Source: Symbiodinium sp. CCMP2592
Taxonomy: Eukaryota; Sar; Dinophyceae; Suessiales; Symbiodiniaceae
Direction of reading: 5' to 3'
Length of the DNA stretch: 64,000 bases
NCBI GenBank assembly: GCA_905221615.1
Contig: CAJNDT010000321.1
Coordinates: 124,001 to 188,000 of the forward strand
Shown here: positions 1 to 64,000 of the stretch, piece after piece
How positions within the stretch are numbered: the stretch's first letter is position 1
Layout: each line of letters starts with the position of its first letter
The notes under the pieces: model-generated
The model's input: the letters and a program-made list of their open reading frames with translations, nothing else
Told to the model about the DNA's origin: nothing
The model's database searches: none
Made by a program: the position numbers and the translations under genes

Positions 1-3000
1 GTGTCCCAATCTCTCGAAAACCAGGATGCTGAAGCACAGGATGAGCAAGCTGGCGATGATGCCGCTCCTCCTATCGCTGACCTGGCGGTCAAGCCCCCTG
101 AAGTCATTGATCCCAAAACCGGCAAGATTGTTCCTTTACCGGAAGGTGGAAGGTTCTATGATTCAAGTGGCGTGATTGGCCGAAGATACGGGGGGACAAG
201 GGGATCTAAGAAACCTGATTCCATACCTAGTTCCATCTGGGTTAACTTGTCTAAGAAACAGAAAGAGAAAGCCATTGATGATGAAGCACGAAAGATTGCT
301 CTTGCAGAGCTTGACGAAGAAGTTGGTGGCTCAGCAAGCAGTAGTGCTAAGCCTTCTGCCGCCGCATTGCCTGATAAAGACTGTTGGAAGATAGAGGGGA
401 ACAAACTCACAAGGTTCCATTTCGTTCCTAGAAGAGAGCTCTTCTCACCTGATCTTACCGATTGCCCTGTTGACCTTAAGCAAATTAGCAAGGTCCGCAA
501 TTCGGTTATCTTCCCAGTCGGTGGAGTTGATGTTGTCAACGATCAGGACGATTGGCGCAACGTTCGGAGGCGTAATAAGAAGACATCGTTCAAGTGGATC
601 GGTAAAACCGAGTTTATTATCACCCCACAAGTTCCTGCCTCTGGCGAGGTCAGCGGGTCACGCCCCGAGTTTCCCGCGATGCCAGTATCGCTCGACGGAA
701 GTCCTGAGCACAGAGAAAAGAGTTTGCCAAACTGCCCCACGTCGCTCGAAGAGATCAATGAGCTTATGGCTATGGTTGCCAGACCGGTGGGCAGAAAGGA
801 GATTCTTAGCAGTCCCAAGGCCCAAGCTGCGTTAGATGTTGAGTGGAACAAGCTCATGCAGAAGAAGGCCTGGGACATGGCTTCTGTTCGGGAATGGGAA
901 GAGGTTTCTAAAGAAGCTAAGAAAAAGGGTAAGAAGGCCCATGTGGGGAAGGTGTTCGAAATATGCGTGGAAAAGGGAAGTGAATTGCCTGCTAATGATC
1001 CTTTGAGGAAGTTCAAGGGAAGGACGGTTTTTCAGGGGAATAATGTGCGCGACGAAAACTCCGATTCCGCACTGTTCTCTGAGTTGGGGTCCAGCCCCGC
1101 AACCATGGAAGCAGGAAAGGCCCTTGATGCCTATGGTCACGCTCCTGGAAATGAGTGTCAACAGGCCGATGGGAAACAGGCCTACACCCAAACCACTTTG
1201 AAGGGTGCTGACACTTGGGTTCGTCTCCCTAGAGATAGATGGCCTGAGGAGTGGGTTGGTAAATACAAGGATCCTGTTGTCCGCCTTCACCTTGCACTGT
1301 ATGGCCACCCTGATAGTGGAGGCTTCTGGGAACAGCATTGCGAGCGCATGCTGAAGCAGGTAGGGTTCCAGCTTGTGTTTTCAGCAGCATGGCCCTCAGT
1401 GTTCTTTCATCCGAAGTTGAAGCTGCTTCTCGCCGTTTATGTTGATGATTTCAAGATGGCGGGCCCTAAAGAGAATATGGCCCGTGGATGGGAACTTATC
1501 GGGTCTAAGATCGATATGGATACGCCTACCCCGGTCGGAAGATATCTGGGTTGTGATCACATCACCAACACTTCCACCCTCAGGAAGGCCGATCATCCTT
1601 TCGCTCACGTCTTTGACAAGACCGTTCCCGATCCGGCGGCGAAGCCTGCTAGTGTTGCAGCTAAAGAAGATTACACTGAATCGTTCCCCGAAGAAGGTGT
1701 AATGGTTCGACATCATTGTCAGCCTCGCAAAGCTCTTTATCAACCCCGCGAAGCGGAAGCTTCAGCTTATGGGCTGGGGCATCACAGGTGTACCCATCTC
1801 ACTGATGTTGGGAAACCCGATGTCGTTCACGAATTGTGGGATGATAATGGTAACCGCGCAAAGCGGGGGGAGCTGTGGACAGGTACCACTTATATTTGTT
1901 CTGGTTCCCATGATCGCGCCAGTGCTATGGCCGCTGTGCAACGCGTCAGGGATAAGAATGAAGCCAAGAAGGAAGCTAAGAAACAAGCGTTCTATGATAT
2001 CAACCAATTGGGTGACAATCAAGGTTGCATGTACAAGAAAGTTCGTGAGGTCATCTATGACATGTCGTCCTTTCTGCAACAAGCCATAGACAAGTACAAG
2101 CAACTTGCTGGTCCTGAGTACCACAATCTCAAGAAGGTCAGCACACCCTTTTATGATGATAAAATCGCTCGCCCAGTGGAAACTGAGGCCGAAGCAAAAG
2201 GGAGGCTGGCTCCCATCGCCAGTCGAGTCCTCATGAAGTTGCTCTTTGCAGCAAGAATGGCCAGATACGATCTGCTTCGGGCCGTTCAGGGGTTGGCTAG
2301 TAGGGTCACCAAGTGGTCTTCCGACTGTGATAAGGCTTTGCATAGGCTTATGTGCTACGTGAACAGCACCAAGCACTATACCATGAAGTGTTTTATAGGA
2401 GATAAGCCTTCTGAATGCAAGCTTTGGTTGTTCGCTGACAGCGACCATGCTGGCGAGCATGACAACAAATCTACGTCCGGAGGAATCCTGGTACTTGTTG
2501 GTCCCAACACCTACTACCCTCTTGCCGCTTTTAGCAAGAAACAAACGAGCACTGCACTCAGTTCCACTGAAGCAGAGGTTGTGTGTGCTAATGTTGCATT
2601 GAGAGCCTTAGGCCTTCCTTCATCCGCACTTTGGAGTGTGCTCCTGAACGCGGGGGGGGATACTGCAACGAAATCGCCCACTCCTCTGACGAGAGAGTCC
2701 AAACCATTTGTTCCTAAAACTACTCCTTTGCCTGAGTTTGGAAAGATCACTTTCACCGGCCTTCAAGAGCTTGACGACGGGCGTGTGCTGGATGTGTACA
2801 ATAAGATTAAGGTGATTCCACCACCCGATAATCTCACTTCGCACCCCATTCGTAATGTTTGGCTCCTTGAGAAAGGTAAGTGGTTTGCATACCAATCAGA
2901 TGTGGCTTGGGAAGAAAGGGACATGCTTGATGAGATCCTTGATAAGGAATATGAAGCCGGCATCTGCGTGTATCGTAGATCAGTCAGGGACTATCGCCGC

Positions 3001-3217
3001 CATGCGGAAGCAGAGGCATACCTGCATCGTGAGATCGATGGCATCAGGAACACGGGGGGTGACTGTGACAACGCACCTACCAGGAATGATACCGATATAG
3101 GGTTGATCGTGTCGGTCCCTCACTCTGTTCAGCCTGTTGTTCTTGAAGATAACCAGGCCACGATTCGCATTCTTGAATCAGGTAAGTCTCCCGCATTCCG
3201 GCATGCTGATAAGACCC
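1..3217 (+). pseudogene. Ty1/copia-like pol, RT and RNase H part, interrupted by an LTR element
   Basis: Open from the window edge, so the integrase and gag lie outside. The first ~230 residues resemble the linker between integrase and RT of dinoflagellate copia elements. The RT follows, with the catalytic Y-V-D-D at residues 480-483 (1438-1449). RNase H is recognised by A-D-S-D-H-A-G near 812-818, S-S-T-E-A-E at 854-859 and E-D-N-Q-A near 1049. About 190 residues separate S-T-E-A-E from D-N-Q, where copia RNase H normally has roughly 35-40, so something like 150 residues are inserted in this domain. The frame is cut at 3217 by the LTR, which adds about 24 foreign residues and a stop at 3289-3291. 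The remaining RNase H resumes in the same frame at 16126. The family is certain. No start codon is visible. Confidence 0.88.
3214..3217. repeat. Target-site duplication ACCC, left side of first insertion
   Basis: ACCC sits directly before the LTR start TG at 3218 and is repeated directly after the LTR end CA, at 16126-16129. Deleting 3218-16129 would leave the copia RNase H frame uninterrupted, so this is an integrase-made 4-bp duplication. The same ACCC follows the LTR of the second copy at 32820-32823. Confidence 0.85.
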
Positions 3218-3467
3218 TGTGGAGAACGGAAACCCAAAGGGGCAGCACGCACCCTCGTTTTCCGTCCAAGCAGAAAGTCCAACGACCGTGACAGGTCGAA
3301 CGTCCGCCCAGGACGGGCTGCGCGCAATTGCGTCGCGGCAACGAGAAGCTACCAACGACACACTGCCGTGCTCACTTGAGCCAAAAATGTTATGAATACG
3401 AATTACAGAAGAGCATGCATAAAAGCATACAGCACAACAGCCAGCCCGCAGACTATGTACAGTTACA
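3218..3467 (-). repeat. 3' LTR (250 bp) of the - strand element, first copy
   Basis: Starts TG and ends CA. It appears identical along its length to 15876-16125, with the same 250-bp size. In element orientation it carries, at 3389-3375, a 15-nt stretch that differs by one extra T from the 3' end of the dinoflagellate spliced leader. Next to it on the internal side is the purine-rich GAGGGGCGAA, a plausible polypurine tract. Two LTRs that look identical suggest a young insertion. Confidence 0.9.
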
Positions 3468-3869
3468 TTCGCCCCTCAGCCGAGAGCACGATAGAGCCGT
3501 AGGATTCCGCGGGCGGCCGGAGGCCGTAAAACTGACCTACAGACCCTGCCCTCCTACAAACCCTTCGCACTCAGCACAAGACCTTCGTTTTTCACGGCCT
3601 GTGCTGCACGAGGCTCTGGTTTCCTACTGTACACAGCCTGCGCCGCACTGCGGCCACAGGGCTGGTGAAACGAGCAGCTGAAGCTGCGGCGTTACTCCAC
3701 GCGCTTCGGGAGCACTACCGTGCCTCCCTAGCCGCTCCCGTCAAAGACCTGTAGAGCGGATACGCCACCCTGTCGTCTCATCGGAAAGCAGCTAGGTGCT
3801 GCGACCAAAACTGAAGTTGCCACAGGTGGCTAGAAGGGCGGAGCGCAGTCCGCGACTTCTAGTCCACGG
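3468..3869 (-). other. Element 3' untranslated region, first copy
   Basis: 402 bp between the stop of the SWIM/PLD ORF and the 3' LTR. No convincing ORF or RNA was seen. The end abutting the LTR is purine-rich on the element strand (GAGGGGCGAA) and probably primes plus-strand DNA synthesis. Confidence 0.6.
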
Positions 3870-5426
3870 TCACTGCGGCTCCACGTTGGGTTGCGCGGCG
3901 GGCTGCTGGACATTTGAGGGTTTTGCCCGCCCGCGGTGGTTCCGCTGAGGTGCTTCGAACTCCTCGAGCTTCAGCGCCTTGGACCACTCGGTGCCAAACG
4001 AATCTAGCCACTTTTGGCTAAATTCAGAGGTCAGCACACTGGCGACCGCGATGCCGACCTCCGCGTTGGCCCGTGAACTAGCACTAAAGTTTAGGCTTCC
4101 TATCACGGCGCTAACTGTGGAGTCCGGCCTCGTCACGAGCACCGTCTTGGCGTGGTGGATGCCCGCGAGGCCTGCGCCGATGCTCACGTCCGTGCGGTTC
4201 TCGGCGGCGTAAGCCGCCTTGACCGAGGTGCCCTTGCCGACACGGACCTGGACGCCAGCCGCCCCTAGCTCCTTGAGGGACTGCAGCTGGAGCTTGGTCC
4301 GGCTCGTCTGCGAGTTGTCGGCAAGCACGTGGGCTCGGGCGCCTCGCTCCAGCGAGGACACGAGGGCTCCAACCAAAGGCTTGCTATCGAAGCTGTAGGC
4401 TCGCACGTAAACGTGGTCCCCATGCCCAGCGTCCGATAGCATCGTTTGTACCACAGCGTGATACTCCGGAAGGGTCAGAAACTTGACCCCGGCTCGCTCG
4501 AAGCCGTCAGGGATCGGGAAGTCTCTGACACGCCGTGCCTGGCTCGACATGGGAGCTGTCGGAGCCGGAGACGCCGCAGAGGTACCCTGGCGGGAAGCCT
4601 CCGCTGCAGGCGTCTTCGGAACAGTCTCTGTCGGAGGCGCCGACACTGTGGCCACCTCGTGGCGGCCTCTGAGCTTGGTAAAGCCGTCAAGGCAACCCTC
4701 GGACGGGTTCCCGACATTCCGAGCTCTTTCAGAGAGCGATCTCGCTTTCGACACCATGCCGGCAAGGCACCCCTGTTCCAGGGCCGGCGCGCCGAGGATC
4801 GCACGGGCGCGTCTAGTCGCGGCCGGGGCGACGGACAGCGTTGGGGCAGCGCTCGCGCCTGTCATGGCCACGAGTTGCCCCGCAGCTTCAACAGCGCGTT
4901 CTATGTGACCACAACGTCCCTCGTTGAGGAATGCCTTGCAGTCGCAGCCTGCGCCGTCCGCGCCCGACCCGACCTTCACAAGAACCCTGTGTGCTCCGGC
5001 CTTAGTCTTTGATGCAACCTCAAAGACAGCCTCCCGGCCTTCGAGCGACACCAGAACAGCATTCCCAAAGGGGTTACCGTTCATGGCGTGCATTAGCCGG
5101 TTAGTGGCGACACGTCCGGCCCACCACAGCACTACGGCCGCGAACGTCCACAGTAGGACGACGGCCGTCAAGCCAACCACGCGGACACCCCGAACGAGGA
5201 TACCAGAGGATTCCTCGATGAGGTCCTCCGCCGCAGTGGCAACTGCAGTGAGGCTCACGTGTGCCACCTCTCTGGCACCGCGCTCAACAGTGAAGAGGGT
5301 AGGCGCCAGCGCAGCGGCCACCAAACCCGTCTTCCATCCAATGTTGCCCGTTGTGGCGTGGGCTGCGCGATTGCGCGCTCTCCTGGAGAGAGCCCAGCTG
5401 GAGACCGCAGCGCCTATCGAGCGCAC
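3870..5426 (-). CDS. SWIM zinc-finger plus PLD-type nuclease, membrane-anchored (element ORF2, first copy)
   Basis: 518 residues in the position where env would be. A hydrophobic helix spans about residues 83-103. A SWIM finger of form CxC-x8-CxH follows at C161, C163, C172, H174. After a low-complexity Ala/Pro/Ser linker comes a single phospholipase-D/Nuc-type domain with H-A-K at 425-427 and G-S-L-N-F near 443, then N-A-E-V-G. In the HxKxxxxD signature the aspartate position is Thr. The first start in this frame is GTG at 5424-5426, which overlaps the polyprotein stop by 13 bp in the -1 frame; an in-frame TGA lies only eight codons upstream of the GTG. How it is translated is unclear (re-initiation, frameshift or splicing). 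PLD-family nucleases cut phosphodiester bonds, and SWIM fingers bind DNA or protein. The role in the element is inference. Confidence 0.8.
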   Translation of the reverse strand: MRSIGAAVSSWALSRRARNRAAHATTGNIGWKTGLVAAALAPTLFTVERGAREVAHVSLTAVATAAEDLIEESSGILVRGVRVVGLTAVVLLWTFAAVVLWWAGRVATNRLMHAMNGNPFGNAVLVSLEGREAVFEVASKTKAGAHRVLVKVGSGADGAGCDCKAFLNEGRCGHIERAVEAAGQLVAMTGASAAPTLSVAPAATRRARAILGAPALEQGCLAGMVSKARSLSERARNVGNPSEGCLDGFTKLRGRHEVATVSAPPTETVPKTPAAEASRQGTSAASPAPTAPMSSQARRVRDFPIPDGFERAGVKFLTLPEYHAVVQTMLSDAGHGDHVYVRAYSFDSKPLVGALVSSLERGARAHVLADNSQTSRTKLQLQSLKELGAAGVQVRVGKGTSVKAAYAAENRTDVSIGAGLAGIHHAKTVLVTRPDSTVSAVIGSLNFSASSRANAEVGIAVASVLTSEFSQKWLDSFGTEWSKALKLEEFEAPQRNHRGRAKPSNVQQPAAQPNVEPQ

Positions 5427-8400
5427 GCATCCGTGAGGAAACGGCCGTCAACGACCCTACCTGTACGAACCGTCAGGTCGTCGACATAGGCCACCCATTC
5501 CTTAGTGAACCTAAGCCTTCGATTGCGACCCGGCGCATACGCGCGGTCCACGACGTAGTTAAAATCGTCGGGACCATTGACAGGCCCGAAGGTAAGCCCA
5601 ATAGGGAGGTACTTACCGCTACGCGCAACAATGGCAAGAACCTCCCTGGCACGCTTCGTGTTGCGGATCTGATTGAACCCGGAAACCGCATCAACGAAGC
5701 TATACCAGACTGATCCTACCGCTGCAGCGAGCACATCCGTGCTCCGCCGGCAGTAGTAAGTGGATCTCTTCACCCTGGCGTTTACCCTGCGGTAATCTAC
5801 CACCAAGCGGCGTTTCCTCGCCCGCTTGTGGGAAGGCATCTCCTTCGTAGGGAAAGGGGCCGAACCCCAGGCCGAAGGGCCTCGCACAAGCTGCCCTCTC
5901 TGGACCTCCTCCTCAAGCCGGTCATCAACCCACTGCGCCGCTTCCCCGCGGAGCGCATGGGGCTGAGAGCTGACCGGAGGCCCCGTAGGGACGCAGTCGT
6001 GCGCAAACTTCCGGACCGTGGTACGCGCCGTACCTTCGACCCAGAATGCAGCGGCCTTCCGGCCCACCGTCTCCTTAATGGCTGCGAGATCAGCCTCGGT
6101 GAGCCCCGGACGGTTCTCCGTAGGGCCCAACCTGAGGCCTTCAATGACCTGCGCCTTATACTCTGGCGTACGGCGGGGATCGGCAGCCACAGCCTGGCCT
6201 GCCAACGCATAGACCTCCAGGTCCGCGAAGACACCATCCCAATCCTTGGCGTCTGCCTTCGACCGCCAGTGAGCATCCATCTTCCTGGAGAACTCCAGAA
6301 CTTCAGCCTCCATCTTCGCTCTCTCTTGAGGGGAGAGGTCCTCGCCAGACTTAACGTCCGGCAACGGTACCTCCGGAGCGGAAGGCTTCGCAGGCTCAGC
6401 CGGCGGCTGGCCGCTCACTGAGCAAATGCTGTCGTAGCAAGGGGGCTGGTCGCCCCTCAGACCAGCATCCGCCAGGCAACGGCACAAGGCCGGAGCGAGC
6501 ACCCTCGAAGAGGTCCGGGCCTTCGCGTGCTGATGGGCTACCCTGCCCAAAGCGTCAGGCTTTGCACAGCGAACGCAAACCGAATCCATCTTGAAGTTGG
6601 AAAGACAGATCAGCGCTCCTTCCGAATGCTTAGAACCCCTAGGAACTGATCCCAAGAGCTGACATCGATCAGCTCGGCCGAAAGCCCAAGGGAACTTCGG
6701 TTCCGAAAGCGTCCCAAACACGGGAGCCCACCCCTGGGCCTCCCAAGGCTCCCAAAGTCCTTCCTGATCTGAGATAGTAACAAGCATCTGGCGCCCCTTC
6801 TCGGCCACCATTGCTCCCCACCTACTGACCAGGGAGAGGAACTCCTTGGGGATACCCTTACCGGATAGGCCCACAACGAGGCACTTGGGGTCGAGCGTAT
6901 CGACCAGAAGGCTCAGGGCTTGCCGGTCCTCCTCTGAGGAGAAGTCCCAGCGGATCCCGTAGGAGCTGGCTCCTTGAACCGCAGCAGGAGGGCTACGCAG
7001 GCCTCCTGCCTTACTGACCTGAGTAAGCGAGTGCTCCGACACCGCTACTTCGACAAGGTCCACGTCCATACCCTCTAGGTGATCTCTGATCCACCCCTGG
7101 ACCGCGGCACAGGAGCTACCTCTACCGACGATCAAGGAGGGCGCGGGAGCCTCAGCAAGGAGCTCCTTCAACGCAGCAGGGACGTCAATCGGGGAAGCTG
7201 CCACACCCACTCGGTCCGGCACGGACTCTTGCAAGGAGTAACCGGCCTTATCGAGCTTCCGGGCAGAAGACGCAGCGAGAACCCCATCCCTACTAAGATC
7301 CACCTTGGAGATAATCTCCTTCACGGTGATGGACTCTATGGCCTGTCTCGTCCCTTCGCGGGTCAGAGAACCGCCTTCGTCCAAAAACGCAAGGTGCCAC
7401 CGGACTCTGAGTCCTGAGGCGTCGGGGATGTACCGGTGGACGCCCACCTGTGCCCTGGCTTCGTCCACTTGCGTGACCTTGCCTAGGCGACAGGTTTTAG
7501 GGCCCACTCGGGCGCCATGGTACGCAACATGGTCACCAATACGCAACACGAAGTTGCGGCCCCGGCGCTTGACAGTAAACTCGACCTGCTTAGCTTCACC
7601 GGCCGCTTGCTGACCCAATGAAGGCGGCTGATGCTCTGGCTCGTCGAAAAACTCTATGGGGTCCCTCTTCTCGGGCACCTCCGCATCTTCCGGCACGAGC
7701 ACTACATCCTCCGCGTGGGCTTCACATTGCCGGCCTGGCGCCTCACCAGGGCCACCAGGAACAAGTTCGAGTTGCAGCCTATGGCCTTTAACCGCCACTA
7801 TCCTCCAAGGGCCGGTCAGACCAGGCTTCCAAGGGACACGCCCCGCCCCCTCTGGCCGGGGCTTGGGGGAATTCCAGACAACTCTGTCCCCCACGCGGAG
7901 CTCAACTGTGCGACGCGACCGATTAGCAAGTCGGGCACGCGCCTCACTGCTCGCGTCCCAATGGCGCCGCACAGCGGCCGCCAAGTCGGAAAACTGCTTG
8001 AACTGGGAACGGGCCCAGTCCGTGATGGGCTCGAATTGGAGGGCCTCGCGGAGAACGTCCTTCTCCAACGGCAAGGCGAGGCTCCAGGACCGTTCCAGGT
8101 CCCTGGGGGTGTACCCATGCGCCCCCGGGGTATTATCCAACACATACTCGGCGACCATGAGCCATTCGCTCCAGTTCTCCATGGAGCCGCCGATATGCCG
8201 GATGAGGTTACCCAGAACCTTCTGGACCTCTTGGTGGACCCTCTCGTTGGACCCCATCTCACAAGGCCTGAGAGCCATACTGAACTGCTGAGTTGTCCCA
8301 AGCATGGAGCACAACTCCAGCATCATGGCATTCTTGAACTCAGTGCCTCGATCAGATCGGATGAGGCGGGGCAGGGTGCGTGATCTCAGCACGCACCGCA

Positions 8401-11400
8401 GAAATGCCCTACGCACATCCGTATGCGTAAGTGTCTTCATGGGTTCCAGAAGCACTGCGTGGCTAAGGCAATCAAAGTACGTAATACTGTATCGGAAGCC
8501 ATCGCGGTCCTCCCGATTAGGACCCTCGCAGTCGACGGAAACTTCCTGCCAACACGCTTCCGCGAGACATTTGACAGGTTTCGCTTCGACCTTCGTGGCT
8601 CGGGCCCTGCCCTTAACACACGCCAGGCATTTGGACACCCACAACTTAACGTCTGGTTCCATTCCTGGCCACCAGACGGCCCTTTCAAGGAGACGGAACG
8701 TGACCTCCGCCGAACGGTGCGCCCCCAGGAGGCCACAATGCACAGTCATGTAGCATGACTTCCGCCACGTGACGCCATTGGGCCCGGCGATACCGTTCGG
8801 GACGACCGGGACGACCACCGTCTGGCCAGTCTTGATGGTCACTTCCCTCTCCAAGACTCCGTCCGAGCCAAGCTTGAAAGGGGCTTCCGGCTTCTTGACC
8901 GAAGCCGTAAGGGACGGATCTCTCCGTTGAGCCTCGTGCCAAGCCGTGCGAAGAGCTGGCGTGACGCCGAACTCGCAGAGCCCGGCGCCATCCCTGGCCG
9001 CCAAGGCCAGCTTTTCTCTCTGACTCTCCGGGCTGTCCTTGTCCGACAGCACAGGGAAAGAACCGAGGCTGAGGGGACCAGAACCCCCGGACGCGGACAC
9101 CTTAACCCGGCAAGTCCGCACGGAATGTGACTTGACACAAAAGGGCCGGTGGGAGGAGTACAACTCCACAACCACCCGTGGGGCCTTGGTAGCGGACCCC
9201 ACAAAAGCCAGGGTCCTGCTAAGCTCTCCTTCCTTGACCTCGATCTTCTTCGAGAGCTGGACGGCCATCCAATGGCCTTCCTCTCCTGAACACTGGAAGG
9301 CGGCGATGACAGGCGAAGCCCTGAGCGACTTCCGATGCCCAAGGGACTGGATGCCGTCCCCATCATTCCAACCTTCCACGCGGTCCACCTCTCCCTTGAG
9401 ACCAAGGAGACACGCAAAGGATTCCCGGAGGCGAACTTCGCCCTCCTGGAGATTCCATATGCGTTCGCACTCAGAATTAACCACATGCCTGTGGCTGTGC
9501 CAGTTGGGCTCGACAGCCCAGTTGAGCGAGCTCGGCCCGCTCAGGCAGGACGGGAAGGCCTGGTGCCCTTGCAGGACTTCACCAGAGGCGTTCACGACCC
9601 AGGAACTCCACAAAGAAGGGCCGTCCTTCTCGCACCCCTCGACTGGAAGCTCCAGGTCGCCCCCAGTCCAGACCCTCGCCTTAATCCTGCCGTACACCGT
9701 GGGCAGGAGCCCTTCCACGGGCTTTTGGAGGAAACCTTTGGCCCATGCTCGGATGAGGTCCGTATCAATGTCCACCGAACCATCAGCAAGGCTGGCGGAC
9801 AAGAGGGCGTTCACCTCGAGTGACACGCTCGGGTCGGCAGACTCCGGGCCCTCAGCGGCCTCCTTTTCGGCTTGGGCCTCAGCAACCTCCAGAGCTGTTT
9901 CCTCCGCCTCCTGCCGGATGCACGAAGGACACCTTGAAAATAGGTATGTCCTCTTTCCGCAGGCGCAGACTCCTTCGTGATCCCAAAGCTCCCGAGAGGG
10001 CGCGTCAACGAGACCACGCAAGGAAACATCCGCGACTTTGGAGATCCCTTCTAGCTTCAGGGACGAAAGGACCTCAGCGGAAGCGGCAATCTTGCCCACT
10101 ATCCCATATCCTGGTATAGGGGGCTCGGGAAACTCACGCCCCATCTCTGGGCACGCCTCAGCCACCTCAGCATGAGTAGAGTGCGCCTTCCAGACCTTAG
10201 GCTTAAGGCTCCAGATACCCTTGATCCCTGCCCAAGCGAGGCCCGCGACGCGGGCTTCCTTGCGCTGCAGGTTGCGAGCCTGGAGGGTGACTTCAACCAC
10301 CAGCGGCCACCGCAAGGCAGCGGTGACAACTCCTCCTTGGCCAAGTCCTACCAGAAAGGTAGGGGAAAACGCAGCGGCTTCCCGAAGTACCTTCGCACAG
10401 GACGTAAGCAGGTCGACGCGGAGCTTCTTGACCTTCTTGGGCCCGGTAAGCTTACCGGTCATACCGTCGAAGTGGGACGCCACTCCGTCATCGTCCTCAA
10501 AAGGGCCCCAGCAGCCTCTCACCGCAATGGAGTGCCCCGGGATTCCCGAGACGAAGACTTCACGGATCTCCGTGAGCGCCCTTTCCTGCTCCGTCCAAGG
10601 GGCATAATCGAAAACAATCATAACGCGGACAGGGGGACCGCCCGCGACCCCGACCGGCACCGCAGCCGCGGTCGCCGGGGCAACCTGCGTCGCGTGATCG
10701 GGAACCGCGTCTTCCCCTACTGCCCAGGGAACAGGACCGTCACCTTCGGTCCCTTCTCCAAGGTACTGGTCCAGGTCGAACCCCTTCAGCTGGCCAGTCA
10801 TCCCGACCAAGTCCTTGGTCCGGGCGGCCAAGAGCTCGTCCCGACCCTTCGGGTTCCTGGAAAAGGAGTCCCCCAGCGTCGCACTGCGACCACTGAGACT
10901 CCTGATCTCAGACCCATCCATCAAGATCTCCGCAACCCATCGAACCAGTTTCTGGTCGGAGCCGATATCAGAGGACTGCGCTCTCGTAAGATTGGCATGG
11001 TCCGTCCAACACAGGGTTCGGATAGTTCCGAAGACCTTTCGGGTTGCTCGCTTGACTTCGAGCTGTGCGAAGGCTTCTTGAATCAGCGGGGGCCAATTTT
11101 GCTGCGCAGGGGTCAGACTCTTGGAGTGAGTCATAAGAACCTTAATCCTTGAGAGGTCCCTGCTCATTTGCACCACCGAGCCCCCTACCGCAATCCCGCT
11201 GGCGTCCGCTATCTGCTCAAGCGGGCAAGAGCCATCAGCAGCCGACGCCTCATCGAAGGCCGCCAGGCTGATATGGTGGCTCATCATCTTCTTGATGGCC
11301 TTGAAAGCCTTGCAGCCGGCAGTGGTGCCTGTCCCCAGGCCACCTTCCGGAAACTCCGCTCCCGGTTTCTGCCATTGGCCCAAAACCTTAGCAGCATGGC

Positions 11401-14400
11401 CATATTCCGCTGGCAGATAGCCCCGAAGCCAGTTCGCACACCCAAGGAATTGCTGGATGTGGAGCTTTTCCTTAAGCGGCGGGAAATCCACGACCGCTTG
11501 GCATCGCTCCTCGTCGGGCGCACTCCCGTGCCGCCCGATCCGGTGCCCGAGGAGCTTACCCTCTGACACACAGATCTCAGCCTTGGCGACACCAAAGGAG
11601 AACCCAAAGAGGATGCTCTTGTCGAGGAAAGCTTCCAAAGAGACCAGGTGATCGAGAAGGTGCGGGCAAGCACCCTTGTGCCTCGCACCCATATCCTCCC
11701 GCAGCTTGTCGTAGTAGTAGTCGGAGGGAGGTTCCTCGATCATCTTCTCAATGTCGGCCGATTCCACTATGTGGTACACCGGCTCGTTCCTAGTGTCCAC
11801 TCTGGAACCACTAGTGACGTCTCGGCCGTGGCTTCCTCCAAGCCCCCTCGTAGCGGAACCCGCATCCCATCCTGCCCAACGCGGCCCCGTCTTCGTCCTT
11901 CGGACGTGACGGGCACGGTGTCGACAGACTCGGGCCAAAGCCTGAGGTCCCTAGTCTGCCACAACCGCCACGGGCCGCCAGAAGACTTCAAGAGGCAAGT
12001 CTCGTACGGAAGCCTTTCGACATCCGGCCGATTCTCCGGGTCACCTTCCTGGGGCCTGCCGCTCCAAAGGCCAGCCATTCCTCCCTTCGTCTGCCACCAC
12101 TGGCCCTCAGTGGGGATGGAGGAGAGGAAGGACACGGCATCCGGATCCGTAACCACGGACTCCGTGGCCCAAGGCCCTCCTAGGACCGTGCTTACGGCGG
12201 CAAGGGCGAAAACCGCCCCAACCCTCAGGCCCTTACGCCAACCCCTGCTGTGCGAGCATGCGCCGCAGCCTTGCAGGCCACAGACGGCGGTCCTCTCGGT
12301 GGACCCGCACGCAAAGCATCCAGGGAAGGTCGAGTCTTCGGCAGTGCCTAATCCGCAGTTCCCACACGGGTCACCACTCGCGTCCGTAAAGAGGGTCTCA
12401 ACCCCTCCGCATTCACACGCGGTGGTCTGCGCGAGCCCGGTCCGGACCTCGCCGACGACGGCACCCGGAGAGACAGTCGTGTCCTCTTCGGCTACCAGCA
12501 AGATCGAACCTTCCTCGGCTCCTGTGGGCCACAGCCCAGGCACTGCTTCGCAGTTGGCGGACTCTACCGGGAGGACAGCCTCCGTAAGGGAGCCATCCTG
12601 GCCTCCACTGCCTTCCCTCTTCACAGGTGCGATGACCCCATCTCCGGCCAAGAGCTCCAGCGGGTTCTCCCCGCTGTACCGGAGCAGGTCCCTGCCTCCG
12701 GTACCCGGCTCAAAGCACAGAGCACCGTCGAGACTAGAAAGCCTGGACTCGAAGGCGTAGGCGCGGTCCTTCCGCGACCTACTGTAGTCTTCGCACCTGG
12801 GGATCTTAATCCCAAGGGTTTCCAGGGAGTGGCAGTCAGGAAGGGGCTTGAAGCCCAAGCCCTGCCGTCCCGAGCAATCCAAGGCGCGGCCGCCAAGGAT
12901 GAGCCCATGCCAATCCGAGGTTCCTTTCGCGGCTATTTTACAGCGCACGAATATCTCTGGACCCTCGCTGCAGTTGTCGGGGGAGAGCCCCTCCAGAAAG
13001 CGGACTCTCAGCACGACGGCCCCCTTCAGGGGCACCGGCTTCCCTGCAGCGATCCCATGGACGAACTCCGGATGCACCCAGCGTTCGAACTTCACGACAG
13101 GAAACCTCCGGTCCTCAGTGCCGATCCCCAAGGCAGCAGCCCGGTTGAGGATCCCACAGAGGAGTTCCTCCGTGATGTGGTTCGAGCCTGCACACCCGTC
13201 CAGCATGCATTCCACCATGCCGTCGATGACCTGCACGACTGTTCTGTACTGGTACCCCCCGACCTCGTTCTCGCAGAGGTGCCACCAGTCCTGAGGCAGC
13301 TCGTCCAACGAGCTGAACTTCGACGACGAGCTCTTGGCAAGCGGGAAAGCGGAGGAGTTCGCCGCAACAACCGTGCCAGCGCTCCCAATCTGGATGGAGA
13401 GCGTAGCGAAGGGATTCACCATCCCGGCGCCACTCGGGGCCGCCCAGTTCGAAGGCAACGCGGCTCCCCCAGTGGCGGGAAGCGAATGGACCATGTCACA
13501 GTCCGCTCCCTTACGGCACGACCCGTTCTTCTTGAAGAAAGGGCAGATAGTCCCTGGCGGCTTCGCGCCCGCCTTGGACTTCGCCTTGGGCTTGGCCTTG
13601 GCCTTGCCTTTGGGCTGCCCTCCGGGTCCACCCTTGCCCTTGCCCTTGCCCTTCCCCGGCGTTGTCGCCAGGGTGGACGCGTCCCGCTCCTTCTTGGCCG
13701 CGAGGGCCTTTTTGCGGAGCTCCTTGTCGTGCGAGTAAGGGCACGCGTCCCCTTTTGGGCAGTTCCCGTGGTCGCGGAAATGGAAACAGATAGGCTTACC
13801 TTTTCCATTTCCTTTCGGACCAGCGGCAAGCGTGGAAGAGGCGGCCGCCTTGGCCGCGGCCTTAGAAGCCTTGAGCTCCGTCCTCAGCTTCTCGACCTCC
13901 TTCCGCGCGGCGGACAGGGCTGGGTCTTCCGTCGAACCTGCGTACACGCTATTAGCCGTCACCCGATGCGCAGCCTCACGCTGCTCATATTCGAGGACGA
14001 CCTTATGCGCTTCTTCCCAGGTCGAAGGGCCTCGAAGCCCTGCGGATGCGCCGTCGCTAGGCCACAACCGCTTATCACCGCGGATCTCCTTCTGGAGATG
14101 TGGAGGCATCTTGCGCAAGTAGCTTAGGAAGAGCTCCCTCGCTGTCTTGCCAAGACCCACACTCTCCAGCTCCGCGATGGAGGCCTCAAACAGGGGCTCG
14201 AACTGGTGCCCTGTGAGACGGCCCTTAGTGAGGGCGACGTGCTCCGCGTCCACCCTCATCTCCTTCTCTTCTCGGCTCTCGCCGAAGACAAGGTGCCGCT
14301 GCTTGATCCTTTCGTAAACGGCTTGGGGATTCTCAGTAACTTCCCCGGTCTTGGAGGCAGCCTTGTACACGTTAGTAAAGGTCTTAAGCCTCGAGCCGCG

Positions 14401-15735
14401 GCAGCGAGCACGAAGGGCGATGAGTTTCTCCCGGAAATTCATCCCCTTGCAGTTGTTGGCAAGGCCACAGACGTCCTCGAACTCTTCGTAGAACTGGACC
14501 ACGTCCCGGATGTCGGAGCGATCGTCGGTGAGCGAGGGCCATTGGAGGTCCGTCTTCACGGTCGTGATCGACGTCTGACCTCCGCGAGACGCCAAGGCCT
14601 CCTTGAGCGCCTCGGTCTGGGCCGCCAAAGCTGCAGCGAGCTCTCCGGCTCCGCCGCTGGCGGAGTGAGGCTCGCCGGGCTTATCCTTCTTAAGCCCTTC
14701 GAGCTCTATCTCCAGAGCCGCAAGGCGGGACTTCAGGGGTGAGTCCCCCGGACCAGGTTGCGGATCCTCAGGGATCGCGAGCTGAAGGTCCACCGGGAGA
14801 GGCGCCGGTGCTCCGGACTTAGAGCCCGACTCCGCAACGGCGCCCGTCCGGGCCGCCAGGGCCGGGACAGAAGAAGGAGTGCTCCAAACCTTCTCGGGAT
14901 CGCCGCTGCTCTTGCCTCCCAGGGCCAAGATCAGCTCGCCGAGGCACGAGATCTCCTTCTCGACCTCCTCTCGGTCTTCCGACCCAAGAGAAACCGCGGC
15001 AACGGTAAACCTGGTGCGCAGGGCCCGCACCATCCTGGCAGGGTGCCAGTCACCTCCCATTTTGCCGTATTCCTCGGCAAGGATGGTGGCCTTGGTAGTG
15101 ATCTTCTCAAGATCCTCCACCGTGACCTCTGCCTGGTGCGCCTTCAAGGCCACAACCAGCCTTGAAACCCGCGTCAGGTAATCCGCGACCGGTTCCTGGT
15201 CGGGACGGTAGAGCTCCCGCAGGTCCGCCTGCAGGGTCTCCGCCGTGACGGGACCACCCGTCCCAGCAGACGAGGGAGGCCCGGAACGGGCCGGGCCGCC
15301 GGCCACCGGCGAGAGAGCAAGCGCACCAACACGGCGCGCCGTCTCGGCCACGTCCGCCGGCGCAGCGGCAGGACGCGGAGCCGGTACCCCGGCCTCCGGC
15401 AGAAGCTCTTCAGAGCTGGGGCCCGGATCGCCATCCTGAGCACCCGGGCCCGCTTCCGCAGCTGGAGCTTCCTCATCTTCCTCTTCATCTTCTTCCTCTT
15501 CCTCTTCGGCATCGAAGTTGTCGTAGAGGAATTCCATCGTCTCCTTCCACAGACGCTGTTCATCTGCTAGCGTCGTGGATCGTCCGTCCTTCTTCTTGGT
15601 GGGACGGGACCCCGTTTCCTTACGCCAACGGAGCCAGTACATAAAGGGCATCTTCTCCGGGTACTCCACTGACCCATCCTCGATGCACCTCAGCAACGTG
15701 GCTCCTTCCGGCTGACCTGCGACCTCAGCGCTCAT
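5414..15735 (-). pseudogene. Permuted Gag-Pol polyprotein, first copy, frameshifted
   Basis: Same polyprotein as 22089-32429 but broken. Compared with the second copy, 13 nt are missing at about 11899/11900 and 6 nt at about 11919/11920. The 13-nt loss shifts the frame. The Gag-protease half (from 15735) runs out of frame and stops at 11767. The RT-C/RNase H/integrase/RT-N half is open from about 11938 to the TAG at 5414-5416. All domains are recognisable on either side of the break. Apart from this the two copies are nearly identical. The loss could be a real mutation or an assembly error. Full domain description is under the second copy. Confidence 0.85.
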
Positions 15736-15875
15736 GGTCGCCTAGCGAAGGAGAGAGCCCCGTGCCACACAGGACCACGGCCTCAAGGCGCACGACAAGC
15801 GCGCCTTCGAGGCCACGTTAAAAGATTGCGGCGCAGCAGCCGCCTGGGTGGCCGTTTCCCAGAACAGCCCCCAAT
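15736..15875 (-). other. Element leader with possible primer-binding site, first copy
   Basis: 140 bp between the 5' LTR and the gag ATG at 15735. Reading on the - strand, two bases inside the LTR edge the sequence begins TGGGGGCTGTTCTG. The initial TGG is the usual start of a primer-binding site complementary to a tRNA CCA end. The tRNA was not identified. Confidence 0.5.
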
Positions 15876-16125
15876 TGTGGAGAACGGAAACCCAAAGGGG
15901 CAGCACGCACCCTCGTTTTCCGTCCAAGCAGAAAGTCCAACGACCGTGACAGGTCGAACGTCCGCCCAGGACGGGCTGCGCGCAATTGCGTCGCGGCAAC
16001 GAGAAGCTACCAACGACACACTGCCGTGCTCACTTGAGCCAAAAATGTTATGAATACGAATTACAGAAGAGCATGCATAAAAGCATACAGCACAACAGCC
16101 AGCCCGCAGACTATGTACAGTTACA
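15876..16125 (-). repeat. 5' LTR (250 bp) of the - strand element, first copy
   Basis: Same 250-bp TG...CA unit as 3218-3467, at the upstream (high-coordinate) end of the element. Directly followed by the ACCC target duplication and the resumed copia frame. Confidence 0.9.
16033..16047 (-). promoter_or_regulatory. Spliced-leader-like stretch inside the LTR
   Basis: On the element strand this reads CATTTTTGGCTCAAG. The dinoflagellate spliced leader ends CCATTTTGGCTCAAG, so 14 of 15 bases match with one extra T. It is in the sense direction and followed by TGAG. It also occurs at 3375-3389, 20050-20064 and 32727-32741. Candidate SL relic, transcription start or trans-splice-related signal. Confidence 0.6.
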
Positions 16126-17331
16126 ACCCAACGCCTCAATCTAGGCTGGATCTCAGAGCAGTTCAAACGAAAGCATTACGAACTTGCTTATATCAACACC
16201 TTGCTCCAAGCTGCGGATGTCCTTACAAAACCATTCACTAGTGCTGAGAAGTGGAATAGAGCACTACAGTTGATGTGTGTGGCACCGCACAAGCTGCCTG
16301 CAAGGAAATCGGCAGCGGCCACCAGCGATCCGATCGCCCGGCAGACGCCGAGGCCCGAAGCCGCATACAAAAGGATTGTGTTCGTTGTGGATTGTTCGCA
16401 GGGGACCCATTCTGCTTGTGACGTTGATATAAGGTATAGCCCCGATACAAAGGTGATTAAGATTAGAAATTCTAGTGAGCTTGATCCTCCTGAGACTAGG
16501 AAGGCAATCATCCAGTTAGCCAGGGATTACCACAAGGCTGGCGCCTCTGTACTTCTTTGGTTCCATCAGCGGAATCCGGGGGGTACAGACAAGGATCAGG
16601 ACGAGCTCAATAGCATCATGTTCTCCAAGACTTGGGCTTCGTTTGTTGACATCGCCGATGCTCTCAAGAAGTACAAAGCGAGGTTCATCATTACGTGGCC
16701 CAGGGACAGCGTGTTCTGGGGATGGCAGCGTGTCAAGAGGGTACTTGATGGCTATGGTTTTAGCAAAACTCACCTTAAGCCGATGATTGCAGCTGCTGAC
16801 TTTAAGCCTGAAGTCATTGCCCACTACACGCTAGCCTCCAACACGAAGAGTCTTGTTGAATTCTTGAGACGAGGATTGAAGGATAGTGCCAAGAAATCAG
16901 AGTCCCAACACTACTTCAAAGGCACCCTTACTACGATTCTCAGTCGTGTTTTTAATGATCATGAACCGAAGAAATCAGAGAGAAATCAGACTCACGTTGT
17001 AGCTGTTGCGCTCAAGATTCAAGCATCCCCAACGTCCTCTCTTTCGCTTCTTCCCATTGCGAACATGTCCTCTGCCCAGAGCACTCGTGACGCTCTTGCA
17101 CAGGGAATCGCAGCCCGGGAGGGTATTCCGACTGATGAGGGGTTGCAATATATGCAACGGCAGATCGTGAGGAACGCATTCAGGCGTATCGTGCCGCACT
17201 CAAGAGTGCCGATCGCCTGGCTGACGCCATGGCCGGAGTCACCCACCTTGCTCGGCACACCGACCTTGCTGAGGTGTTTGATGAACCCGGGGCTGACGCC
17301 GACGGTGATGAGATGTTCCTTGGGATTATGA
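16126..17331 (+). CDS. Copia RNase H C-terminus and following linker, first copy
   Basis: The copia frame resumes here in the same frame as 1-3217. The first ~50 residues are the end of a Ty1/copia RNase H, with the typical alanine-aspartate-x-x-T-K-P-F motif near 16213-16242. After it the protein does not stop as usual copia pol does but continues about 350 residues with no recognised domain. Around 17138-17143 the likely coding frame changes by -1. The other frame, open from 17136 after a TGA at 17133-17135, carries the SGNH/KptA region. The two frames overlap for about 195 nt. A GAGGGG run at the switch would fit either a -1 slip or a one-base mutation. Both genomic copies have the same sequence here. 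Confidence 0.75.
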   Translation, partial: TQRLNLGWISEQFKRKHYELAYINTLLQAADVLTKPFTSAEKWNRALQLMCVAPHKLPARKSAAATSDPIARQTPRPEAAYKRIVFVVDCSQGTHSACDVDIRYSPDTKVIKIRNSSELDPPETRKAIIQLARDYHKAGASVLLWFHQRNPGGTDKDQDELNSIMFSKTWASFVDIADALKKYKARFIITWPRDSVFWGWQRVKRVLDGYGFSKTHLKPMIAAADFKPEVIAHYTLASNTKSLVEFLRRGLKDSAKKSESQHYFKGTLTTILSRVFNDHEPKKSERNQTHVVAVALKIQASPTSSLSLLPIANMSSAQSTRDALAQGIAAREGIPTDEGLQYMQRQIVRNAFRRIVPHSRVPIAWLTPWPESPTLLGTPTLLRCLMNPGLTPTVMRCSLGL

Positions 17332-19914
17332 CGGTGAAGGAATGGCGCGACATGCGTGTGCATGCGCCTAATGCACCTTGGACCGCATTGTACGAGGCCT
17401 GGTTCCGTCACTATGCTTGCCGCCAGGGCAACCTGTACATGCAGGACCAACGCAACACCTCCCTGACGGGATGGTCAGCCCTCATCCTTCAGCACATTAA
17501 GGCTTTGGGTATCCTCGGGTGGGGTGTTAACTTCGAGAATGCCATCAATAAGACGGCAATGTATGACATTTGCCATAGGGTCCACATTCTGTCAGAGGGT
17601 AGCGGTACCTTCCCACTGTTTCCTGCGAGCTCAGCTCTCTTGGACGGGCTCTACAGCCCAGCCTTGGGCAGGATTTCCGCGCCCCCCACGGCGGAAGCCG
17701 GTGGTTTCGACGGCACCGACATTCTTGTGGCCGGGGACTCGTCCTTGGCATTGTGCTGGATGCAAGGAAAACGGTGTGTGAAGAAAACCACTATCTTCCC
17801 GATGATGCAGGACATAGTCCGCGCGAACCCAGAGTTCGGGGAAGTCACATGCTTGATGGAGTGGGGCAAAGGTCTCGACAAGATCGTCGACGTGATCGAG
17901 ACCCACCTTGCCTCCGCTCCCCCGGAAGGGGTAGAGCTTGTGGTTTCATGGGCCGGCAACGATGTGTACGGTAACTACGGTTACCTTGGCTACACTTGGC
18001 ACTTGACGAGCCAGTGGGTCAAAAGGCCGCAGCGCGAGCTGGACGAGATCGAGCATTGGCCCGCAAAGCAGCGGCTGATGGTCGAGAAGAGCGTCCGCCG
18101 CCTTATCGAGCTGCGGAAGCACACTCGTATCAGAGGCCTGACGGTTCTCTTGGGAGATGACAACGGCCGCTTTTACAACCTGCCCTACGAGTATGATGAA
18201 GAAATGGGCAAGTACGCCCGGCAGATGCAGAGTGAAGGCGTGTGCGTCGTTGATCCATCAAGCCTCCTGATGAGGACCACGCGTCCCGACGGGTTCCACA
18301 TCGAGGTCACAGACCCGAATGTGACTGCTTCGTTGCAGTGGTGGCATGCGCTCATCAGAGCCATCTCCACCGACCGAATCATCACTCGCCGGAAGGCTGA
18401 GTTCGTTGCCAATCAGAGAAGTATTGTGTTTCGCAATCACTTCGAGCTTGGGAAGGCCGAGAAAACGCTCACGGTGCCGCCTGCAAGTCAGCGCATCCTC
18501 GAGCCGTTGGACCATGCACCCGAGCTCCCGGCGGAAGCCAGGGAAGAGGATGAGCAGATCGTTCTCGACCACCCTCTTCTGATGATGATGCCTGAGCCGG
18601 TGGATGATCTTGAGCTCAAGCCGGAAGGCTCTGAAGAGGTGACACAGGTTGAACATGTACTGTTTAGCCGTGATGTCGGGTCAGAGCTGCCTCTCGACCT
18701 TGTCGCCGTCGACCCTGAGGCGCAAGAGGACTTTGCCTTTATGGTTGCACGAGATGTCATCAATACCACCAATGTGCTTATCCCAGATGACGATGCCATT
18801 GAGAGGGAAGTCAATGACGGCATCCCCACGGTGTGGGACGAAACCCCAGAGGTTCCGGCATCGGAAGATGACCGCAGTCTTCCCAAAGGCACAGTCGGGT
18901 ACTCGCAGGCACTTCGCCGAATCGGATCGACGCCCAAGTCGAAACCCGATCCTGCCAAGCACAGGAGAATCTCGGAGCCAGCCGAGACCGACGATGAAGA
19001 GGATGTCGTGATGGACCTGGATCCTGACGACACTGCTCAGCCGTCGGAAGACGCTGCTGGTGATTTCGAGCCGTTCTTCGAATGGTGGGGCTATGAGGAC
19101 ATCCCCGATTTTGCCCCGAGCCATCGCTACATGACGGATGGCAAGCGGCGAGCATTGAGCAATGCCATGAGCTTTTTCCTTCGTGGCTTCGCGAATAGTG
19201 CAGAGTCACAGGCACAACGGCGGCCACCGCCCATGATGACCTTCGACCCCGCAACGCGGGAGGTCGAATGGGACCACTTCAAAGAGCAATTGGGCAAGCA
19301 GTGGCGCGGTCTCCGGTCGGAAGACGTCATGGAAGTCGTGAAGTACGGTAACCGCGACAAAGATGACAGTGGACGCTTTGAGTTGCGCGTCCTCCACTTC
19401 ATCGACCACACTGAGATTCATGGAATCCGTGCATTCCAGGGGCACTGCCGCGATCTCATCTCTGACGAGACTGATCTTGTGGATATGCACAGTGACAGCT
19501 ATGCTTTGTGTGACGACTACCGTCCCACCATGCACACGCGTCCTCCTGTGGGAGTCACTGGCCACATCCACAACGACTGGGTCAGAATGCATCCGATCGG
19601 GTACCATGCAACGTATTGGAGCAATTTTTCCAATATTGTTAGCACCGGTCTCATCCCAGGCGGTGTCACCCTCGGCGGAAGCACGGGGAGAGCCTTCACC
19701 ATGATGGCTTGCCTCCCTCAGTGGGAAAGGCCGAACAACGCAGGCCTGCGACCTGGCGCTGAGGTTGAGTTCGCTATCGACCTCCAACTCGCGTGCCTGG
19801 AAGGGTGTCGCATTCTCCTGACAAAGAACAATGTTCTGCAGACCCCCGATTGGTTGTCCAATTATGTTTGCTTACGATCGCAGAACCGGGAAACCCGTAT
19901 GGTTTAACCGCTCG
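17136..19914 (+). pseudogene. SGNH hydrolase-KptA region of the copia element, first copy, truncated at the gap
   Basis: Near-identical to 33830-36616. It encodes the SGNH hydrolase and most of the KptA/Tpt1-like domain. Near 19861 eight bases are missing relative to the second copy, shifting the frame, and the sequence then runs into the N gap. The last ~200 bp before the gap hold several more substitutions than the rest. This is typical of a poorly resolved contig end or of a chimera with a related copy. See the second copy for domain details. Confidence 0.8.
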
Positions 19915-20014
19915 NNNNNNNNNNNNNNNNNNNNNNNNNNNNNNNNNNNNNNNNNNNNNNNNNNNNNNNNNNNNNNNNNNNNNNNNNNNNNNNNNNNNNN
20001 NNNNNNNNNNNNNN
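19915..20014. other. Scaffold gap of exactly 100 N
   Basis: A run of 100 N, the conventional placeholder for a gap of unknown size. The left flank is inside the copia KptA domain. The right flank starts inside the LTR at a point matching position 3340. Confidence 0.98.
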
Positions 20015-20142
20015 AACGAGAAGCTACCAACGACACACTGCCGTGCTCACTTGAGCCAAAAATGTTATGAATACGAATTACAGAAGAGCATGCATAAAAG
20101 CATACAGCACACCAGCCAGCCCGCAGACTATGTACAGTTACA
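20015..20142 (-). repeat. Partial 3' LTR, second copy
   Basis: Matches 3340-3467. The outer 122 bp of the LTR and any upstream copia sequence are lost in the gap. One A-to-C difference from the other LTRs. Confidence 0.88.
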
Positions 20143-20544
20143 TTCGCCCCTCAGCCGAGAGCACGATAGAGCCGTAGGATTCCGCGGGCGGCCGGAGGCC
20201 GTAAAACTGACCTACAGACCCTGCCCTCCTACAAACCCTTCGCACTCAGCACAAGACCTTCGTTTTTCACGGCCTGTGCTGCACGAGGCTCTGGTTTCCT
20301 ACTGTACACAGCCTGCGCCGCACGGCGGCCACAGGGCTGGTGAAACGAGCAGCTGAAGCTGCGGCGTTACTCCACGCGCTTCGGGAGCACTACCGTGCCT
20401 CCCTAGCCGCTCCCGTCAAAGACCTGTAGAGCGGATACGCCACACTGTCGTCTCATCGGAAAGCAGCTAGGTGCTGCGACCAAAACTGAAGTTGCCACAG
20501 GTGGCTAGAAGGGCGGAGCGCAGTCCGCGACTTCTAGTCCACGG
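20143..20544 (-). other. Element 3' untranslated region, second copy
   Basis: Matches 3468-3869 with a few substitutions. No gene seen. Confidence 0.6.
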
Positions 20545-22101
20545 TCACTGCGGCTCCACGTTGGGTTGCGCGGCGGGCTGATGGACATTTGAGGGTTTTG
20601 CCCGCCCGCGGTGGTTCCGCTGAGGTGCTTCGAACTCCTCGAGCTTCAGCGCCTTGGACCACTCGGTGCCAAACGAATCTAGCCATTTTTGGCTAAATTC
20701 AGAGGTCAGCACACTGGCGACCGCGATGCCGACCTCCGCGTTGGCCCGTGAACTAGCACTAAAGTTTAGGCTTCCTATCACGGCGCTAACTGTGGAGTCC
20801 GGCCTCGTCACGAGCACCGTCTTGGCGTGGTGGATGCCCGCGAGGCCTGCGCCGATGCTCACGTCCGTGCGGTTCTCGGCGGCGTAAGCCGCCTTGACCG
20901 AGGTGCCCTTGACGACACGGACCTGGACGCCAGCCGCCCCTAGCTCCTTGAGGGACTGCAGCTGGAGCTTGGTCCGGCTCGTCTGCGAGTTGTCGGCAAG
21001 CACGTGGGCTCGGGCGCCTCGCTCCAGCGAGGACACGAGGGCTCCAACCAAAGGCTTGCTATCGAAGCTGTAGGCTCGCACGTAAACGTGGTCCCCATGC
21101 CCAGCGTCCGATAGCATCGTTTGTACCACAGCGTGATACTCCGGAAGGGTCAGAAACTTGACCCCGGATCGCTCGAAGCCGTCAGGGATCGGGAAGTCTC
21201 TGACACGCCGTGCCTGGCTCGACATGGGAGCTGTCGGAGCCGGAGACGCCGCAGAGGTACCCTGGCGGGAAGCCTCCGCTGCAGGCGTCTTCGGAACAGT
21301 CTCTGTCGGAGGCGCCGACACTGTGGCCACCTCGTGGCGGCCTCTGAGCTTGGTAAAGCCGGCAAGGCAACCCTCGGACGGGTTCCCGACATTCCGAGCT
21401 CTTTCAGAGAGCGATCTCGCTTTCGACACCATGCCGGCAAGGCACCCCTGTTCCAGGGCCGGCGCGCCGAGGATCGCACGGGCGCGTCTAGTCGCGGCCG
21501 GGGCGACGGACAGCGTTGGTGCAGCGCTCGCGCCTGTCATGGCCACGAGTTGCCCCGCAGCTTCAACAGCGCGTTCTATGTGACCACAACGTCCCTCGTT
21601 GAGGAATGCCTTGCAGTCGCAGCCTGCGCCGTCCGCGCCCGACCCGACCTTCACAAGAACCCTGTGTGATCCGGCCTTAGTCTTTGATGCAACCTCAAAG
21701 ACAGCCTCCCGGCCTTCGAGCGACACCAGAACAGCATTCCCAAAGGGGTTACCGTTCATGGCGTGCATTAGCCGGTTAGTGGAGACACGTCCGGCCCACC
21801 ACAGCACTACGGCCGCGAACGTCCACAGTAGGACGACGGCCGTCAAGCCAACCACGCGGACACCCCGAACGAGGATACCAGAGGATTCCTCGATGAGGTC
21901 CTCCGCAGCAGTGGCAACTGCAGTGAGGCTCACGTGTGCCACTTCTCTGGCACCGCGCTCAACAGTGAAGAGGGTAGGCGCCAGCGCAGCGGCCACCAAA
22001 CCCGTCTTCCATCCAATGTTGCCCGTTGTGGCGTGGGCTGCGCGATTGCGCGCTCTCCTGGAGAGAGCCCAGCTGGAGACCGCAGCGCCTATCGAGCGCA
22101 C
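20545..22101 (-). CDS. SWIM zinc-finger plus PLD-type nuclease (element ORF2, second copy)
   Basis: Full-length 518-residue counterpart of 3870-5426 with the same architecture: hydrophobic helix near 83-103, SWIM CxC-x8-CxH at 161-174, PLD-type H-A-K at 425-427. The amino-acid differences I saw are A107S, A145S, D232A, A308S, G403V and Q508H. None touches the SWIM or H-A-K residues. It overlaps the polyprotein end (22089) by 13 bp as in the first copy. The ORF has stayed open in both copies, but because they are near-identical this is weak evidence for selection. Confidence 0.8.
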   Translation of the reverse strand: MRSIGAAVSSWALSRRARNRAAHATTGNIGWKTGLVAAALAPTLFTVERGAREVAHVSLTAVATAAEDLIEESSGILVRGVRVVGLTAVVLLWTFAAVVLWWAGRVSTNRLMHAMNGNPFGNAVLVSLEGREAVFEVASKTKAGSHRVLVKVGSGADGAGCDCKAFLNEGRCGHIERAVEAAGQLVAMTGASAAPTLSVAPAATRRARAILGAPALEQGCLAGMVSKARSLSERARNVGNPSEGCLAGFTKLRGRHEVATVSAPPTETVPKTPAAEASRQGTSAASPAPTAPMSSQARRVRDFPIPDGFERSGVKFLTLPEYHAVVQTMLSDAGHGDHVYVRAYSFDSKPLVGALVSSLERGARAHVLADNSQTSRTKLQLQSLKELGAAGVQVRVVKGTSVKAAYAAENRTDVSIGAGLAGIHHAKTVLVTRPDSTVSAVIGSLNFSASSRANAEVGIAVASVLTSEFSQKWLDSFGTEWSKALKLEEFEAPQRNHRGRAKPSNVHQPAAQPNVEPQ

Positions 22102-25100
22102 GCATCCGTGAGGAAACGGCCGTCAACGACCCTACCTGTACGAACCGTCAGGTCGTCGACATAGGCCACCCATTCCTTAGTGAACCTAAGCCTTCGATTG
22201 CGACCCGGCGCATACGCGCGGTCAACGACGTAGTTAAAATCGTCGGGACCATTGACAGGCCCGAAGGTAAGCCCAATAGGGAGGTACTTACCGCTACGCG
22301 CAACAATGGCAAGAACCTCCCTGGCACGCGTCGTGTTGCGGATCTGATTGAACCCGGAAACCGCATCAACGAAGCTATACCAGACTGATCCTACCGCTGC
22401 AGCGAGCACATCCGTGCTCCGCCGGCAGTAGTAAGTGGATCTCTTCACCCTGGCGTTTACCCTGCGGTAATCTACCACCAAGCGGCGTTTCCTCGCCCGC
22501 TTGTGGGAAGGCATCTCCTTCGTAGGGAAAGGGGCCGAACCCCAGGCCGAAGGGCCTCGCACAAGCTGCCCTCTCTGGACCTCCTCCTCAAGCCGGTCAT
22601 CAACCCACTGCGCCGCTTCCCCGCGGAGCGCATGGGGCTGAGAGCTGACCGGAGGCCCCGTAGGGACGCAGTCGTGCGCAAACTTCCGGACCGTGGTACG
22701 CGCCGTACCTTCGACCCAGAATGCAGCGGCCTTCCGGCCCACCGTCTCCTTAATGGCTGCGAGATCAGCCTCGGTGAGCCCCGGACGGTTCTCCGTAGGG
22801 CCCAACCTGAGGCCTTCAATGACCTGCGCCTTATACTCTGGCGTACGGCGGGGATCGGCAGCCACAGCCTGGCCTGCCAACGCATAGACCTCCAGGTCCG
22901 CGAAGACACCATCCCAATCCTTGGCGTCTGCCTTCGACCGCCAGTGAGCATCCATCTTCCTGGAGAACTCCAGAACTTCAGCCTCCATCTTCGCTCTCTC
23001 TTGAGGGGAGAGGTCCTCGCCAGACTTAACGTCCGGCAACGGTACCTCCGGAGCGGAAGGCTTCGCAGGCTCAGCCGGCGGCTGGCCGCTCACTGAGCAA
23101 ATGCTGTCGTAGCAAGGGGGCTGGTCGCCCCTCAGACCAGCATCCGCCAGGCAACGGCACAAGGCCGGAGCGAGCACCCTCGAAGAGGTCCGGGCCTTCG
23201 CGTGCTGATGGGCTACCCTGCCCAAAGCGTCAGGCTTTGCACAGCGAACGCAAACCGAATCCATCTTGAAGTTGGAAAGACAGATCAGCGCTCCTTCCGA
23301 ATGCTTAGAACCCCTAGGAACTGATCCCAAGAGCTGACATCGATCAGCTCGGCCGAAAGCCCAAGGGAACTTCGGTTCCGAAAGCGTCCCAAACACGGGA
23401 GCCCACCCCTGGGCCTCCCAAGGCTCCCAAAGTCCTTCCTGATCTGAGATAGTAACAAGCATCTGGCGCCCCTTCTCGGCCACCATTGCTCCCCACCTAC
23501 TGACCAGGGAGAGGAACTCCTTGGGGATACCCTTACCGGATAGGCCCACAACGAGGCACTTGGGGTCGAGCGTATCGACCAGAAGGCTCAGGGCTTGCCG
23601 GTCCTCCTCTGAGGAGAAGTCCCAGCGGATCCCGTAGGAGCTGGCTCCTTGAACCGCAGCAGGAGGGCTACGCAGGCCTCCTGCCTTACTGACCTGAGTA
23701 AGCGAGTGCTCCGACACCGCTACTTCGACAAGGTCCACGTCCATACCCTCTAGGTGATCTCTGATCCACCCCTGGACCGCGGCACAGGAGCTACCTCTAC
23801 CGACGATCAAGGAGGGCGCGGGAGCCTCAGCAAGGAGCTCCTTCAACGCAGCAGGGACGTCAATCGGGGAAGCTGCCACACCCACTCGGTCCGGCACGGA
23901 CTCTTGCAAGGAGTAACCGGCCTTATCGAGCTTCCGGGCAGAAGACGCAGCGAGAACCCCATCCCTACTAAGATCCACCTTGGAGATAATCTCCTTCACG
24001 GTGATGGACTCTATGGCCTGTCTCGTCCCTTCGCGGGTCAGAGAACCGCCTTCGTCCAAAAACGCAAGGTGCCACCGGACTCTGAGTCCTGAGGCGTCGG
24101 GGATGTACCGGTGGACGCCCACCTGTGCCCTGGCTTCGTCCACTTGCGTGACCTTGCCTAGGCGACAGGTTTTAGGGCCCACTCGGGCGCCATGGTACGC
24201 AACATGGTCACCAATACGCAACACGAAGTTGCGGCCCCGGCGCTTGACAGTAAACTCGACCTGCTTAGCTTCACCGGCCGCTTGCTGACCCAATGAAGGC
24301 GGCTGATGCTCTGGCTCGTCGAAAAACTCTATGGGGTCACTCTTCTCGGGCACCTCCGCATCTTCCGGCACGAGCACTACATCCTCCGCGTGGGCTTCAC
24401 ATTGCCGGCCTGGCGCCTCACCAGGGCCACCAGGAACAAGTTCGAGTTGCAGCCTATGGCCTTTAACCGCCACTATCCTCCAAGGGCCGGTCAGACCAGG
24501 CTTCCAAGGGACACGCCCCGCCCCCTCTGGCCGGGGCTTGGGGGAATTCCAGACAACTCTGTCCCCCACGCGGAGCTCAACTGTGCGACGCGACCGATTA
24601 GCAAGTCGGGCACGCGCCTCACTGCTCGCGTCCCAATGGCGCCGCACAGCGGCCGCCAAGTCGGAAAACTGCTTGAACTGGGAACGGGCCCAGTCCGTGA
24701 TGGGCTCGAATTGGAGGGCCTCGCGGAGAACGTCCTTCTCCAACGGCAAGGCGAGGCTCCAGGACCGTTCCAGGTCCCTGGGGGTGTACCCATGCGCCCC
24801 CGGGGTATTATCCAACACATACTCGGCGACCATGAGCCATTCGCTCCAGTTCTCCATGGAGCCGCCGATATGCCGGATGAGGTTACCCAGAACCTTCTGG
24901 ACCTCTTGGTGGACCCTCTCGTTGGACCCCATCTCACAAGGCCTGAGAGCCATACTGAACTGCTGAGTTGTCCCAAGCATGGAGCACAACTCCAGCATCA
25001 TGGCATTCTTGAACTCAGTGCCTCGATCAGATCGGATGAGGCGGGGCAGGGTGCGTGATCTCAGCACGCACCGCAGAAATGCCCTACGCACATCCGTATG

Positions 25101-28100
25101 CGTAAGTGTCTTCATGGGTTCCAGAAGCACTGCGTGGCTAAGGCAATCAAAGTACGTAATACTGTATCGGAAGCCATCGCGGTCCTCCCGATTAGGACCC
25201 TCGCAGTCGACGGAAACTTCCTGCCAACACGCTTCCGCGAGACATTTGACAGGTTTCGCTTCGACCTTCGTGGCTCGGGCCCTGCCCTTAACACACGCCA
25301 GGCATTTGGACACCCACAACTTAACGTCTGGTTCCATTCCTGGCCACCAGACGGCCCTTTCAAGGAGACGGAACGTGACCTCCGCCGAACGGTGCGCCCC
25401 CAGGAGGCCACAATGCACAGTCATGTAGCATGACTTCCGCCACGTGACGCCATTGGGCCCGGCGATACCGTTCGGGACGACCGGGACGACCACCGTCTGG
25501 CCAGTCTTGATGGTCACTTCCCTCTCCAAGACTCCGTCCGAGCCAAGCTTGAAAGGGGCTTCCGGCTTCTTGACCGAAGCCGTAAGGGACGGATCTCTCC
25601 GTTGAGCCTCGTGCCAAGCCGTGCGAAGAGCTGGCGTGACGCCGAACTCGCAGAGCCCGGCGCCATCCCTGGCCGCCAAGGCCAGCTTTTCTCTCTGACT
25701 CTCCGGGCTGTCCTTGTCCGACAGCACAGGGAAAGAACCGAGGCTGAGGGGACCAGAACCCCCGGACGCGGACACCTTAACCCGGCAAGTCCGCACGGAA
25801 TGTGACTTGACACAAAAGGGCCGGTGGGAGGAGTACAACTCCACAACCACCCGTGGGGCCTTGGTAGCGGACCCCACAAAAGCCAGGGTCCTGCTAAGCT
25901 CTCCTTCCTTGACCTCGATCTTCTTCGAGAGCTGGACGGCCATCCAATGGCCTTCCTCTCCTGAACACTGGAAGGCGGCGATGACAGGCGAAGCCCTGAG
26001 CGACTTCCGATGCCCAAGGGACTGGATGCCGTCCCCATCATTCCAACCTTCCACGCGGTCCACCTCTCCCTTGAGACCAAGGAGACACGCAAAGGATTCC
26101 CGGAGGCGAACTTCGCCCTCCTGGAGATTCCATATGCGTTCGCACTCAGAATTAACCACATGCCTGTGGCTGTGCCAGTTGGGCTCGACAGCCCAGTTGA
26201 GCGAGCTCGGCCCGCTCAGGCAGGACGGGAAGGCCTGGTGCCCTTGCAGGACTTCACCAGAGGCGTTCACGACCCAGGAACTCCACAAAGAAGGGCCGTC
26301 CTTCTCGCACCCCTCGACTGGAAGCTCCAGGTCGCCCCCAGTCCAGACCCTCGCCTTAATCCTGCCGTACACCGTGGGCAGGAGCCCTTCCACGGGCTTT
26401 TGGAGGAAACCTTTGGCCCATGCTCGGATGAGGTCCGTATCAATGTCCACCGAACCATCAGCAAGGCTGGCGGACAAGAGGGCGTTCACCTCGAGTGACA
26501 CGCTCGGGTCGGCAGACTCCGGGCCCTCAGCGGCCTCCTTTTCGGCTTGGGCCTCAGCAACCTCCAGAGCTGTTTCCTCCGCCTCCTGCCGGATGCACGA
26601 AGGACACCTTGAAAATAGGTATGTCCTCTTTCCGCAGGCGCAGACTCCTTCGTGATCCCAAAGCTCCCGAGAGGGCGCGTCAACGAGACCACGCAAGGAA
26701 ACATCCGCGACTTTGGAGATCCCTTCTAGCTTCAGGGACGAAAGGACCTCAGCGGAAGCGGCAATCTTGCCCACTATCCCATATCCTGGTATAGGGGGCT
26801 CGGGAAACTCACGCCCCATCTCTGGGCACGCCTCAGCCACCTCAGCATGAGTAGAGTGCGCCTTCCAGACCTTAGGCTTAAGGCTCCAGATACCCTTGAT
26901 CCCTGCCCAAGCGAGGCCCGCGACGCGGGCTTCCTTGCGCTGCAGGTTGCGAGCCTGGAGGGTGACTTCAACCACCAGCGGCCACCGCAAGGCAGCGGTG
27001 ACAACTCCTCCTTGGCCAAGTCCTACCAGAAAGGTAGGGGAAAACGCAGCGGCTTCCCGAAGTACCTTCGCACAGGACGTAAGCAGGTCGACGCGGAGCT
27101 TCTTGACCTTCTTGGGCCCGGTAAGCTTACCGGTCATACCGTCGAAGTGGGACGCCACTCCGTCATCGTCCTCAAAAGGGCCCCAGCAGCCTCTCACCGC
27201 AATGGAGTGCCCCGGGATTCCCGAGACGAAGACTTCACGGATCTCCGTGAGCGCCCTTTCCTGCTCCGTCCAAGGGGCATAATCGAAAACAATCATAACG
27301 CGGACAGGGGGACCGCCCGCGACCCCGACCGGCACCGCAGCCGCGGTCGCCGGGGCAACCTGCGTCGCGTGATCGGGAACCGCGTCTTCCCCTACTGCCC
27401 AGGGAACAGGACCGTCACCTTCGGTCCCTTCTCCAAGGTACTGGTCCAGGTCGAACCCCTTCAGCTGGCCAGTCATCCCGACCAAGTCCTTGGTCCGGGC
27501 GGCCAAGAGCTCGTCCCGACCCTTCGGGTTCCTGGAAAAGGAGTCCCCCAGCGTCGCACTGCGACCACTGAGACTCCTGATCTCAGACCCATCCATCAAG
27601 ATCTCCGCAACCCATCGAACCAGTTTCTGGTCGGAGCCGATATCAGAGGACTGCGCTCTCGTAAGATTGGCATGGTCCGTCCAACACAGGGTTCGGATAG
27701 TTCCGAAGACCTTTCGGGTTGCTCGCTTGACTTCGAGCTGTGCGAAGGCTTCTTGAATCAGCGGGGGCCAATTTTGCTGCGCAGGGGTCAGACTCTTGGA
27801 GTGAGTCATAAGAACCTTAATCCTTGAGAGGTCCCTGCTCATTTGCACCACCGAGCCCCCTACCGCAATCCCGCTGGCGTCCGCTATCTGCTCAAGCGGG
27901 CAAGAGCCATCAGCAGCCGACGCCTCATCGAAGGCCGCCAGGCTGATATGGTGGCTCATCATCTTCTTGATGGCCTTGAAAGCCTTGCAGCCGGCAGTGG
28001 TGCCTGTCCCCAGGCCACCTTCCGGAAACTCCGCTCCCGGTTTCTGCCATTGGCCCAAAACCTTAGCAGCATGGCCATATTCCGCTGGCAGATAGCCCCG

Positions 28101-31100
28101 AAGCCAGTTCGCACACCCAAGGAATTGCTGGATGTGGAGCTTTTCCTTAAGCGGCGGGAAATCCACGACCGCTTGGCATCGCTCCTCGTCGGGCGCACTC
28201 CCGTGCCGCCCGATCCGGTGCCCGAGGAGCTTACCCTCTGACACACAGATCTCAGCCTTGGCGACACCAAAGGAGAACCCAAAGAGGATGCTCTTGTCGA
28301 GGAAAGCTTCCAAAGAGACCAGGTGATCGAGAAGGTGCGGGCAAGCACCCTTGTGCCTCGCACCCATATCCTCCCGCAGCTTGTCGTAGTAGTAGTCGGA
28401 GGGAGGTTCCTCGATCATCTTCTCAATGTCGGCCGATTCCACTATGTGGTACACCGGCTCGTTCCTAGTGTCCACTCTGGAACCACTAGTGACGTCTCGG
28501 CCGTGGCTTCCTCCAAGCCCCCTCGTAGCGGAACCCGCATCCCATCCTGCCCAACGCGGCCCCGTCTTCGTCCTGAAGACCGCGAGATCGGACGTGACGG
28601 GCACGGTCGACCAGTCGACAGACTCGGGCCAAAGCCTGAGGTCCCTAGTCTGCCACAACCGCCACGGGCCGCCAGAAGACTTCAAGAGGCAAGTCTCGTA
28701 CGGAAGCCTTTCGACATCCGGCCGATTCTCCGGGTCACCTTCCTGGGGCCTGCCGCTCCAAAGGCCAGCCATTCCTCCCTTCGTCTGCCACCACTGGCCC
28801 TCAGTGGGGATGGAGGAGAGGAAGGACACGGCATCCGGATCCGTAACCACGGACTCCGTGGCCCAAGGCCCTCCTAGGACCGTGCTTACGGCGGCAAGGG
28901 CGAAAACCGCCCCAACCCTCAGGCCCTTACGCCAACCCCTGCTGTGCGAGCATGCGCCGCAGCCTTGCAGGCCACAGACGGCGGTCCTCTCGGTGGACCC
29001 GCACGCAAAGCATCCAGGGAAGGTCGAGTCTTCGGCAGTGCCTAATCCGCAGTTCCCACACGGGTCACCACTCGCGTCCGTAAAGAGGGTCTCAACCCCT
29101 CCGCATTCACACGCGGTGGTCTGCGCGAGCCCGGTCCGGACCTCGCCGACGACGGCACCCGGAGAGACAGTCGTGTCCTCTTCGGCTACCAGCAAGATCG
29201 AACCTTCCTCGGCTCCTGTGGGCCACAGCCCAGGCACTGCTTCGCAGTTGGCGGACTCTACCGGGAGGACAGCCTCCGTAAGGGAGCCATCCTGGCCTCC
29301 ACTGCCTTCCCTCTTCACAGGTGCGATGACCCCATCTCCGGCCAAGAGCTCCAGCGGGTTCTCCCCGCTGTACCGGAGCAGGTCCCTGCCTCCGGTACCC
29401 GGCTCAAAGCACAGAGCACCGTCGAGACTAGAAAGCCTGGACTCGAAGGCGTAGGCGCGGTCCTTCCGCGACCTACTGTAGTCTTCGCACCTGGGGATCT
29501 TAATCCCAAGGGTTTCCAGGGAGTGGCAGTCAGGAAGGGGCTTGAAGCCCAAGCCCTGCCGTCCCGAGCAATCCAAGGCGCGGCCGCCAAGGATGAGCCC
29601 ATGCCAATCCGAGGTTCCTTTCGCGGCTATTTTACAGCGCACGAATATCTCTGGACCCTCGCTGCAGTTGTCGGGGGAGAGCCCCTCCAGAAAGCGGACT
29701 CTCAGCACGACGGCCCCCTTCAGGGGCACCGGCTTCCCTGCAGCGATCCCATGGACGAACTCCGGATGCACCCAGCGTTCGAACTTCACGACAGGAAACC
29801 TCCGGTCCTCCGTGCCGATCCCCAAGGCAGCAGCCCGGTTGAGGATCCCACAGAGGAGTTCCTCCGTGATGTGGTTCGAGCCTGCACACCCGTCCAGCAT
29901 GCATTCCACCATGCCGTCGATGACCTGCACGACTGTTCTGTACTGGTACCCCCCGACCTCGTTCTCGCAGAGGTGCCACCAGTCCTGAGGCAGCTCGTCC
30001 AACGAGCTGAACTTCGACGACGAGCTCTTGGCAAGCGGGAAAGCGGAGGAGTTCGCCGCAACAACCGTGCCAGCGCTCCCAATCTGGATGGAGAGCGTAG
30101 CGAAGGGATTCACCATCCCGGCGCCACTCGGGGCCGCCCAGTTCGAAGGCAACGCGGCTCCCCCAGTGGCGGGAAGCGAATGGACCATGTCACAGTCCGC
30201 TCCCTTACGGCACGACCCGTTCTTCTTGAAGAAAGGGCAGATAGTCCCTGGCGGCTTCGCGCCCGCCTTGGACTTCGCCTTGGGCTTGGCCTTGGCCTTG
30301 CCTTTGGGCTGCCCTCCGGGTCCACCCTTGCCCTTGCCCTTGCCCTTCCCCGGCGTTGTCGCCAGGGTGGACGCGTCCCGCTCCTTCTTGGCCGCGAGGG
30401 CCTTTTTGCGGAGCTCCTTGTCGTGCGAGTAAGGGCACGCGTCCCCTTTTGGGCAGTTCCCGTGGTCGCGGAAATGGAAACAGATAGGCTTACCTTTTCC
30501 ATTTCCTTTCGGACCAGCGGCAAGCGTGGAAGAGGCGGCCGCCTTGGCCGCGGCCTTAGAAGCCTTGAGCTCCGTCCTCAGCTTCTCGACCTCCTTCCGC
30601 GCGGCGGACAGGGCTGGGTCTTCCGTCGAACCTGCGTACACGCTATTAGCCGTCACCCGATGCGCAGCCTCACGCTGCTCATATTCGAGGACGACCTTAT
30701 GCGCTTCTTCCCAGGTCGAAGGGCCTCGAAGCCCTGCGGATGCGCCGTCGCTAGGCCACAACCGCTTATCACCGCGGATCTCCTTCTGGAGATGTGGAGG
30801 CATCTTGCGCAAGTAGCTTAGGAAGAGCTCCCTCGCTGTCTTGCCAAGACCCACACTCTCCAGCTCCGCGATGGAGGCCTCAAACAGGGGCTCGAACTGG
30901 TGCCCTGTGAGACGGCCCTTAGTGAGGGCGACGTGCTCCGCGTCCACCCTCATCTCCTTCTCTTCTCGGCTCTCGCCGAAGACAAGGTGCCGCTGCTTGA
31001 TCCTTTCGTAAACGGCTTGGGGATTCTCAGTAACTTCCCCGGTCTTGGAGGCAGCCTTGTACACGTTAGTAAAGGTCTTAAGCCTCGAGCCGCGGCAGCG

Positions 31101-32429
31101 AGCACGAAGGGCGATGAGTTTCTCCCGGAAATTCATCCCCTTGCAGTTGTTGGCAAGGCCACAGACGTCCTCGAACTCTTCGTAGAACTGGACCACGTCC
31201 CGGATGTCGGAGCGATCGTCGGTGAGCGAGGGCCATTGGAGGTCCGTCTTCACGGTCGTGATCGACGTCTGACCTCCGCGAGACGCCAAGGCCTCCTTGA
31301 GCGCCTCGGTCTGGGCCGCCAAAGCTGCAGCGAGCTCTCCGGCTCCGCCGCTGGCGGAGTGAGGCTCGCCGGGCTTATCCTTCTTAAGCCCTTCGAGCTC
31401 TATCTCCAGAGCCGCAAGGCGGGACTTCAGGGGTGAGTCCCCCGGACCAGGTTGCGGATCCTCAGGGATCGCGAGCTGAAGGTCCACCGGGAGAGGCGCC
31501 GGTGCTCCGGACTTAGAGCCCGACTCCGCAACGGCGCCCGTCCGGGCCGCCAGGGCCGGGACAGAAGAAGGAGTGCTCCAAACCTTCTCGGGATCGCCGC
31601 TGCTCTTGCCTCCCAGGGCCAAGATCAGCTCGCCGAGGCACGAGATCTCCTTCTCGACCTCCTCTCGGTCTTCCGACCCAAGAGAAACCGCGGCAACGGT
31701 AAACCTGGTGCGCAGGGCCCGCACCATCCTGGCAGGGTGCCAGTCACCTCCCATTTTGCCGTATTCCTCGGCAAGGATGGTGGCCTTGGTAGTGATCTTC
31801 TCAAGATCCTCCACCGTGACCTCTGCCTGGTGCGCCTTCAAGGCCACAACCAGCCTTGAAACCCGCGTCAGGTAATCCGCGACCGGTTCCTGGTCGGGAC
31901 GGTAGAGCTCCCGCAGGTCCGCCTGCAGGGTCTCCGCCGTGACGGGACCACCCGTCCCAGCAGACGAGGGAGGCCCGGAACGGGCCGGGCCGCCGGCCAC
32001 CGGCGAGAGAGCAAGCGCACCAACACGGCGCGCCGTCTCGGCCACGTCCGCCGGCGCAGCGGCAGGACGCGGAGCCGGTACCCCGGCCTCCGGCAGAAGC
32101 TCTTCAGAGCTGGGGCCCGGATCGCCATCCTGAGCACCCGGGCCCGCTTCCGCAGCTGGAGCTTCCTCATCTTCCTCTTCATCTTCTTCCTCTTCCTCTT
32201 CGGCATCGAAGTTGTCGTAGAGGAATTCCATCGTCTCCTTCCACAGACGCTGTTCATCTGCTAGCGTCGTGGATCGTCCGTCCTTCTTCTTGGTGGGACG
32301 GGACCCCGTTTCCTTACGCCAACGGAGCCAGTACATAAAGGGCATCTTCTCCGGGTACTCCACTGACCCATCCTCGATGCACCTCAGCAACGTGGCTCCT
32401 TCCGGCTGACCTGCGACCTCAGCGCTCAT
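22089..32429 (-). CDS. Circularly permuted Ty3/gypsy-like Gag-Pol polyprotein, intact (3446 aa)
   Basis: Starts at ATG 32429, 140 bp inside the 5' LTR. Order by residue: acidic Pro-rich N-terminus; Gag capsid-like segment ~390-600; CCCH finger ~648-668; Gly-Lys-rich basic linker; second CCCH finger ~728-748; retropepsin-like protease with D-G-C-A-G-S near 845 and I-L-G-G-R near 945; linker with Cys-rich patches; C-terminal part of RT (~1341-1405, ending in L-G-H-R-I-G); RNase H (~1505-1600, D-A-S-G, T-D-H-A-N-L); integrase (HHCC ~2335-2380; catalytic D near 2405, D near 2465, E near 2501); a possible BAH-like segment; an unassigned domain; then the N-terminal fingers/palm of RT (~3240-3446) with V-V-D-Y-R near 3315, S-G-F-N-Q near 3355 and Y-V-D-D at 3423-3426. 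The stop TAG at 22089-22091 comes 20 residues later. RT is thus present in two halves in reversed order. The families are clear. Whether an active RT is made is not known. Confidence 0.85.
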   Translation of the reverse strand: MSAEVAGQPEGATLLRCIEDGSVEYPEKMPFMYWLRWRKETGSRPTKKKDGRSTTLADEQRLWKETMEFLYDNFDAEEEEEEDEEEDEEAPAAEAGPGAQDGDPGPSSEELLPEAGVPAPRPAAAPADVAETARRVGALALSPVAGGPARSGPPSSAGTGGPVTAETLQADLRELYRPDQEPVADYLTRVSRLVVALKAHQAEVTVEDLEKITTKATILAEEYGKMGGDWHPARMVRALRTRFTVAAVSLGSEDREEVEKEISCLGELILALGGKSSGDPEKVWSTPSSVPALAARTGAVAESGSKSGAPAPLPVDLQLAIPEDPQPGPGDSPLKSRLAALEIELEGLKKDKPGEPHSASGGAGELAAALAAQTEALKEALASRGGQTSITTVKTDLQWPSLTDDRSDIRDVVQFYEEFEDVCGLANNCKGMNFREKLIALRARCRGSRLKTFTNVYKAASKTGEVTENPQAVYERIKQRHLVFGESREEKEMRVDAEHVALTKGRLTGHQFEPLFEASIAELESVGLGKTARELFLSYLRKMPPHLQKEIRGDKRLWPSDGASAGLRGPSTWEEAHKVVLEYEQREAAHRVTANSVYAGSTEDPALSAARKEVEKLRTELKASKAAAKAAASSTLAAGPKGNGKGKPICFHFRDHGNCPKGDACPYSHDKELRKKALAAKKERDASTLATTPGKGKGKGKGGPGGQPKGKAKAKPKAKSKAGAKPPGTICPFFKKNGSCRKGADCDMVHSLPATGGAALPSNWAAPSGAGMVNPFATLSIQIGSAGTVVAANSSAFPLAKSSSSKFSSLDELPQDWWHLCENEVGGYQYRTVVQVIDGMVECMLDGCAGSNHITEELLCGILNRAAALGIGTEDRRFPVVKFERWVHPEFVHGIAAGKPVPLKGAVVLRVRFLEGLSPDNCSEGPEIFVRCKIAAKGTSDWHGLILGGRALDCSGRQGLGFKPLPDCHSLETLGIKIPRCEDYSRSRKDRAYAFESRLSSLDGALCFEPGTGGRDLLRYSGENPLELLAGDGVIAPVKREGSGGQDGSLTEAVLPVESANCEAVPGLWPTGAEEGSILLVAEEDTTVSPGAVVGEVRTGLAQTTACECGGVETLFTDASGDPCGNCGLGTAEDSTFPGCFACGSTERTAVCGLQGCGACSHSRGWRKGLRVGAVFALAAVSTVLGGPWATESVVTDPDAVSFLSSIPTEGQWWQTKGGMAGLWSGRPQEGDPENRPDVERLPYETCLLKSSGGPWRLWQTRDLRLWPESVDWSTVPVTSDLAVFRTKTGPRWAGWDAGSATRGLGGSHGRDVTSGSRVDTRNEPVYHIVESADIEKMIEEPPSDYYYDKLREDMGARHKGACPHLLDHLVSLEAFLDKSILFGFSFGVAKAEICVSEGKLLGHRIGRHGSAPDEERCQAVVDFPPLKEKLHIQQFLGCANWLRGYLPAEYGHAAKVLGQWQKPGAEFPEGGLGTGTTAGCKAFKAIKKMMSHHISLAAFDEASAADGSCPLEQIADASGIAVGGSVVQMSRDLSRIKVLMTHSKSLTPAQQNWPPLIQEAFAQLEVKRATRKVFGTIRTLCWTDHANLTRAQSSDIGSDQKLVRWVAEILMDGSEIRSLSGRSATLGDSFSRNPKGRDELLAARTKDLVGMTGQLKGFDLDQYLGEGTEGDGPVPWAVGEDAVPDHATQVAPATAAAVPVGVAGGPPVRVMIVFDYAPWTEQERALTEIREVFVSGIPGHSIAVRGCWGPFEDDDGVASHFDGMTGKLTGPKKVKKLRVDLLTSCAKVLREAAAFSPTFLVGLGQGGVVTAALRWPLVVEVTLQARNLQRKEARVAGLAWAGIKGIWSLKPKVWKAHSTHAEVAEACPEMGREFPEPPIPGYGIVGKIAASAEVLSSLKLEGISKVADVSLRGLVDAPSRELWDHEGVCACGKRTYLFSRCPSCIRQEAEETALEVAEAQAEKEAAEGPESADPSVSLEVNALLSASLADGSVDIDTDLIRAWAKGFLQKPVEGLLPTVYGRIKARVWTGGDLELPVEGCEKDGPSLWSSWVVNASGEVLQGHQAFPSCLSGPSSLNWAVEPNWHSHRHVVNSECERIWNLQEGEVRLRESFACLLGLKGEVDRVEGWNDGDGIQSLGHRKSLRASPVIAAFQCSGEEGHWMAVQLSKKIEVKEGELSRTLAFVGSATKAPRVVVELYSSHRPFCVKSHSVRTCRVKVSASGGSGPLSLGSFPVLSDKDSPESQREKLALAARDGAGLCEFGVTPALRTAWHEAQRRDPSLTASVKKPEAPFKLGSDGVLEREVTIKTGQTVVVPVVPNGIAGPNGVTWRKSCYMTVHCGLLGAHRSAEVTFRLLERAVWWPGMEPDVKLWVSKCLACVKGRARATKVEAKPVKCLAEACWQEVSVDCEGPNREDRDGFRYSITYFDCLSHAVLLEPMKTLTHTDVRRAFLRCVLRSRTLPRLIRSDRGTEFKNAMMLELCSMLGTTQQFSMALRPCEMGSNERVHQEVQKVLGNLIRHIGGSMENWSEWLMVAEYVLDNTPGAHGYTPRDLERSWSLALPLEKDVLREALQFEPITDWARSQFKQFSDLAAAVRRHWDASSEARARLANRSRRTVELRVGDRVVWNSPKPRPEGAGRVPWKPGLTGPWRIVAVKGHRLQLELVPGGPGEAPGRQCEAHAEDVVLVPEDAEVPEKSDPIEFFDEPEHQPPSLGQQAAGEAKQVEFTVKRRGRNFVLRIGDHVAYHGARVGPKTCRLGKVTQVDEARAQVGVHRYIPDASGLRVRWHLAFLDEGGSLTREGTRQAIESITVKEIISKVDLSRDGVLAASSARKLDKAGYSLQESVPDRVGVAASPIDVPAALKELLAEAPAPSLIVGRGSSCAAVQGWIRDHLEGMDVDLVEVAVSEHSLTQVSKAGGLRSPPAAVQGASSYGIRWDFSSEEDRQALSLLVDTLDPKCLVVGLSGKGIPKEFLSLVSRWGAMVAEKGRQMLVTISDQEGLWEPWEAQGWAPVFGTLSEPKFPWAFGRADRCQLLGSVPRGSKHSEGALICLSNFKMDSVCVRCAKPDALGRVAHQHAKARTSSRVLAPALCRCLADAGLRGDQPPCYDSICSVSGQPPAEPAKPSAPEVPLPDVKSGEDLSPQERAKMEAEVLEFSRKMDAHWRSKADAKDWDGVFADLEVYALAGQAVAADPRRTPEYKAQVIEGLRLGPTENRPGLTEADLAAIKETVGRKAAAFWVEGTARTTVRKFAHDCVPTGPPVSSQPHALRGEAAQWVDDRLEEEVQRGQLVRGPSAWGSAPFPTKEMPSHKRARKRRLVVDYRRVNARVKRSTYYCRRSTDVLAAAVGSVWYSFVDAVSGFNQIRNTTRAREVLAIVARSGKYLPIGLTFGPVNGPDDFNYVVDRAYAPGRNRRLRFTKEWVAYVDDLTVRTGRVVDGRFLTDACAR

Positions 32430-32569
32430 GGTCGCCTAGCGAAGGAGAGAGCCCCGTGCCACACAGGACCACGGCCTCAAGGCGCACGACAAGCGCGCCT
32501 TCGAGGCCACGTTAAAAGATTGCGGCGCAGCAGCCGCCTGGGTGGCCGTTTCCCAGAACAGCCCCCAAT
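32430..32569 (-). other. Element leader with possible primer-binding site, second copy
   Basis: Same 140 bp as 15736-15875, with TGGGGGCTGTTCTG two bases inside the LTR on the element strand. Confidence 0.5.
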
Positions 32570-32819
32570 TGTGGAGAACGGAAACCCAAAGGGGCAGCAC
32601 GCACCCTCGTTTTCCGTCCAAGCAGAAAGTCCAACGACCGTGACAGGTCGAACGTCCGCCCAGGACGGGCTGCGCGCAATTGCGTCGCGGCAACGAGAAG
32701 CTACCAACGACACACTGCCGTGCTCACTTGAGCCAAAAATGTTATGAATACGAATTACAGAAGAGCATGCATAAAAGCATACAGCACAACAGCCAGCCCG
32801 CAGACTATGTACAGTTACA
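32570..32819 (-). repeat. 5' LTR, second copy
   Basis: 250-bp TG...CA repeat corresponding to 15876-16125, followed by ACCC (32820-32823) and the resumed copia frame. It contains the spliced-leader-like stretch at 32727-32741. Confidence 0.9.
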
Positions 32820-34025
32820 ACCCAACGCCTCAATCTAGGCTGGATCTCAGAGCAGTTCAAACGAAAGCATTACGAACTTGCTTATATCAACACCTTGCTC
32901 CAAGCTGCGGATGTCCTTACAAAACCATTCACTAGTGCTGAGAAGTGGAATAGAGCACTACAGTTGATGTGTGTGGCACCGCACAAGCTGCCTGCAAGGA
33001 AATCGGCAGCGGCCACCAGCGATCCGATCGCCCGGCAGACGCCGAGGCCCGAAGCCGCATACAAAAGGATTGTGTTCGTTGTGGATTGTTCGCAGGGGAC
33101 CCATTCTGCTTGTGACGTTGATATAAGGTATAGCCCCGATACAAAGGTGATTAAGATTAGAAATTCTAGTGAGCTTGATCCTCCTGAGACTAGGAAGGCA
33201 ATCATCCAGTTAGCCAGGGATTACCACAAGGCTGGCGCCTCTGTACTTCTTTGGTTCCATCAGCGGAATCCGGGGGGTACAGACAAGGATCAGGACGAGC
33301 TCAATAGCATCATGTTCTCCAAGACTTGGGCTTCGTTTGTTGACATCGCCGATGCTCTCAAGAAGTACAAAGCGAGGTTCATCATTACGTGGCCCAGGGA
33401 CAGCGTGTTCTGGGGATGGCAGCGTGTCAAGAGGGTACTTGATGGCTATGGTTTTAGCAAAACTCACCTTAAGCCGATGATTGCAGCTGCTGACTTTAAG
33501 CCTGAAGTCATTGCCCACTACACGCTAGCCTCCAACACGAAGAGTCTTGTTGAATTCTTGAGACGAGGATTGAAGGATAGTGCCAAGAAATCAGAGTCCC
33601 AACACTACTTCAAAGGCACCCTTACTACGATTCTCAGTCGTGTTTTTAATGATCATGAACCGAAGAAATCAGAGAGAAATCAGACTCACGTTGTAGCTGT
33701 TGCGCTCAAGATTCAAGCATCCCCAACGTCCTCTCTTTCGCTTCTTCCCATTGCGAACATGTCCTCTGCCCAGAGCACTCGTGACGCTCTTGCACAGGGA
33801 ATCGCAGCCCGGGAGGGTATTCCGACTGATGAGGGGTTGCAATATATGCAACGGCAGATCGTGAGGAACGCATTCAGGCGTATCGTGCCGCACTCAAGAG
33901 TGCCGATCGCCTGGCTGACGCCATGGCCGGAGTCACCCACCTTGCTCGGCACACCGACCTTGCTGAGGTGTTTGATGAACCCGGGGCTGACGCCGACGGT
34001 GATGAGATGTTCCTTGGGATTATGA
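32820..34025 (+). CDS. Copia RNase H C-terminus and linker, second copy
   Basis: Same as 16126-17331: end of the RNase H domain followed by ~350 residues without a recognised domain. The frame overlaps the SGNH/KptA frame (open from 33830) by about 195 nt. Its copia 5' partner is not present on this side of the gap. Confidence 0.75.
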   Translation, partial: TQRLNLGWISEQFKRKHYELAYINTLLQAADVLTKPFTSAEKWNRALQLMCVAPHKLPARKSAAATSDPIARQTPRPEAAYKRIVFVVDCSQGTHSACDVDIRYSPDTKVIKIRNSSELDPPETRKAIIQLARDYHKAGASVLLWFHQRNPGGTDKDQDELNSIMFSKTWASFVDIADALKKYKARFIITWPRDSVFWGWQRVKRVLDGYGFSKTHLKPMIAAADFKPEVIAHYTLASNTKSLVEFLRRGLKDSAKKSESQHYFKGTLTTILSRVFNDHEPKKSERNQTHVVAVALKIQASPTSSLSLLPIANMSSAQSTRDALAQGIAAREGIPTDEGLQYMQRQIVRNAFRRIVPHSRVPIAWLTPWPESPTLLGTPTLLRCLMNPGLTPTVMRCSLGL

Positions 34026-37000
34026 CGGTGAAGGAATGGCGCGACATGCGTGTGCATGCGCCTAATGCACCTTGGACCGCATTGTACGAGGCCTGGTTCC
34101 GTCACTATGCTTGCCGCCAGGGCAACCTGTACATGCAGGACCAACGCAACACCTCCCTGACGGGATGGTCAGCCCTCATCCTTCAGCACATTAAGGCTTT
34201 GGGTATCCTCGGGTGGGGTGTTAACTTCGAGAATGCCATCAATAAGACGGCAATGTATGACATTTGCCATAGGGTCCACATTCTGTCAGAGGGTAGCGGT
34301 ACCTTCCCACTGTTTCCTGCGAGCTCAGCTCTCTTGGACGGGCTCTACAGCCCAGCCTTGGGCAGGATTTCCGCGCCCCCCACGGCGGAAGCCGGTGGTT
34401 TCGACGGCACCGACATTCTTGTGGCCGGGGACTCGTCCTTGGCATTGTGCTGGATGCAAGGAAAACGGTGTGTGAAGAAAACCACTATCTTCCCGATGAT
34501 GCAGGACATAGTCCGCGCGAACCCAGAGTTCGGGGAAGTCACATGCTTGATGGAGTGGGGCAAAGGTCTCGACAAGATCGTCGACGTGATCGAGACCCAC
34601 CTTGCCTCCGCTCCCCCGGAAGGGGTAGAGCTTGTGGTTTCATGGGCCGGCAACGATGTGTACGGTAACTACGGTTACCTTGGCTACACTTGGCACTTGA
34701 CGAGCCAGTGGGTCAAAAGGCCGCAGCGCGAGCTGGACGAGATCGAGCATTGGCCCGCAAAGCAGCGGCTGATGGTCGAGAAGAGCGTCCGCCGCCTTAT
34801 CGAGCTGCGGAAGCACACTCGTATCAGAGGCCTGACGGTTCTCTTGGGAGATGACAACGGCCGCTTTTACAACCTGCCCTACGAGTATGATGAAGAAATG
34901 GGCAAGTACGCCCGGCAGATGCAGAGTGAAGGCGTGTGCGTCGTTGATCCATCAAGCCTCCTGATGAGGACCACGCGTCCCGACGGGTTCCACATCGAGG
35001 TCACAGACCCGAATGTGACTGCTTCGTTGCAGTGGTGGCATGCGCTCATCAGAGCCATCTCCACCGACCGAATCATCACTCGCCGGAAGGCTGAGTTCGT
35101 TGCCAATCAGAGAAGTATTGTGTTTCGCAATCACTTCGAGCTTGGGAAGGCCGAGAAAACGCTCACGGTGCCGCCTGCAAGTCAGCGCATCCTCGAGCCG
35201 TTGGACCATGCACCCGAGCTCCCGGCGGAAGCCAGGGAAGAGGATGAGCAGATCGTTCTCGACCACCCTCTTCTGATGATGATGCCTGAGCCGGTGGATG
35301 ATCTTGAGCTCAAGCCGGAAGGCTCTGAAGAGGTGACACAGGTTGAACATGTACTGTTTAGCCGTGATGTCGGGTCAGAGCTGCCTCTCGACCTTGTCGC
35401 CGTCGACCCTGAGGCGCAAGAGGACTTTGCCTTTATGGTTGCACGAGATGTCATCAATACCACCAATGTGCTTATCCCAGATGACGATGCCATTGAGAGG
35501 GAAGTCAATGACGGCATCCCCACGGTGTGGGACGAAACCCCAGAGGTTCCGGCATCGGAAGATGACCGCAGTCTTCCCAAAGGCACAGTCGGGTACTCGC
35601 AGGCACTTCGCCGAATCGGATCGACGCCCAAGTCGAAACCCGATCCTGCCAAGCACAGGAGAATCTCGGAGCCAGCCGAGACCGACGATGAAGAGGATGT
35701 CGTGATGGACCTGGATCCTGACGACACTGCTCAGCCGTCGGAAGACGCTGCTGGTGATTTCGAGCCGTTCTTCGAATGGTGGGGCTATGAGGACATCCCC
35801 GATTTTGCCCCGAGCCATCGCTACATGACGGATGGCAAGCGGCGAGCATTGAGCAATGCCATGAGCTTTTTCCTTCGTGGTTTCGCGAATAGTGCAGAGT
35901 CACAGGCACAACGGCGGCCACCGCCCATGATGACCTTCGACCCCGCAACGCGGGAGGTCGAATGGGACCACTTCAAAGAGCAATTGGGCAAGCAGTGGCG
36001 CGGTCTCCGGTCGGAAGACGTCATGGAAGTCGTGAAGTACGGTAACCGCGACAAAGATGACAGTGGACGCTTTGAGTTGCGCGTCCTCCACTTCATCGAC
36101 CACACTGAGATTCATGGAATCCGTGCATTCCAGGGGCACTGCCGCGATCTCATCTCTGACGAGACTGATCTTGTGGATATGCACAGTGACAGCTATGCTT
36201 TGTGCGACGACTACCGTCCCACCATGCACACGCGTCCTCCTGTGGGAGTCACTGGCCACATCCACAACGACTGGGTCAGAATGCATCCGATCGGGTACCA
36301 TGCAACGTATTGGAGCAATTTTTCCAATATTGTTAGCACCGGTCTCATCCCAGGCGGTGTCACCCTCGGCGGAAGCACGGGGAGAGCCTTCACCATGATG
36401 GCTTGCCTCCCTCAGTGGGAAAGGCCAAACAACGCCGGCCTGCGACCTGGCGCTGAGGTTGAATTCGCTATCGACCTCCAGCTCGCGTGCATGGAAGGGT
36501 GTCGCATTCTCCTGACAAAGAACAATGTTCTGCAGACCCCAGATTGGTTGTCCAATCGCTACCTTATGTTTGCTTACGATCGCAGAACCGGGAAACCTGT
36601 ATGGTTTAATCGCTCGTACGAGCTCACGCGAGCTCGGGTGTCCAAAGCCCGCGATGCATATGTCAAGCGTCAGGAAATCCTGCCGGTCTTCAACCAAGAC
36701 CTCATCGAACGCGCAGCGGAAGCTGACGCTAATTGCATCATGGATTACGTTGATCTCTGTTACCCGATCCACAATGAAAATTTGGACTGGGTTGAGTTCT
36801 TGGGTATGTTCATGGACATGGAGAAGCCCTCGCACTTGCGTGAGGTTGAGCAGTTTCATGTTGATGGTCGTACCATCTGCTTTGAGCAGGGTAGTCCGCT
36901 GGAGGGAACTCCGTGCGAATGGACCTTGGATGCCCAGGTCTACTTTTCGCCAATCGGGCTGACCACCGAGCGCCCGTCGCGTGTGGAGCGCAAGCACTAC

Positions 37001-38074
37001 TCAGTGTGCCTCAACGTCAGCTTCCCAAAGCTGCGTTGCCCTGATGATAGGTGCAGGTCTCAGATGCTTGACGGCTATCTTCATTGCCCCCGCTGCCAGC
37101 GGAAGTTGTTCAACCCGAGCGACATCTCCCACATTGCGGAGCTGGCTGATCTGCGGGCGGAAGCCGTGCAAGGTGGAGCTAACCACAGCCTCCACTATTT
37201 GGCACCGAAGGCCGCCATCAACACGCGCCCACACGAGCACACACGTCAGGGTGCCGATGTGAAGAAGAGCATCGCCGCGACACTTAAAGAAAAGTGCAAG
37301 AAAATGGTGGCGAAAGCGGCAGAGGGAACGCATGGCTCCTTGCGCCAGAACTTGAAGTACGAACCCTTCAGCGCATTCAATGTGTTTTCCAAGGGGATGA
37401 CGGTTACTTCACTCGACGAGATCGAGATGTTCGCGCGCTTGCGACTTCCCGCCCCAGGAATGGGGACGGAGGCTAAGAGAGGCTTTGCAGGATCTCACAC
37501 ATCCGATGCACGCACTGCCCTCATTTTTCCTCCTGTCGATGATGTGATTCGCGGGGAGTACAACTATCAGAGGAACATTTTTCTTGAGCTGGCCAGCCAC
37601 TGCTACTTTTGTTTCCAGGATCGTTTTTACCTGGTCCCCGAGATCGCAGTGTTGATCCGAGCCACTCAGATTGCCTCTGAGGTACGCCGTGTGCGTCCTT
37701 TCAGCATCCTCCGCCATGACGGCGTCGAGTACCAGACCGTGACCGGTACTGTTCCTGAGATCATGGCCGACCTAGTCGGCATGCTCCGCAACAACGCACA
37801 GTATGCTCTCACCCAGAAAGAGCGCAATCAGCAAAGGGTGACTGTGCAGGTCGGAATCGGACAGACTCCGTTGCAAATCCCAGCATCCCTGGGGACAATG
37901 GGCAGGTCACAGATGCTCGAGCTACTTGGCGGTACGCGGTTCAGTGTTGAGCGTACCCCGCGGCTGGATCAATCGCGAGGTGGAAGACCGAATGGTCCGA
38001 CATGGTGCCACACCCATTGGCGCCATGCGTGTGCCACCTCCACCGCCGTCACCATCCGGAAGGACTGGTCCTGA
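33830..38074 (+). CDS. Copia post-pol region: SGNH hydrolase, KptA/Tpt1-like domain, zinc ribbon
   Basis: First ATG at 33923; numbering from there gives 1383 residues. The frame is open from 33830 and is probably reached from the preceding pol frame. An SGNH/GDSL hydrolase spans about 160-375: G-D-S with Ser171, G-N-D at 243-245, and D-G-F-H at 354-357 supply the family's catalytic blocks. An acidic spacer follows. A KptA/Tpt1 RNA 2'-phosphotransferase-like domain lies at about 640-900: L-R-G near 651-653, R-F-E-L, I-R-A-F-Q-G-H at 733-739, Y-H-A-T-Y, and a matching C-terminal block. Where Tpt1 has Arg-His in its first motif, this has Arg-Gly, so full activity is doubtful. A CX4C...CX2C zinc ribbon sits at about 1039-1058. 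KptA/Tpt1 enzymes remove a 2'-phosphate from RNA with NAD+. Both domains are unexpected in a copia element. The frame ends at 38074, overlapping the next one. Confidence 0.78.
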
Positions 38075-38918
38075 CTCGTCGCTGCCCGCAGCAACACCCA
38101 GTGTTCGGCCCCCACCGGCTCCTCCGAGCCGAGGTCGCTCACCTGGCGGTGCAGCTTCATCATCTACGGATCGTCCAGCGAGCACTTCTGTTCCAAAAGC
38201 TGCAAAGACGAAGGCAAGGCCGGCATCTGCCAGAAGCATCACGCCGCCTCCTCCTAAGCCCAGTGCTAACAGGCCAGTGCAGCCGCCGCACCCACCAGCT
38301 GCAAAAGCTGTTCCGAAGGCTGACGCCGTTCGTGCGCCTGAGGAATACATCACTGCTGATGAGTGGGACAGCTATTTTGCCGGTCGTGGCGAGGTTAGAG
38401 GTTTTGCTGTAGGTGATGCACCTGCACCAATTGCCGCCCCTGCGGGGTCATCCACTGATGAACCATCTGCCTCAGCCGCCGGAGGGCGTGCTCGCACTCG
38501 CTCACCGCGCCGCCATGACTATGGTGGTGGTCGAGACTTTCAAGAGGCCGCGAACGACAGGTTGCGTCACCTGCGCCTGTGTGATGAGGCGATTGAGCAG
38601 CAACTCGAGAACCTGACGGTCACTCTCCCAGGCTTCCCAGCTGATCGCCTAAGGGAATGGATTGATCAAGACGGGAACGGATTCGATCCATCCCGACCAA
38701 TGCCTCGCAATTGCACTCGCACAGATGCTTGGTATTGGGGAGTCCTCCGTGCCCGTTACCTTGAGGAGCTATCGCCCACTGATGTGCCTTTTGTCATTCC
38801 CGCTTACACCGACCGGGAGGTTCTGGTTCAACATCCTGTTGAGCTAATCGCCTGGTTCCTGCGCGGATGGGAGGAGTATCGCCAGGACTCCAATGGAGCA
38901 TGGTACAGGGCATACTAG
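37926..38918 (+). CDS. Copia element C-terminal proline-rich segment
   Basis: This frame overlaps the end of the preceding one by about 150 nt and is shifted by +1. Its nominal start is TTG, so it is more likely a continuation of the polyprotein through a frame change near 37966-37985 than a separate gene. It begins with a run of prolines and Pro/Ser/Arg-rich low-complexity sequence (~160 residues), then a folded-looking, Trp/Tyr-rich acidic segment of ~150 residues with no recognised family. The stop is TAG at 38916-38918. The frame change may be a real signal, a mutation or a sequencing error. Confidence 0.6.
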   Translation: MAVRGSVLSVPRGWINREVEDRMVRHGATPIGAMRVPPPPPSPSGRTGPDSSLPAATPSVRPPPAPPSRGRSPGGAASSSTDRPASTSVPKAAKTKARPASARSITPPPPKPSANRPVQPPHPPAAKAVPKADAVRAPEEYITADEWDSYFAGRGEVRGFAVGDAPAPIAAPAGSSTDEPSASAAGGRARTRSPRRHDYGGGRDFQEAANDRLRHLRLCDEAIEQQLENLTVTLPGFPADRLREWIDQDGNGFDPSRPMPRNCTRTDAWYWGVLRARYLEELSPTDVPFVIPAYTDREVLVQHPVELIAWFLRGWEEYRQDSNGAWYRAY

Positions 38919-39341
38919 CCTATTGCATCCGACACCGGAAGGTGCTCCGCGTCTTGAGGGCACCGTGTCAGGAGATGCACGAGTCGCACGCAACAGCGAC
39001 TTGCATTTTGATCCGTTTTTCTGCAGCTCACCGCATTGACGTGCCGGTTCATCCATCCAAAGCCTTTTGCATCGGCATGCCCATGCATCACCGCCCTGAC
39101 GGGTTGGTTTGCTGACCTGCTCAGTGGAGTGATTTGAGCTAGCATCTCAGATTCTTTTGGAAGCCTCGCAAAGCGAGTGCTGCCTGTGCGTAGCGTAGAT
39201 TAGTGATACGCCTCCTCCGCTGCGCTTCAATGCGCGGGGGGTGTTTTTATCCTGTTCATACGTTTGTCTTACTGTCTTACCTACGCTACCGTTTGGCTCA
39301 AGTGTGAAAACAGTCCGTGCTTTCCGCTGTTAACAATATTC
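38919..39341 (+). other. 3' flank of the copia element, possible LTR
   Basis: 423 bp between the copia stop and the satellite. It contains a GC-rich inverted repeat (GCTGCGC, loop, GCGCGGGG) at about 39208-39242 followed by five T, and a spliced-leader-like stretch at 39292-39302. The matching 5' LTR would be outside the window, so LTR ends cannot be set. Confidence 0.4.
39292..39302 (+). promoter_or_regulatory. Spliced-leader-like stretch downstream of the copia ORF
   Basis: TTTGGCTCAAG matches the last 11 bases of the dinoflagellate spliced leader, preceded by a degenerate GCTACCG where the leader has GTAGCCAT. It is in the sense direction of the copia element and followed by TGTG. Confidence 0.5.
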
Positions 39342-39842
39342 ATAACTAGCCTAAACCCTAAACCCTTAAAGGAGCCCTTATAATGACTAGCCTAAACCCT
39401 AAACCCTTGAAGGAACCCTTATAATAGCTAGCCTAAACCCTAAACCCTTACAGGAACCCTTTCCATAACTAGCCTAAACCCTAAACCCTTAAAGGAACCC
39501 TTATAAAAACTAGCCTAAACCCTAAACCCTTACAGGAACCCTTTTCATAACTAGCCTAAACCCTAAACCCTTTAAGGAGCCCTTATAATAACTAGCCTAA
39601 ACCCTAAACCCTTAAAGGAGCCCTTATAATAACTAGCCTAAACCCTAAACCCTTAAAGGAGCCCTTGTAATAACTAGCCTAAACCCTAAACCCTTACAGG
39701 AAGCCTTTTCATAACTAGCCTAATCCCTAAACAGTTAAAGGAGCCCTTATAATACCTAGCCTAAACCCTAAACCCTTCAAGGAACCCCTATAATAACTAG
39801 CCTAAACCCTAAACCCTAAACCCTTAAAGGAACCCTAAACCC
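39342..39842 (+). repeat. 41-bp satellite, 12 units, built on CCTAAACCC
   Basis: The word CTAGCC recurs at 39346, 39387, 39428, 39469, 39510, 39551, 39592, 39633, 39674, 39715, 39756 and 39797, exactly 41 bp apart. Each unit holds two CCCTAAA-like heptamers plus a variable half (for example AAAGGAGCCCTTATAATAA). The array ends in a short run of plain CCCTAAA. The constant period despite substitutions suggests a young array kept in register. Confidence 0.93.
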
Positions 39843-40345
39843 TAATCAAACTCTTGTGAATGCAAGACCAGGCCTGGATCCAAGGGGCGACCTTCTGCCG
39901 GATCAGTTCCCCGGGCCTTTGGCCTGCTGGGCACAGGCCGCGGAGGGCAGAGACCTGGGGAGTCTTTACCTGGATCCCATTTTCTGGGTCTACTTATTTA
40001 TGGTTTCCTGATAGAAGTCCTTATAAGAAGGTTGGATATGCGGGGTTAAGGTAGGGTTTGGGATTGACCGTTTATGGTGTGGAGTCTGGGGTTTATGGTT
40101 CAATTTATATGTTTTATGATGGCAGAAGCCCTGAAACATTTTAGTCGTCGTCGTGCCACAACAATGGTCTTGAACGGACGCTAGCAGTGCTTTTCCTGGT
40201 AGGCGTTTCGGTCATTGGAACCCAGGACGTGACTGACATCGCAGATCGATTCAGAGTTTAGGACTCGGCGATTCTTCGGGCTAAACTTTTTCCAGATATT
40301 CGGGTCTATGTTTAGGACCTTGGGCGTGTACAGCTCCGGCTTCAG
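39843..40345. other. Region between satellite and first supported exon
   Basis: The GC-rich stretch 39865-39965 is open in several frames and may hold an exon, but no frame and splice site could be chosen. The rest is AT-richer with isolated TTTAGG words. Confidence 0.3.
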
Positions 40346-43300
40346 CTCTACATGGGAAGCCTCTTTGGAGGAAGCCGAGGGTCTTCTTGAGCCCTGGCAA
40401 ATTCGGAGGCACAACGGCCAGGGTAGGTTTACATACGCAGTTTGTGCAGAGTTGGAGGAGTTGAGGGTTTATGGTAGTCTTTTTATCTTGGCTCTACCTG
40501 AATTTTAGGGCTTACAGTGTGCGATGTGTAGGGGACGTTAGCCTAGCATTCGGAGATGGTGATGCACCAGTGAATCAGTAGCATGAAGTACTTGTATGAT
40601 GACTTTGCCAAATGTAACTTTCAAGGGTCCCTCTTTGGGAGGCATCTTGCTATTCAGGATCCTGCTATCCGGTGTTCTATGTACTATGAGCTCTTGATCG
40701 GCCTCTTGGAGAATTGGGGCTTTTAGCCTGCAAACCTCCCAAACACAACCAAACTCATAAAGCCCTAACCCCACAATCCCAAGACCCAAACCCTACAAGA
40801 GCCCTCAACAAAACGCCCTAGGCCCAAGCCCTTCGTTCCCCTAAATCCAAAATCCTAAGCCACGCAGGTGGCCGACATCCGCCTGGAGCTCATGAACCCG
40901 GATGCCGTCCCTGAGGCCTCAAACGTCTGTGTGAGGTTTCGTAAACTCCAAACCCCCAAACCCTAAACCCTAAATCCCTACACCACTAATTAAACCCCTA
41001 AACCCCTAAGCCTAAACCCTATAGACCTTAAAGTCTAACCCCCAAACCCTTAAAGGATCCCTTCCAGGAGCCTTAAAAAGATCCCTCTAAAGGAACCCTA
41101 AAGCCCCCAAAGCCCAGAGGCCAGTTTGACGGCAACTCCGCCTCCCACGGCACGCCGAGCTGCTCGGGCCCTGGAAGGGGTTTAGGCGCTTCTTTTTCGG
41201 TGGCTTCCGAACTTTGGGGAAGCTCTATATACCTGGACCTTAAGGAACCTGCCTTTTTAGGGTTCCCTAATATGGCTTCTGTATATAAGTCCTGAAAAAG
41301 GTAGGTTTACCAAGGCTTTGAGGATAAAGGGTTGTAGGCTTTCGTGATTACCAAGGCTTTGAGGGGTCTACAAGGGTACCTATAGGGATGTAGGCTTTCA
41401 AAATTAGCAAGGCTTTGAGGGGTCTATAAGGATACCTATAGGGTTGTGACAAGGGTTTAGGGCTCAGGGTTTCACAATTACCAAGGCATTGAGGGTCTGT
41501 AAGCGTACGTATAGGGGTTGCAACAAGGGTTTAGGGTTTGGGGTTTCTGTTTCGTGTACATTGTTAATTGCAACAGGGCCTTCATCGGGTTTCCACAAGT
41601 GGGGTGGATTTTGTGGGTTTGGGTTTTTTTAGGGGTTAGGGGGCTTAACTTGTTTCTGCGCTTGCACTACTTGCGCTTGGGCTTCACAGGCTGGCTGAGG
41701 GATGATGCGATGTTGGAGTTATGCCCCGGTCTGGAGCTTTGGGGTTATATAGGTGGCTTCCGGTTTTGAGGGCCTACATGAAGCTAGGCTTAGGAGGGAT
41801 AGGTTTGGTGTTTCGGGTGTCCGGTAGTATGTCCGGATAGGGTGCCTCTGATGTACGTGGTCACCGGTCGTGTGCGGTGTTTGTTCGATGTCTTTTTGGG
41901 TTTGGGGGCGCGAGTTCCAATTCGCTTCGAAGACGAGTTTCTCCAACTCTACCAGTGTACAGTACCTCGTAATGCTCTTCCTATGCCGCCAAAAGTGAAA
42001 GATTTGGTAGAATGTAGTACAGTAAGAGGTCTGAATACATAGTACTCGTAGCAGTATCCCTTCATATCTTCTTATAAACCCCTGTCTCCAATATTATACC
42101 TCACCCTATACCCCCATATATACATCCCCACACATCCCCTTTTATCCAAGTACATCCGCCATGGCGCCCCGTTCCAATCATTCGGGGCCCTGCGAAAGCG
42201 CCAAGGCCTCCATCTTCATTTCTTTGGCGCCTTACGAGCCAAACACCCCTTGCTTTACGGAGTAGACATCAAAGCAGAAGGTTAAGCGTCTTATAAGTGA
42301 GCGTAGTATTAGTACGGTAGTATTGTTATTATTACTGTATTAGTATTGCTACTATTATTATTTCTAGTGTTGTTATTAGTTAGGGGGTATTGGGCTCAAA
42401 GCCCCAAGCCAGTCCAACAGCAATTGCTGCTGAAGGCCTGGCTGAGCCCATTGAGGCAGACAGGGCCGTTCTAAAGAGGTTTTCGGGCTTGGATCAAAGA
42501 CAGATTTGAGGGTCTGGGGTTTAGGGTTGGGGTGTAAAGGGTAAAGGCATACATGCTCAAGAATGCTTAGATCTTCCCGGTGACCCATCTGACGATGCTT
42601 TCGTAGCCTGGGGGACTATAGACGTCCCTGCGGTAACTTCTTTGTCGAGTACGGGGGTTTAGGGCTTGGGTACGCGAAGCCCTAAACCCAAAACCCTGAA
42701 CCCCTTTCTTGGTGAGTCTGGGAGGACGCCACAGCACCGAAGGTCATCCATGGCCATCTACGACCCACTGGAGGTCTGCTCCTTGAAGGTTATATACGGG
42801 TTCCTATCAGGGTTCCGACAAGAGTGTTCCTGCAAGGGTTCTATAAGAGTCCCTATCAGGGTTCCTGGAAGGGATCCTGCAAGCCATTCCTATGAGCTCG
42901 ATTTACGGTGAGCCTTTTGCAGACATCCTTCAATACAGTAGTAATTTGAATGTATCCTGACAGGCGACTTACTATCGAGGTTTGACGAAGTGGCGACAAG
43001 ACTCCTAGCAGCAAACCCCAAAGCCTCAGTCTACGTATAGTCAAGTCCCTGATGGTGGTTCCAGTTCCAAGAAGTTGGGTGCAGGACTCTCAGTTTCAGG
43101 TCTTCGGAACTGCAGAGGTTTATTCGGCAAGACGCCCAAAAGCCCAAACCGCGAGTCCAAAGCCCGAGCGCCTGAAACCCTAAACCTAAAGCCTGAACCT
43201 AAACCCTAAACCCTAAACCCTAAACCCTAAAGCCTAAAGCCTAAACCCTAAACCCTAAACCCTAAACCCTAAACCCTAAACCGTAAACCCTAAACCCTAA

Positions 43301-43586
43301 ACCCTAAAGCCTGAACCCAGATCCGAGCTGCTTGAAGAGCACGGTCTAAGGGCTTTCAGGGTTTGGGAGTCAGGATTTCGACTTTTGGATTACGTAGGCT
43401 TTCGTTTCTAAGGATTGAATCTGCGCAGCTCGACTGTAAGCCTGGAACCCCGAATCGTCCAGCCTGGCGCTTATCCCCACAGCTCCGAAGGCAACAGGTA
43501 ACAGGTTGAGAAAACACCTCTGAACCAAAGCTTAGCCCTCTATACCCAAACCCCAAGTCCTGGAGCCAAGACATACGCTCTCTCTC

Positions 43587-43666
<80 letters not shown>

Positions 43667-45294
43667 GCACATCTTGATCCTGCACCCTATATGCCCCAAG
43701 TTCTCAACGCTGAACCCTGTATAAGCAAAGCCTCTACACCCTCAATGCCATGAGACCAACAAGCCATCTGCTGCCCAGGAGCTTGCCCGCCGAATTGCTG
43801 CAGGCGGCTTCCGGTGTCAGAGGGGTCGAAATGCTTAGTCGCAGTATTCCTTAGGGTTGAATTGTAAAGTATGCTTCAGAATGTAGCTTCGAAGCCCTTA
43901 CCTCTCATCATTCAGGCCACTTTCTGATTATATTGGGACTGGATCATTTCGAGTTTAGGGGTTTCTGGTGTCGGATTGGGTATCTTCATCGGTAACTTCA
44001 CGGGGGGTAAATTCCAAGGTTCCGTGGTCGTGTGTCAGGCAGCAGCTGCCAACAACGGACAAGCTGTGATTTTGGGTTTAGGGTCGAGAGTTCCGGCAAT
44101 CAGGGGCCTGTGTAGGCTTGCGTATCTTCTTCATCTCACCTGCATAGTCACAAGTGCATGGCAACCGTGTCTGCAGTACATGTTCGTCTTTTGGGTGGTA
44201 AACCTTTATTGAATGTTTGTAAACCTCTGCTGAAGTTTTCAAGTTAACGGCACAGAGACAGATGAATATGCGCTTGAATACATATGTTTGATTGTACAGC
44301 GAGGAACTCTGAGGACGCGCAATGGCTGGCAATCTTCCTTGGCTATCCGGACCGAGTTCATGATATCGCGCAACCCCTAGATCAAGCATTACGTCCTTCC
44401 TCTAAAGCCATGAATAAAGAAGTTGCTTCAATTCAGCTCTAAACCCTAAACCTGCCCCAAACCCTCAACTTGCCGCCGGAGGCTGGTTTGCGGGCGCAGA
44501 GAGGTTGAAGATCAGTAATGTGGAGGCCTTCAGAGAAGAGATTGTTGGACTGAAGGGAGCTGGTTTTAGGGTCGTGGGTTTAGGGTTCAGGGTTTTAGGG
44601 TCATGGGCTTAGGTTTTTGATGTGGGCTCTGTGACTATGGCTATGGCAGACATCGGTCAAGGGGTTTGAGGTTTGAGATTTGGAGGTTCGGCTGCACCAA
44701 ACGAGGCGTAACGAGGTATGGGATGCGTGAAGTCCAAGGCCGCGGCTATGAGACACTGAGCCTTTAGTCGGCGAAAGTGCTGACCCCGGTTGGTTCGCAG
44801 AATCTGCAACCCAGAACGCAAGGTCGGACTCCTCTTACAGGGGCCTAAATAATTACGAATACTATTTTTGGGGTTCTTTAATATAATCGTAGTCTAGTAT
44901 AAAAGAACCCGACAACCCTGTTCGAATTAGTAAGGCCCTTACATTATCCCGTGAGCCCCCCAAACGCCTTGAGTGCAAATCTACGTGACAGGCTGCCCGC
45001 ATGGACGGGCACTTCATCGAGCCTTGCCTGGCTCACAACAGGTGTGTAGTATTCGGGGTTTAGGGTCTCGGGTTCTGGTGGTTTAGGGTTCAGGGTTTCG
45101 GCTTAAGGTGGATATGGGTTCATTCAGAGCAACCATAGACCCTGAACGCGGGTTTGGGGGCCCCGAAAGCTGTCTTTTTGAATGCTGCCGACTGGTCAGC
45201 GACGGGTGGCTAGTGCAGCACATCGGTCATCCTTCGTGCGTCACGGTTGTGGAGGCCGCAGCCAGGAGACTCGCCCGTGCCGCGGGCGCCGAGG
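40346..45294 (+). CDS. Unidentified multi-exon gene, at least 13 exons with matching phases
   Basis: Short GC-rich open stretches flanked by AG and by GT or GC join in one frame. Exons: 40346-40422, 40860-40915, 41120-41177, 41690-41728, 41915-41961, 42151-42205, 42571-42632, 42725-42773, 42964-43034, 43779-43813, 44482-44503, 44992-45041, 45200-45294. Every donor phase matches the next acceptor phase, which is unlikely by chance. Donors are GT except GC at 40916 and 42206, and an unclear one after 41177. The translation is Arg/Ala/Leu-rich and compositionally normal, but I recognise no family. Introns carry CCCTAAA/TTTAGGG words, a (TC)n tract and hairpins. The start exon is not found. The gene probably continues downstream, perhaps to the stop at 52605. 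Boundaries are inferred by eye. Confidence 0.55.
43198..43310. repeat. CCCTAAA telomere-like tract
   Basis: About 15 tandem CCCTAAA heptamers with a few variants (AAAGCCT, CCGTAAA), inside a proposed intron of the multi-exon gene. Internal position rather than a chromosome end, since gene-like sequence continues on both sides. Confidence 0.9.
43577..43664. repeat. (TC)n microsatellite
   Basis: An almost uninterrupted CT/TC dinucleotide run of ~88 bp inside the same proposed intron. On the other strand it gives a spurious Arg-Glu repeat ORF. Confidence 0.95.
44838..44951. repeat. MITE-like hairpin, GGGGCCT family
   Basis: Left end ACAGGGGCCTAAATAATTA, right end complementary (AATTAGTAAGGCCCTT), AT-rich centre, ~114 bp. 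Related ends occur at 48132-48258, 59833-59937 and 61865-61967. It lies in the intron before exon 44992-45041. Confidence 0.6.
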
Positions 45295-45344
45295 GTATGT
45301 CGGGCTCTGCAGACGGTAACGGCGCCCCCACGCGAGTGTGCTCG

Positions 45345-45470
45345 TACTTGGAGGCCCAGGGGGCTTAGTAAGTAGTTATAAGTAGGGTTATAATTGAGGT
45401 AACTCCATAATTCAGGGTACTTATAACCCTACTTATAATCTACTTACTAAGTCCCCTGGGCCTCCAAGTA
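45345..45470. repeat. Near-perfect 126-bp hairpin (introner-like)
   Basis: Arms of nearly 50 bp start TACTTGGAGGCCCAGGGG and end with its complement at 45453-45470. The two arms differ at only a few places. If the coding stretch after 45310 ends at the GT of 45329 and the AG at 45479-45480 is an acceptor, this hairpin fills almost the whole intron. Confidence 0.8.
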
Positions 45471-47003
45471 GGGGGGCAAGAGGCAGCGGCCATGGTTCCG
45501 TAGCATTCAGCAAGATGCAGCTTTGTGATCATCCATGGTGCTCCACTATGGATCAAACTGAAGTTGCGGTTTGCACTCCATTTGCATGCTCACGTACACG
45601 GGCTGGGCCAAAAGCTGAATGGTCGTCGAGGCCTACCCTCAAAGTCCGAAGGACAGAAAGCAAAAATCGACCGGAAGCGTGCCGGACCAACCCACAAGCA
45701 TGAGCCCCGAAGCATCGTTTGTTCCCTGCATTGCGACAAAGACACCACAAACCTTAAGATGTTTCGACCATTCTTCATAGGCCCTGCTGTTTGGCCTAGT
45801 GCGGGTGTAAAGGCTGCCGGGTCTGGGCACAGAGTTACAGGTGGGAACGGCCCCAGGAGGCTCTGCAACAGTGAGGTCTACGTCCAAAGGATTTGAAGCC
45901 CGAATCCCACAACCAAACTCCAGATCACTTGAGTGTGAAAGAATATCCTTCAACATGTGCCTTCCTTGGGGGTTCTTCTGAAAATACTAGGGCGAGGGAG
46001 GGCCAGACCTTGATGGGCCTTGTTTAGTTTTTCCTTAGGTCCTCGTCGGGTAAGCCCAGGAGTGGCGACTGGGACTTTTCTCATCTTTCGCCGAGCTGAG
46101 GCGGGAGATGGATAAGAGCATAAGAGCTTTTGGCATCCCGAAAGGCTGGATTTTAGAAGTGTTTTTTGATGGTCCGAAAAGCGTTCCTGTCGGAGCTTGT
46201 GGTTTGATGGTGCAACGTTCAGAGTTGCACTCGAGGGCTTCAGTTGGGACTTGAGGCTTTTAGGATTCCGGGTTCAGGGTTTCCACTTTTTACGTTTTGT
46301 TTTAACAGGTTTGAGCCCCGGGGGGGTCGATGCTATTAAAACCTAGATCATGTGGTATTATAGGCTTTTGGAAAACTGTTATGAAGATCCCCTTGTGGCT
46401 CCTTTACATAGTAAGACTGTATTTCCCTACAAAACTACAAAGCTGGAAATGAGAAGGAGTTCCATAAAAGCCTGATAAGAACCCTTGTAGCAACCCTTGT
46501 CTAGTTATTACTTTCCTACAGCAGGCCGGGTTCCGGGATTCATCTTCACCTGCACAGTCTGACCCCGCCAGGCTTCACGAAGACGCGTCGACGCCCGAGA
46601 ACCCTAGACTATCCTGTGTCAAATCTGAGTGCTTTCGGGTTTTGGGTCGGAAGTCTCGGGTGAAGAATTTCGAGTTTAGGGTTCAGAGCCCCTAAACCCT
46701 AAACCCTAAACCCAAAACCCTAAACCGTAATCTTGAAGCCTGGGCCCTGAAGCCCCGATGGGTGGTATTTGGCCTCAGAACTCTCAGGTGTCGGGCTTTC
46801 GCATATGATGTCTGAAGGTGAATCACTCCTAAACCTTTCGTTCGTAGGGAACGGACTGGAAGAATGGTAGTAATAGTAGTTATAATTCTACCCCATTCCT
46901 CCATTCCCCACTAAGATGGGCCCAGCCTGAATCACTGAATCCTAAACCTTACGCCCCAAAGCCACAAAGCCCCTAAACTCTAAACCCTAAACCCCTTCTA
47001 CAG
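45471..47003 (+). other. Repeat-rich stretch with candidate small exons
   Basis: Candidates on the + strand are 45481-45494, 46052-46108 (ends before a GA) and 46558-46599, each after an AG and open in one plausible frame. Phases could be made to fit the upstream gene but other readings remain possible. CCCTAAA words at 46685-46730. Confidence 0.3.
46842..46913. repeat. 72-bp hairpin, GGAAGAATGG family, copy 1
   Basis: Left TAGGGAACGGACTGGAAGAA, right CCATTCCTCCATTCCCCACT; the arms pair. The core GGAAGAATGGTAGTAATAGT is repeated at 63689-63708 in a second copy (63681-63747). Confidence 0.75.
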
Positions 47004-47094
47004 GGGATCTGACTTGGTGCCTCGAGGCTCGACCCAAGCAGATACTGCCTGACTGCCAGCCGAGTACGTCGCCGGCGGCCAAGAAGATGGAATA
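47004..47094 (+). CDS. Candidate exon
   Basis: After a pyrimidine-rich stretch ending TACAG, an open stretch of ~29 codons (D-L-T-W-C-L-E-A-R-P...) runs to a TAA at 47092-47094. A GTACGT inside it could be a donor instead. No family recognised. Other frames are closed. Confidence 0.35.
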
Positions 47095-47323
47095 ATGGAC
47101 GGGCCTTAGTAGGCCTTAACAGCTATTTCGTAGGGTTACTATCTGCTCCTTAACATACTTACATGATACATACCAAAACAGTTATATATTTCGTAGGGTT
47201 ACTACCTTAATATAGTTAGAGAATGTAAATGCACGTAGGCCTTGTTCAATTATTCCGCACACCAAATTATCCTGATCAGCTCTCCGCCCCCCTGCTGAAG
47301 ACCATGGGCCCTTAAAGGGAACT

Positions 47324-47408
47324 CCAGAAAGTTGGAATATGGTTTCAGGGTAGGATACCTTATAATTTACCATAAAGGGCTTAGGATAATCATATTCCAA
47401 CTTTCTGG
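47324..47408. repeat. 85-bp hairpin
   Basis: CCAGAAAGTTGGAATATG at the left pairs with CATATTCCAACTTTCTGG at the right, with a ~50-bp AT-rich centre. Confidence 0.75.
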
Positions 47409-48262
47409 CTTTTTCTGTAAATTGGGAGCTAGGATCAGGGCGACCCTTGGGGATATAGACCCTCTCAATAAGGCCCCTTTTAAGAGAGCCAGAAGTAGGG
47501 TTCAGAAGGGGTACCCTTTAAGGGGTCCACTAAATAATACTACCCATAAATCCGAAATCCTCAGCCCAATACCTGAAACCCCAAACCCTAAACCCCCATC
47601 CTAAGCCCGGGACCTTCAACCTTACGCCGTAAACCCCCTGTATTCCCGAACCTTGGGGACGTTGAGCTTAGGGTTTGGGGTAGTTGTGGTTTCGGGTCTA
47701 GGGCTCTGCCCTGAATCTTAAGCCCTAAAAGCCCTAAGCCCCCAATGCACCTGACATGCTTATGGGTGTTCGTGAAGTCGGGCCATAGGATTTCGAGTTT
47801 AGGGTTTGCTTTGTAGGCTCACCGCTTTAGAGGGTCACACTCTAGGTCTGAAGTGTAGGGGTTTGGGCGGATTTTGGGTTTCAGTTTTCGGCTCTGAGTC
47901 AGCCCCGAAGCTTGAAAGAATCTGGGGTCTAGGCCCCAGCCGAAACCCGAAGCCGTCAATGTCCCCAAACATGAGTCCCTGATGAGAAGCCTAAAGCTCA
48001 AGCAGGTCCAGAAGCAGCAACTCCAAAACACCTCAGCACAAAGTCTGAGCACTGAAACCTTAAAGCCTTAATCCGGCATGTCCAGCCGCAGTGCAGCACC
48101 TGAGTCTGCAGGTCTGCACAGTTCAACCCTGAAGGATACTATAAGGGCCCTAATAACCCAATGATTACCTATGCATTATTTTGCGGCTTCTGATTATAAT
48201 TAGAGGTTTATGTACCCCAGAACTGGCCCCAAAACCCTCTTCTAACTATTCAGGCCCAAAAG

Positions 48263-48620
48263 TATTTGGGGAGCTTCGACAAGACGAACGAAGGTTTCCT
48301 GCTGCAAAATGAATCGTAAGTTGCTTGTGGCGACCCTAGAATCTCAACCCTCAGCCAACGAACTCTGAACAAAGCTCAACCTTTAACCCCAAGGCCCAAA
48401 GCCCAAGCCACCGCAAAACTCGAGACCAATTAACCCGAAACTTCCCCAAACCCTAAACCCTAAGCCCTCAACCCTAAACCCTAAGTCCTCAGCCCTAAAC
48501 CCTAAACTTTAGGAAGCCCTTCAATCAAGCGCCCCCAGGAAGCGGCCCACCCACCGTGGAAGAGGCGACCCAGAGACTGGAGGAGAGGCGGCCGCAGGAG
48601 GCCGTGGCAGCACAGGGAGA
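48263..48620 (+). CDS. Two candidate exons
   Basis: 48263-48315 follows AG and ends before a consensus donor GTAAGT (Y-L-G-S-F-D-K-T-N-E...). 48539-48620 follows CCCCCAG, is strongly coding-like (P-T-V-E-E-A-T-Q-R-L-E-E-R...) and ends before GTTTGT. The phase between them does not fit that frame, so a further exon or different boundary is needed. Possibly part of the gene ending at 52605. Confidence 0.35.
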
Positions 48621-49232
48621 GTTTGTAGTATTGGGGTTTAGGGGTTTGGGTTTAGGGTTTAGTTTTTTAAATCACTTTTCACCTCTATGTTTTCATTGTT
48701 TCGTTGTTTTGCTTGTGACCTGATTGTTTATTGCTGCTTATTTCGTATCACTGTTTATGACTGTGGTTCATGTAACTAGTATTATTATTATTGTTACTGT
48801 GCATATGTTTATATGCATGTTCATACCAAAGCATGCATGCAGACTTATCTAGTCTCGTTTATAGTTGCATGGGGCCTTATCTAAACCGCCTGTGTCCGGG
48901 TCTGAAGCCAGTTGATTTGGGTTTTGCTGTTTGGGGTTCTGGTTCTCAGTTTTCGGCTTTTTACTACATATGTCGATTTGCTGCCGCTTCTCGAAAAGCC
49001 GTGGACACATCCCAAACTTTGGATTTCCGAGAGCCAAATCCAACACTCCCGAGGCCCTGCACCTAAAGCCCGAAACGGACAAAGCTCCTTAGACCCACTC
49101 GTGAGCATCTCTTCGGGAGGCATCGTACGATTACCTGCTGCCGAGACCAGCTGAGGTTGCCGACTTGGAATGGAGGGCTGAGGGTTTAGGGCACAGACCC
49201 GCAAAGCCCATCAATCCCTACGATACCCTAGA

Positions 49233-49342
49233 CCCAGAGACTCCAATATCCCTTAATTAAGGAATATACCTTAAATTATAGTAGGTTCCTTCATATGATT
49301 TAAGGTATATTCCCTTAATTAAGGGATATTGGAGTCTCTGGG
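49233..49342. repeat. 110-bp hairpin, CAGAGACTCC family, copy 1
   Basis: Nearly perfect palindrome with ends CCCAGAGACTCC and GGAGTCTCTGGG and an inner CCCTTAATTAAGG. A diverged relative is at 60971-61078. Confidence 0.85.
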
Positions 49343-49886
49343 GACCCTGAACCCGAAATCCTACTCATGCCCTCCCTTCAAAGTCTGGCATCCTGCAACC
49401 CTGCACCTAAAACCGTCGAGCCGCTACCCTAAACCCTACGGTAATATGTCCTTTTCAGTTGAAGACAGCGCCAAGCTATAGACCCTAAACTTCCGTGACC
49501 TGAATGCCACTAAATTTTAGATTAAGTGTTAAACTTTCCGTACCCTCAACCCCAAACCCATACACCCTCGACCCTGAATTCCCTCCCTGTCCCAGCTCCC
49601 CAAGATTTCCGACGGTTTGTAACATCTGAGGATGTGGCCCTAAAACGCTGAACTTACGCCCTGACCCCTCAACCCTGAGCCCTTAACCCCCAGCCCTGAA
49701 CTTGTTAACCCTCAACCCTAACCCCATAAACCCTAAACCCTGAAGGATTGAACCCTAAACCCCTAAACCCTAAACCCCTAAATCCAAACCCCCTACCCTG
49801 AACCCCAAATTGAACCCTAAACCCCAAACCCGGCAAGCCCAAAACCGGTGCATAGAGGGAGCAGGTCTCGGGGATTGTTTTTCAAA

Positions 49887-50009
49887 GGGGAAAAGGAGGG
49901 ACCCTTAATGGGGACGCTTACCCTATAATGGGCTGTATACTGGGCGATGTAATAGCTATATTCAGGGTATATACCTAGGGGTCCTTATTAAGGGTCCCTC
50001 CTTTTACCC
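49887..50009. repeat. 123-bp hairpin
   Basis: AAAAGGAGGGACCCTTAAT at the left pairs with ATTAAGGGTCCCTCCTTTT at the right. Confidence 0.8.
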
Positions 50010-51355
50010 TTGGAGTTTTGCATGTAGATTCGGCCCAGGTTACCGAAGCCGAGGCGCTCTTTCTTGAGGCCAGTGTTTGTTGAGCTTAGAGCCCAAGTTT
50101 GGGTATAGGGCTTAGAGGCTTAGGCTTTAGGGTTTAGGGTTTAGGCTTTAGGGTTTGAGGGTTTAGAGTTTCAGGATTTCGGTATTCTGGGGTCTAAGGT
50201 TTCCCAAAGCTTGGCTGGCAGGGTTTGGCGGTAGCCCCAAAGTCCCGAAGCACTTTTAGAGGTTATTGTTCGGAGTTTGGGGTTTCGGATTTAGGATTTC
50301 GGGCTTAGGGGCTATTGTTGAGGACCCCAGGCAGAATTCATGACCACATGCCTTCGAATCCGAAAACCCCCAATCCAAACCTCAGAACTGCAAACCTCAT
50401 GTGCTACGCCACGCAAAGTGTGTCAACACTGTCACACCATTCCTGAACTCTGGAGCCAGCGCCAAAAACTCTGAACCCTAAAGCACTAAAACGCAATGGT
50501 TCGGAACCCGACGCAAAAGCTGATTATCCTCCGCAGGAGCATTGTCTCATGATCAAAACAGGCCGGATCGTGGGAAGAGGAAATGGGGTTCTCAGGATCC
50601 GGGTTGTTCAATATAAAGGCGTAAATAACTGCCAGCATGATTCCTTACGGTTCCTTTCTACGTAGACTACAAAGCAGCCCAAAATCCTATTCTGCTCATT
50701 AAGGCCCCTACAGTATAGTACCCTTATAGATCCCTTATAGTAGCCCTTACAGACCCCTTTAAGAAGGAACCCGATTCCACTTGTTAGTTCCCCTACTACA
50801 TCGGAGTCTCTTTCTTCCTTTCCCGAAGTTTTGAAGCTCTCATCGCCAGTCTGCTGGGGTTGCAGGATTGGGGTGGGGGGCAGGTTAGAGAGCCCCACAC
50901 TCCAACCTCTAAACACCCTAAACCCCAAAGGCCCCAAATCACCTAGAACACAGACTTCCCGTCAGCAACGACCCGGGGTCCGGGGTCTGGGGTTCGGGGT
51001 CATGGGTGTTGGGTTTTAAGCTGCGGGATGCAAGTCTTGGATCCGAGATGCGGCATCCCCCTTCTAAGGCCGACGAGGGGGTTCGGGGTGTGGCTTGCGT
51101 TTCTGAAGGTCAGGAGTGCAGCGGCTTGTTGAGTTCGGGTTTAGCATTCTGTGTTCAGGGTTGGGGTTTCAGTTCATGCTTTAGAGTCGAGTAGTTCAGA
51201 GTTTAGAACGATTTGGTTAGTATATTTGTTATGAGGAGGCTTTGTGACGATATGGGTGGACATGATGAGATCCGCCAAGGGGCGTTCCCAGAGAGCCCAA
51301 TACCCGTAACTTCATTACTTACGGAATATCCCCTAAAGCAAGGCTAGAAGCCTGG

Positions 51356-51479
51356 TATCTTATCAGGACTACCTGTAGCCGAAAAGACCTACTGTTTTAG
51401 GGTTCCTTACTCTGGATTCTATATATAGGTCCTTAATGAGGTAGGTCTTTTCGGCTACAGGTATTCCTTTCAGGTGATA
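51356..51479. repeat. 124-bp hairpin
   Basis: CCTGTAGCCGAAAAGACCTA pairs with TAGGTCTTTTCGGCTACAGG; outer TATCTTATCA pairs imperfectly with the right end GGTGATA. The centre resembles other AT-rich hairpin centres here (GGTTCCTTACTCTGGATTCT). Confidence 0.8.
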
Positions 51480-52058
51480 AAGGGCTCTGTGCCCAGGCGG
51501 CAGCAGCAAAGGAATTATGCCCCCGATTATCGGAGCATGAACCGTTAAGACATTGTTTCTCTTAGGGTTGCTTAGTGCGTGTATAGTGTAGAAGCTCCAG
51601 ATAACCAGTCAAATCATGCTGTCCAATGCCGGAGGTCGACAGTTCTGCAGCATCAAGCGCATGTGGTCCACACTCACAGAGCAGGAGGTGGGGTGGTGAT
51701 GTCTTGAAGCCCCAAACAATCCTAGGTTCAGGTTTGAGGATGTGATGGTTCTGTCAAGTTTCTTTGAGGGTTTCGGATTGAGTGGTTTAGGGCCGAAGCT
51801 CAAAACATGAAGCCCTCTACTCGAACTTGTTTTAGGATTCCATGGTTCTGTAAGGGCTTTGATAGTCAGCGAAGCTGGTAAAGAATCCTTTGTAAGCCAC
51901 CCAAACCCTAAACCCAAAACCCGGAAAAAACCCTAACCCGAATAGAGCCCCCTATAAGTACAAAGTCTGTGCATCCCGAAGAACCTCCCCTAGAGCTTCG
52001 GAGATCTGGACCCTAAAATCTGCAACCCCTAGTCTGAAACCCAACCCCTCAAGCCTAA

Positions 52059-52168
52059 ATCCTAAACCCTAAACCCGAAACCCTAAACCCTAAACCCCAA
52101 ACCCTAAACCCTAAACCCTAAACCCTAAACCCTAAACCCCCTAAACCCTAAAGCCTAAAGCCTAAGCC
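52059..52168. repeat. CCCTAAA telomere-like tract
   Basis: About 14 heptamers with few variants, just before the candidate exon at 52185. Confidence 0.9.
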
Positions 52169-52184
52169 TGGCGTTCCGATCCAG

Positions 52185-52605
52185 GCTCAAGCGAGAAAAG
52201 GCAGTGTTTTGCAAGCCTCGGAGCCGCCCGGGAGGATCCAAAAAGTAGATCCCTTAATGAGGGTTCCTATAAGGTACCCTTAGTAGTATAGGGCCCCAAA
52301 TTGAATTGACTGTCGAGTTCGTGCTTCGGGGTTTAGGGGTTTCGGGTTTAGGGGTTCCGGGTTTAGGGTTTAGGGGTTTAGGGTTTAGGGGTTTCGGGTT
52401 TAGGGTTTAGGGGTTTCGGGTTTAGGGGTTTAGGGTTTAGGGGCATAGGGTCTACGGCTTGTCGTACAGGCGTTTGAGGGCTTTGGGTTTCCCCCAAAGC
52501 TGGAGACCCTCCCACCTCTTCAAACCATGCGAGCAGGATCTAGCGGCAAAAGCCCGAGAAGCCGAATCAGAAGCACACAACAACGAGGATATCCTAAATT
52601 ACTAA
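52185..52605 (+). CDS. Last two exons of an upstream gene, with stop
   Basis: Exon 52185-52234 follows CCAG and ends before GATCCA, a GA donor of the kind known in dinoflagellates. The next exon, 52537-52605, follows GAGCAG and reads 22 Ala/Glu-rich codons (D-L-A-A-K-A-R-E-A-E-S-E...) to TAA at 52603-52605. The phases match (0 to 0). The intron between them holds TTTAGGG repeats. This may be the 3' end of the gene that starts before 40346. The stop is only 65 bp from the ATG of the GFA gene. Confidence 0.45.
52326..52450. repeat. TTTAGGG telomere-like tract
   Basis: Repeats of TTTAGGG/TTTAGGGG/TTTCGGG in the opposite orientation to the tract at 52059-52168, within one short proposed intron. 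Confidence 0.85.
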
Positions 52606-52670
52606 ACCCCAAACCCTATAAGGTTTAGGGTTTAGGGACCCTAAACCCCAATAAGGCCAATACTCGCAGC

Positions 52671-55600
52671 ATGGATGTGGAAGTAACCTGCTGCTGCGGC
52701 GACGTAGCGCTGCGGATCCGGGGCACGCCGGTGTCTGCTTGCTACTGCCATTGCAACGCCTGCCGACGTCGCTGTGCAGCAAGCTTTCGGGCATCGGTGT
52801 TTTGACGTCGAGAGTTTCTCAGTTGAGGGTTCAATATAATTAGGGGGGTCTGAGAAACTGCTAGTTACTAATAGTATGTCGGTATGGTCTCTGTATAGTT
52901 ATACTAGAGTATACCCGAGACCCTGCTCTATGCATCAAGGCCCCTATAGATGAATGGTTTCGGAGTTGAAGATATTCAGGGTTCAGGCGTTCAGGTTTGT
53001 GCTGGGGCTTTCGGGCTAGAGGGGCCTGGGATCAAGGGTGTGGGCATAAATTTAGAGCCCAACCTTGGAGTAGGGAAGATGATCTCTGGCGTTTTAACAG
53101 GGGTTCAGGCTTTAGGGCTCGGGGTTTAGGGTTTAAGGTTTTGGGCTCAGGTTTAGGGATGGATTCCAGCCCGGCGGGACAGTAGCCCTCGTGCTCTGCG
53201 CCAGGTAGAATTAGAGCTTAGCGGCGTAGGATTTATGGGTTAGGGTGTTGCCCGAATGCAGTGCCAGCGCGCCTTACCACGCCCATAGCCCTCAAACCCA
53301 CAAACCTTGTTTACAGGATCAATCGAATGAGCCGGCAACAACTCCTGATGAAGCCTACAGCAAGGAGCAACGAAAACACACAGAGATAACTCAAAAATGC
53401 CAGTCCCGCAAAACCTAACCCCAAATCCCGACTCGCTAAAGCCTAAACCCAAAGACCCTGAATGATCCCTTCAAGGCTACACCAAGCAACTCTTCAGCGC
53501 CATGGCGCTGTTTTCGCCATCGGCGGTGGAGGTCCGGGCTGTGGAGGGTGGTTTAAACCGAAACCCTGAGCCTGAAACCCTACTTTGGGCCTGAATAACC
53601 TACCTTTTTCGGGCTCCCTATTATCATTTCCTTACATAAGTCCTTAAAAAGGTGGGTTCTTCAGGGTTAAGGTAACCCCTATGTAAGCTAAGATGGTTGG
53701 ACAGACATAAAAAGGAGCTAAGAAAACAAGTTCCTCTAAACCCTATGCCTCAAGACGCTTTCAAGCCCTATGATTCAGGGTTTAGCGCCCTGGCTTTCGG
53801 TTGTGAGAGTCTTGAAGCCTGAACTCTGATGCTTAGGGTTAGGGGCATAAGTACAGGTAGTAATGTTCCTCCTTTAAGTTCTTGAATATGAATAAACCGC
53901 AGAAGTGTACTGTGATATGCACTAAGGCGCTATTCTAGTCTTGACAGCCCCTAAACCCTAAACCCCAAACCCTATACCCTAAACCCTAAACTCCAAAGCC
54001 TAAAAGCCTAAACCCTAAAGCCCCACATCACCCCAAGGCCCCCAAACTTTGTGCTCTCCAGGTCCGGGGGACGGCGACGTCCTATGCCACCAGCGCGGAC
54101 CTCGCAAGGTTTCACTGTGCCAGGCACGCAGCAGCAGAAAGTCGGGCGTTTGGGGCATAATAATGAAGATGCAATGTAAGGGTTTAGGGTTTAGGGTTAC
54201 TGCTAATAGCCATAATTGTCATATCGATACTACTGAGGTTTCCTTTTAGGGTTACGGCTCATGATTGTCGGTGTTGGTTTTTGGGGTTGATAGCTGGTTT
54301 ATGCGCGTAGTGACATGGACGATGACGAGGAGGACGCCGACGGCGACCACCACGAATGCTGCTACTGACTACTGACATTTTGCTACTGCCGTTGCGTCTG
54401 TGGTTGCTATCACCATGACTTCAACTGTAACGTCGGTGTTCAGTCTTGCCAACAGACATGCCGGCTTTAATTAAGCGACACCCCAAACCCCAAGAATCTA
54501 TAAGTCCCACACGCCCTATCCCCTGAACCCTACACCCGGTTTTTCGTACAGCGACCATGCGAACTTGCAGGTGTGGATCGCATCTCTACGAGGAGGCACA
54601 AGCCAGGGCTTGATAAAGCCAGAAGCCTGAGTCCTCAGTTGGCCCCACTAAGCCCTAGACCCTAAACCAACCCTAAAACCTAAACCCAAAACCCTAAGCT
54701 CTACTCCCGCAGCCATAAGCCCTTTCGAGAAAAACCCGAGCAGGGTTTATGGTTCAGGGTTGAGGCTTTAGGTCCTGAAGCCTTGCACGAGAAGGTTCGA
54801 TTGTGCACGGAAGCACCGAATGTCCGTCAGAAGTGTCATCTTCGCTTCACCACGTCACGCCTTAACCCTTTATTAAAGCCCTGAAAACCCAAGCCTTATA
54901 ACCCTTATATGCCCTATAAGCCATATAGGCCCTGAACTGCTTCAAACGAGAGTCATTGTTTCAGGCCGGAATGCTTGTCGGATTTGGGAGAGTTTACGCG
55001 TGTTTCTCTTCGGGTTTTCAGATCTGTTTCGGGGTTAAGGGGTTTGCGGCCTCGTGGTTTGGGAGAGAAGGGTTCTGGGTTGAAGGGTTTGGAATTTCAG
55101 GGCCGCAGCGGGTCTGGGGCGGTAGGGTGTTTGGGCTTTTGGGGTTTGGGTTTTACGTCTTCGGTTTTTCTTGTCGCAGGGGGGCGGCTTGCGCATGGTG
55201 CCGATCGCCATGCTTGCCCAAGGCTGGTGAGGGTGCCGACATAGCAAAAGTCTGGACAGGGTGCTCCTACACCTAACTTAAGATAACTGACAAGGAACAC
55301 CTGTTCATGACTAAATACCCTGGTATCTACACTAAGTTCCTTAACAGTTGCACAAACTCACTGTGCGGCTGCAAAACCCAAGCGATATACACTAGCGTGC
55401 AGAGCGTATGAGGTTTTGGACTGAGAGGGCACACAGAGGCTGCGTTTAGGTTGCGAGGGCCCAGCGTTCGAAAGTCTAAGTTCCGAGCTCCCTCATAGCC
55501 AGAGCCATGAACAAGAGCTTACCAAAAGGGGCCTCAATAGTTACCTATACTATACTTGAGGGTTCCTTAATTCTAAACAAATTAAGGCCCAAGTCATAGT

Positions 55601-58600
55601 CCCTAAACCATCTGAACTAGAAGCCCGAAGCCTGAACTGCGATAGGTAACGAATCTAAACCCTAAGCTCTAGACCCTAAGCTCCTGAAATCCCAAACCTG
55701 GATCCCACAACTCTCAACCCTGAGCCCTAAGCCGTAAGCTTTGACACCAGCCCGCGGGAGCCCGAGAAGTCCCGCCGAAAGCACTCCAATACAGAGGTCT
55801 GAACCGTAAGGTAGTACATGTTATCCATACACTCGATATCTAGTTGCAGTACAGCACATTATTCCAAGTCTAGGACCCTTAAGAAACCGCATGAACTCCT
55901 TCCAGGTTTTATTCTAGAGAACCTTAATTTTCTAGAAAAGCCTAGTGGGAACTTCTAAAACTTAGGTTTCCTAGAAAACCTAGTAGAAACTTCTTAGCAG
56001 CCCTGGGAGGCACTGAGATACCAGAGGAAGTCTGGCCTCGTGCGCACATCTTTTATGAGAACCGGGTCGTGGATGTGAGGCACAAGAGCCCCTAAACCCT
56101 AAACCCCTAAACCCTAAACCCCTAAACCCTAAACCCCAAACCCCTAAACCCTAAACCCTAAACCCTAAACCCTAAAGGGCCTATAGGATTTTTTGGGGTT
56201 CCTTACTATAGATACAGTATCATATGCCCCTAAACCCCAAAGGGCCTGAAGGGTCCTTAAGAAGTAGAACAGGGTTTTGGGGGTTCCTTATTATACTTAC
56301 AGTATTTAGGGTTTAGGGGTTTAGGGTTTAGGGTTTAGGGTTTAGGGTTTAGTATCATATGCCCCAAGACCCTATTCGACCCAAAACCCCCTGAGCAGGG
56401 TTTAGAGAGGCAAGATTCCTAAGCCCTTTATTAATACACCCTAAACCCTTTACACAGGGCATAGAGCTAGGGTCAAAAAATCTTCCAAAACCTGTTGATT
56501 GTGACGAGTCTTTCGGATACTGATTCTTCGCCCGTGCCTTCGGCTTAGGCGCAGGGTTGACAGGTTCGAGAGCTTCCTCCCTCGATCTCGATGCCGGGAA
56601 CCTTCAAACTTCCCAGAGGCCCCAAGGCCCCAAGCCCTAAGCCTTTCTGAAATTTCTCCAAATCTGCAAGCCCTGGACCCGAAAGTTCCTTCAGAATCCT
56701 TCATACGGTTGATGATAGAACTCCTGCATTACCATAAGGACCCTAAACTATGGGAAGTATCTTCCTTAGTATTGGTATGGTTATGCAGGATTTATATCAT
56801 CACCCGTAACGCTGATCGTGGAACCCTGTTAGTAACCTTACAAGAACCCTGATAGAACCCTTTGTCGAGCCTTTGTATTGTAGAGCTCTTCGAAGCGCTC
56901 TGGTGAACGGTACCCTAGAGAACCCTTACGGAACCTGTTTTCAGACCTCAAAGAGACGCCTGAAATCCTAACATCTCCATGAAACCAGTGTAGCGTCCTT
57001 ATCAAACTATAGACTGTAGAACCCGTAGACACCCCTTACAAACCCCGAAATGGGCCGAAAAACCTGAACCCTAATTTCCCATCCAACGGTTCCTACCCAT
57101 GTCCGGTGCTGATTAAGAGAGACAGTCCGATCTGGGCTGTAGAGGGTACCGCCTCGCCTGCCAGCCACTGTAGAATTCCTTCATGAACACCCAGAAAGCC
57201 CGCCAGTGAGTCTTCGCAGAGCCGTCTGGCTTTACATACCCAGTGTGGGAAGCATCAGCTTGAAACTCTATCAGGATATGGTTAGAGAGTTTCAGTCTGG
57301 TGGCTCACGTCTTGCACAACTCTTGGATCTTGAACTCTTGTTCTGTACCGCAATCTTTGTTTGCTGGACTGCATTGCATGTTGAGGCTTTGACTTGAGCT
57401 CATGCAGATCACTGAATCAGTTCTTTTTGCTATCATGCTGTGCTTCCTGTTGTTCTTTCCTGTCCGAACCCCGGACAGTGCAAGAGGCTTGTGTTCAGCA
57501 TCGTGGGATGTGGTTTAGGGTTCAGGGTTTGGGGTTTAGGGTGTTGCTTTGTTGCTGGCTCAACAGCTCCAGGCGATGCCCTGGCTAGAGGCCAATGCTC
57601 CCAGCGCTCGTCCTTCTGATGACTTTCCAAGGCTGTGCAACGACGCCTTCTATTTGAATCATGGCGTGGCCTGTGCCAAAGAGCTCCGTGCAAGAACAAA
57701 TGCCCGCCTGCCTGACTGACTGACCGACTGACTGACTGACGGACAGACGCAGTGACCGACAAACGGAATGAATGAATGAGTGAACGAATGAACGAATGAA
57801 TACATGAATGAATGAGTAAGTCAGTGAGCGAGCGATGAATGCATGAAACAAGGAATGAAATAGATAATCAACGAACAAAAGAACGAATGCATGACTGCAT
57901 TGAATGCATGGATGGTTGCATGAATGATTGCATGAATTTCCGCATGAATCAATGCATGAATGCATGAATGAATGAATGAATGAATGAATGAATCAATGAA
58001 TGAATGGATGAATGAATGAATGAACGAATGAATGAACGAATGAATGCGCAAATGAACGAACGAATGAACGAACGGATGAATGAATGAACGAACGAAATAC
58101 ACTTGTTGTCTAGTCGCTGAGCGTACGGAGCACTTTTCTTTCTGCGGCATGTGCCGACCTGTTTGCAGTGTGCGTGTAGGGTGCATGTGTTGTGCGCGCC
58201 CAACAAGCGTGTTTGTTGGATATGCACGTGCTCACTCAGTCGCTCACTCGCTTAGCTAAGTTTGCCGCAGTTCGCACGACCCATCCCTGCGGTGCATGCG
58301 CTGCAAAAGTGAAGACACCACACATGCAAGCAAGACGCGCTCCCTGCACGCACCAACGGCACCAGAATGTCTGAAAAAGATAGCTTGAAGGTCTTGACTT
58401 GGCTGCCGTTCTGTCGTGTCATATCTGCAGGATCAGACTGTTGCACGCCGCCCCTGTGTTTGGTGTTGACGTGTTGCTCACTTTGGTTGTTGAGACTTCG
58501 ACTGGCACCTGCAGTGAGACCGTCATGTCTTTTTCATGTCTAGTTTACAAGTTGGCTTGGCAAGCCATTCTGAGAGCTGGAGTGGCGACCCACCAGGATT

Positions 58601-59477
58601 CAAATTGGTTGCTGCAGTCACCCAGCTTGCAGGTCGTGCTTGTGCTTTGGGCGTTGCATGGCCCAGACATAGCGCAAGTGTTGCACGCTGCCGCTTTATC
58701 GAGGGCATGCCACTGCACCTGCAATCAGGATATGAATGCAGGAGACTGTTTTGTGGCCATATGTTTTGTACAAAGCTAAGACGGTGACTTCAGCCGCTGG
58801 TGCGGGCTCGGCCAGGGTCGCTGATGTGCAGCAGCCATAGTGCCATGCAGGTTTTAGTCGCGCAGTCCGCAGTCGCTGCGGCAGCTGCAACAAAAGGAGA
58901 GAAGATTTAGCAGCGGAGGCATTCATTCTGGCTATCTTGGAAAGCTAGTCCGAGTATTCATCAGGCGTCGGAGCTGAGGCGAGAGCGCCGCAGCGAGACA
59001 CACATTTTACGCACATTTTGGCAGCGAGTCCTTTTCCCGCCTCCAAAAATCATGCGCCCGCCAAGCCGCCAAATCCTTTGCACATTTTGGGATGGGACTC
59101 GTGCTCTTGTCAAAATGCAGTGGGTGTTGGGGGGTACGAATTGGTGCGGGGAGTTCAGTGGGGGGTGCCGGCTTCACCGAGATCTATCACAACACATTAG
59201 ACGCGAAACCACCCGCATGCCGTGGTGTGAGGTGGCACCATCTCAGCATGGATTGCCTTCCCCTGCGCAGGAAGACACCCTAAACGTTAAACCAAATCCT
59301 AAGCCAAACCTTAACTCCAGAACCCTCTGCCCTAAACCTTTTCGCACACTTCGTGCGGAACCAAAAAGGCCCCTTTAAAAAAAAACCCTGAAAAGGGACG
59401 GGCTGCCGAAGTACAAGGAGTTCGATGTGGACTTCAGCAAGAGCCCGCCCGAGCCGCAGGCCGACAAAGTCGTGTGA
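52671..59477 (+). CDS. GFA/CENP-V-type (Mss4-like fold) protein, six exons
   Basis: Joined exons give ~147 residues matching the GFA family (glutathione-dependent formaldehyde-activating enzyme-like, zinc-binding). Exon 1, 52671-~52790, has the N-terminal C-x-C-G and the Y-C-H-C-N-A-C-R zinc motif. Exon 2 is ~53498-53531. Exon 3, 54062-54145, has Y-A-T-S...R-F-H-C. Exon 4, 55180-55222, has R-M-V-P-I-A-M-L. Exon 5, 56001-56074, has A-H-I-F-Y-E-N-R-V-V-D. Exon 6, ~59397-59477, begins D-G-L-P-K-Y and ends TGA. The order and spacing of these family motifs are those of a complete small GFA protein. The third zinc-binding cysteine pair typical of the family is partly altered (C-A-R-H instead of C-x-x-C). 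Donors are GTCCGG, GTGAGG and GC types; the exon 1/2 and 5/6 joints are uncertain by a base or two. GCAG precedes the ATG and could accept the spliced leader. Confidence 0.72.
56091..56352. repeat. CCCTAAA and inverted TTTAGGG tracts within GFA intron 5
   Basis: CCCTAAA heptamers at 56091-56173 and TTTAGGG at 56305-56352, separated by two related AT-rich segments (GGTTCCTTACTATAGATACA and GGTTCCTTATTATACTTACA). The inverted arrangement can form a large hairpin. Confidence 0.85.
56710..56804. repeat. 95-bp hairpin in GFA intron 5
   Basis: GATGATAGAACTCCTGCAT at the left pairs with ATGCAGGATTTATATCATC at the right, plus inner ACCAT/ATGGT pairing. Confidence 0.7.
57765..58100. repeat. (AATG)n tetranucleotide array in GFA intron 5
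   Basis: GAATGAATGAACGAATG-type repeat over ~330 bp with C and T variants. It creates long spurious His/Ser/Phe/Ile-rich ORFs on the - strand. Confidence 0.92.
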
Positions 59478-59832
59478 CATCTCCGGGATACGTGCATTGG
59501 GGCGTTTTTTGGGGGTTCGTTGCGATAAAGCTTCTATCTATATGGGTTACGATACGGGTTCTATAGTCTAGGGGGCTTGGTAATTAGAGTACTGTAGAGT
59601 GTCGTTTTAAATGGGGGTTCGATGTTCTTGACAGAGTTATGCAATAAAGCATTGAGATGTCCTCAACTTCCTACCTTGGCTGTGCTCTTCTTCAGGTTAC
59701 CAGGATAAGGAAGCCCTGTTTTGTACTATAGATCCCTATTACATGTCCTCAACCTCCTAAATCTTCAAGCCCATAAATCCTCGACCTTCAATCGGAAAAC
59801 ACTGAAAATCTAACCATGCCCCGATGCCCTAC

Positions 59833-59937
59833 TTTCGAAGTAGCGTAGGGGCCTGAGTAATTAGACTATATAGGGTTTGTGGGCCCAGTATATTTTATGC
59901 ACAACGGAGCCCCAAAATAGTATTGGTAAGTATTAAA
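59833..59937. repeat. MITE-like element, GGGGCCT family
   Basis: GTAGGGGCCTGAGTAATTAG at the left, weaker complement AGTATTAAAGCCC at the right, AT-rich centre. Confidence 0.45.
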
Positions 59938-60472
59938 GCCCGTATTTTTGCTGATTTGCGAATTCCGGGGTCAGGGTTCGGGGTTTTGACATTTGGGGCT
60001 TAGGGCCAGGGTACACCCTAAACCCTAAACCTTCCCGTAACCCCAAAACCTCCTCCGAAAGGGACAGCCCAAAAGGGCCTGGTGCTTCCAGCGAGCAGGA
60101 CCTCGGGCCCCCAGGCCGAAGACCGAAAACAAAGCCGTGCCCTGCTCCGCATGCTAACAAGCATGGAGAAATAGTTAAAACAAAAAGAACGATGGAATGA
60201 GTCAAGGTGTTATCCCCTAAAAGGACTAAGTTTGCGTGGTTTGGCCGCCTTAGACGGCGTGGGTGGGAGAGTTAAAAAAAAAGAGCCGTCCATAATTGGC
60301 TCCAACGGCTAATCGTCATACTGGGACGCACTCGAAACTAGAGTGTCGCAAGATAAATCCGCTTATGCGCCACTTTACGGCAAACCCTAAACGCTAAAAC
60401 CCTAAAACCTTAAAAAAAAAACCTAAAACCTGAACCCCGAACCCTAAACCCCTACACCCCTAAACCCTGCAG

Positions 60473-61558
60473 GCGGCCATGCCGGAGGGGTCGATCCGGG
60501 CGCAGCCCCGCAAGCTTCAACTCTGAATGCAGTTTACGGTATAGGCTTTAGAGTTTAGGGTTTTTTGATTATAGGTTGAAGGTTCTAGGGTTGAAGAAGT
60601 TTAGGGATTTGGGTTTCTGCAAAACTTAAGGAGGTTTCTGCGGTGAGTAGAAACCCCTGCCCCCCACCATAAGCCGTAAACTAATCCTAAATCCCAAACT
60701 CTAAAACCTCAAAACCCTAGAGCCCCGGAGCCCTAGACCCTAAACCCGAAAATGTACGCTCTTTGGCCCGATGCCTGGAAACCGACGTGCTCTGAGAAGA
60801 GCGCTCTGCCAAGATGGCAGTGCGCTACAAACGGGAAGGCAGCAGAAAAGCAGGTCGTTGTGTTCAGGGTTTTTGGGGTTTAGGCACCGTATAGTAGAAG
60901 GCAGTGTTTAAGGGTTCTGCACGGGTCTTAAGAAGATTGTTTCGCAAGCCTTGTAAGGTTGAGCATGTAGCCGGAGACTCCAGTACTCCTTAATGAAGGA
61001 ATATGGCTTTAATTATAGTAGGACCCCTAATATCATTTAAGGTAGACTTCCTTATTTGCGGGATGTTGGAGTCTCTGGATAGGATGATCCCATTCATGCC
61101 GCATCGTCCGTTCCCGGCTCCCTTTGCTTTCCTCCTTGACTGCTAGGCTTCGAGGAGCTTTGTTGCTTTTGGCTTACGTTTTAGGGTTTAGGGTGTAGGT
61201 TTTAGGGTTTACGGTTTAGGGATGTTTAGGGTTTACGGTTTGGGGTTTAGGGGAAATTCTTGGGCCTTAAATTCTCGACCTGAAGCCCTCAGCTGTGTGC
61301 GGGACCCCTCTTAAATTAAACCAAAACAAGTAAGCTTCTTTCATAGCTTTCTTGGTACCAAAGGGTACTTCTCTAAATTAGGGTCCCTGTTTAAGTCCCC
61401 AGTATATACTAGGGAAACCTTAGCAACAGGATCCTAAAAGGGACCCTACTCTCGAAAACGGCCCAGATACTTGTCTGGTGAAGGTTCGCAGTGGCTACGA
61501 GCACGTCCTGAACCACGTGAAGCAGCTCTCACATGATGACCAGCTGGCTTCGCAGTAG
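60473..61558 (+). CDS. Candidate exons of a further + strand gene
   Basis: 60473-60512 follows CTGCAG, contains an ATG at 60479 (M-P-E-G-S-I-R-A-Q...) and ends before a GC. 61441-61558 follows AAAAG; one frame reads to TAG at 61556-61558 through a helical-looking stretch (G-Y-E-H-V-L-N-H-V-K-Q-L). The two join in phase. A third open stretch, 60752-60856 (ATG, W-P-D-A-W-K-P-T-C...), ends before GTCG; its frame would join a different reading of 61441-61558. The GTAGCA overlapping the stop could instead be a donor. No family recognised. Confidence 0.35.
60971..61078. repeat. 108-bp hairpin, CAGAGACTCC family, copy 2 (diverged)
   Basis: Ends CCGGAGACTCCAGTACTCCT and GATGTTGGAGTCTCTGG. The interior follows the layout of 49233-49342 (AATTATAGTAGG in both). 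Confidence 0.75.
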
Positions 61559-61864
61559 CAGTTTTTTGGAATTCGACCAACGTTGGATAGTTCTGGTGGC
61601 TTCCCAGACCTCCTCTTATGCACGTGATGCCCAAGCATGCCGCCAGGATGCTTCACCCCGAAACGTATCGCAGTTCAGAAAAAAACTGTGATACGAAACC
61701 CAAACCTTAAGATTTCCTAACCCCTAAACCCCCGAATCAAGTGCCTGCATGTGATGCTCTCAGAGTCTTGTGGGGACCCAATCCCGAGACCCTGAAACGG
61801 TTTAGGGTTTAGGGTTTGTGAAACGGGCTCTTGTAGAACTGCAAAGGGCTTCATGACTTACTGC

Positions 61865-61967
61865 AGGGGCGTTAATAATTACCAATACGGGTTCCCTATT
61901 ATGATTATGTATAGTATACTGTAATATGCCCCAACACCCTCTTCTAATTATTAAGGCCCCTATGGTA
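61865..61967. repeat. MITE-like hairpin, GGGGCCT family
   Basis: GGGGCGTTAATAATTACC at the left, CTAATTATTAAGGCCCC at the right, with GGTTCCCTATTATGATTATG in the centre. Ends resemble 44838-44951. Confidence 0.65.
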
Positions 61968-63282
61968 GGCGCCAGGGCTGACGGATGTAGGGTGCAAGGG
62001 TATTTGTTTAGGTTTATGGGGTTTAGAGGTTCGGGTCTATATGTCTCGGGCCTTAAAGTGCGGAAGTTGTCGGGGACGATTCTTGAGTTGGTCGCGCTGT
62101 TGGAGAGCCCATCCTGGACAAATAAAGGCCGAACGAGTCGTCTGAATGCGTTGTAGTGGTATTTTGTAGTGTTTCCCGAACACGCTGATAGAATAAAGCT
62201 TCCCGAAATCCAAGTTTAGACGTTCAGGCCCTTGTGTTAGATATAAACTTAGGGCTGCGCATCGGGGCCATGGGGCTTAAACACTCTCGAAACGACTTCT
62301 GTATGTGCAAACCCTCGAAAACCATAAGCCTCAACCCAAAAAGCCCTCAACCCTCAACTTAAAACCATAAACCCCAGGCATTTTAGCTCAAAAAAGGGGT
62401 AATCCGGTAATCCTGAAGCAGAGGTTGCAATGCTTGCTTTTCGAAGGATGCCTGCACACCTGACACCCGGCTATTGGAGCCCCCTGTGCTGTGCCCTCTC
62501 AACCGGCGCTTTGAGGCTTGAGGCTTCAGGGTTTGGGTTAAGGGTTTAGGTTTCACTTGACCCTAAACCCTCTAAACCCTATAAGCCCTATAAATCCTAA
62601 ACTGGGGCTTTTTAAGGTTCAGGTTTAGGGAAGTGAGTTTCATATTGAAGTTTCATCTCTTTTCGGGCAATGTAAACCACCGAACCTTGAGCTCGAAGTC
62701 CACAACGCCGTCAGCAGGGTTTAGGGTTTCAGGTTTTTAAGCCATGACGTTCTATCCTTTGTCATATCTGGGTATCATTTTACATGCTTATAGGCACTTA
62801 AACTCAGTAAGAAATAGAAAAGGTTCGGGTTCAGGGACCCTAAGCCATCACACAGGTGTGGGTTGAGATGTGCAGTTCCAGAAGATGTTGGAACCTCTTA
62901 TCCCTGAAGCCCTAAACCTTGCCACATGTGTTTTGCAGGTAAGGCTTTGGTGGGAGCCCTGTGTTGGGGTGTTCTAAGTTGAGGCCTTCCCAAGCCCTAA
63001 ATCTCACACCCTCTGCTTCAAGATTCATGCTGAAGATGTTGCGACATTCGGGGTCTATATCGAGGCCTGAACAGATGGATGCCTTTTCTGCTCGTAGCCC
63101 GCTGTGATTCTACAATAAAATACCCCAACATCGCATATTCTTATCATGGGTGCGACTTCAATCGTCGAGAGTTTGCAGGAGGTAGCTCCACTGCCGGATC
63201 GTGCAGCAGCCAGGGTTGTACATAGAAGCCCGAATGGGTTTTGAAGGAGCTCAATAAGGGTTCGACACGGGTTTAGGTAGGA

Positions 63283-63397
63283 GCATATGGGGGGTTTCCG
63301 AAAATAGGGGCCCTAATATAGGACCCTTTTAGTAGGATCCTTGTTATATGGACCCTAAAATACGGTACCCCTAATTTTCGGAAACTCACATATCATC
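63283..63397. repeat. 115-bp hairpin
   Basis: CATATGGGGGGTTTCCGAAA at the left pairs with TTTTCGGAAACTCACATATC at the right; inner AGGGGCCC/GGTACCCCT also pair partly. Confidence 0.7.
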
Positions 63398-63582
63398 ACG
63401 AGTACAGCCCTGGTTCCAGAGAGCCCAGTGCCTCTTAACTGGGGCTGTCCTGTCAACGAAGTTGCCAATGCCAAGCGCTCGTCATAGCAGACGGGTGCCG
63501 GCCTCTGCTATTCACCGAGCTAGGAACTGGCTTGAAGAAAGCCTTGGGTTCTTATTCTTACCTTCGGTTACAAGATTTGGGA

Positions 63583-63665
63583 TAATAATACTAATAATAA
63601 TAAGAATAAGAATAATAATAAGAATAATAATAATAATAAGAAGAAGAATAATAACAAAAAAAATA
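63583..63665. repeat. (TAA)n microsatellite
   Basis: AATAATAAGAATAAT-type repeat of ~80 bp. TTCTTACCTTCG occurs on both sides (63552-63563 and 63667-63678). Confidence 0.9.
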
Positions 63666-63680
63666 ATTCTTACCTTCGCT

Positions 63681-63747
63681 TAGTAGGGATTGGAAGAATG
63701 GTAGTAATAGTAGCTATACTTGTACCCCATTCCTCCATTCCCTACTA
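63681..63747. repeat. 67-bp hairpin, GGAAGAATGG family, copy 2
   Basis: TAGTAGGGATTGGAAGAATG pairs with CATTCCTCCATTCCCTACTA. Second copy of the element at 46842-46913, with cleaner terminal repeats. Confidence 0.8.
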
Positions 63748-64000
63748 GCCAAAGGTAGGTCTTGTGGTCATAACAGCGGATCCTCAACTGTTGCGGATGC
63801 AGAGCAGGTTCCTACAGGTGACATGATGCTGCTGAGAAGATCCGAAAGTTGAAAAGTTGCGGGCGCGGTTTTTCAAGCACCAGCCGCGAGACAGGGAACT
63901 CCCCATGGCTCCTAAAAGCTCCCCAAAGCTCCTAAAAACTCCCCAAAGCTCCTAAACTGTGAGCTCTGAGCCCTCGCTCCTAAAGTGGAAACCCCGTGAG

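Follow-up and report, generated by a model that had tools for sequence, protein, structure and literature searches.

Few polymerases are as conserved or as well studied as reverse transcriptases (RTs). In LTR retrotransposons of the Ty3/Gypsy type (Metaviridae), the RT is contiguous and situated between the protease and RNase H (RH), the zinc fingers are usually of the CCHC type and the protease normally separates the RT, RH and integrase (IN) enzymes. The polymerases of permutotetraviruses and birnaviruses have motif C shifted ahead of motifs A and B, within one chain. In dinoflagellates, two kinds of retroelements with methyltransferase domains, SymbioLINE-Dnmt and SymbioDIRS-Dnmt3, have been described, and the Pol order of SymbioDIRS varies (PMC5890265). 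No description of a permuted or split RT was found among the papers listed in the full-text literature searches (titles and abstract starts, with few subscription journals and preprints covered), and within this literature the natural split and permuted arrangement reported here is undescribed.

The element and its insertion site

The window analysed here is a stretch of 64,000 nucleotides from Symbiodinium sp. CCMP2592; unless stated otherwise, the features of the element lie on the minus strand. The ORF list and the translation revealed a gag-pol ORF of 3446 codons (22089-32429) with a permuted RT. From the N- to the C-terminus, the encoded polyprotein contains zinc fingers, a protease-like domain, the C-terminal RT half (RT-C), RH, a hydrolase-like domain, IN, a methyltransferase-like domain and the N-terminal RT half (RT-N). 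The coordinates given below were confirmed by translation.

Pfam identified Gag-like CCCH zinc fingers at residues 642-754 (30168-30506) and IN at residues 2326-2560 (24750-25454), the latter with Integrase_H2C2 (2332-2382) and rve (2417-2496; 31.7 bits, slightly below the cut-off of 32.6). RH, detected by Pfam and by profile, occupies residues 1478-1649 (27483-27998), with the RT_RNaseH match at 1516-1610. By profile alignment, RT-C was located at residues 1336-1474 (28008-28424); it comprises the palm helix that follows YxDD, the primer grip and the thumb, and its LLDHL motif starts at residue 1366. RT-N, composed of fingers and palm, was placed by Pfam, profiles and translation at residues 3228-3446 (22092-22748), with YVDD at 3423-3426 (22152-22163). 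The RVT_1 match (residues 3310-3429, model positions 3-158 of 205, E = 4.4e-6) is C-terminal to both integrase matches and reaches 27 bits, slightly below the 29.6-bit cut-off. About 1,750 residues, including RH and IN, separate the two halves, and 20 residues lead from the DD of YVDD to the stop. Thus, the initial annotation was right to read RT-C directly before RH and RT-N at the far end of the ORF, with the break shortly past Y-V-D-D.

The names of three domains are our own assignments. We take the domain at residues 841-998 (29436-29909), which had no Pfam match, to be protease-like from its D-G-C-A-G-S motif. Likewise, judged by their motifs, a conserved domain at residues 1736-1879 (26793-27224) presumably resembles an alpha/beta hydrolase, and another at residues 2931-3092 (23154-23639), also without a Pfam match, presumably a cytosine methyltransferase. 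A Pfam scan of the two ORFs of the element detected no tyrosine recombinase (PF00589).

The window contains only one run of N (19915-20014, 100 N). Two stretches abutting this run on either side, 3340-19914 and 20015-36616, are 99.7% identical, flanking DNA included. Because the identity extends into the flanks and the stretches meet at the sole N run, a true tandem array was rejected, and the apparent tandem copy is probably a single locus displayed twice through an unmerged contig overlap. Most of the 30 differences between the two versions cluster at the contig ends: 15 fall in the first 2.4 kb of contig 2 and 11 in the last 0.8 kb of contig 1. In the contig-1 version, 13- and 6-base deletions upstream of RT-C break the frame into a gag-protease part of 1322 aa (11767-15735) and a pol part of 2174 aa (5414-11938). 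The latter reads RT-C, IN, RT-N, so that the permuted order is present in both versions.

The whole element is larger than the ORF. In the contig-1 version, it extends from LTR to LTR over 3218-16125; the 5' LTR (15876-16125) and the 3' LTR (3218-3467) are 250 bp each, identical at 250/250 positions and bounded by TG...CA. A 4-bp target-site duplication, ACCC, is found at 3214-3217 and 16126-16129. The contig-2 version has a 5' LTR of 250 bp with TG...CA ends (32570-32819) and 128 bp of the 3' LTR (20015-20142), which is cut off by the N gap at the contig end. A primer-binding-site-like stretch starting with TGG adjoins the 5' LTR (32550-32567) and a polypurine-tract-like stretch precedes the 3' LTR (20143-20152).

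The host site is a plus-strand ORF with a Copia-type RVT_2 domain (Pfam), pieces of which are found at 1-3291, 16201-19907 and 32895-38918. When the flanks were fused with one ACCC, the host frame was open to residue 1473, 400 codons beyond the junction; unfused, it stops at 1097. Since the LTRs are identical, ACCC is duplicated and the host frame is open once the flanks are joined, the copy is a genuine insertion, and the identity of its LTRs suggests that this insertion is recent. Elsewhere in the window, a 41-bp tandem array and several AAACCCT/TTTAGGG-like telomere-type arrays were noted (39342-39817, 43175-43318, 52037-52165 and 52329-52451).

Behind RT-N, the window copy reads ...FLTD and then passes directly into another frame, a 518-aa ORF (20545-22101) with a PLDc_2 domain (20653-21117) and, weakly matched by Pfam (E = 0.14), a SWIM-like zinc finger (21550-21816). 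Of the 23 relatives having RT-N, 13 (P0003, P0006-P0010, P0012-P0014, P0016-P0018 and P0020) carry behind it Tpt1/KptA, an RNA 2'-phosphotransferase that repairs RNA splice junctions. Twelve of these were counted with our own profile and P0013 by precomputed Pfam; the match in P0010 has an E-value of 2.5e-13. A PLD-like domain follows RT-N in 8/23 relatives, among which P0005 and P0022 give no Tpt1 match. These domains would give an LTR retrotransposon a module resembling RNA-repair machinery. The window copy, from which Tpt1 is absent, may have lost it by deletion or may derive from a reverse-transcribed spliced RNA. In the Copia-like right flank (33923-38074), a weak Tpt1/KptA match was also observed (E = 0.0012, 19.4 bits, under the 26-bit cut-off), and this RNA-repair domain may therefore be present in at least two lineages of dinoflagellate retroelements.

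The permuted order and the fit of the two halves

A set of 86 proteins was assembled from two protein searches (23 and 61 relatives) and the two window proteins. Both RT halves were found in 16 of them, namely 15 relatives and the window protein, and RT-C came first in all 16. Among the 54 proteins with more than 250 residues ahead of RT-C, none had RT-N upstream of it, and an overlooked RT-N in the stretch from protease to RT-C was thus rejected. IN precedes RT-N in 22/23 relatives of the first search, the exception being a fragment that starts past IN. As a control, a protein search that scored its best 7999 candidates was made from a piece of the most distant member, P0025, and yielded 21 ordinary Gypsy proteins. 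With the same profiles, both halves were detected in 20 of these, always in the normal order.

Three contigs from other assemblies carry relatives: L009 (NHEP01000251.1), L010 (PBSO01000020.1) and L011 (PKCL01000075.1). Both halves are present in permuted order in L010, which has a frame change within the methyltransferase-like domain, and in L011, where a single open frame of 3471 codons spans them. L009 contains IN, the methyltransferase-like domain, RT-N and Tpt1; Tpt1 also occurs in L011, that is in two of the three contigs. All three are filed as bacterial or archaeal MAGs, in which they are likely misbinned eukaryote DNA. The named relatives come from Cladocopium, Durusdinium, Effrenium and Symbiodinium, and all named members of the permuted lineage are Symbiodiniaceae. 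No relatives were found in viral contigs, and contigs L001-L008, from a genome search with PF00078, gave no match to the RT-N, RT-C, RH or IN profiles and thus offer no control for the domain order.

The initial annotation had left room for an isolated rearranged copy among relatives of normal order. No such relatives were found, and with the permuted order in 16/16 proteins and in L010 and L011, an isolated copy was rejected. At the level of sequence comparison, the permuted order was confirmed as a family trait. In addition, FastTree analysis (41 RT-N and 76 RT-C+RH rows that passed coverage filters) recovered the permuted clade as monophyletic with both halves, with a local support of 0.993 for RT-N (22 members, 19 ordinary) and 0.982 for RT-C+RH (55 members, 21 ordinary).

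Of 24 RT-N pieces, 14 entered the domain alignments, as did 11 of the 16 RT-C pieces; the resulting RT-N and RT-C+RH profiles were compared with PDB sequences. RT-N matched residues 52-220 of the Ty3 RT (4ol8; E = 1.2e-15, second in rank), and RT-C/RH matched residues 226-475 of the same chain (E = 8e-22, first in rank). The division point was the same in the MLV RT and in the caulimovirus RT 8r0s. In profile-profile alignments with 19 ordinary Gypsy RTs, RT-N corresponded to columns 1-209 and RT-C to columns 195-299 of 303; the two halves cover the RT core completely, and about 14 columns past YxDD are matched by both. Together with the LTRs, this tiling of Ty3 upholds the earlier claim that an LTR retrotransposon carries an RT that is both split and circularly permuted. 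As judged from these alignments, the position of the break is constant: it separates the YxDD hairpin from the palm helix that follows. Each half would therefore hold an incomplete palm, and the two must meet. Motif A precedes YxDD (motif C) within RT-N, and the C-A-B order is absent.

When six RT-N-bearing proteins were scanned with Pfam, RVT_1 was matched in five, and these matches broke off at position 158-165 of the 205-position model; P0025 scored above the cut-off, the other four fell under it and P0023 was unmatched. Split RTs are thus easily missed by routine domain scans such as Pfam RVT_1. AlphaFold models of the single halves had a pLDDT of 39 and a pTM of 0.33 for RT-N, and of 57 and 0.39 for RT-C+RH. 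All 11 Foldseek matches of the RT-C+RH model at E<=0.001 were RTs, but with TM-scores of about 0.3, and they are given no weight here. Such low model confidence would fit interdependent halves and, equally, shallow alignments.

Several observations bear on the maintenance of the two halves. For the 12 of 16 proteins whose coverage of both profiles exceeded 80%, the RT-N and RT-C distances were correlated with r = 0.97 (66 pairs). RT-N had the highest mean identity (55%) of seven domains compared. Between L010 and L011, the differences at codon positions 1/2/3 were.20/.11/.65 in RT-N and.25/.22/.63 in RT-C; these fractions are given instead of dN/dS because third positions are near saturation. 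The aspartates of motif A and YxDD were invariant in 14 aligned RT-N sequences, at identities down to 33%, as were the RH aspartates and one glutamate in 11 aligned RT-C+RH sequences; we take all these residues to be catalytic. In view of the codon pattern, the invariant residues and the correlated distances, both halves look to be under selection.

Possible routes to a working reverse transcriptase

The element is probably derived from Ty3/Gypsy, its RT having been split and permuted at one place, with halves that would assemble after proteolysis. The polyprotein, in the order Gag-PR-RTc-RNaseH-(hydrolase-like)-IN-(methyltransferase-like)-RTn, would be cleaved by the element's own protease; RTn and RTc-RNaseH would then join non-covalently, complete the palm and reverse-transcribe the RNA as a two-part enzyme. 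Since a protease-like domain is present in the same polyprotein, proteolysis and assembly form the simplest route. A likely consequence is that the RT would be inactive until both halves were made and released. As about 14 columns of a normal RT are still aligned by both halves, the arrangement may go back to an RT duplicated on either side of RNaseH-IN, from whose two copies complementary halves were then lost. Assembly of the halves after proteolysis had been one of two proposals in the initial annotation; it stands as the best reading of the sequence data.

We further lean towards an obligate two-piece RT, in which a catalytic subunit (fingers-palm) and a second one (thumb-connection-RNase H), encoded at either end of Pol, become active together only after proteolytic release; its lineage would have had a single origin and have diversified widely. 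If this is true, reverse transcription would be switched on by subunit assembly, and a palm built from two chains would be shown. Conserved peptide motifs were considered as cleavage sites and rejected, each being present in only part of the relatives.

Some relatives are damaged or incomplete, which speaks against this explanation: RT-N is incomplete in P0016, P0019, P0020 and P0021, and L010 is also affected. The absence of Tpt1 from the window copy and the frame change after RTn also weigh against it, and this copy may have been mobilised by others.

Next in rank after proteolysis and assembly comes a tethered fold, in which the halves are never separated and the permuted RT folds within the uncut polyprotein or a large fragment of it, the other domains being looped out. 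Both the window copy and L011 do encode the two halves in a single open frame, and the permutotetravirus RdRp has a working single-chain permuted palm (PMC4666646). However, the roughly 1,750 intervening residues would have to be accommodated with RH, IN and other domains among them, and a protease-like domain is present. We regard such a fold as unlikely.

It is improbable that the permuted RT is dead or otherwise employed and that mobility is supplied by the RT of other retrotransposons. Foreign enzymes would be at hand: the genome (1.098 Gb) has many PF00078 matches, the best 150 of 5731 candidates being all above the cut-off and all but about 6 of these 150 free of stops. The window's own element was not among these best 150 of 5731 candidates. 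The missing Tpt1 and the frame change of the window copy point in the same direction. Against this reading, the two halves are conserved, their codon pattern is that of selected sequences, and the aspartates of motif A and YxDD are invariant in the 14 aligned RT-N sequences.

About as improbable is a restoration of the RT order before translation by RNA processing, whether back-splicing, trans-splicing or splicing into the next copy. The initial annotation had proposed two phase-0 sites, a GC donor at 22103 and an AG preceding 28409, for a back-splice yielding circular RNA or for a splice into a neighbouring copy. Both sites exist in phase, and the Tpt1/KptA domain of 13/23 relatives would suit such a route. 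However, what looks like a neighbouring copy is probably the same locus assembled twice, which leaves a splice into it without support, and the relatives are open, with conserved residues, on either side of both donor and acceptor. Furthermore, the distant proteins P0023-P0025 stop 11-23 residues past the second D of YxDD. At the position of the donor, the three relatives with DNA have TC, GA and GA, so that GC is found in 0/3. Since GA donors occur in dinoflagellates, those of the relatives could still serve, and this comparison, which covers the donor site only and three relatives, is not decisive.

Finally, an artefact of assembly or gene prediction is scarcely credible: the window does contain a run of N and, probably, contigs left unmerged where they overlap, but the same order is found in both contig versions, in 15 other proteins and in L010 and L011, so that misassembly was rejected as its source and is already refuted at family level by the other assemblies.

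Short direct repeats (about 25-50 nt) were observed in the inter-domain linkers of L011 (841-889, 2566-2614, 3482-3506, 4349-4390, 7458-7501, 9011-9051 and 10320-10360) and, as a different family, of L010 (3941, 4891, 7039 and 8148); the window copy has no such linker repeats. Those of L011 are read in two different frames and were rejected as peptide signals. In L011, where they flank the RT-N cassette, they could promote module shuffling by template switching.

Comparison with known systems

With Ty3/Gypsy elements, the window element shares LTRs with TG...CA ends, a 4-bp target-site duplication, a protease-like domain and related Gypsy-type RT, RH and IN. It differs from them in that a contiguous RT between protease and RH is absent: the RT is broken past YxDD and its N-terminal half is placed behind IN. 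Extra domains are also present, and the zinc fingers of the window copy are of the CCCH type. A departure from the PR-RT-RH-IN order is also seen in three ordinary Gypsy-type proteins with IN ahead of RT (P0093, P0104 and P0106), which we liken to gmr1-like elements; their RT is, however, contiguous.

The methyltransferase-bearing dinoflagellate retroelements are of other types, SymbioLINE-Dnmt being a LINE and SymbioDIRS-Dnmt3 a DIRS element with a tyrosine recombinase, and a split RT is undescribed in the available portion of their report (PMC5890265). Unlike SymbioDIRS-Dnmt3, a type with A-B-A-B repeats, the window element carries LTRs in direct orientation and an integrase of the rve type, and its Pfam matches include no tyrosine recombinase.

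The arrangement opens the folding limits of right-hand polymerases to testing and hints at a control of reverse transcription through assembly. With the permutotetravirus and birnavirus polymerases, it has in common a natural permutation within a right-hand polymerase (PMC4666646). In contrast to these polymerases, the window element keeps motif A ahead of motif C, its break lies past motif C, and RH and IN intervene between the two halves.
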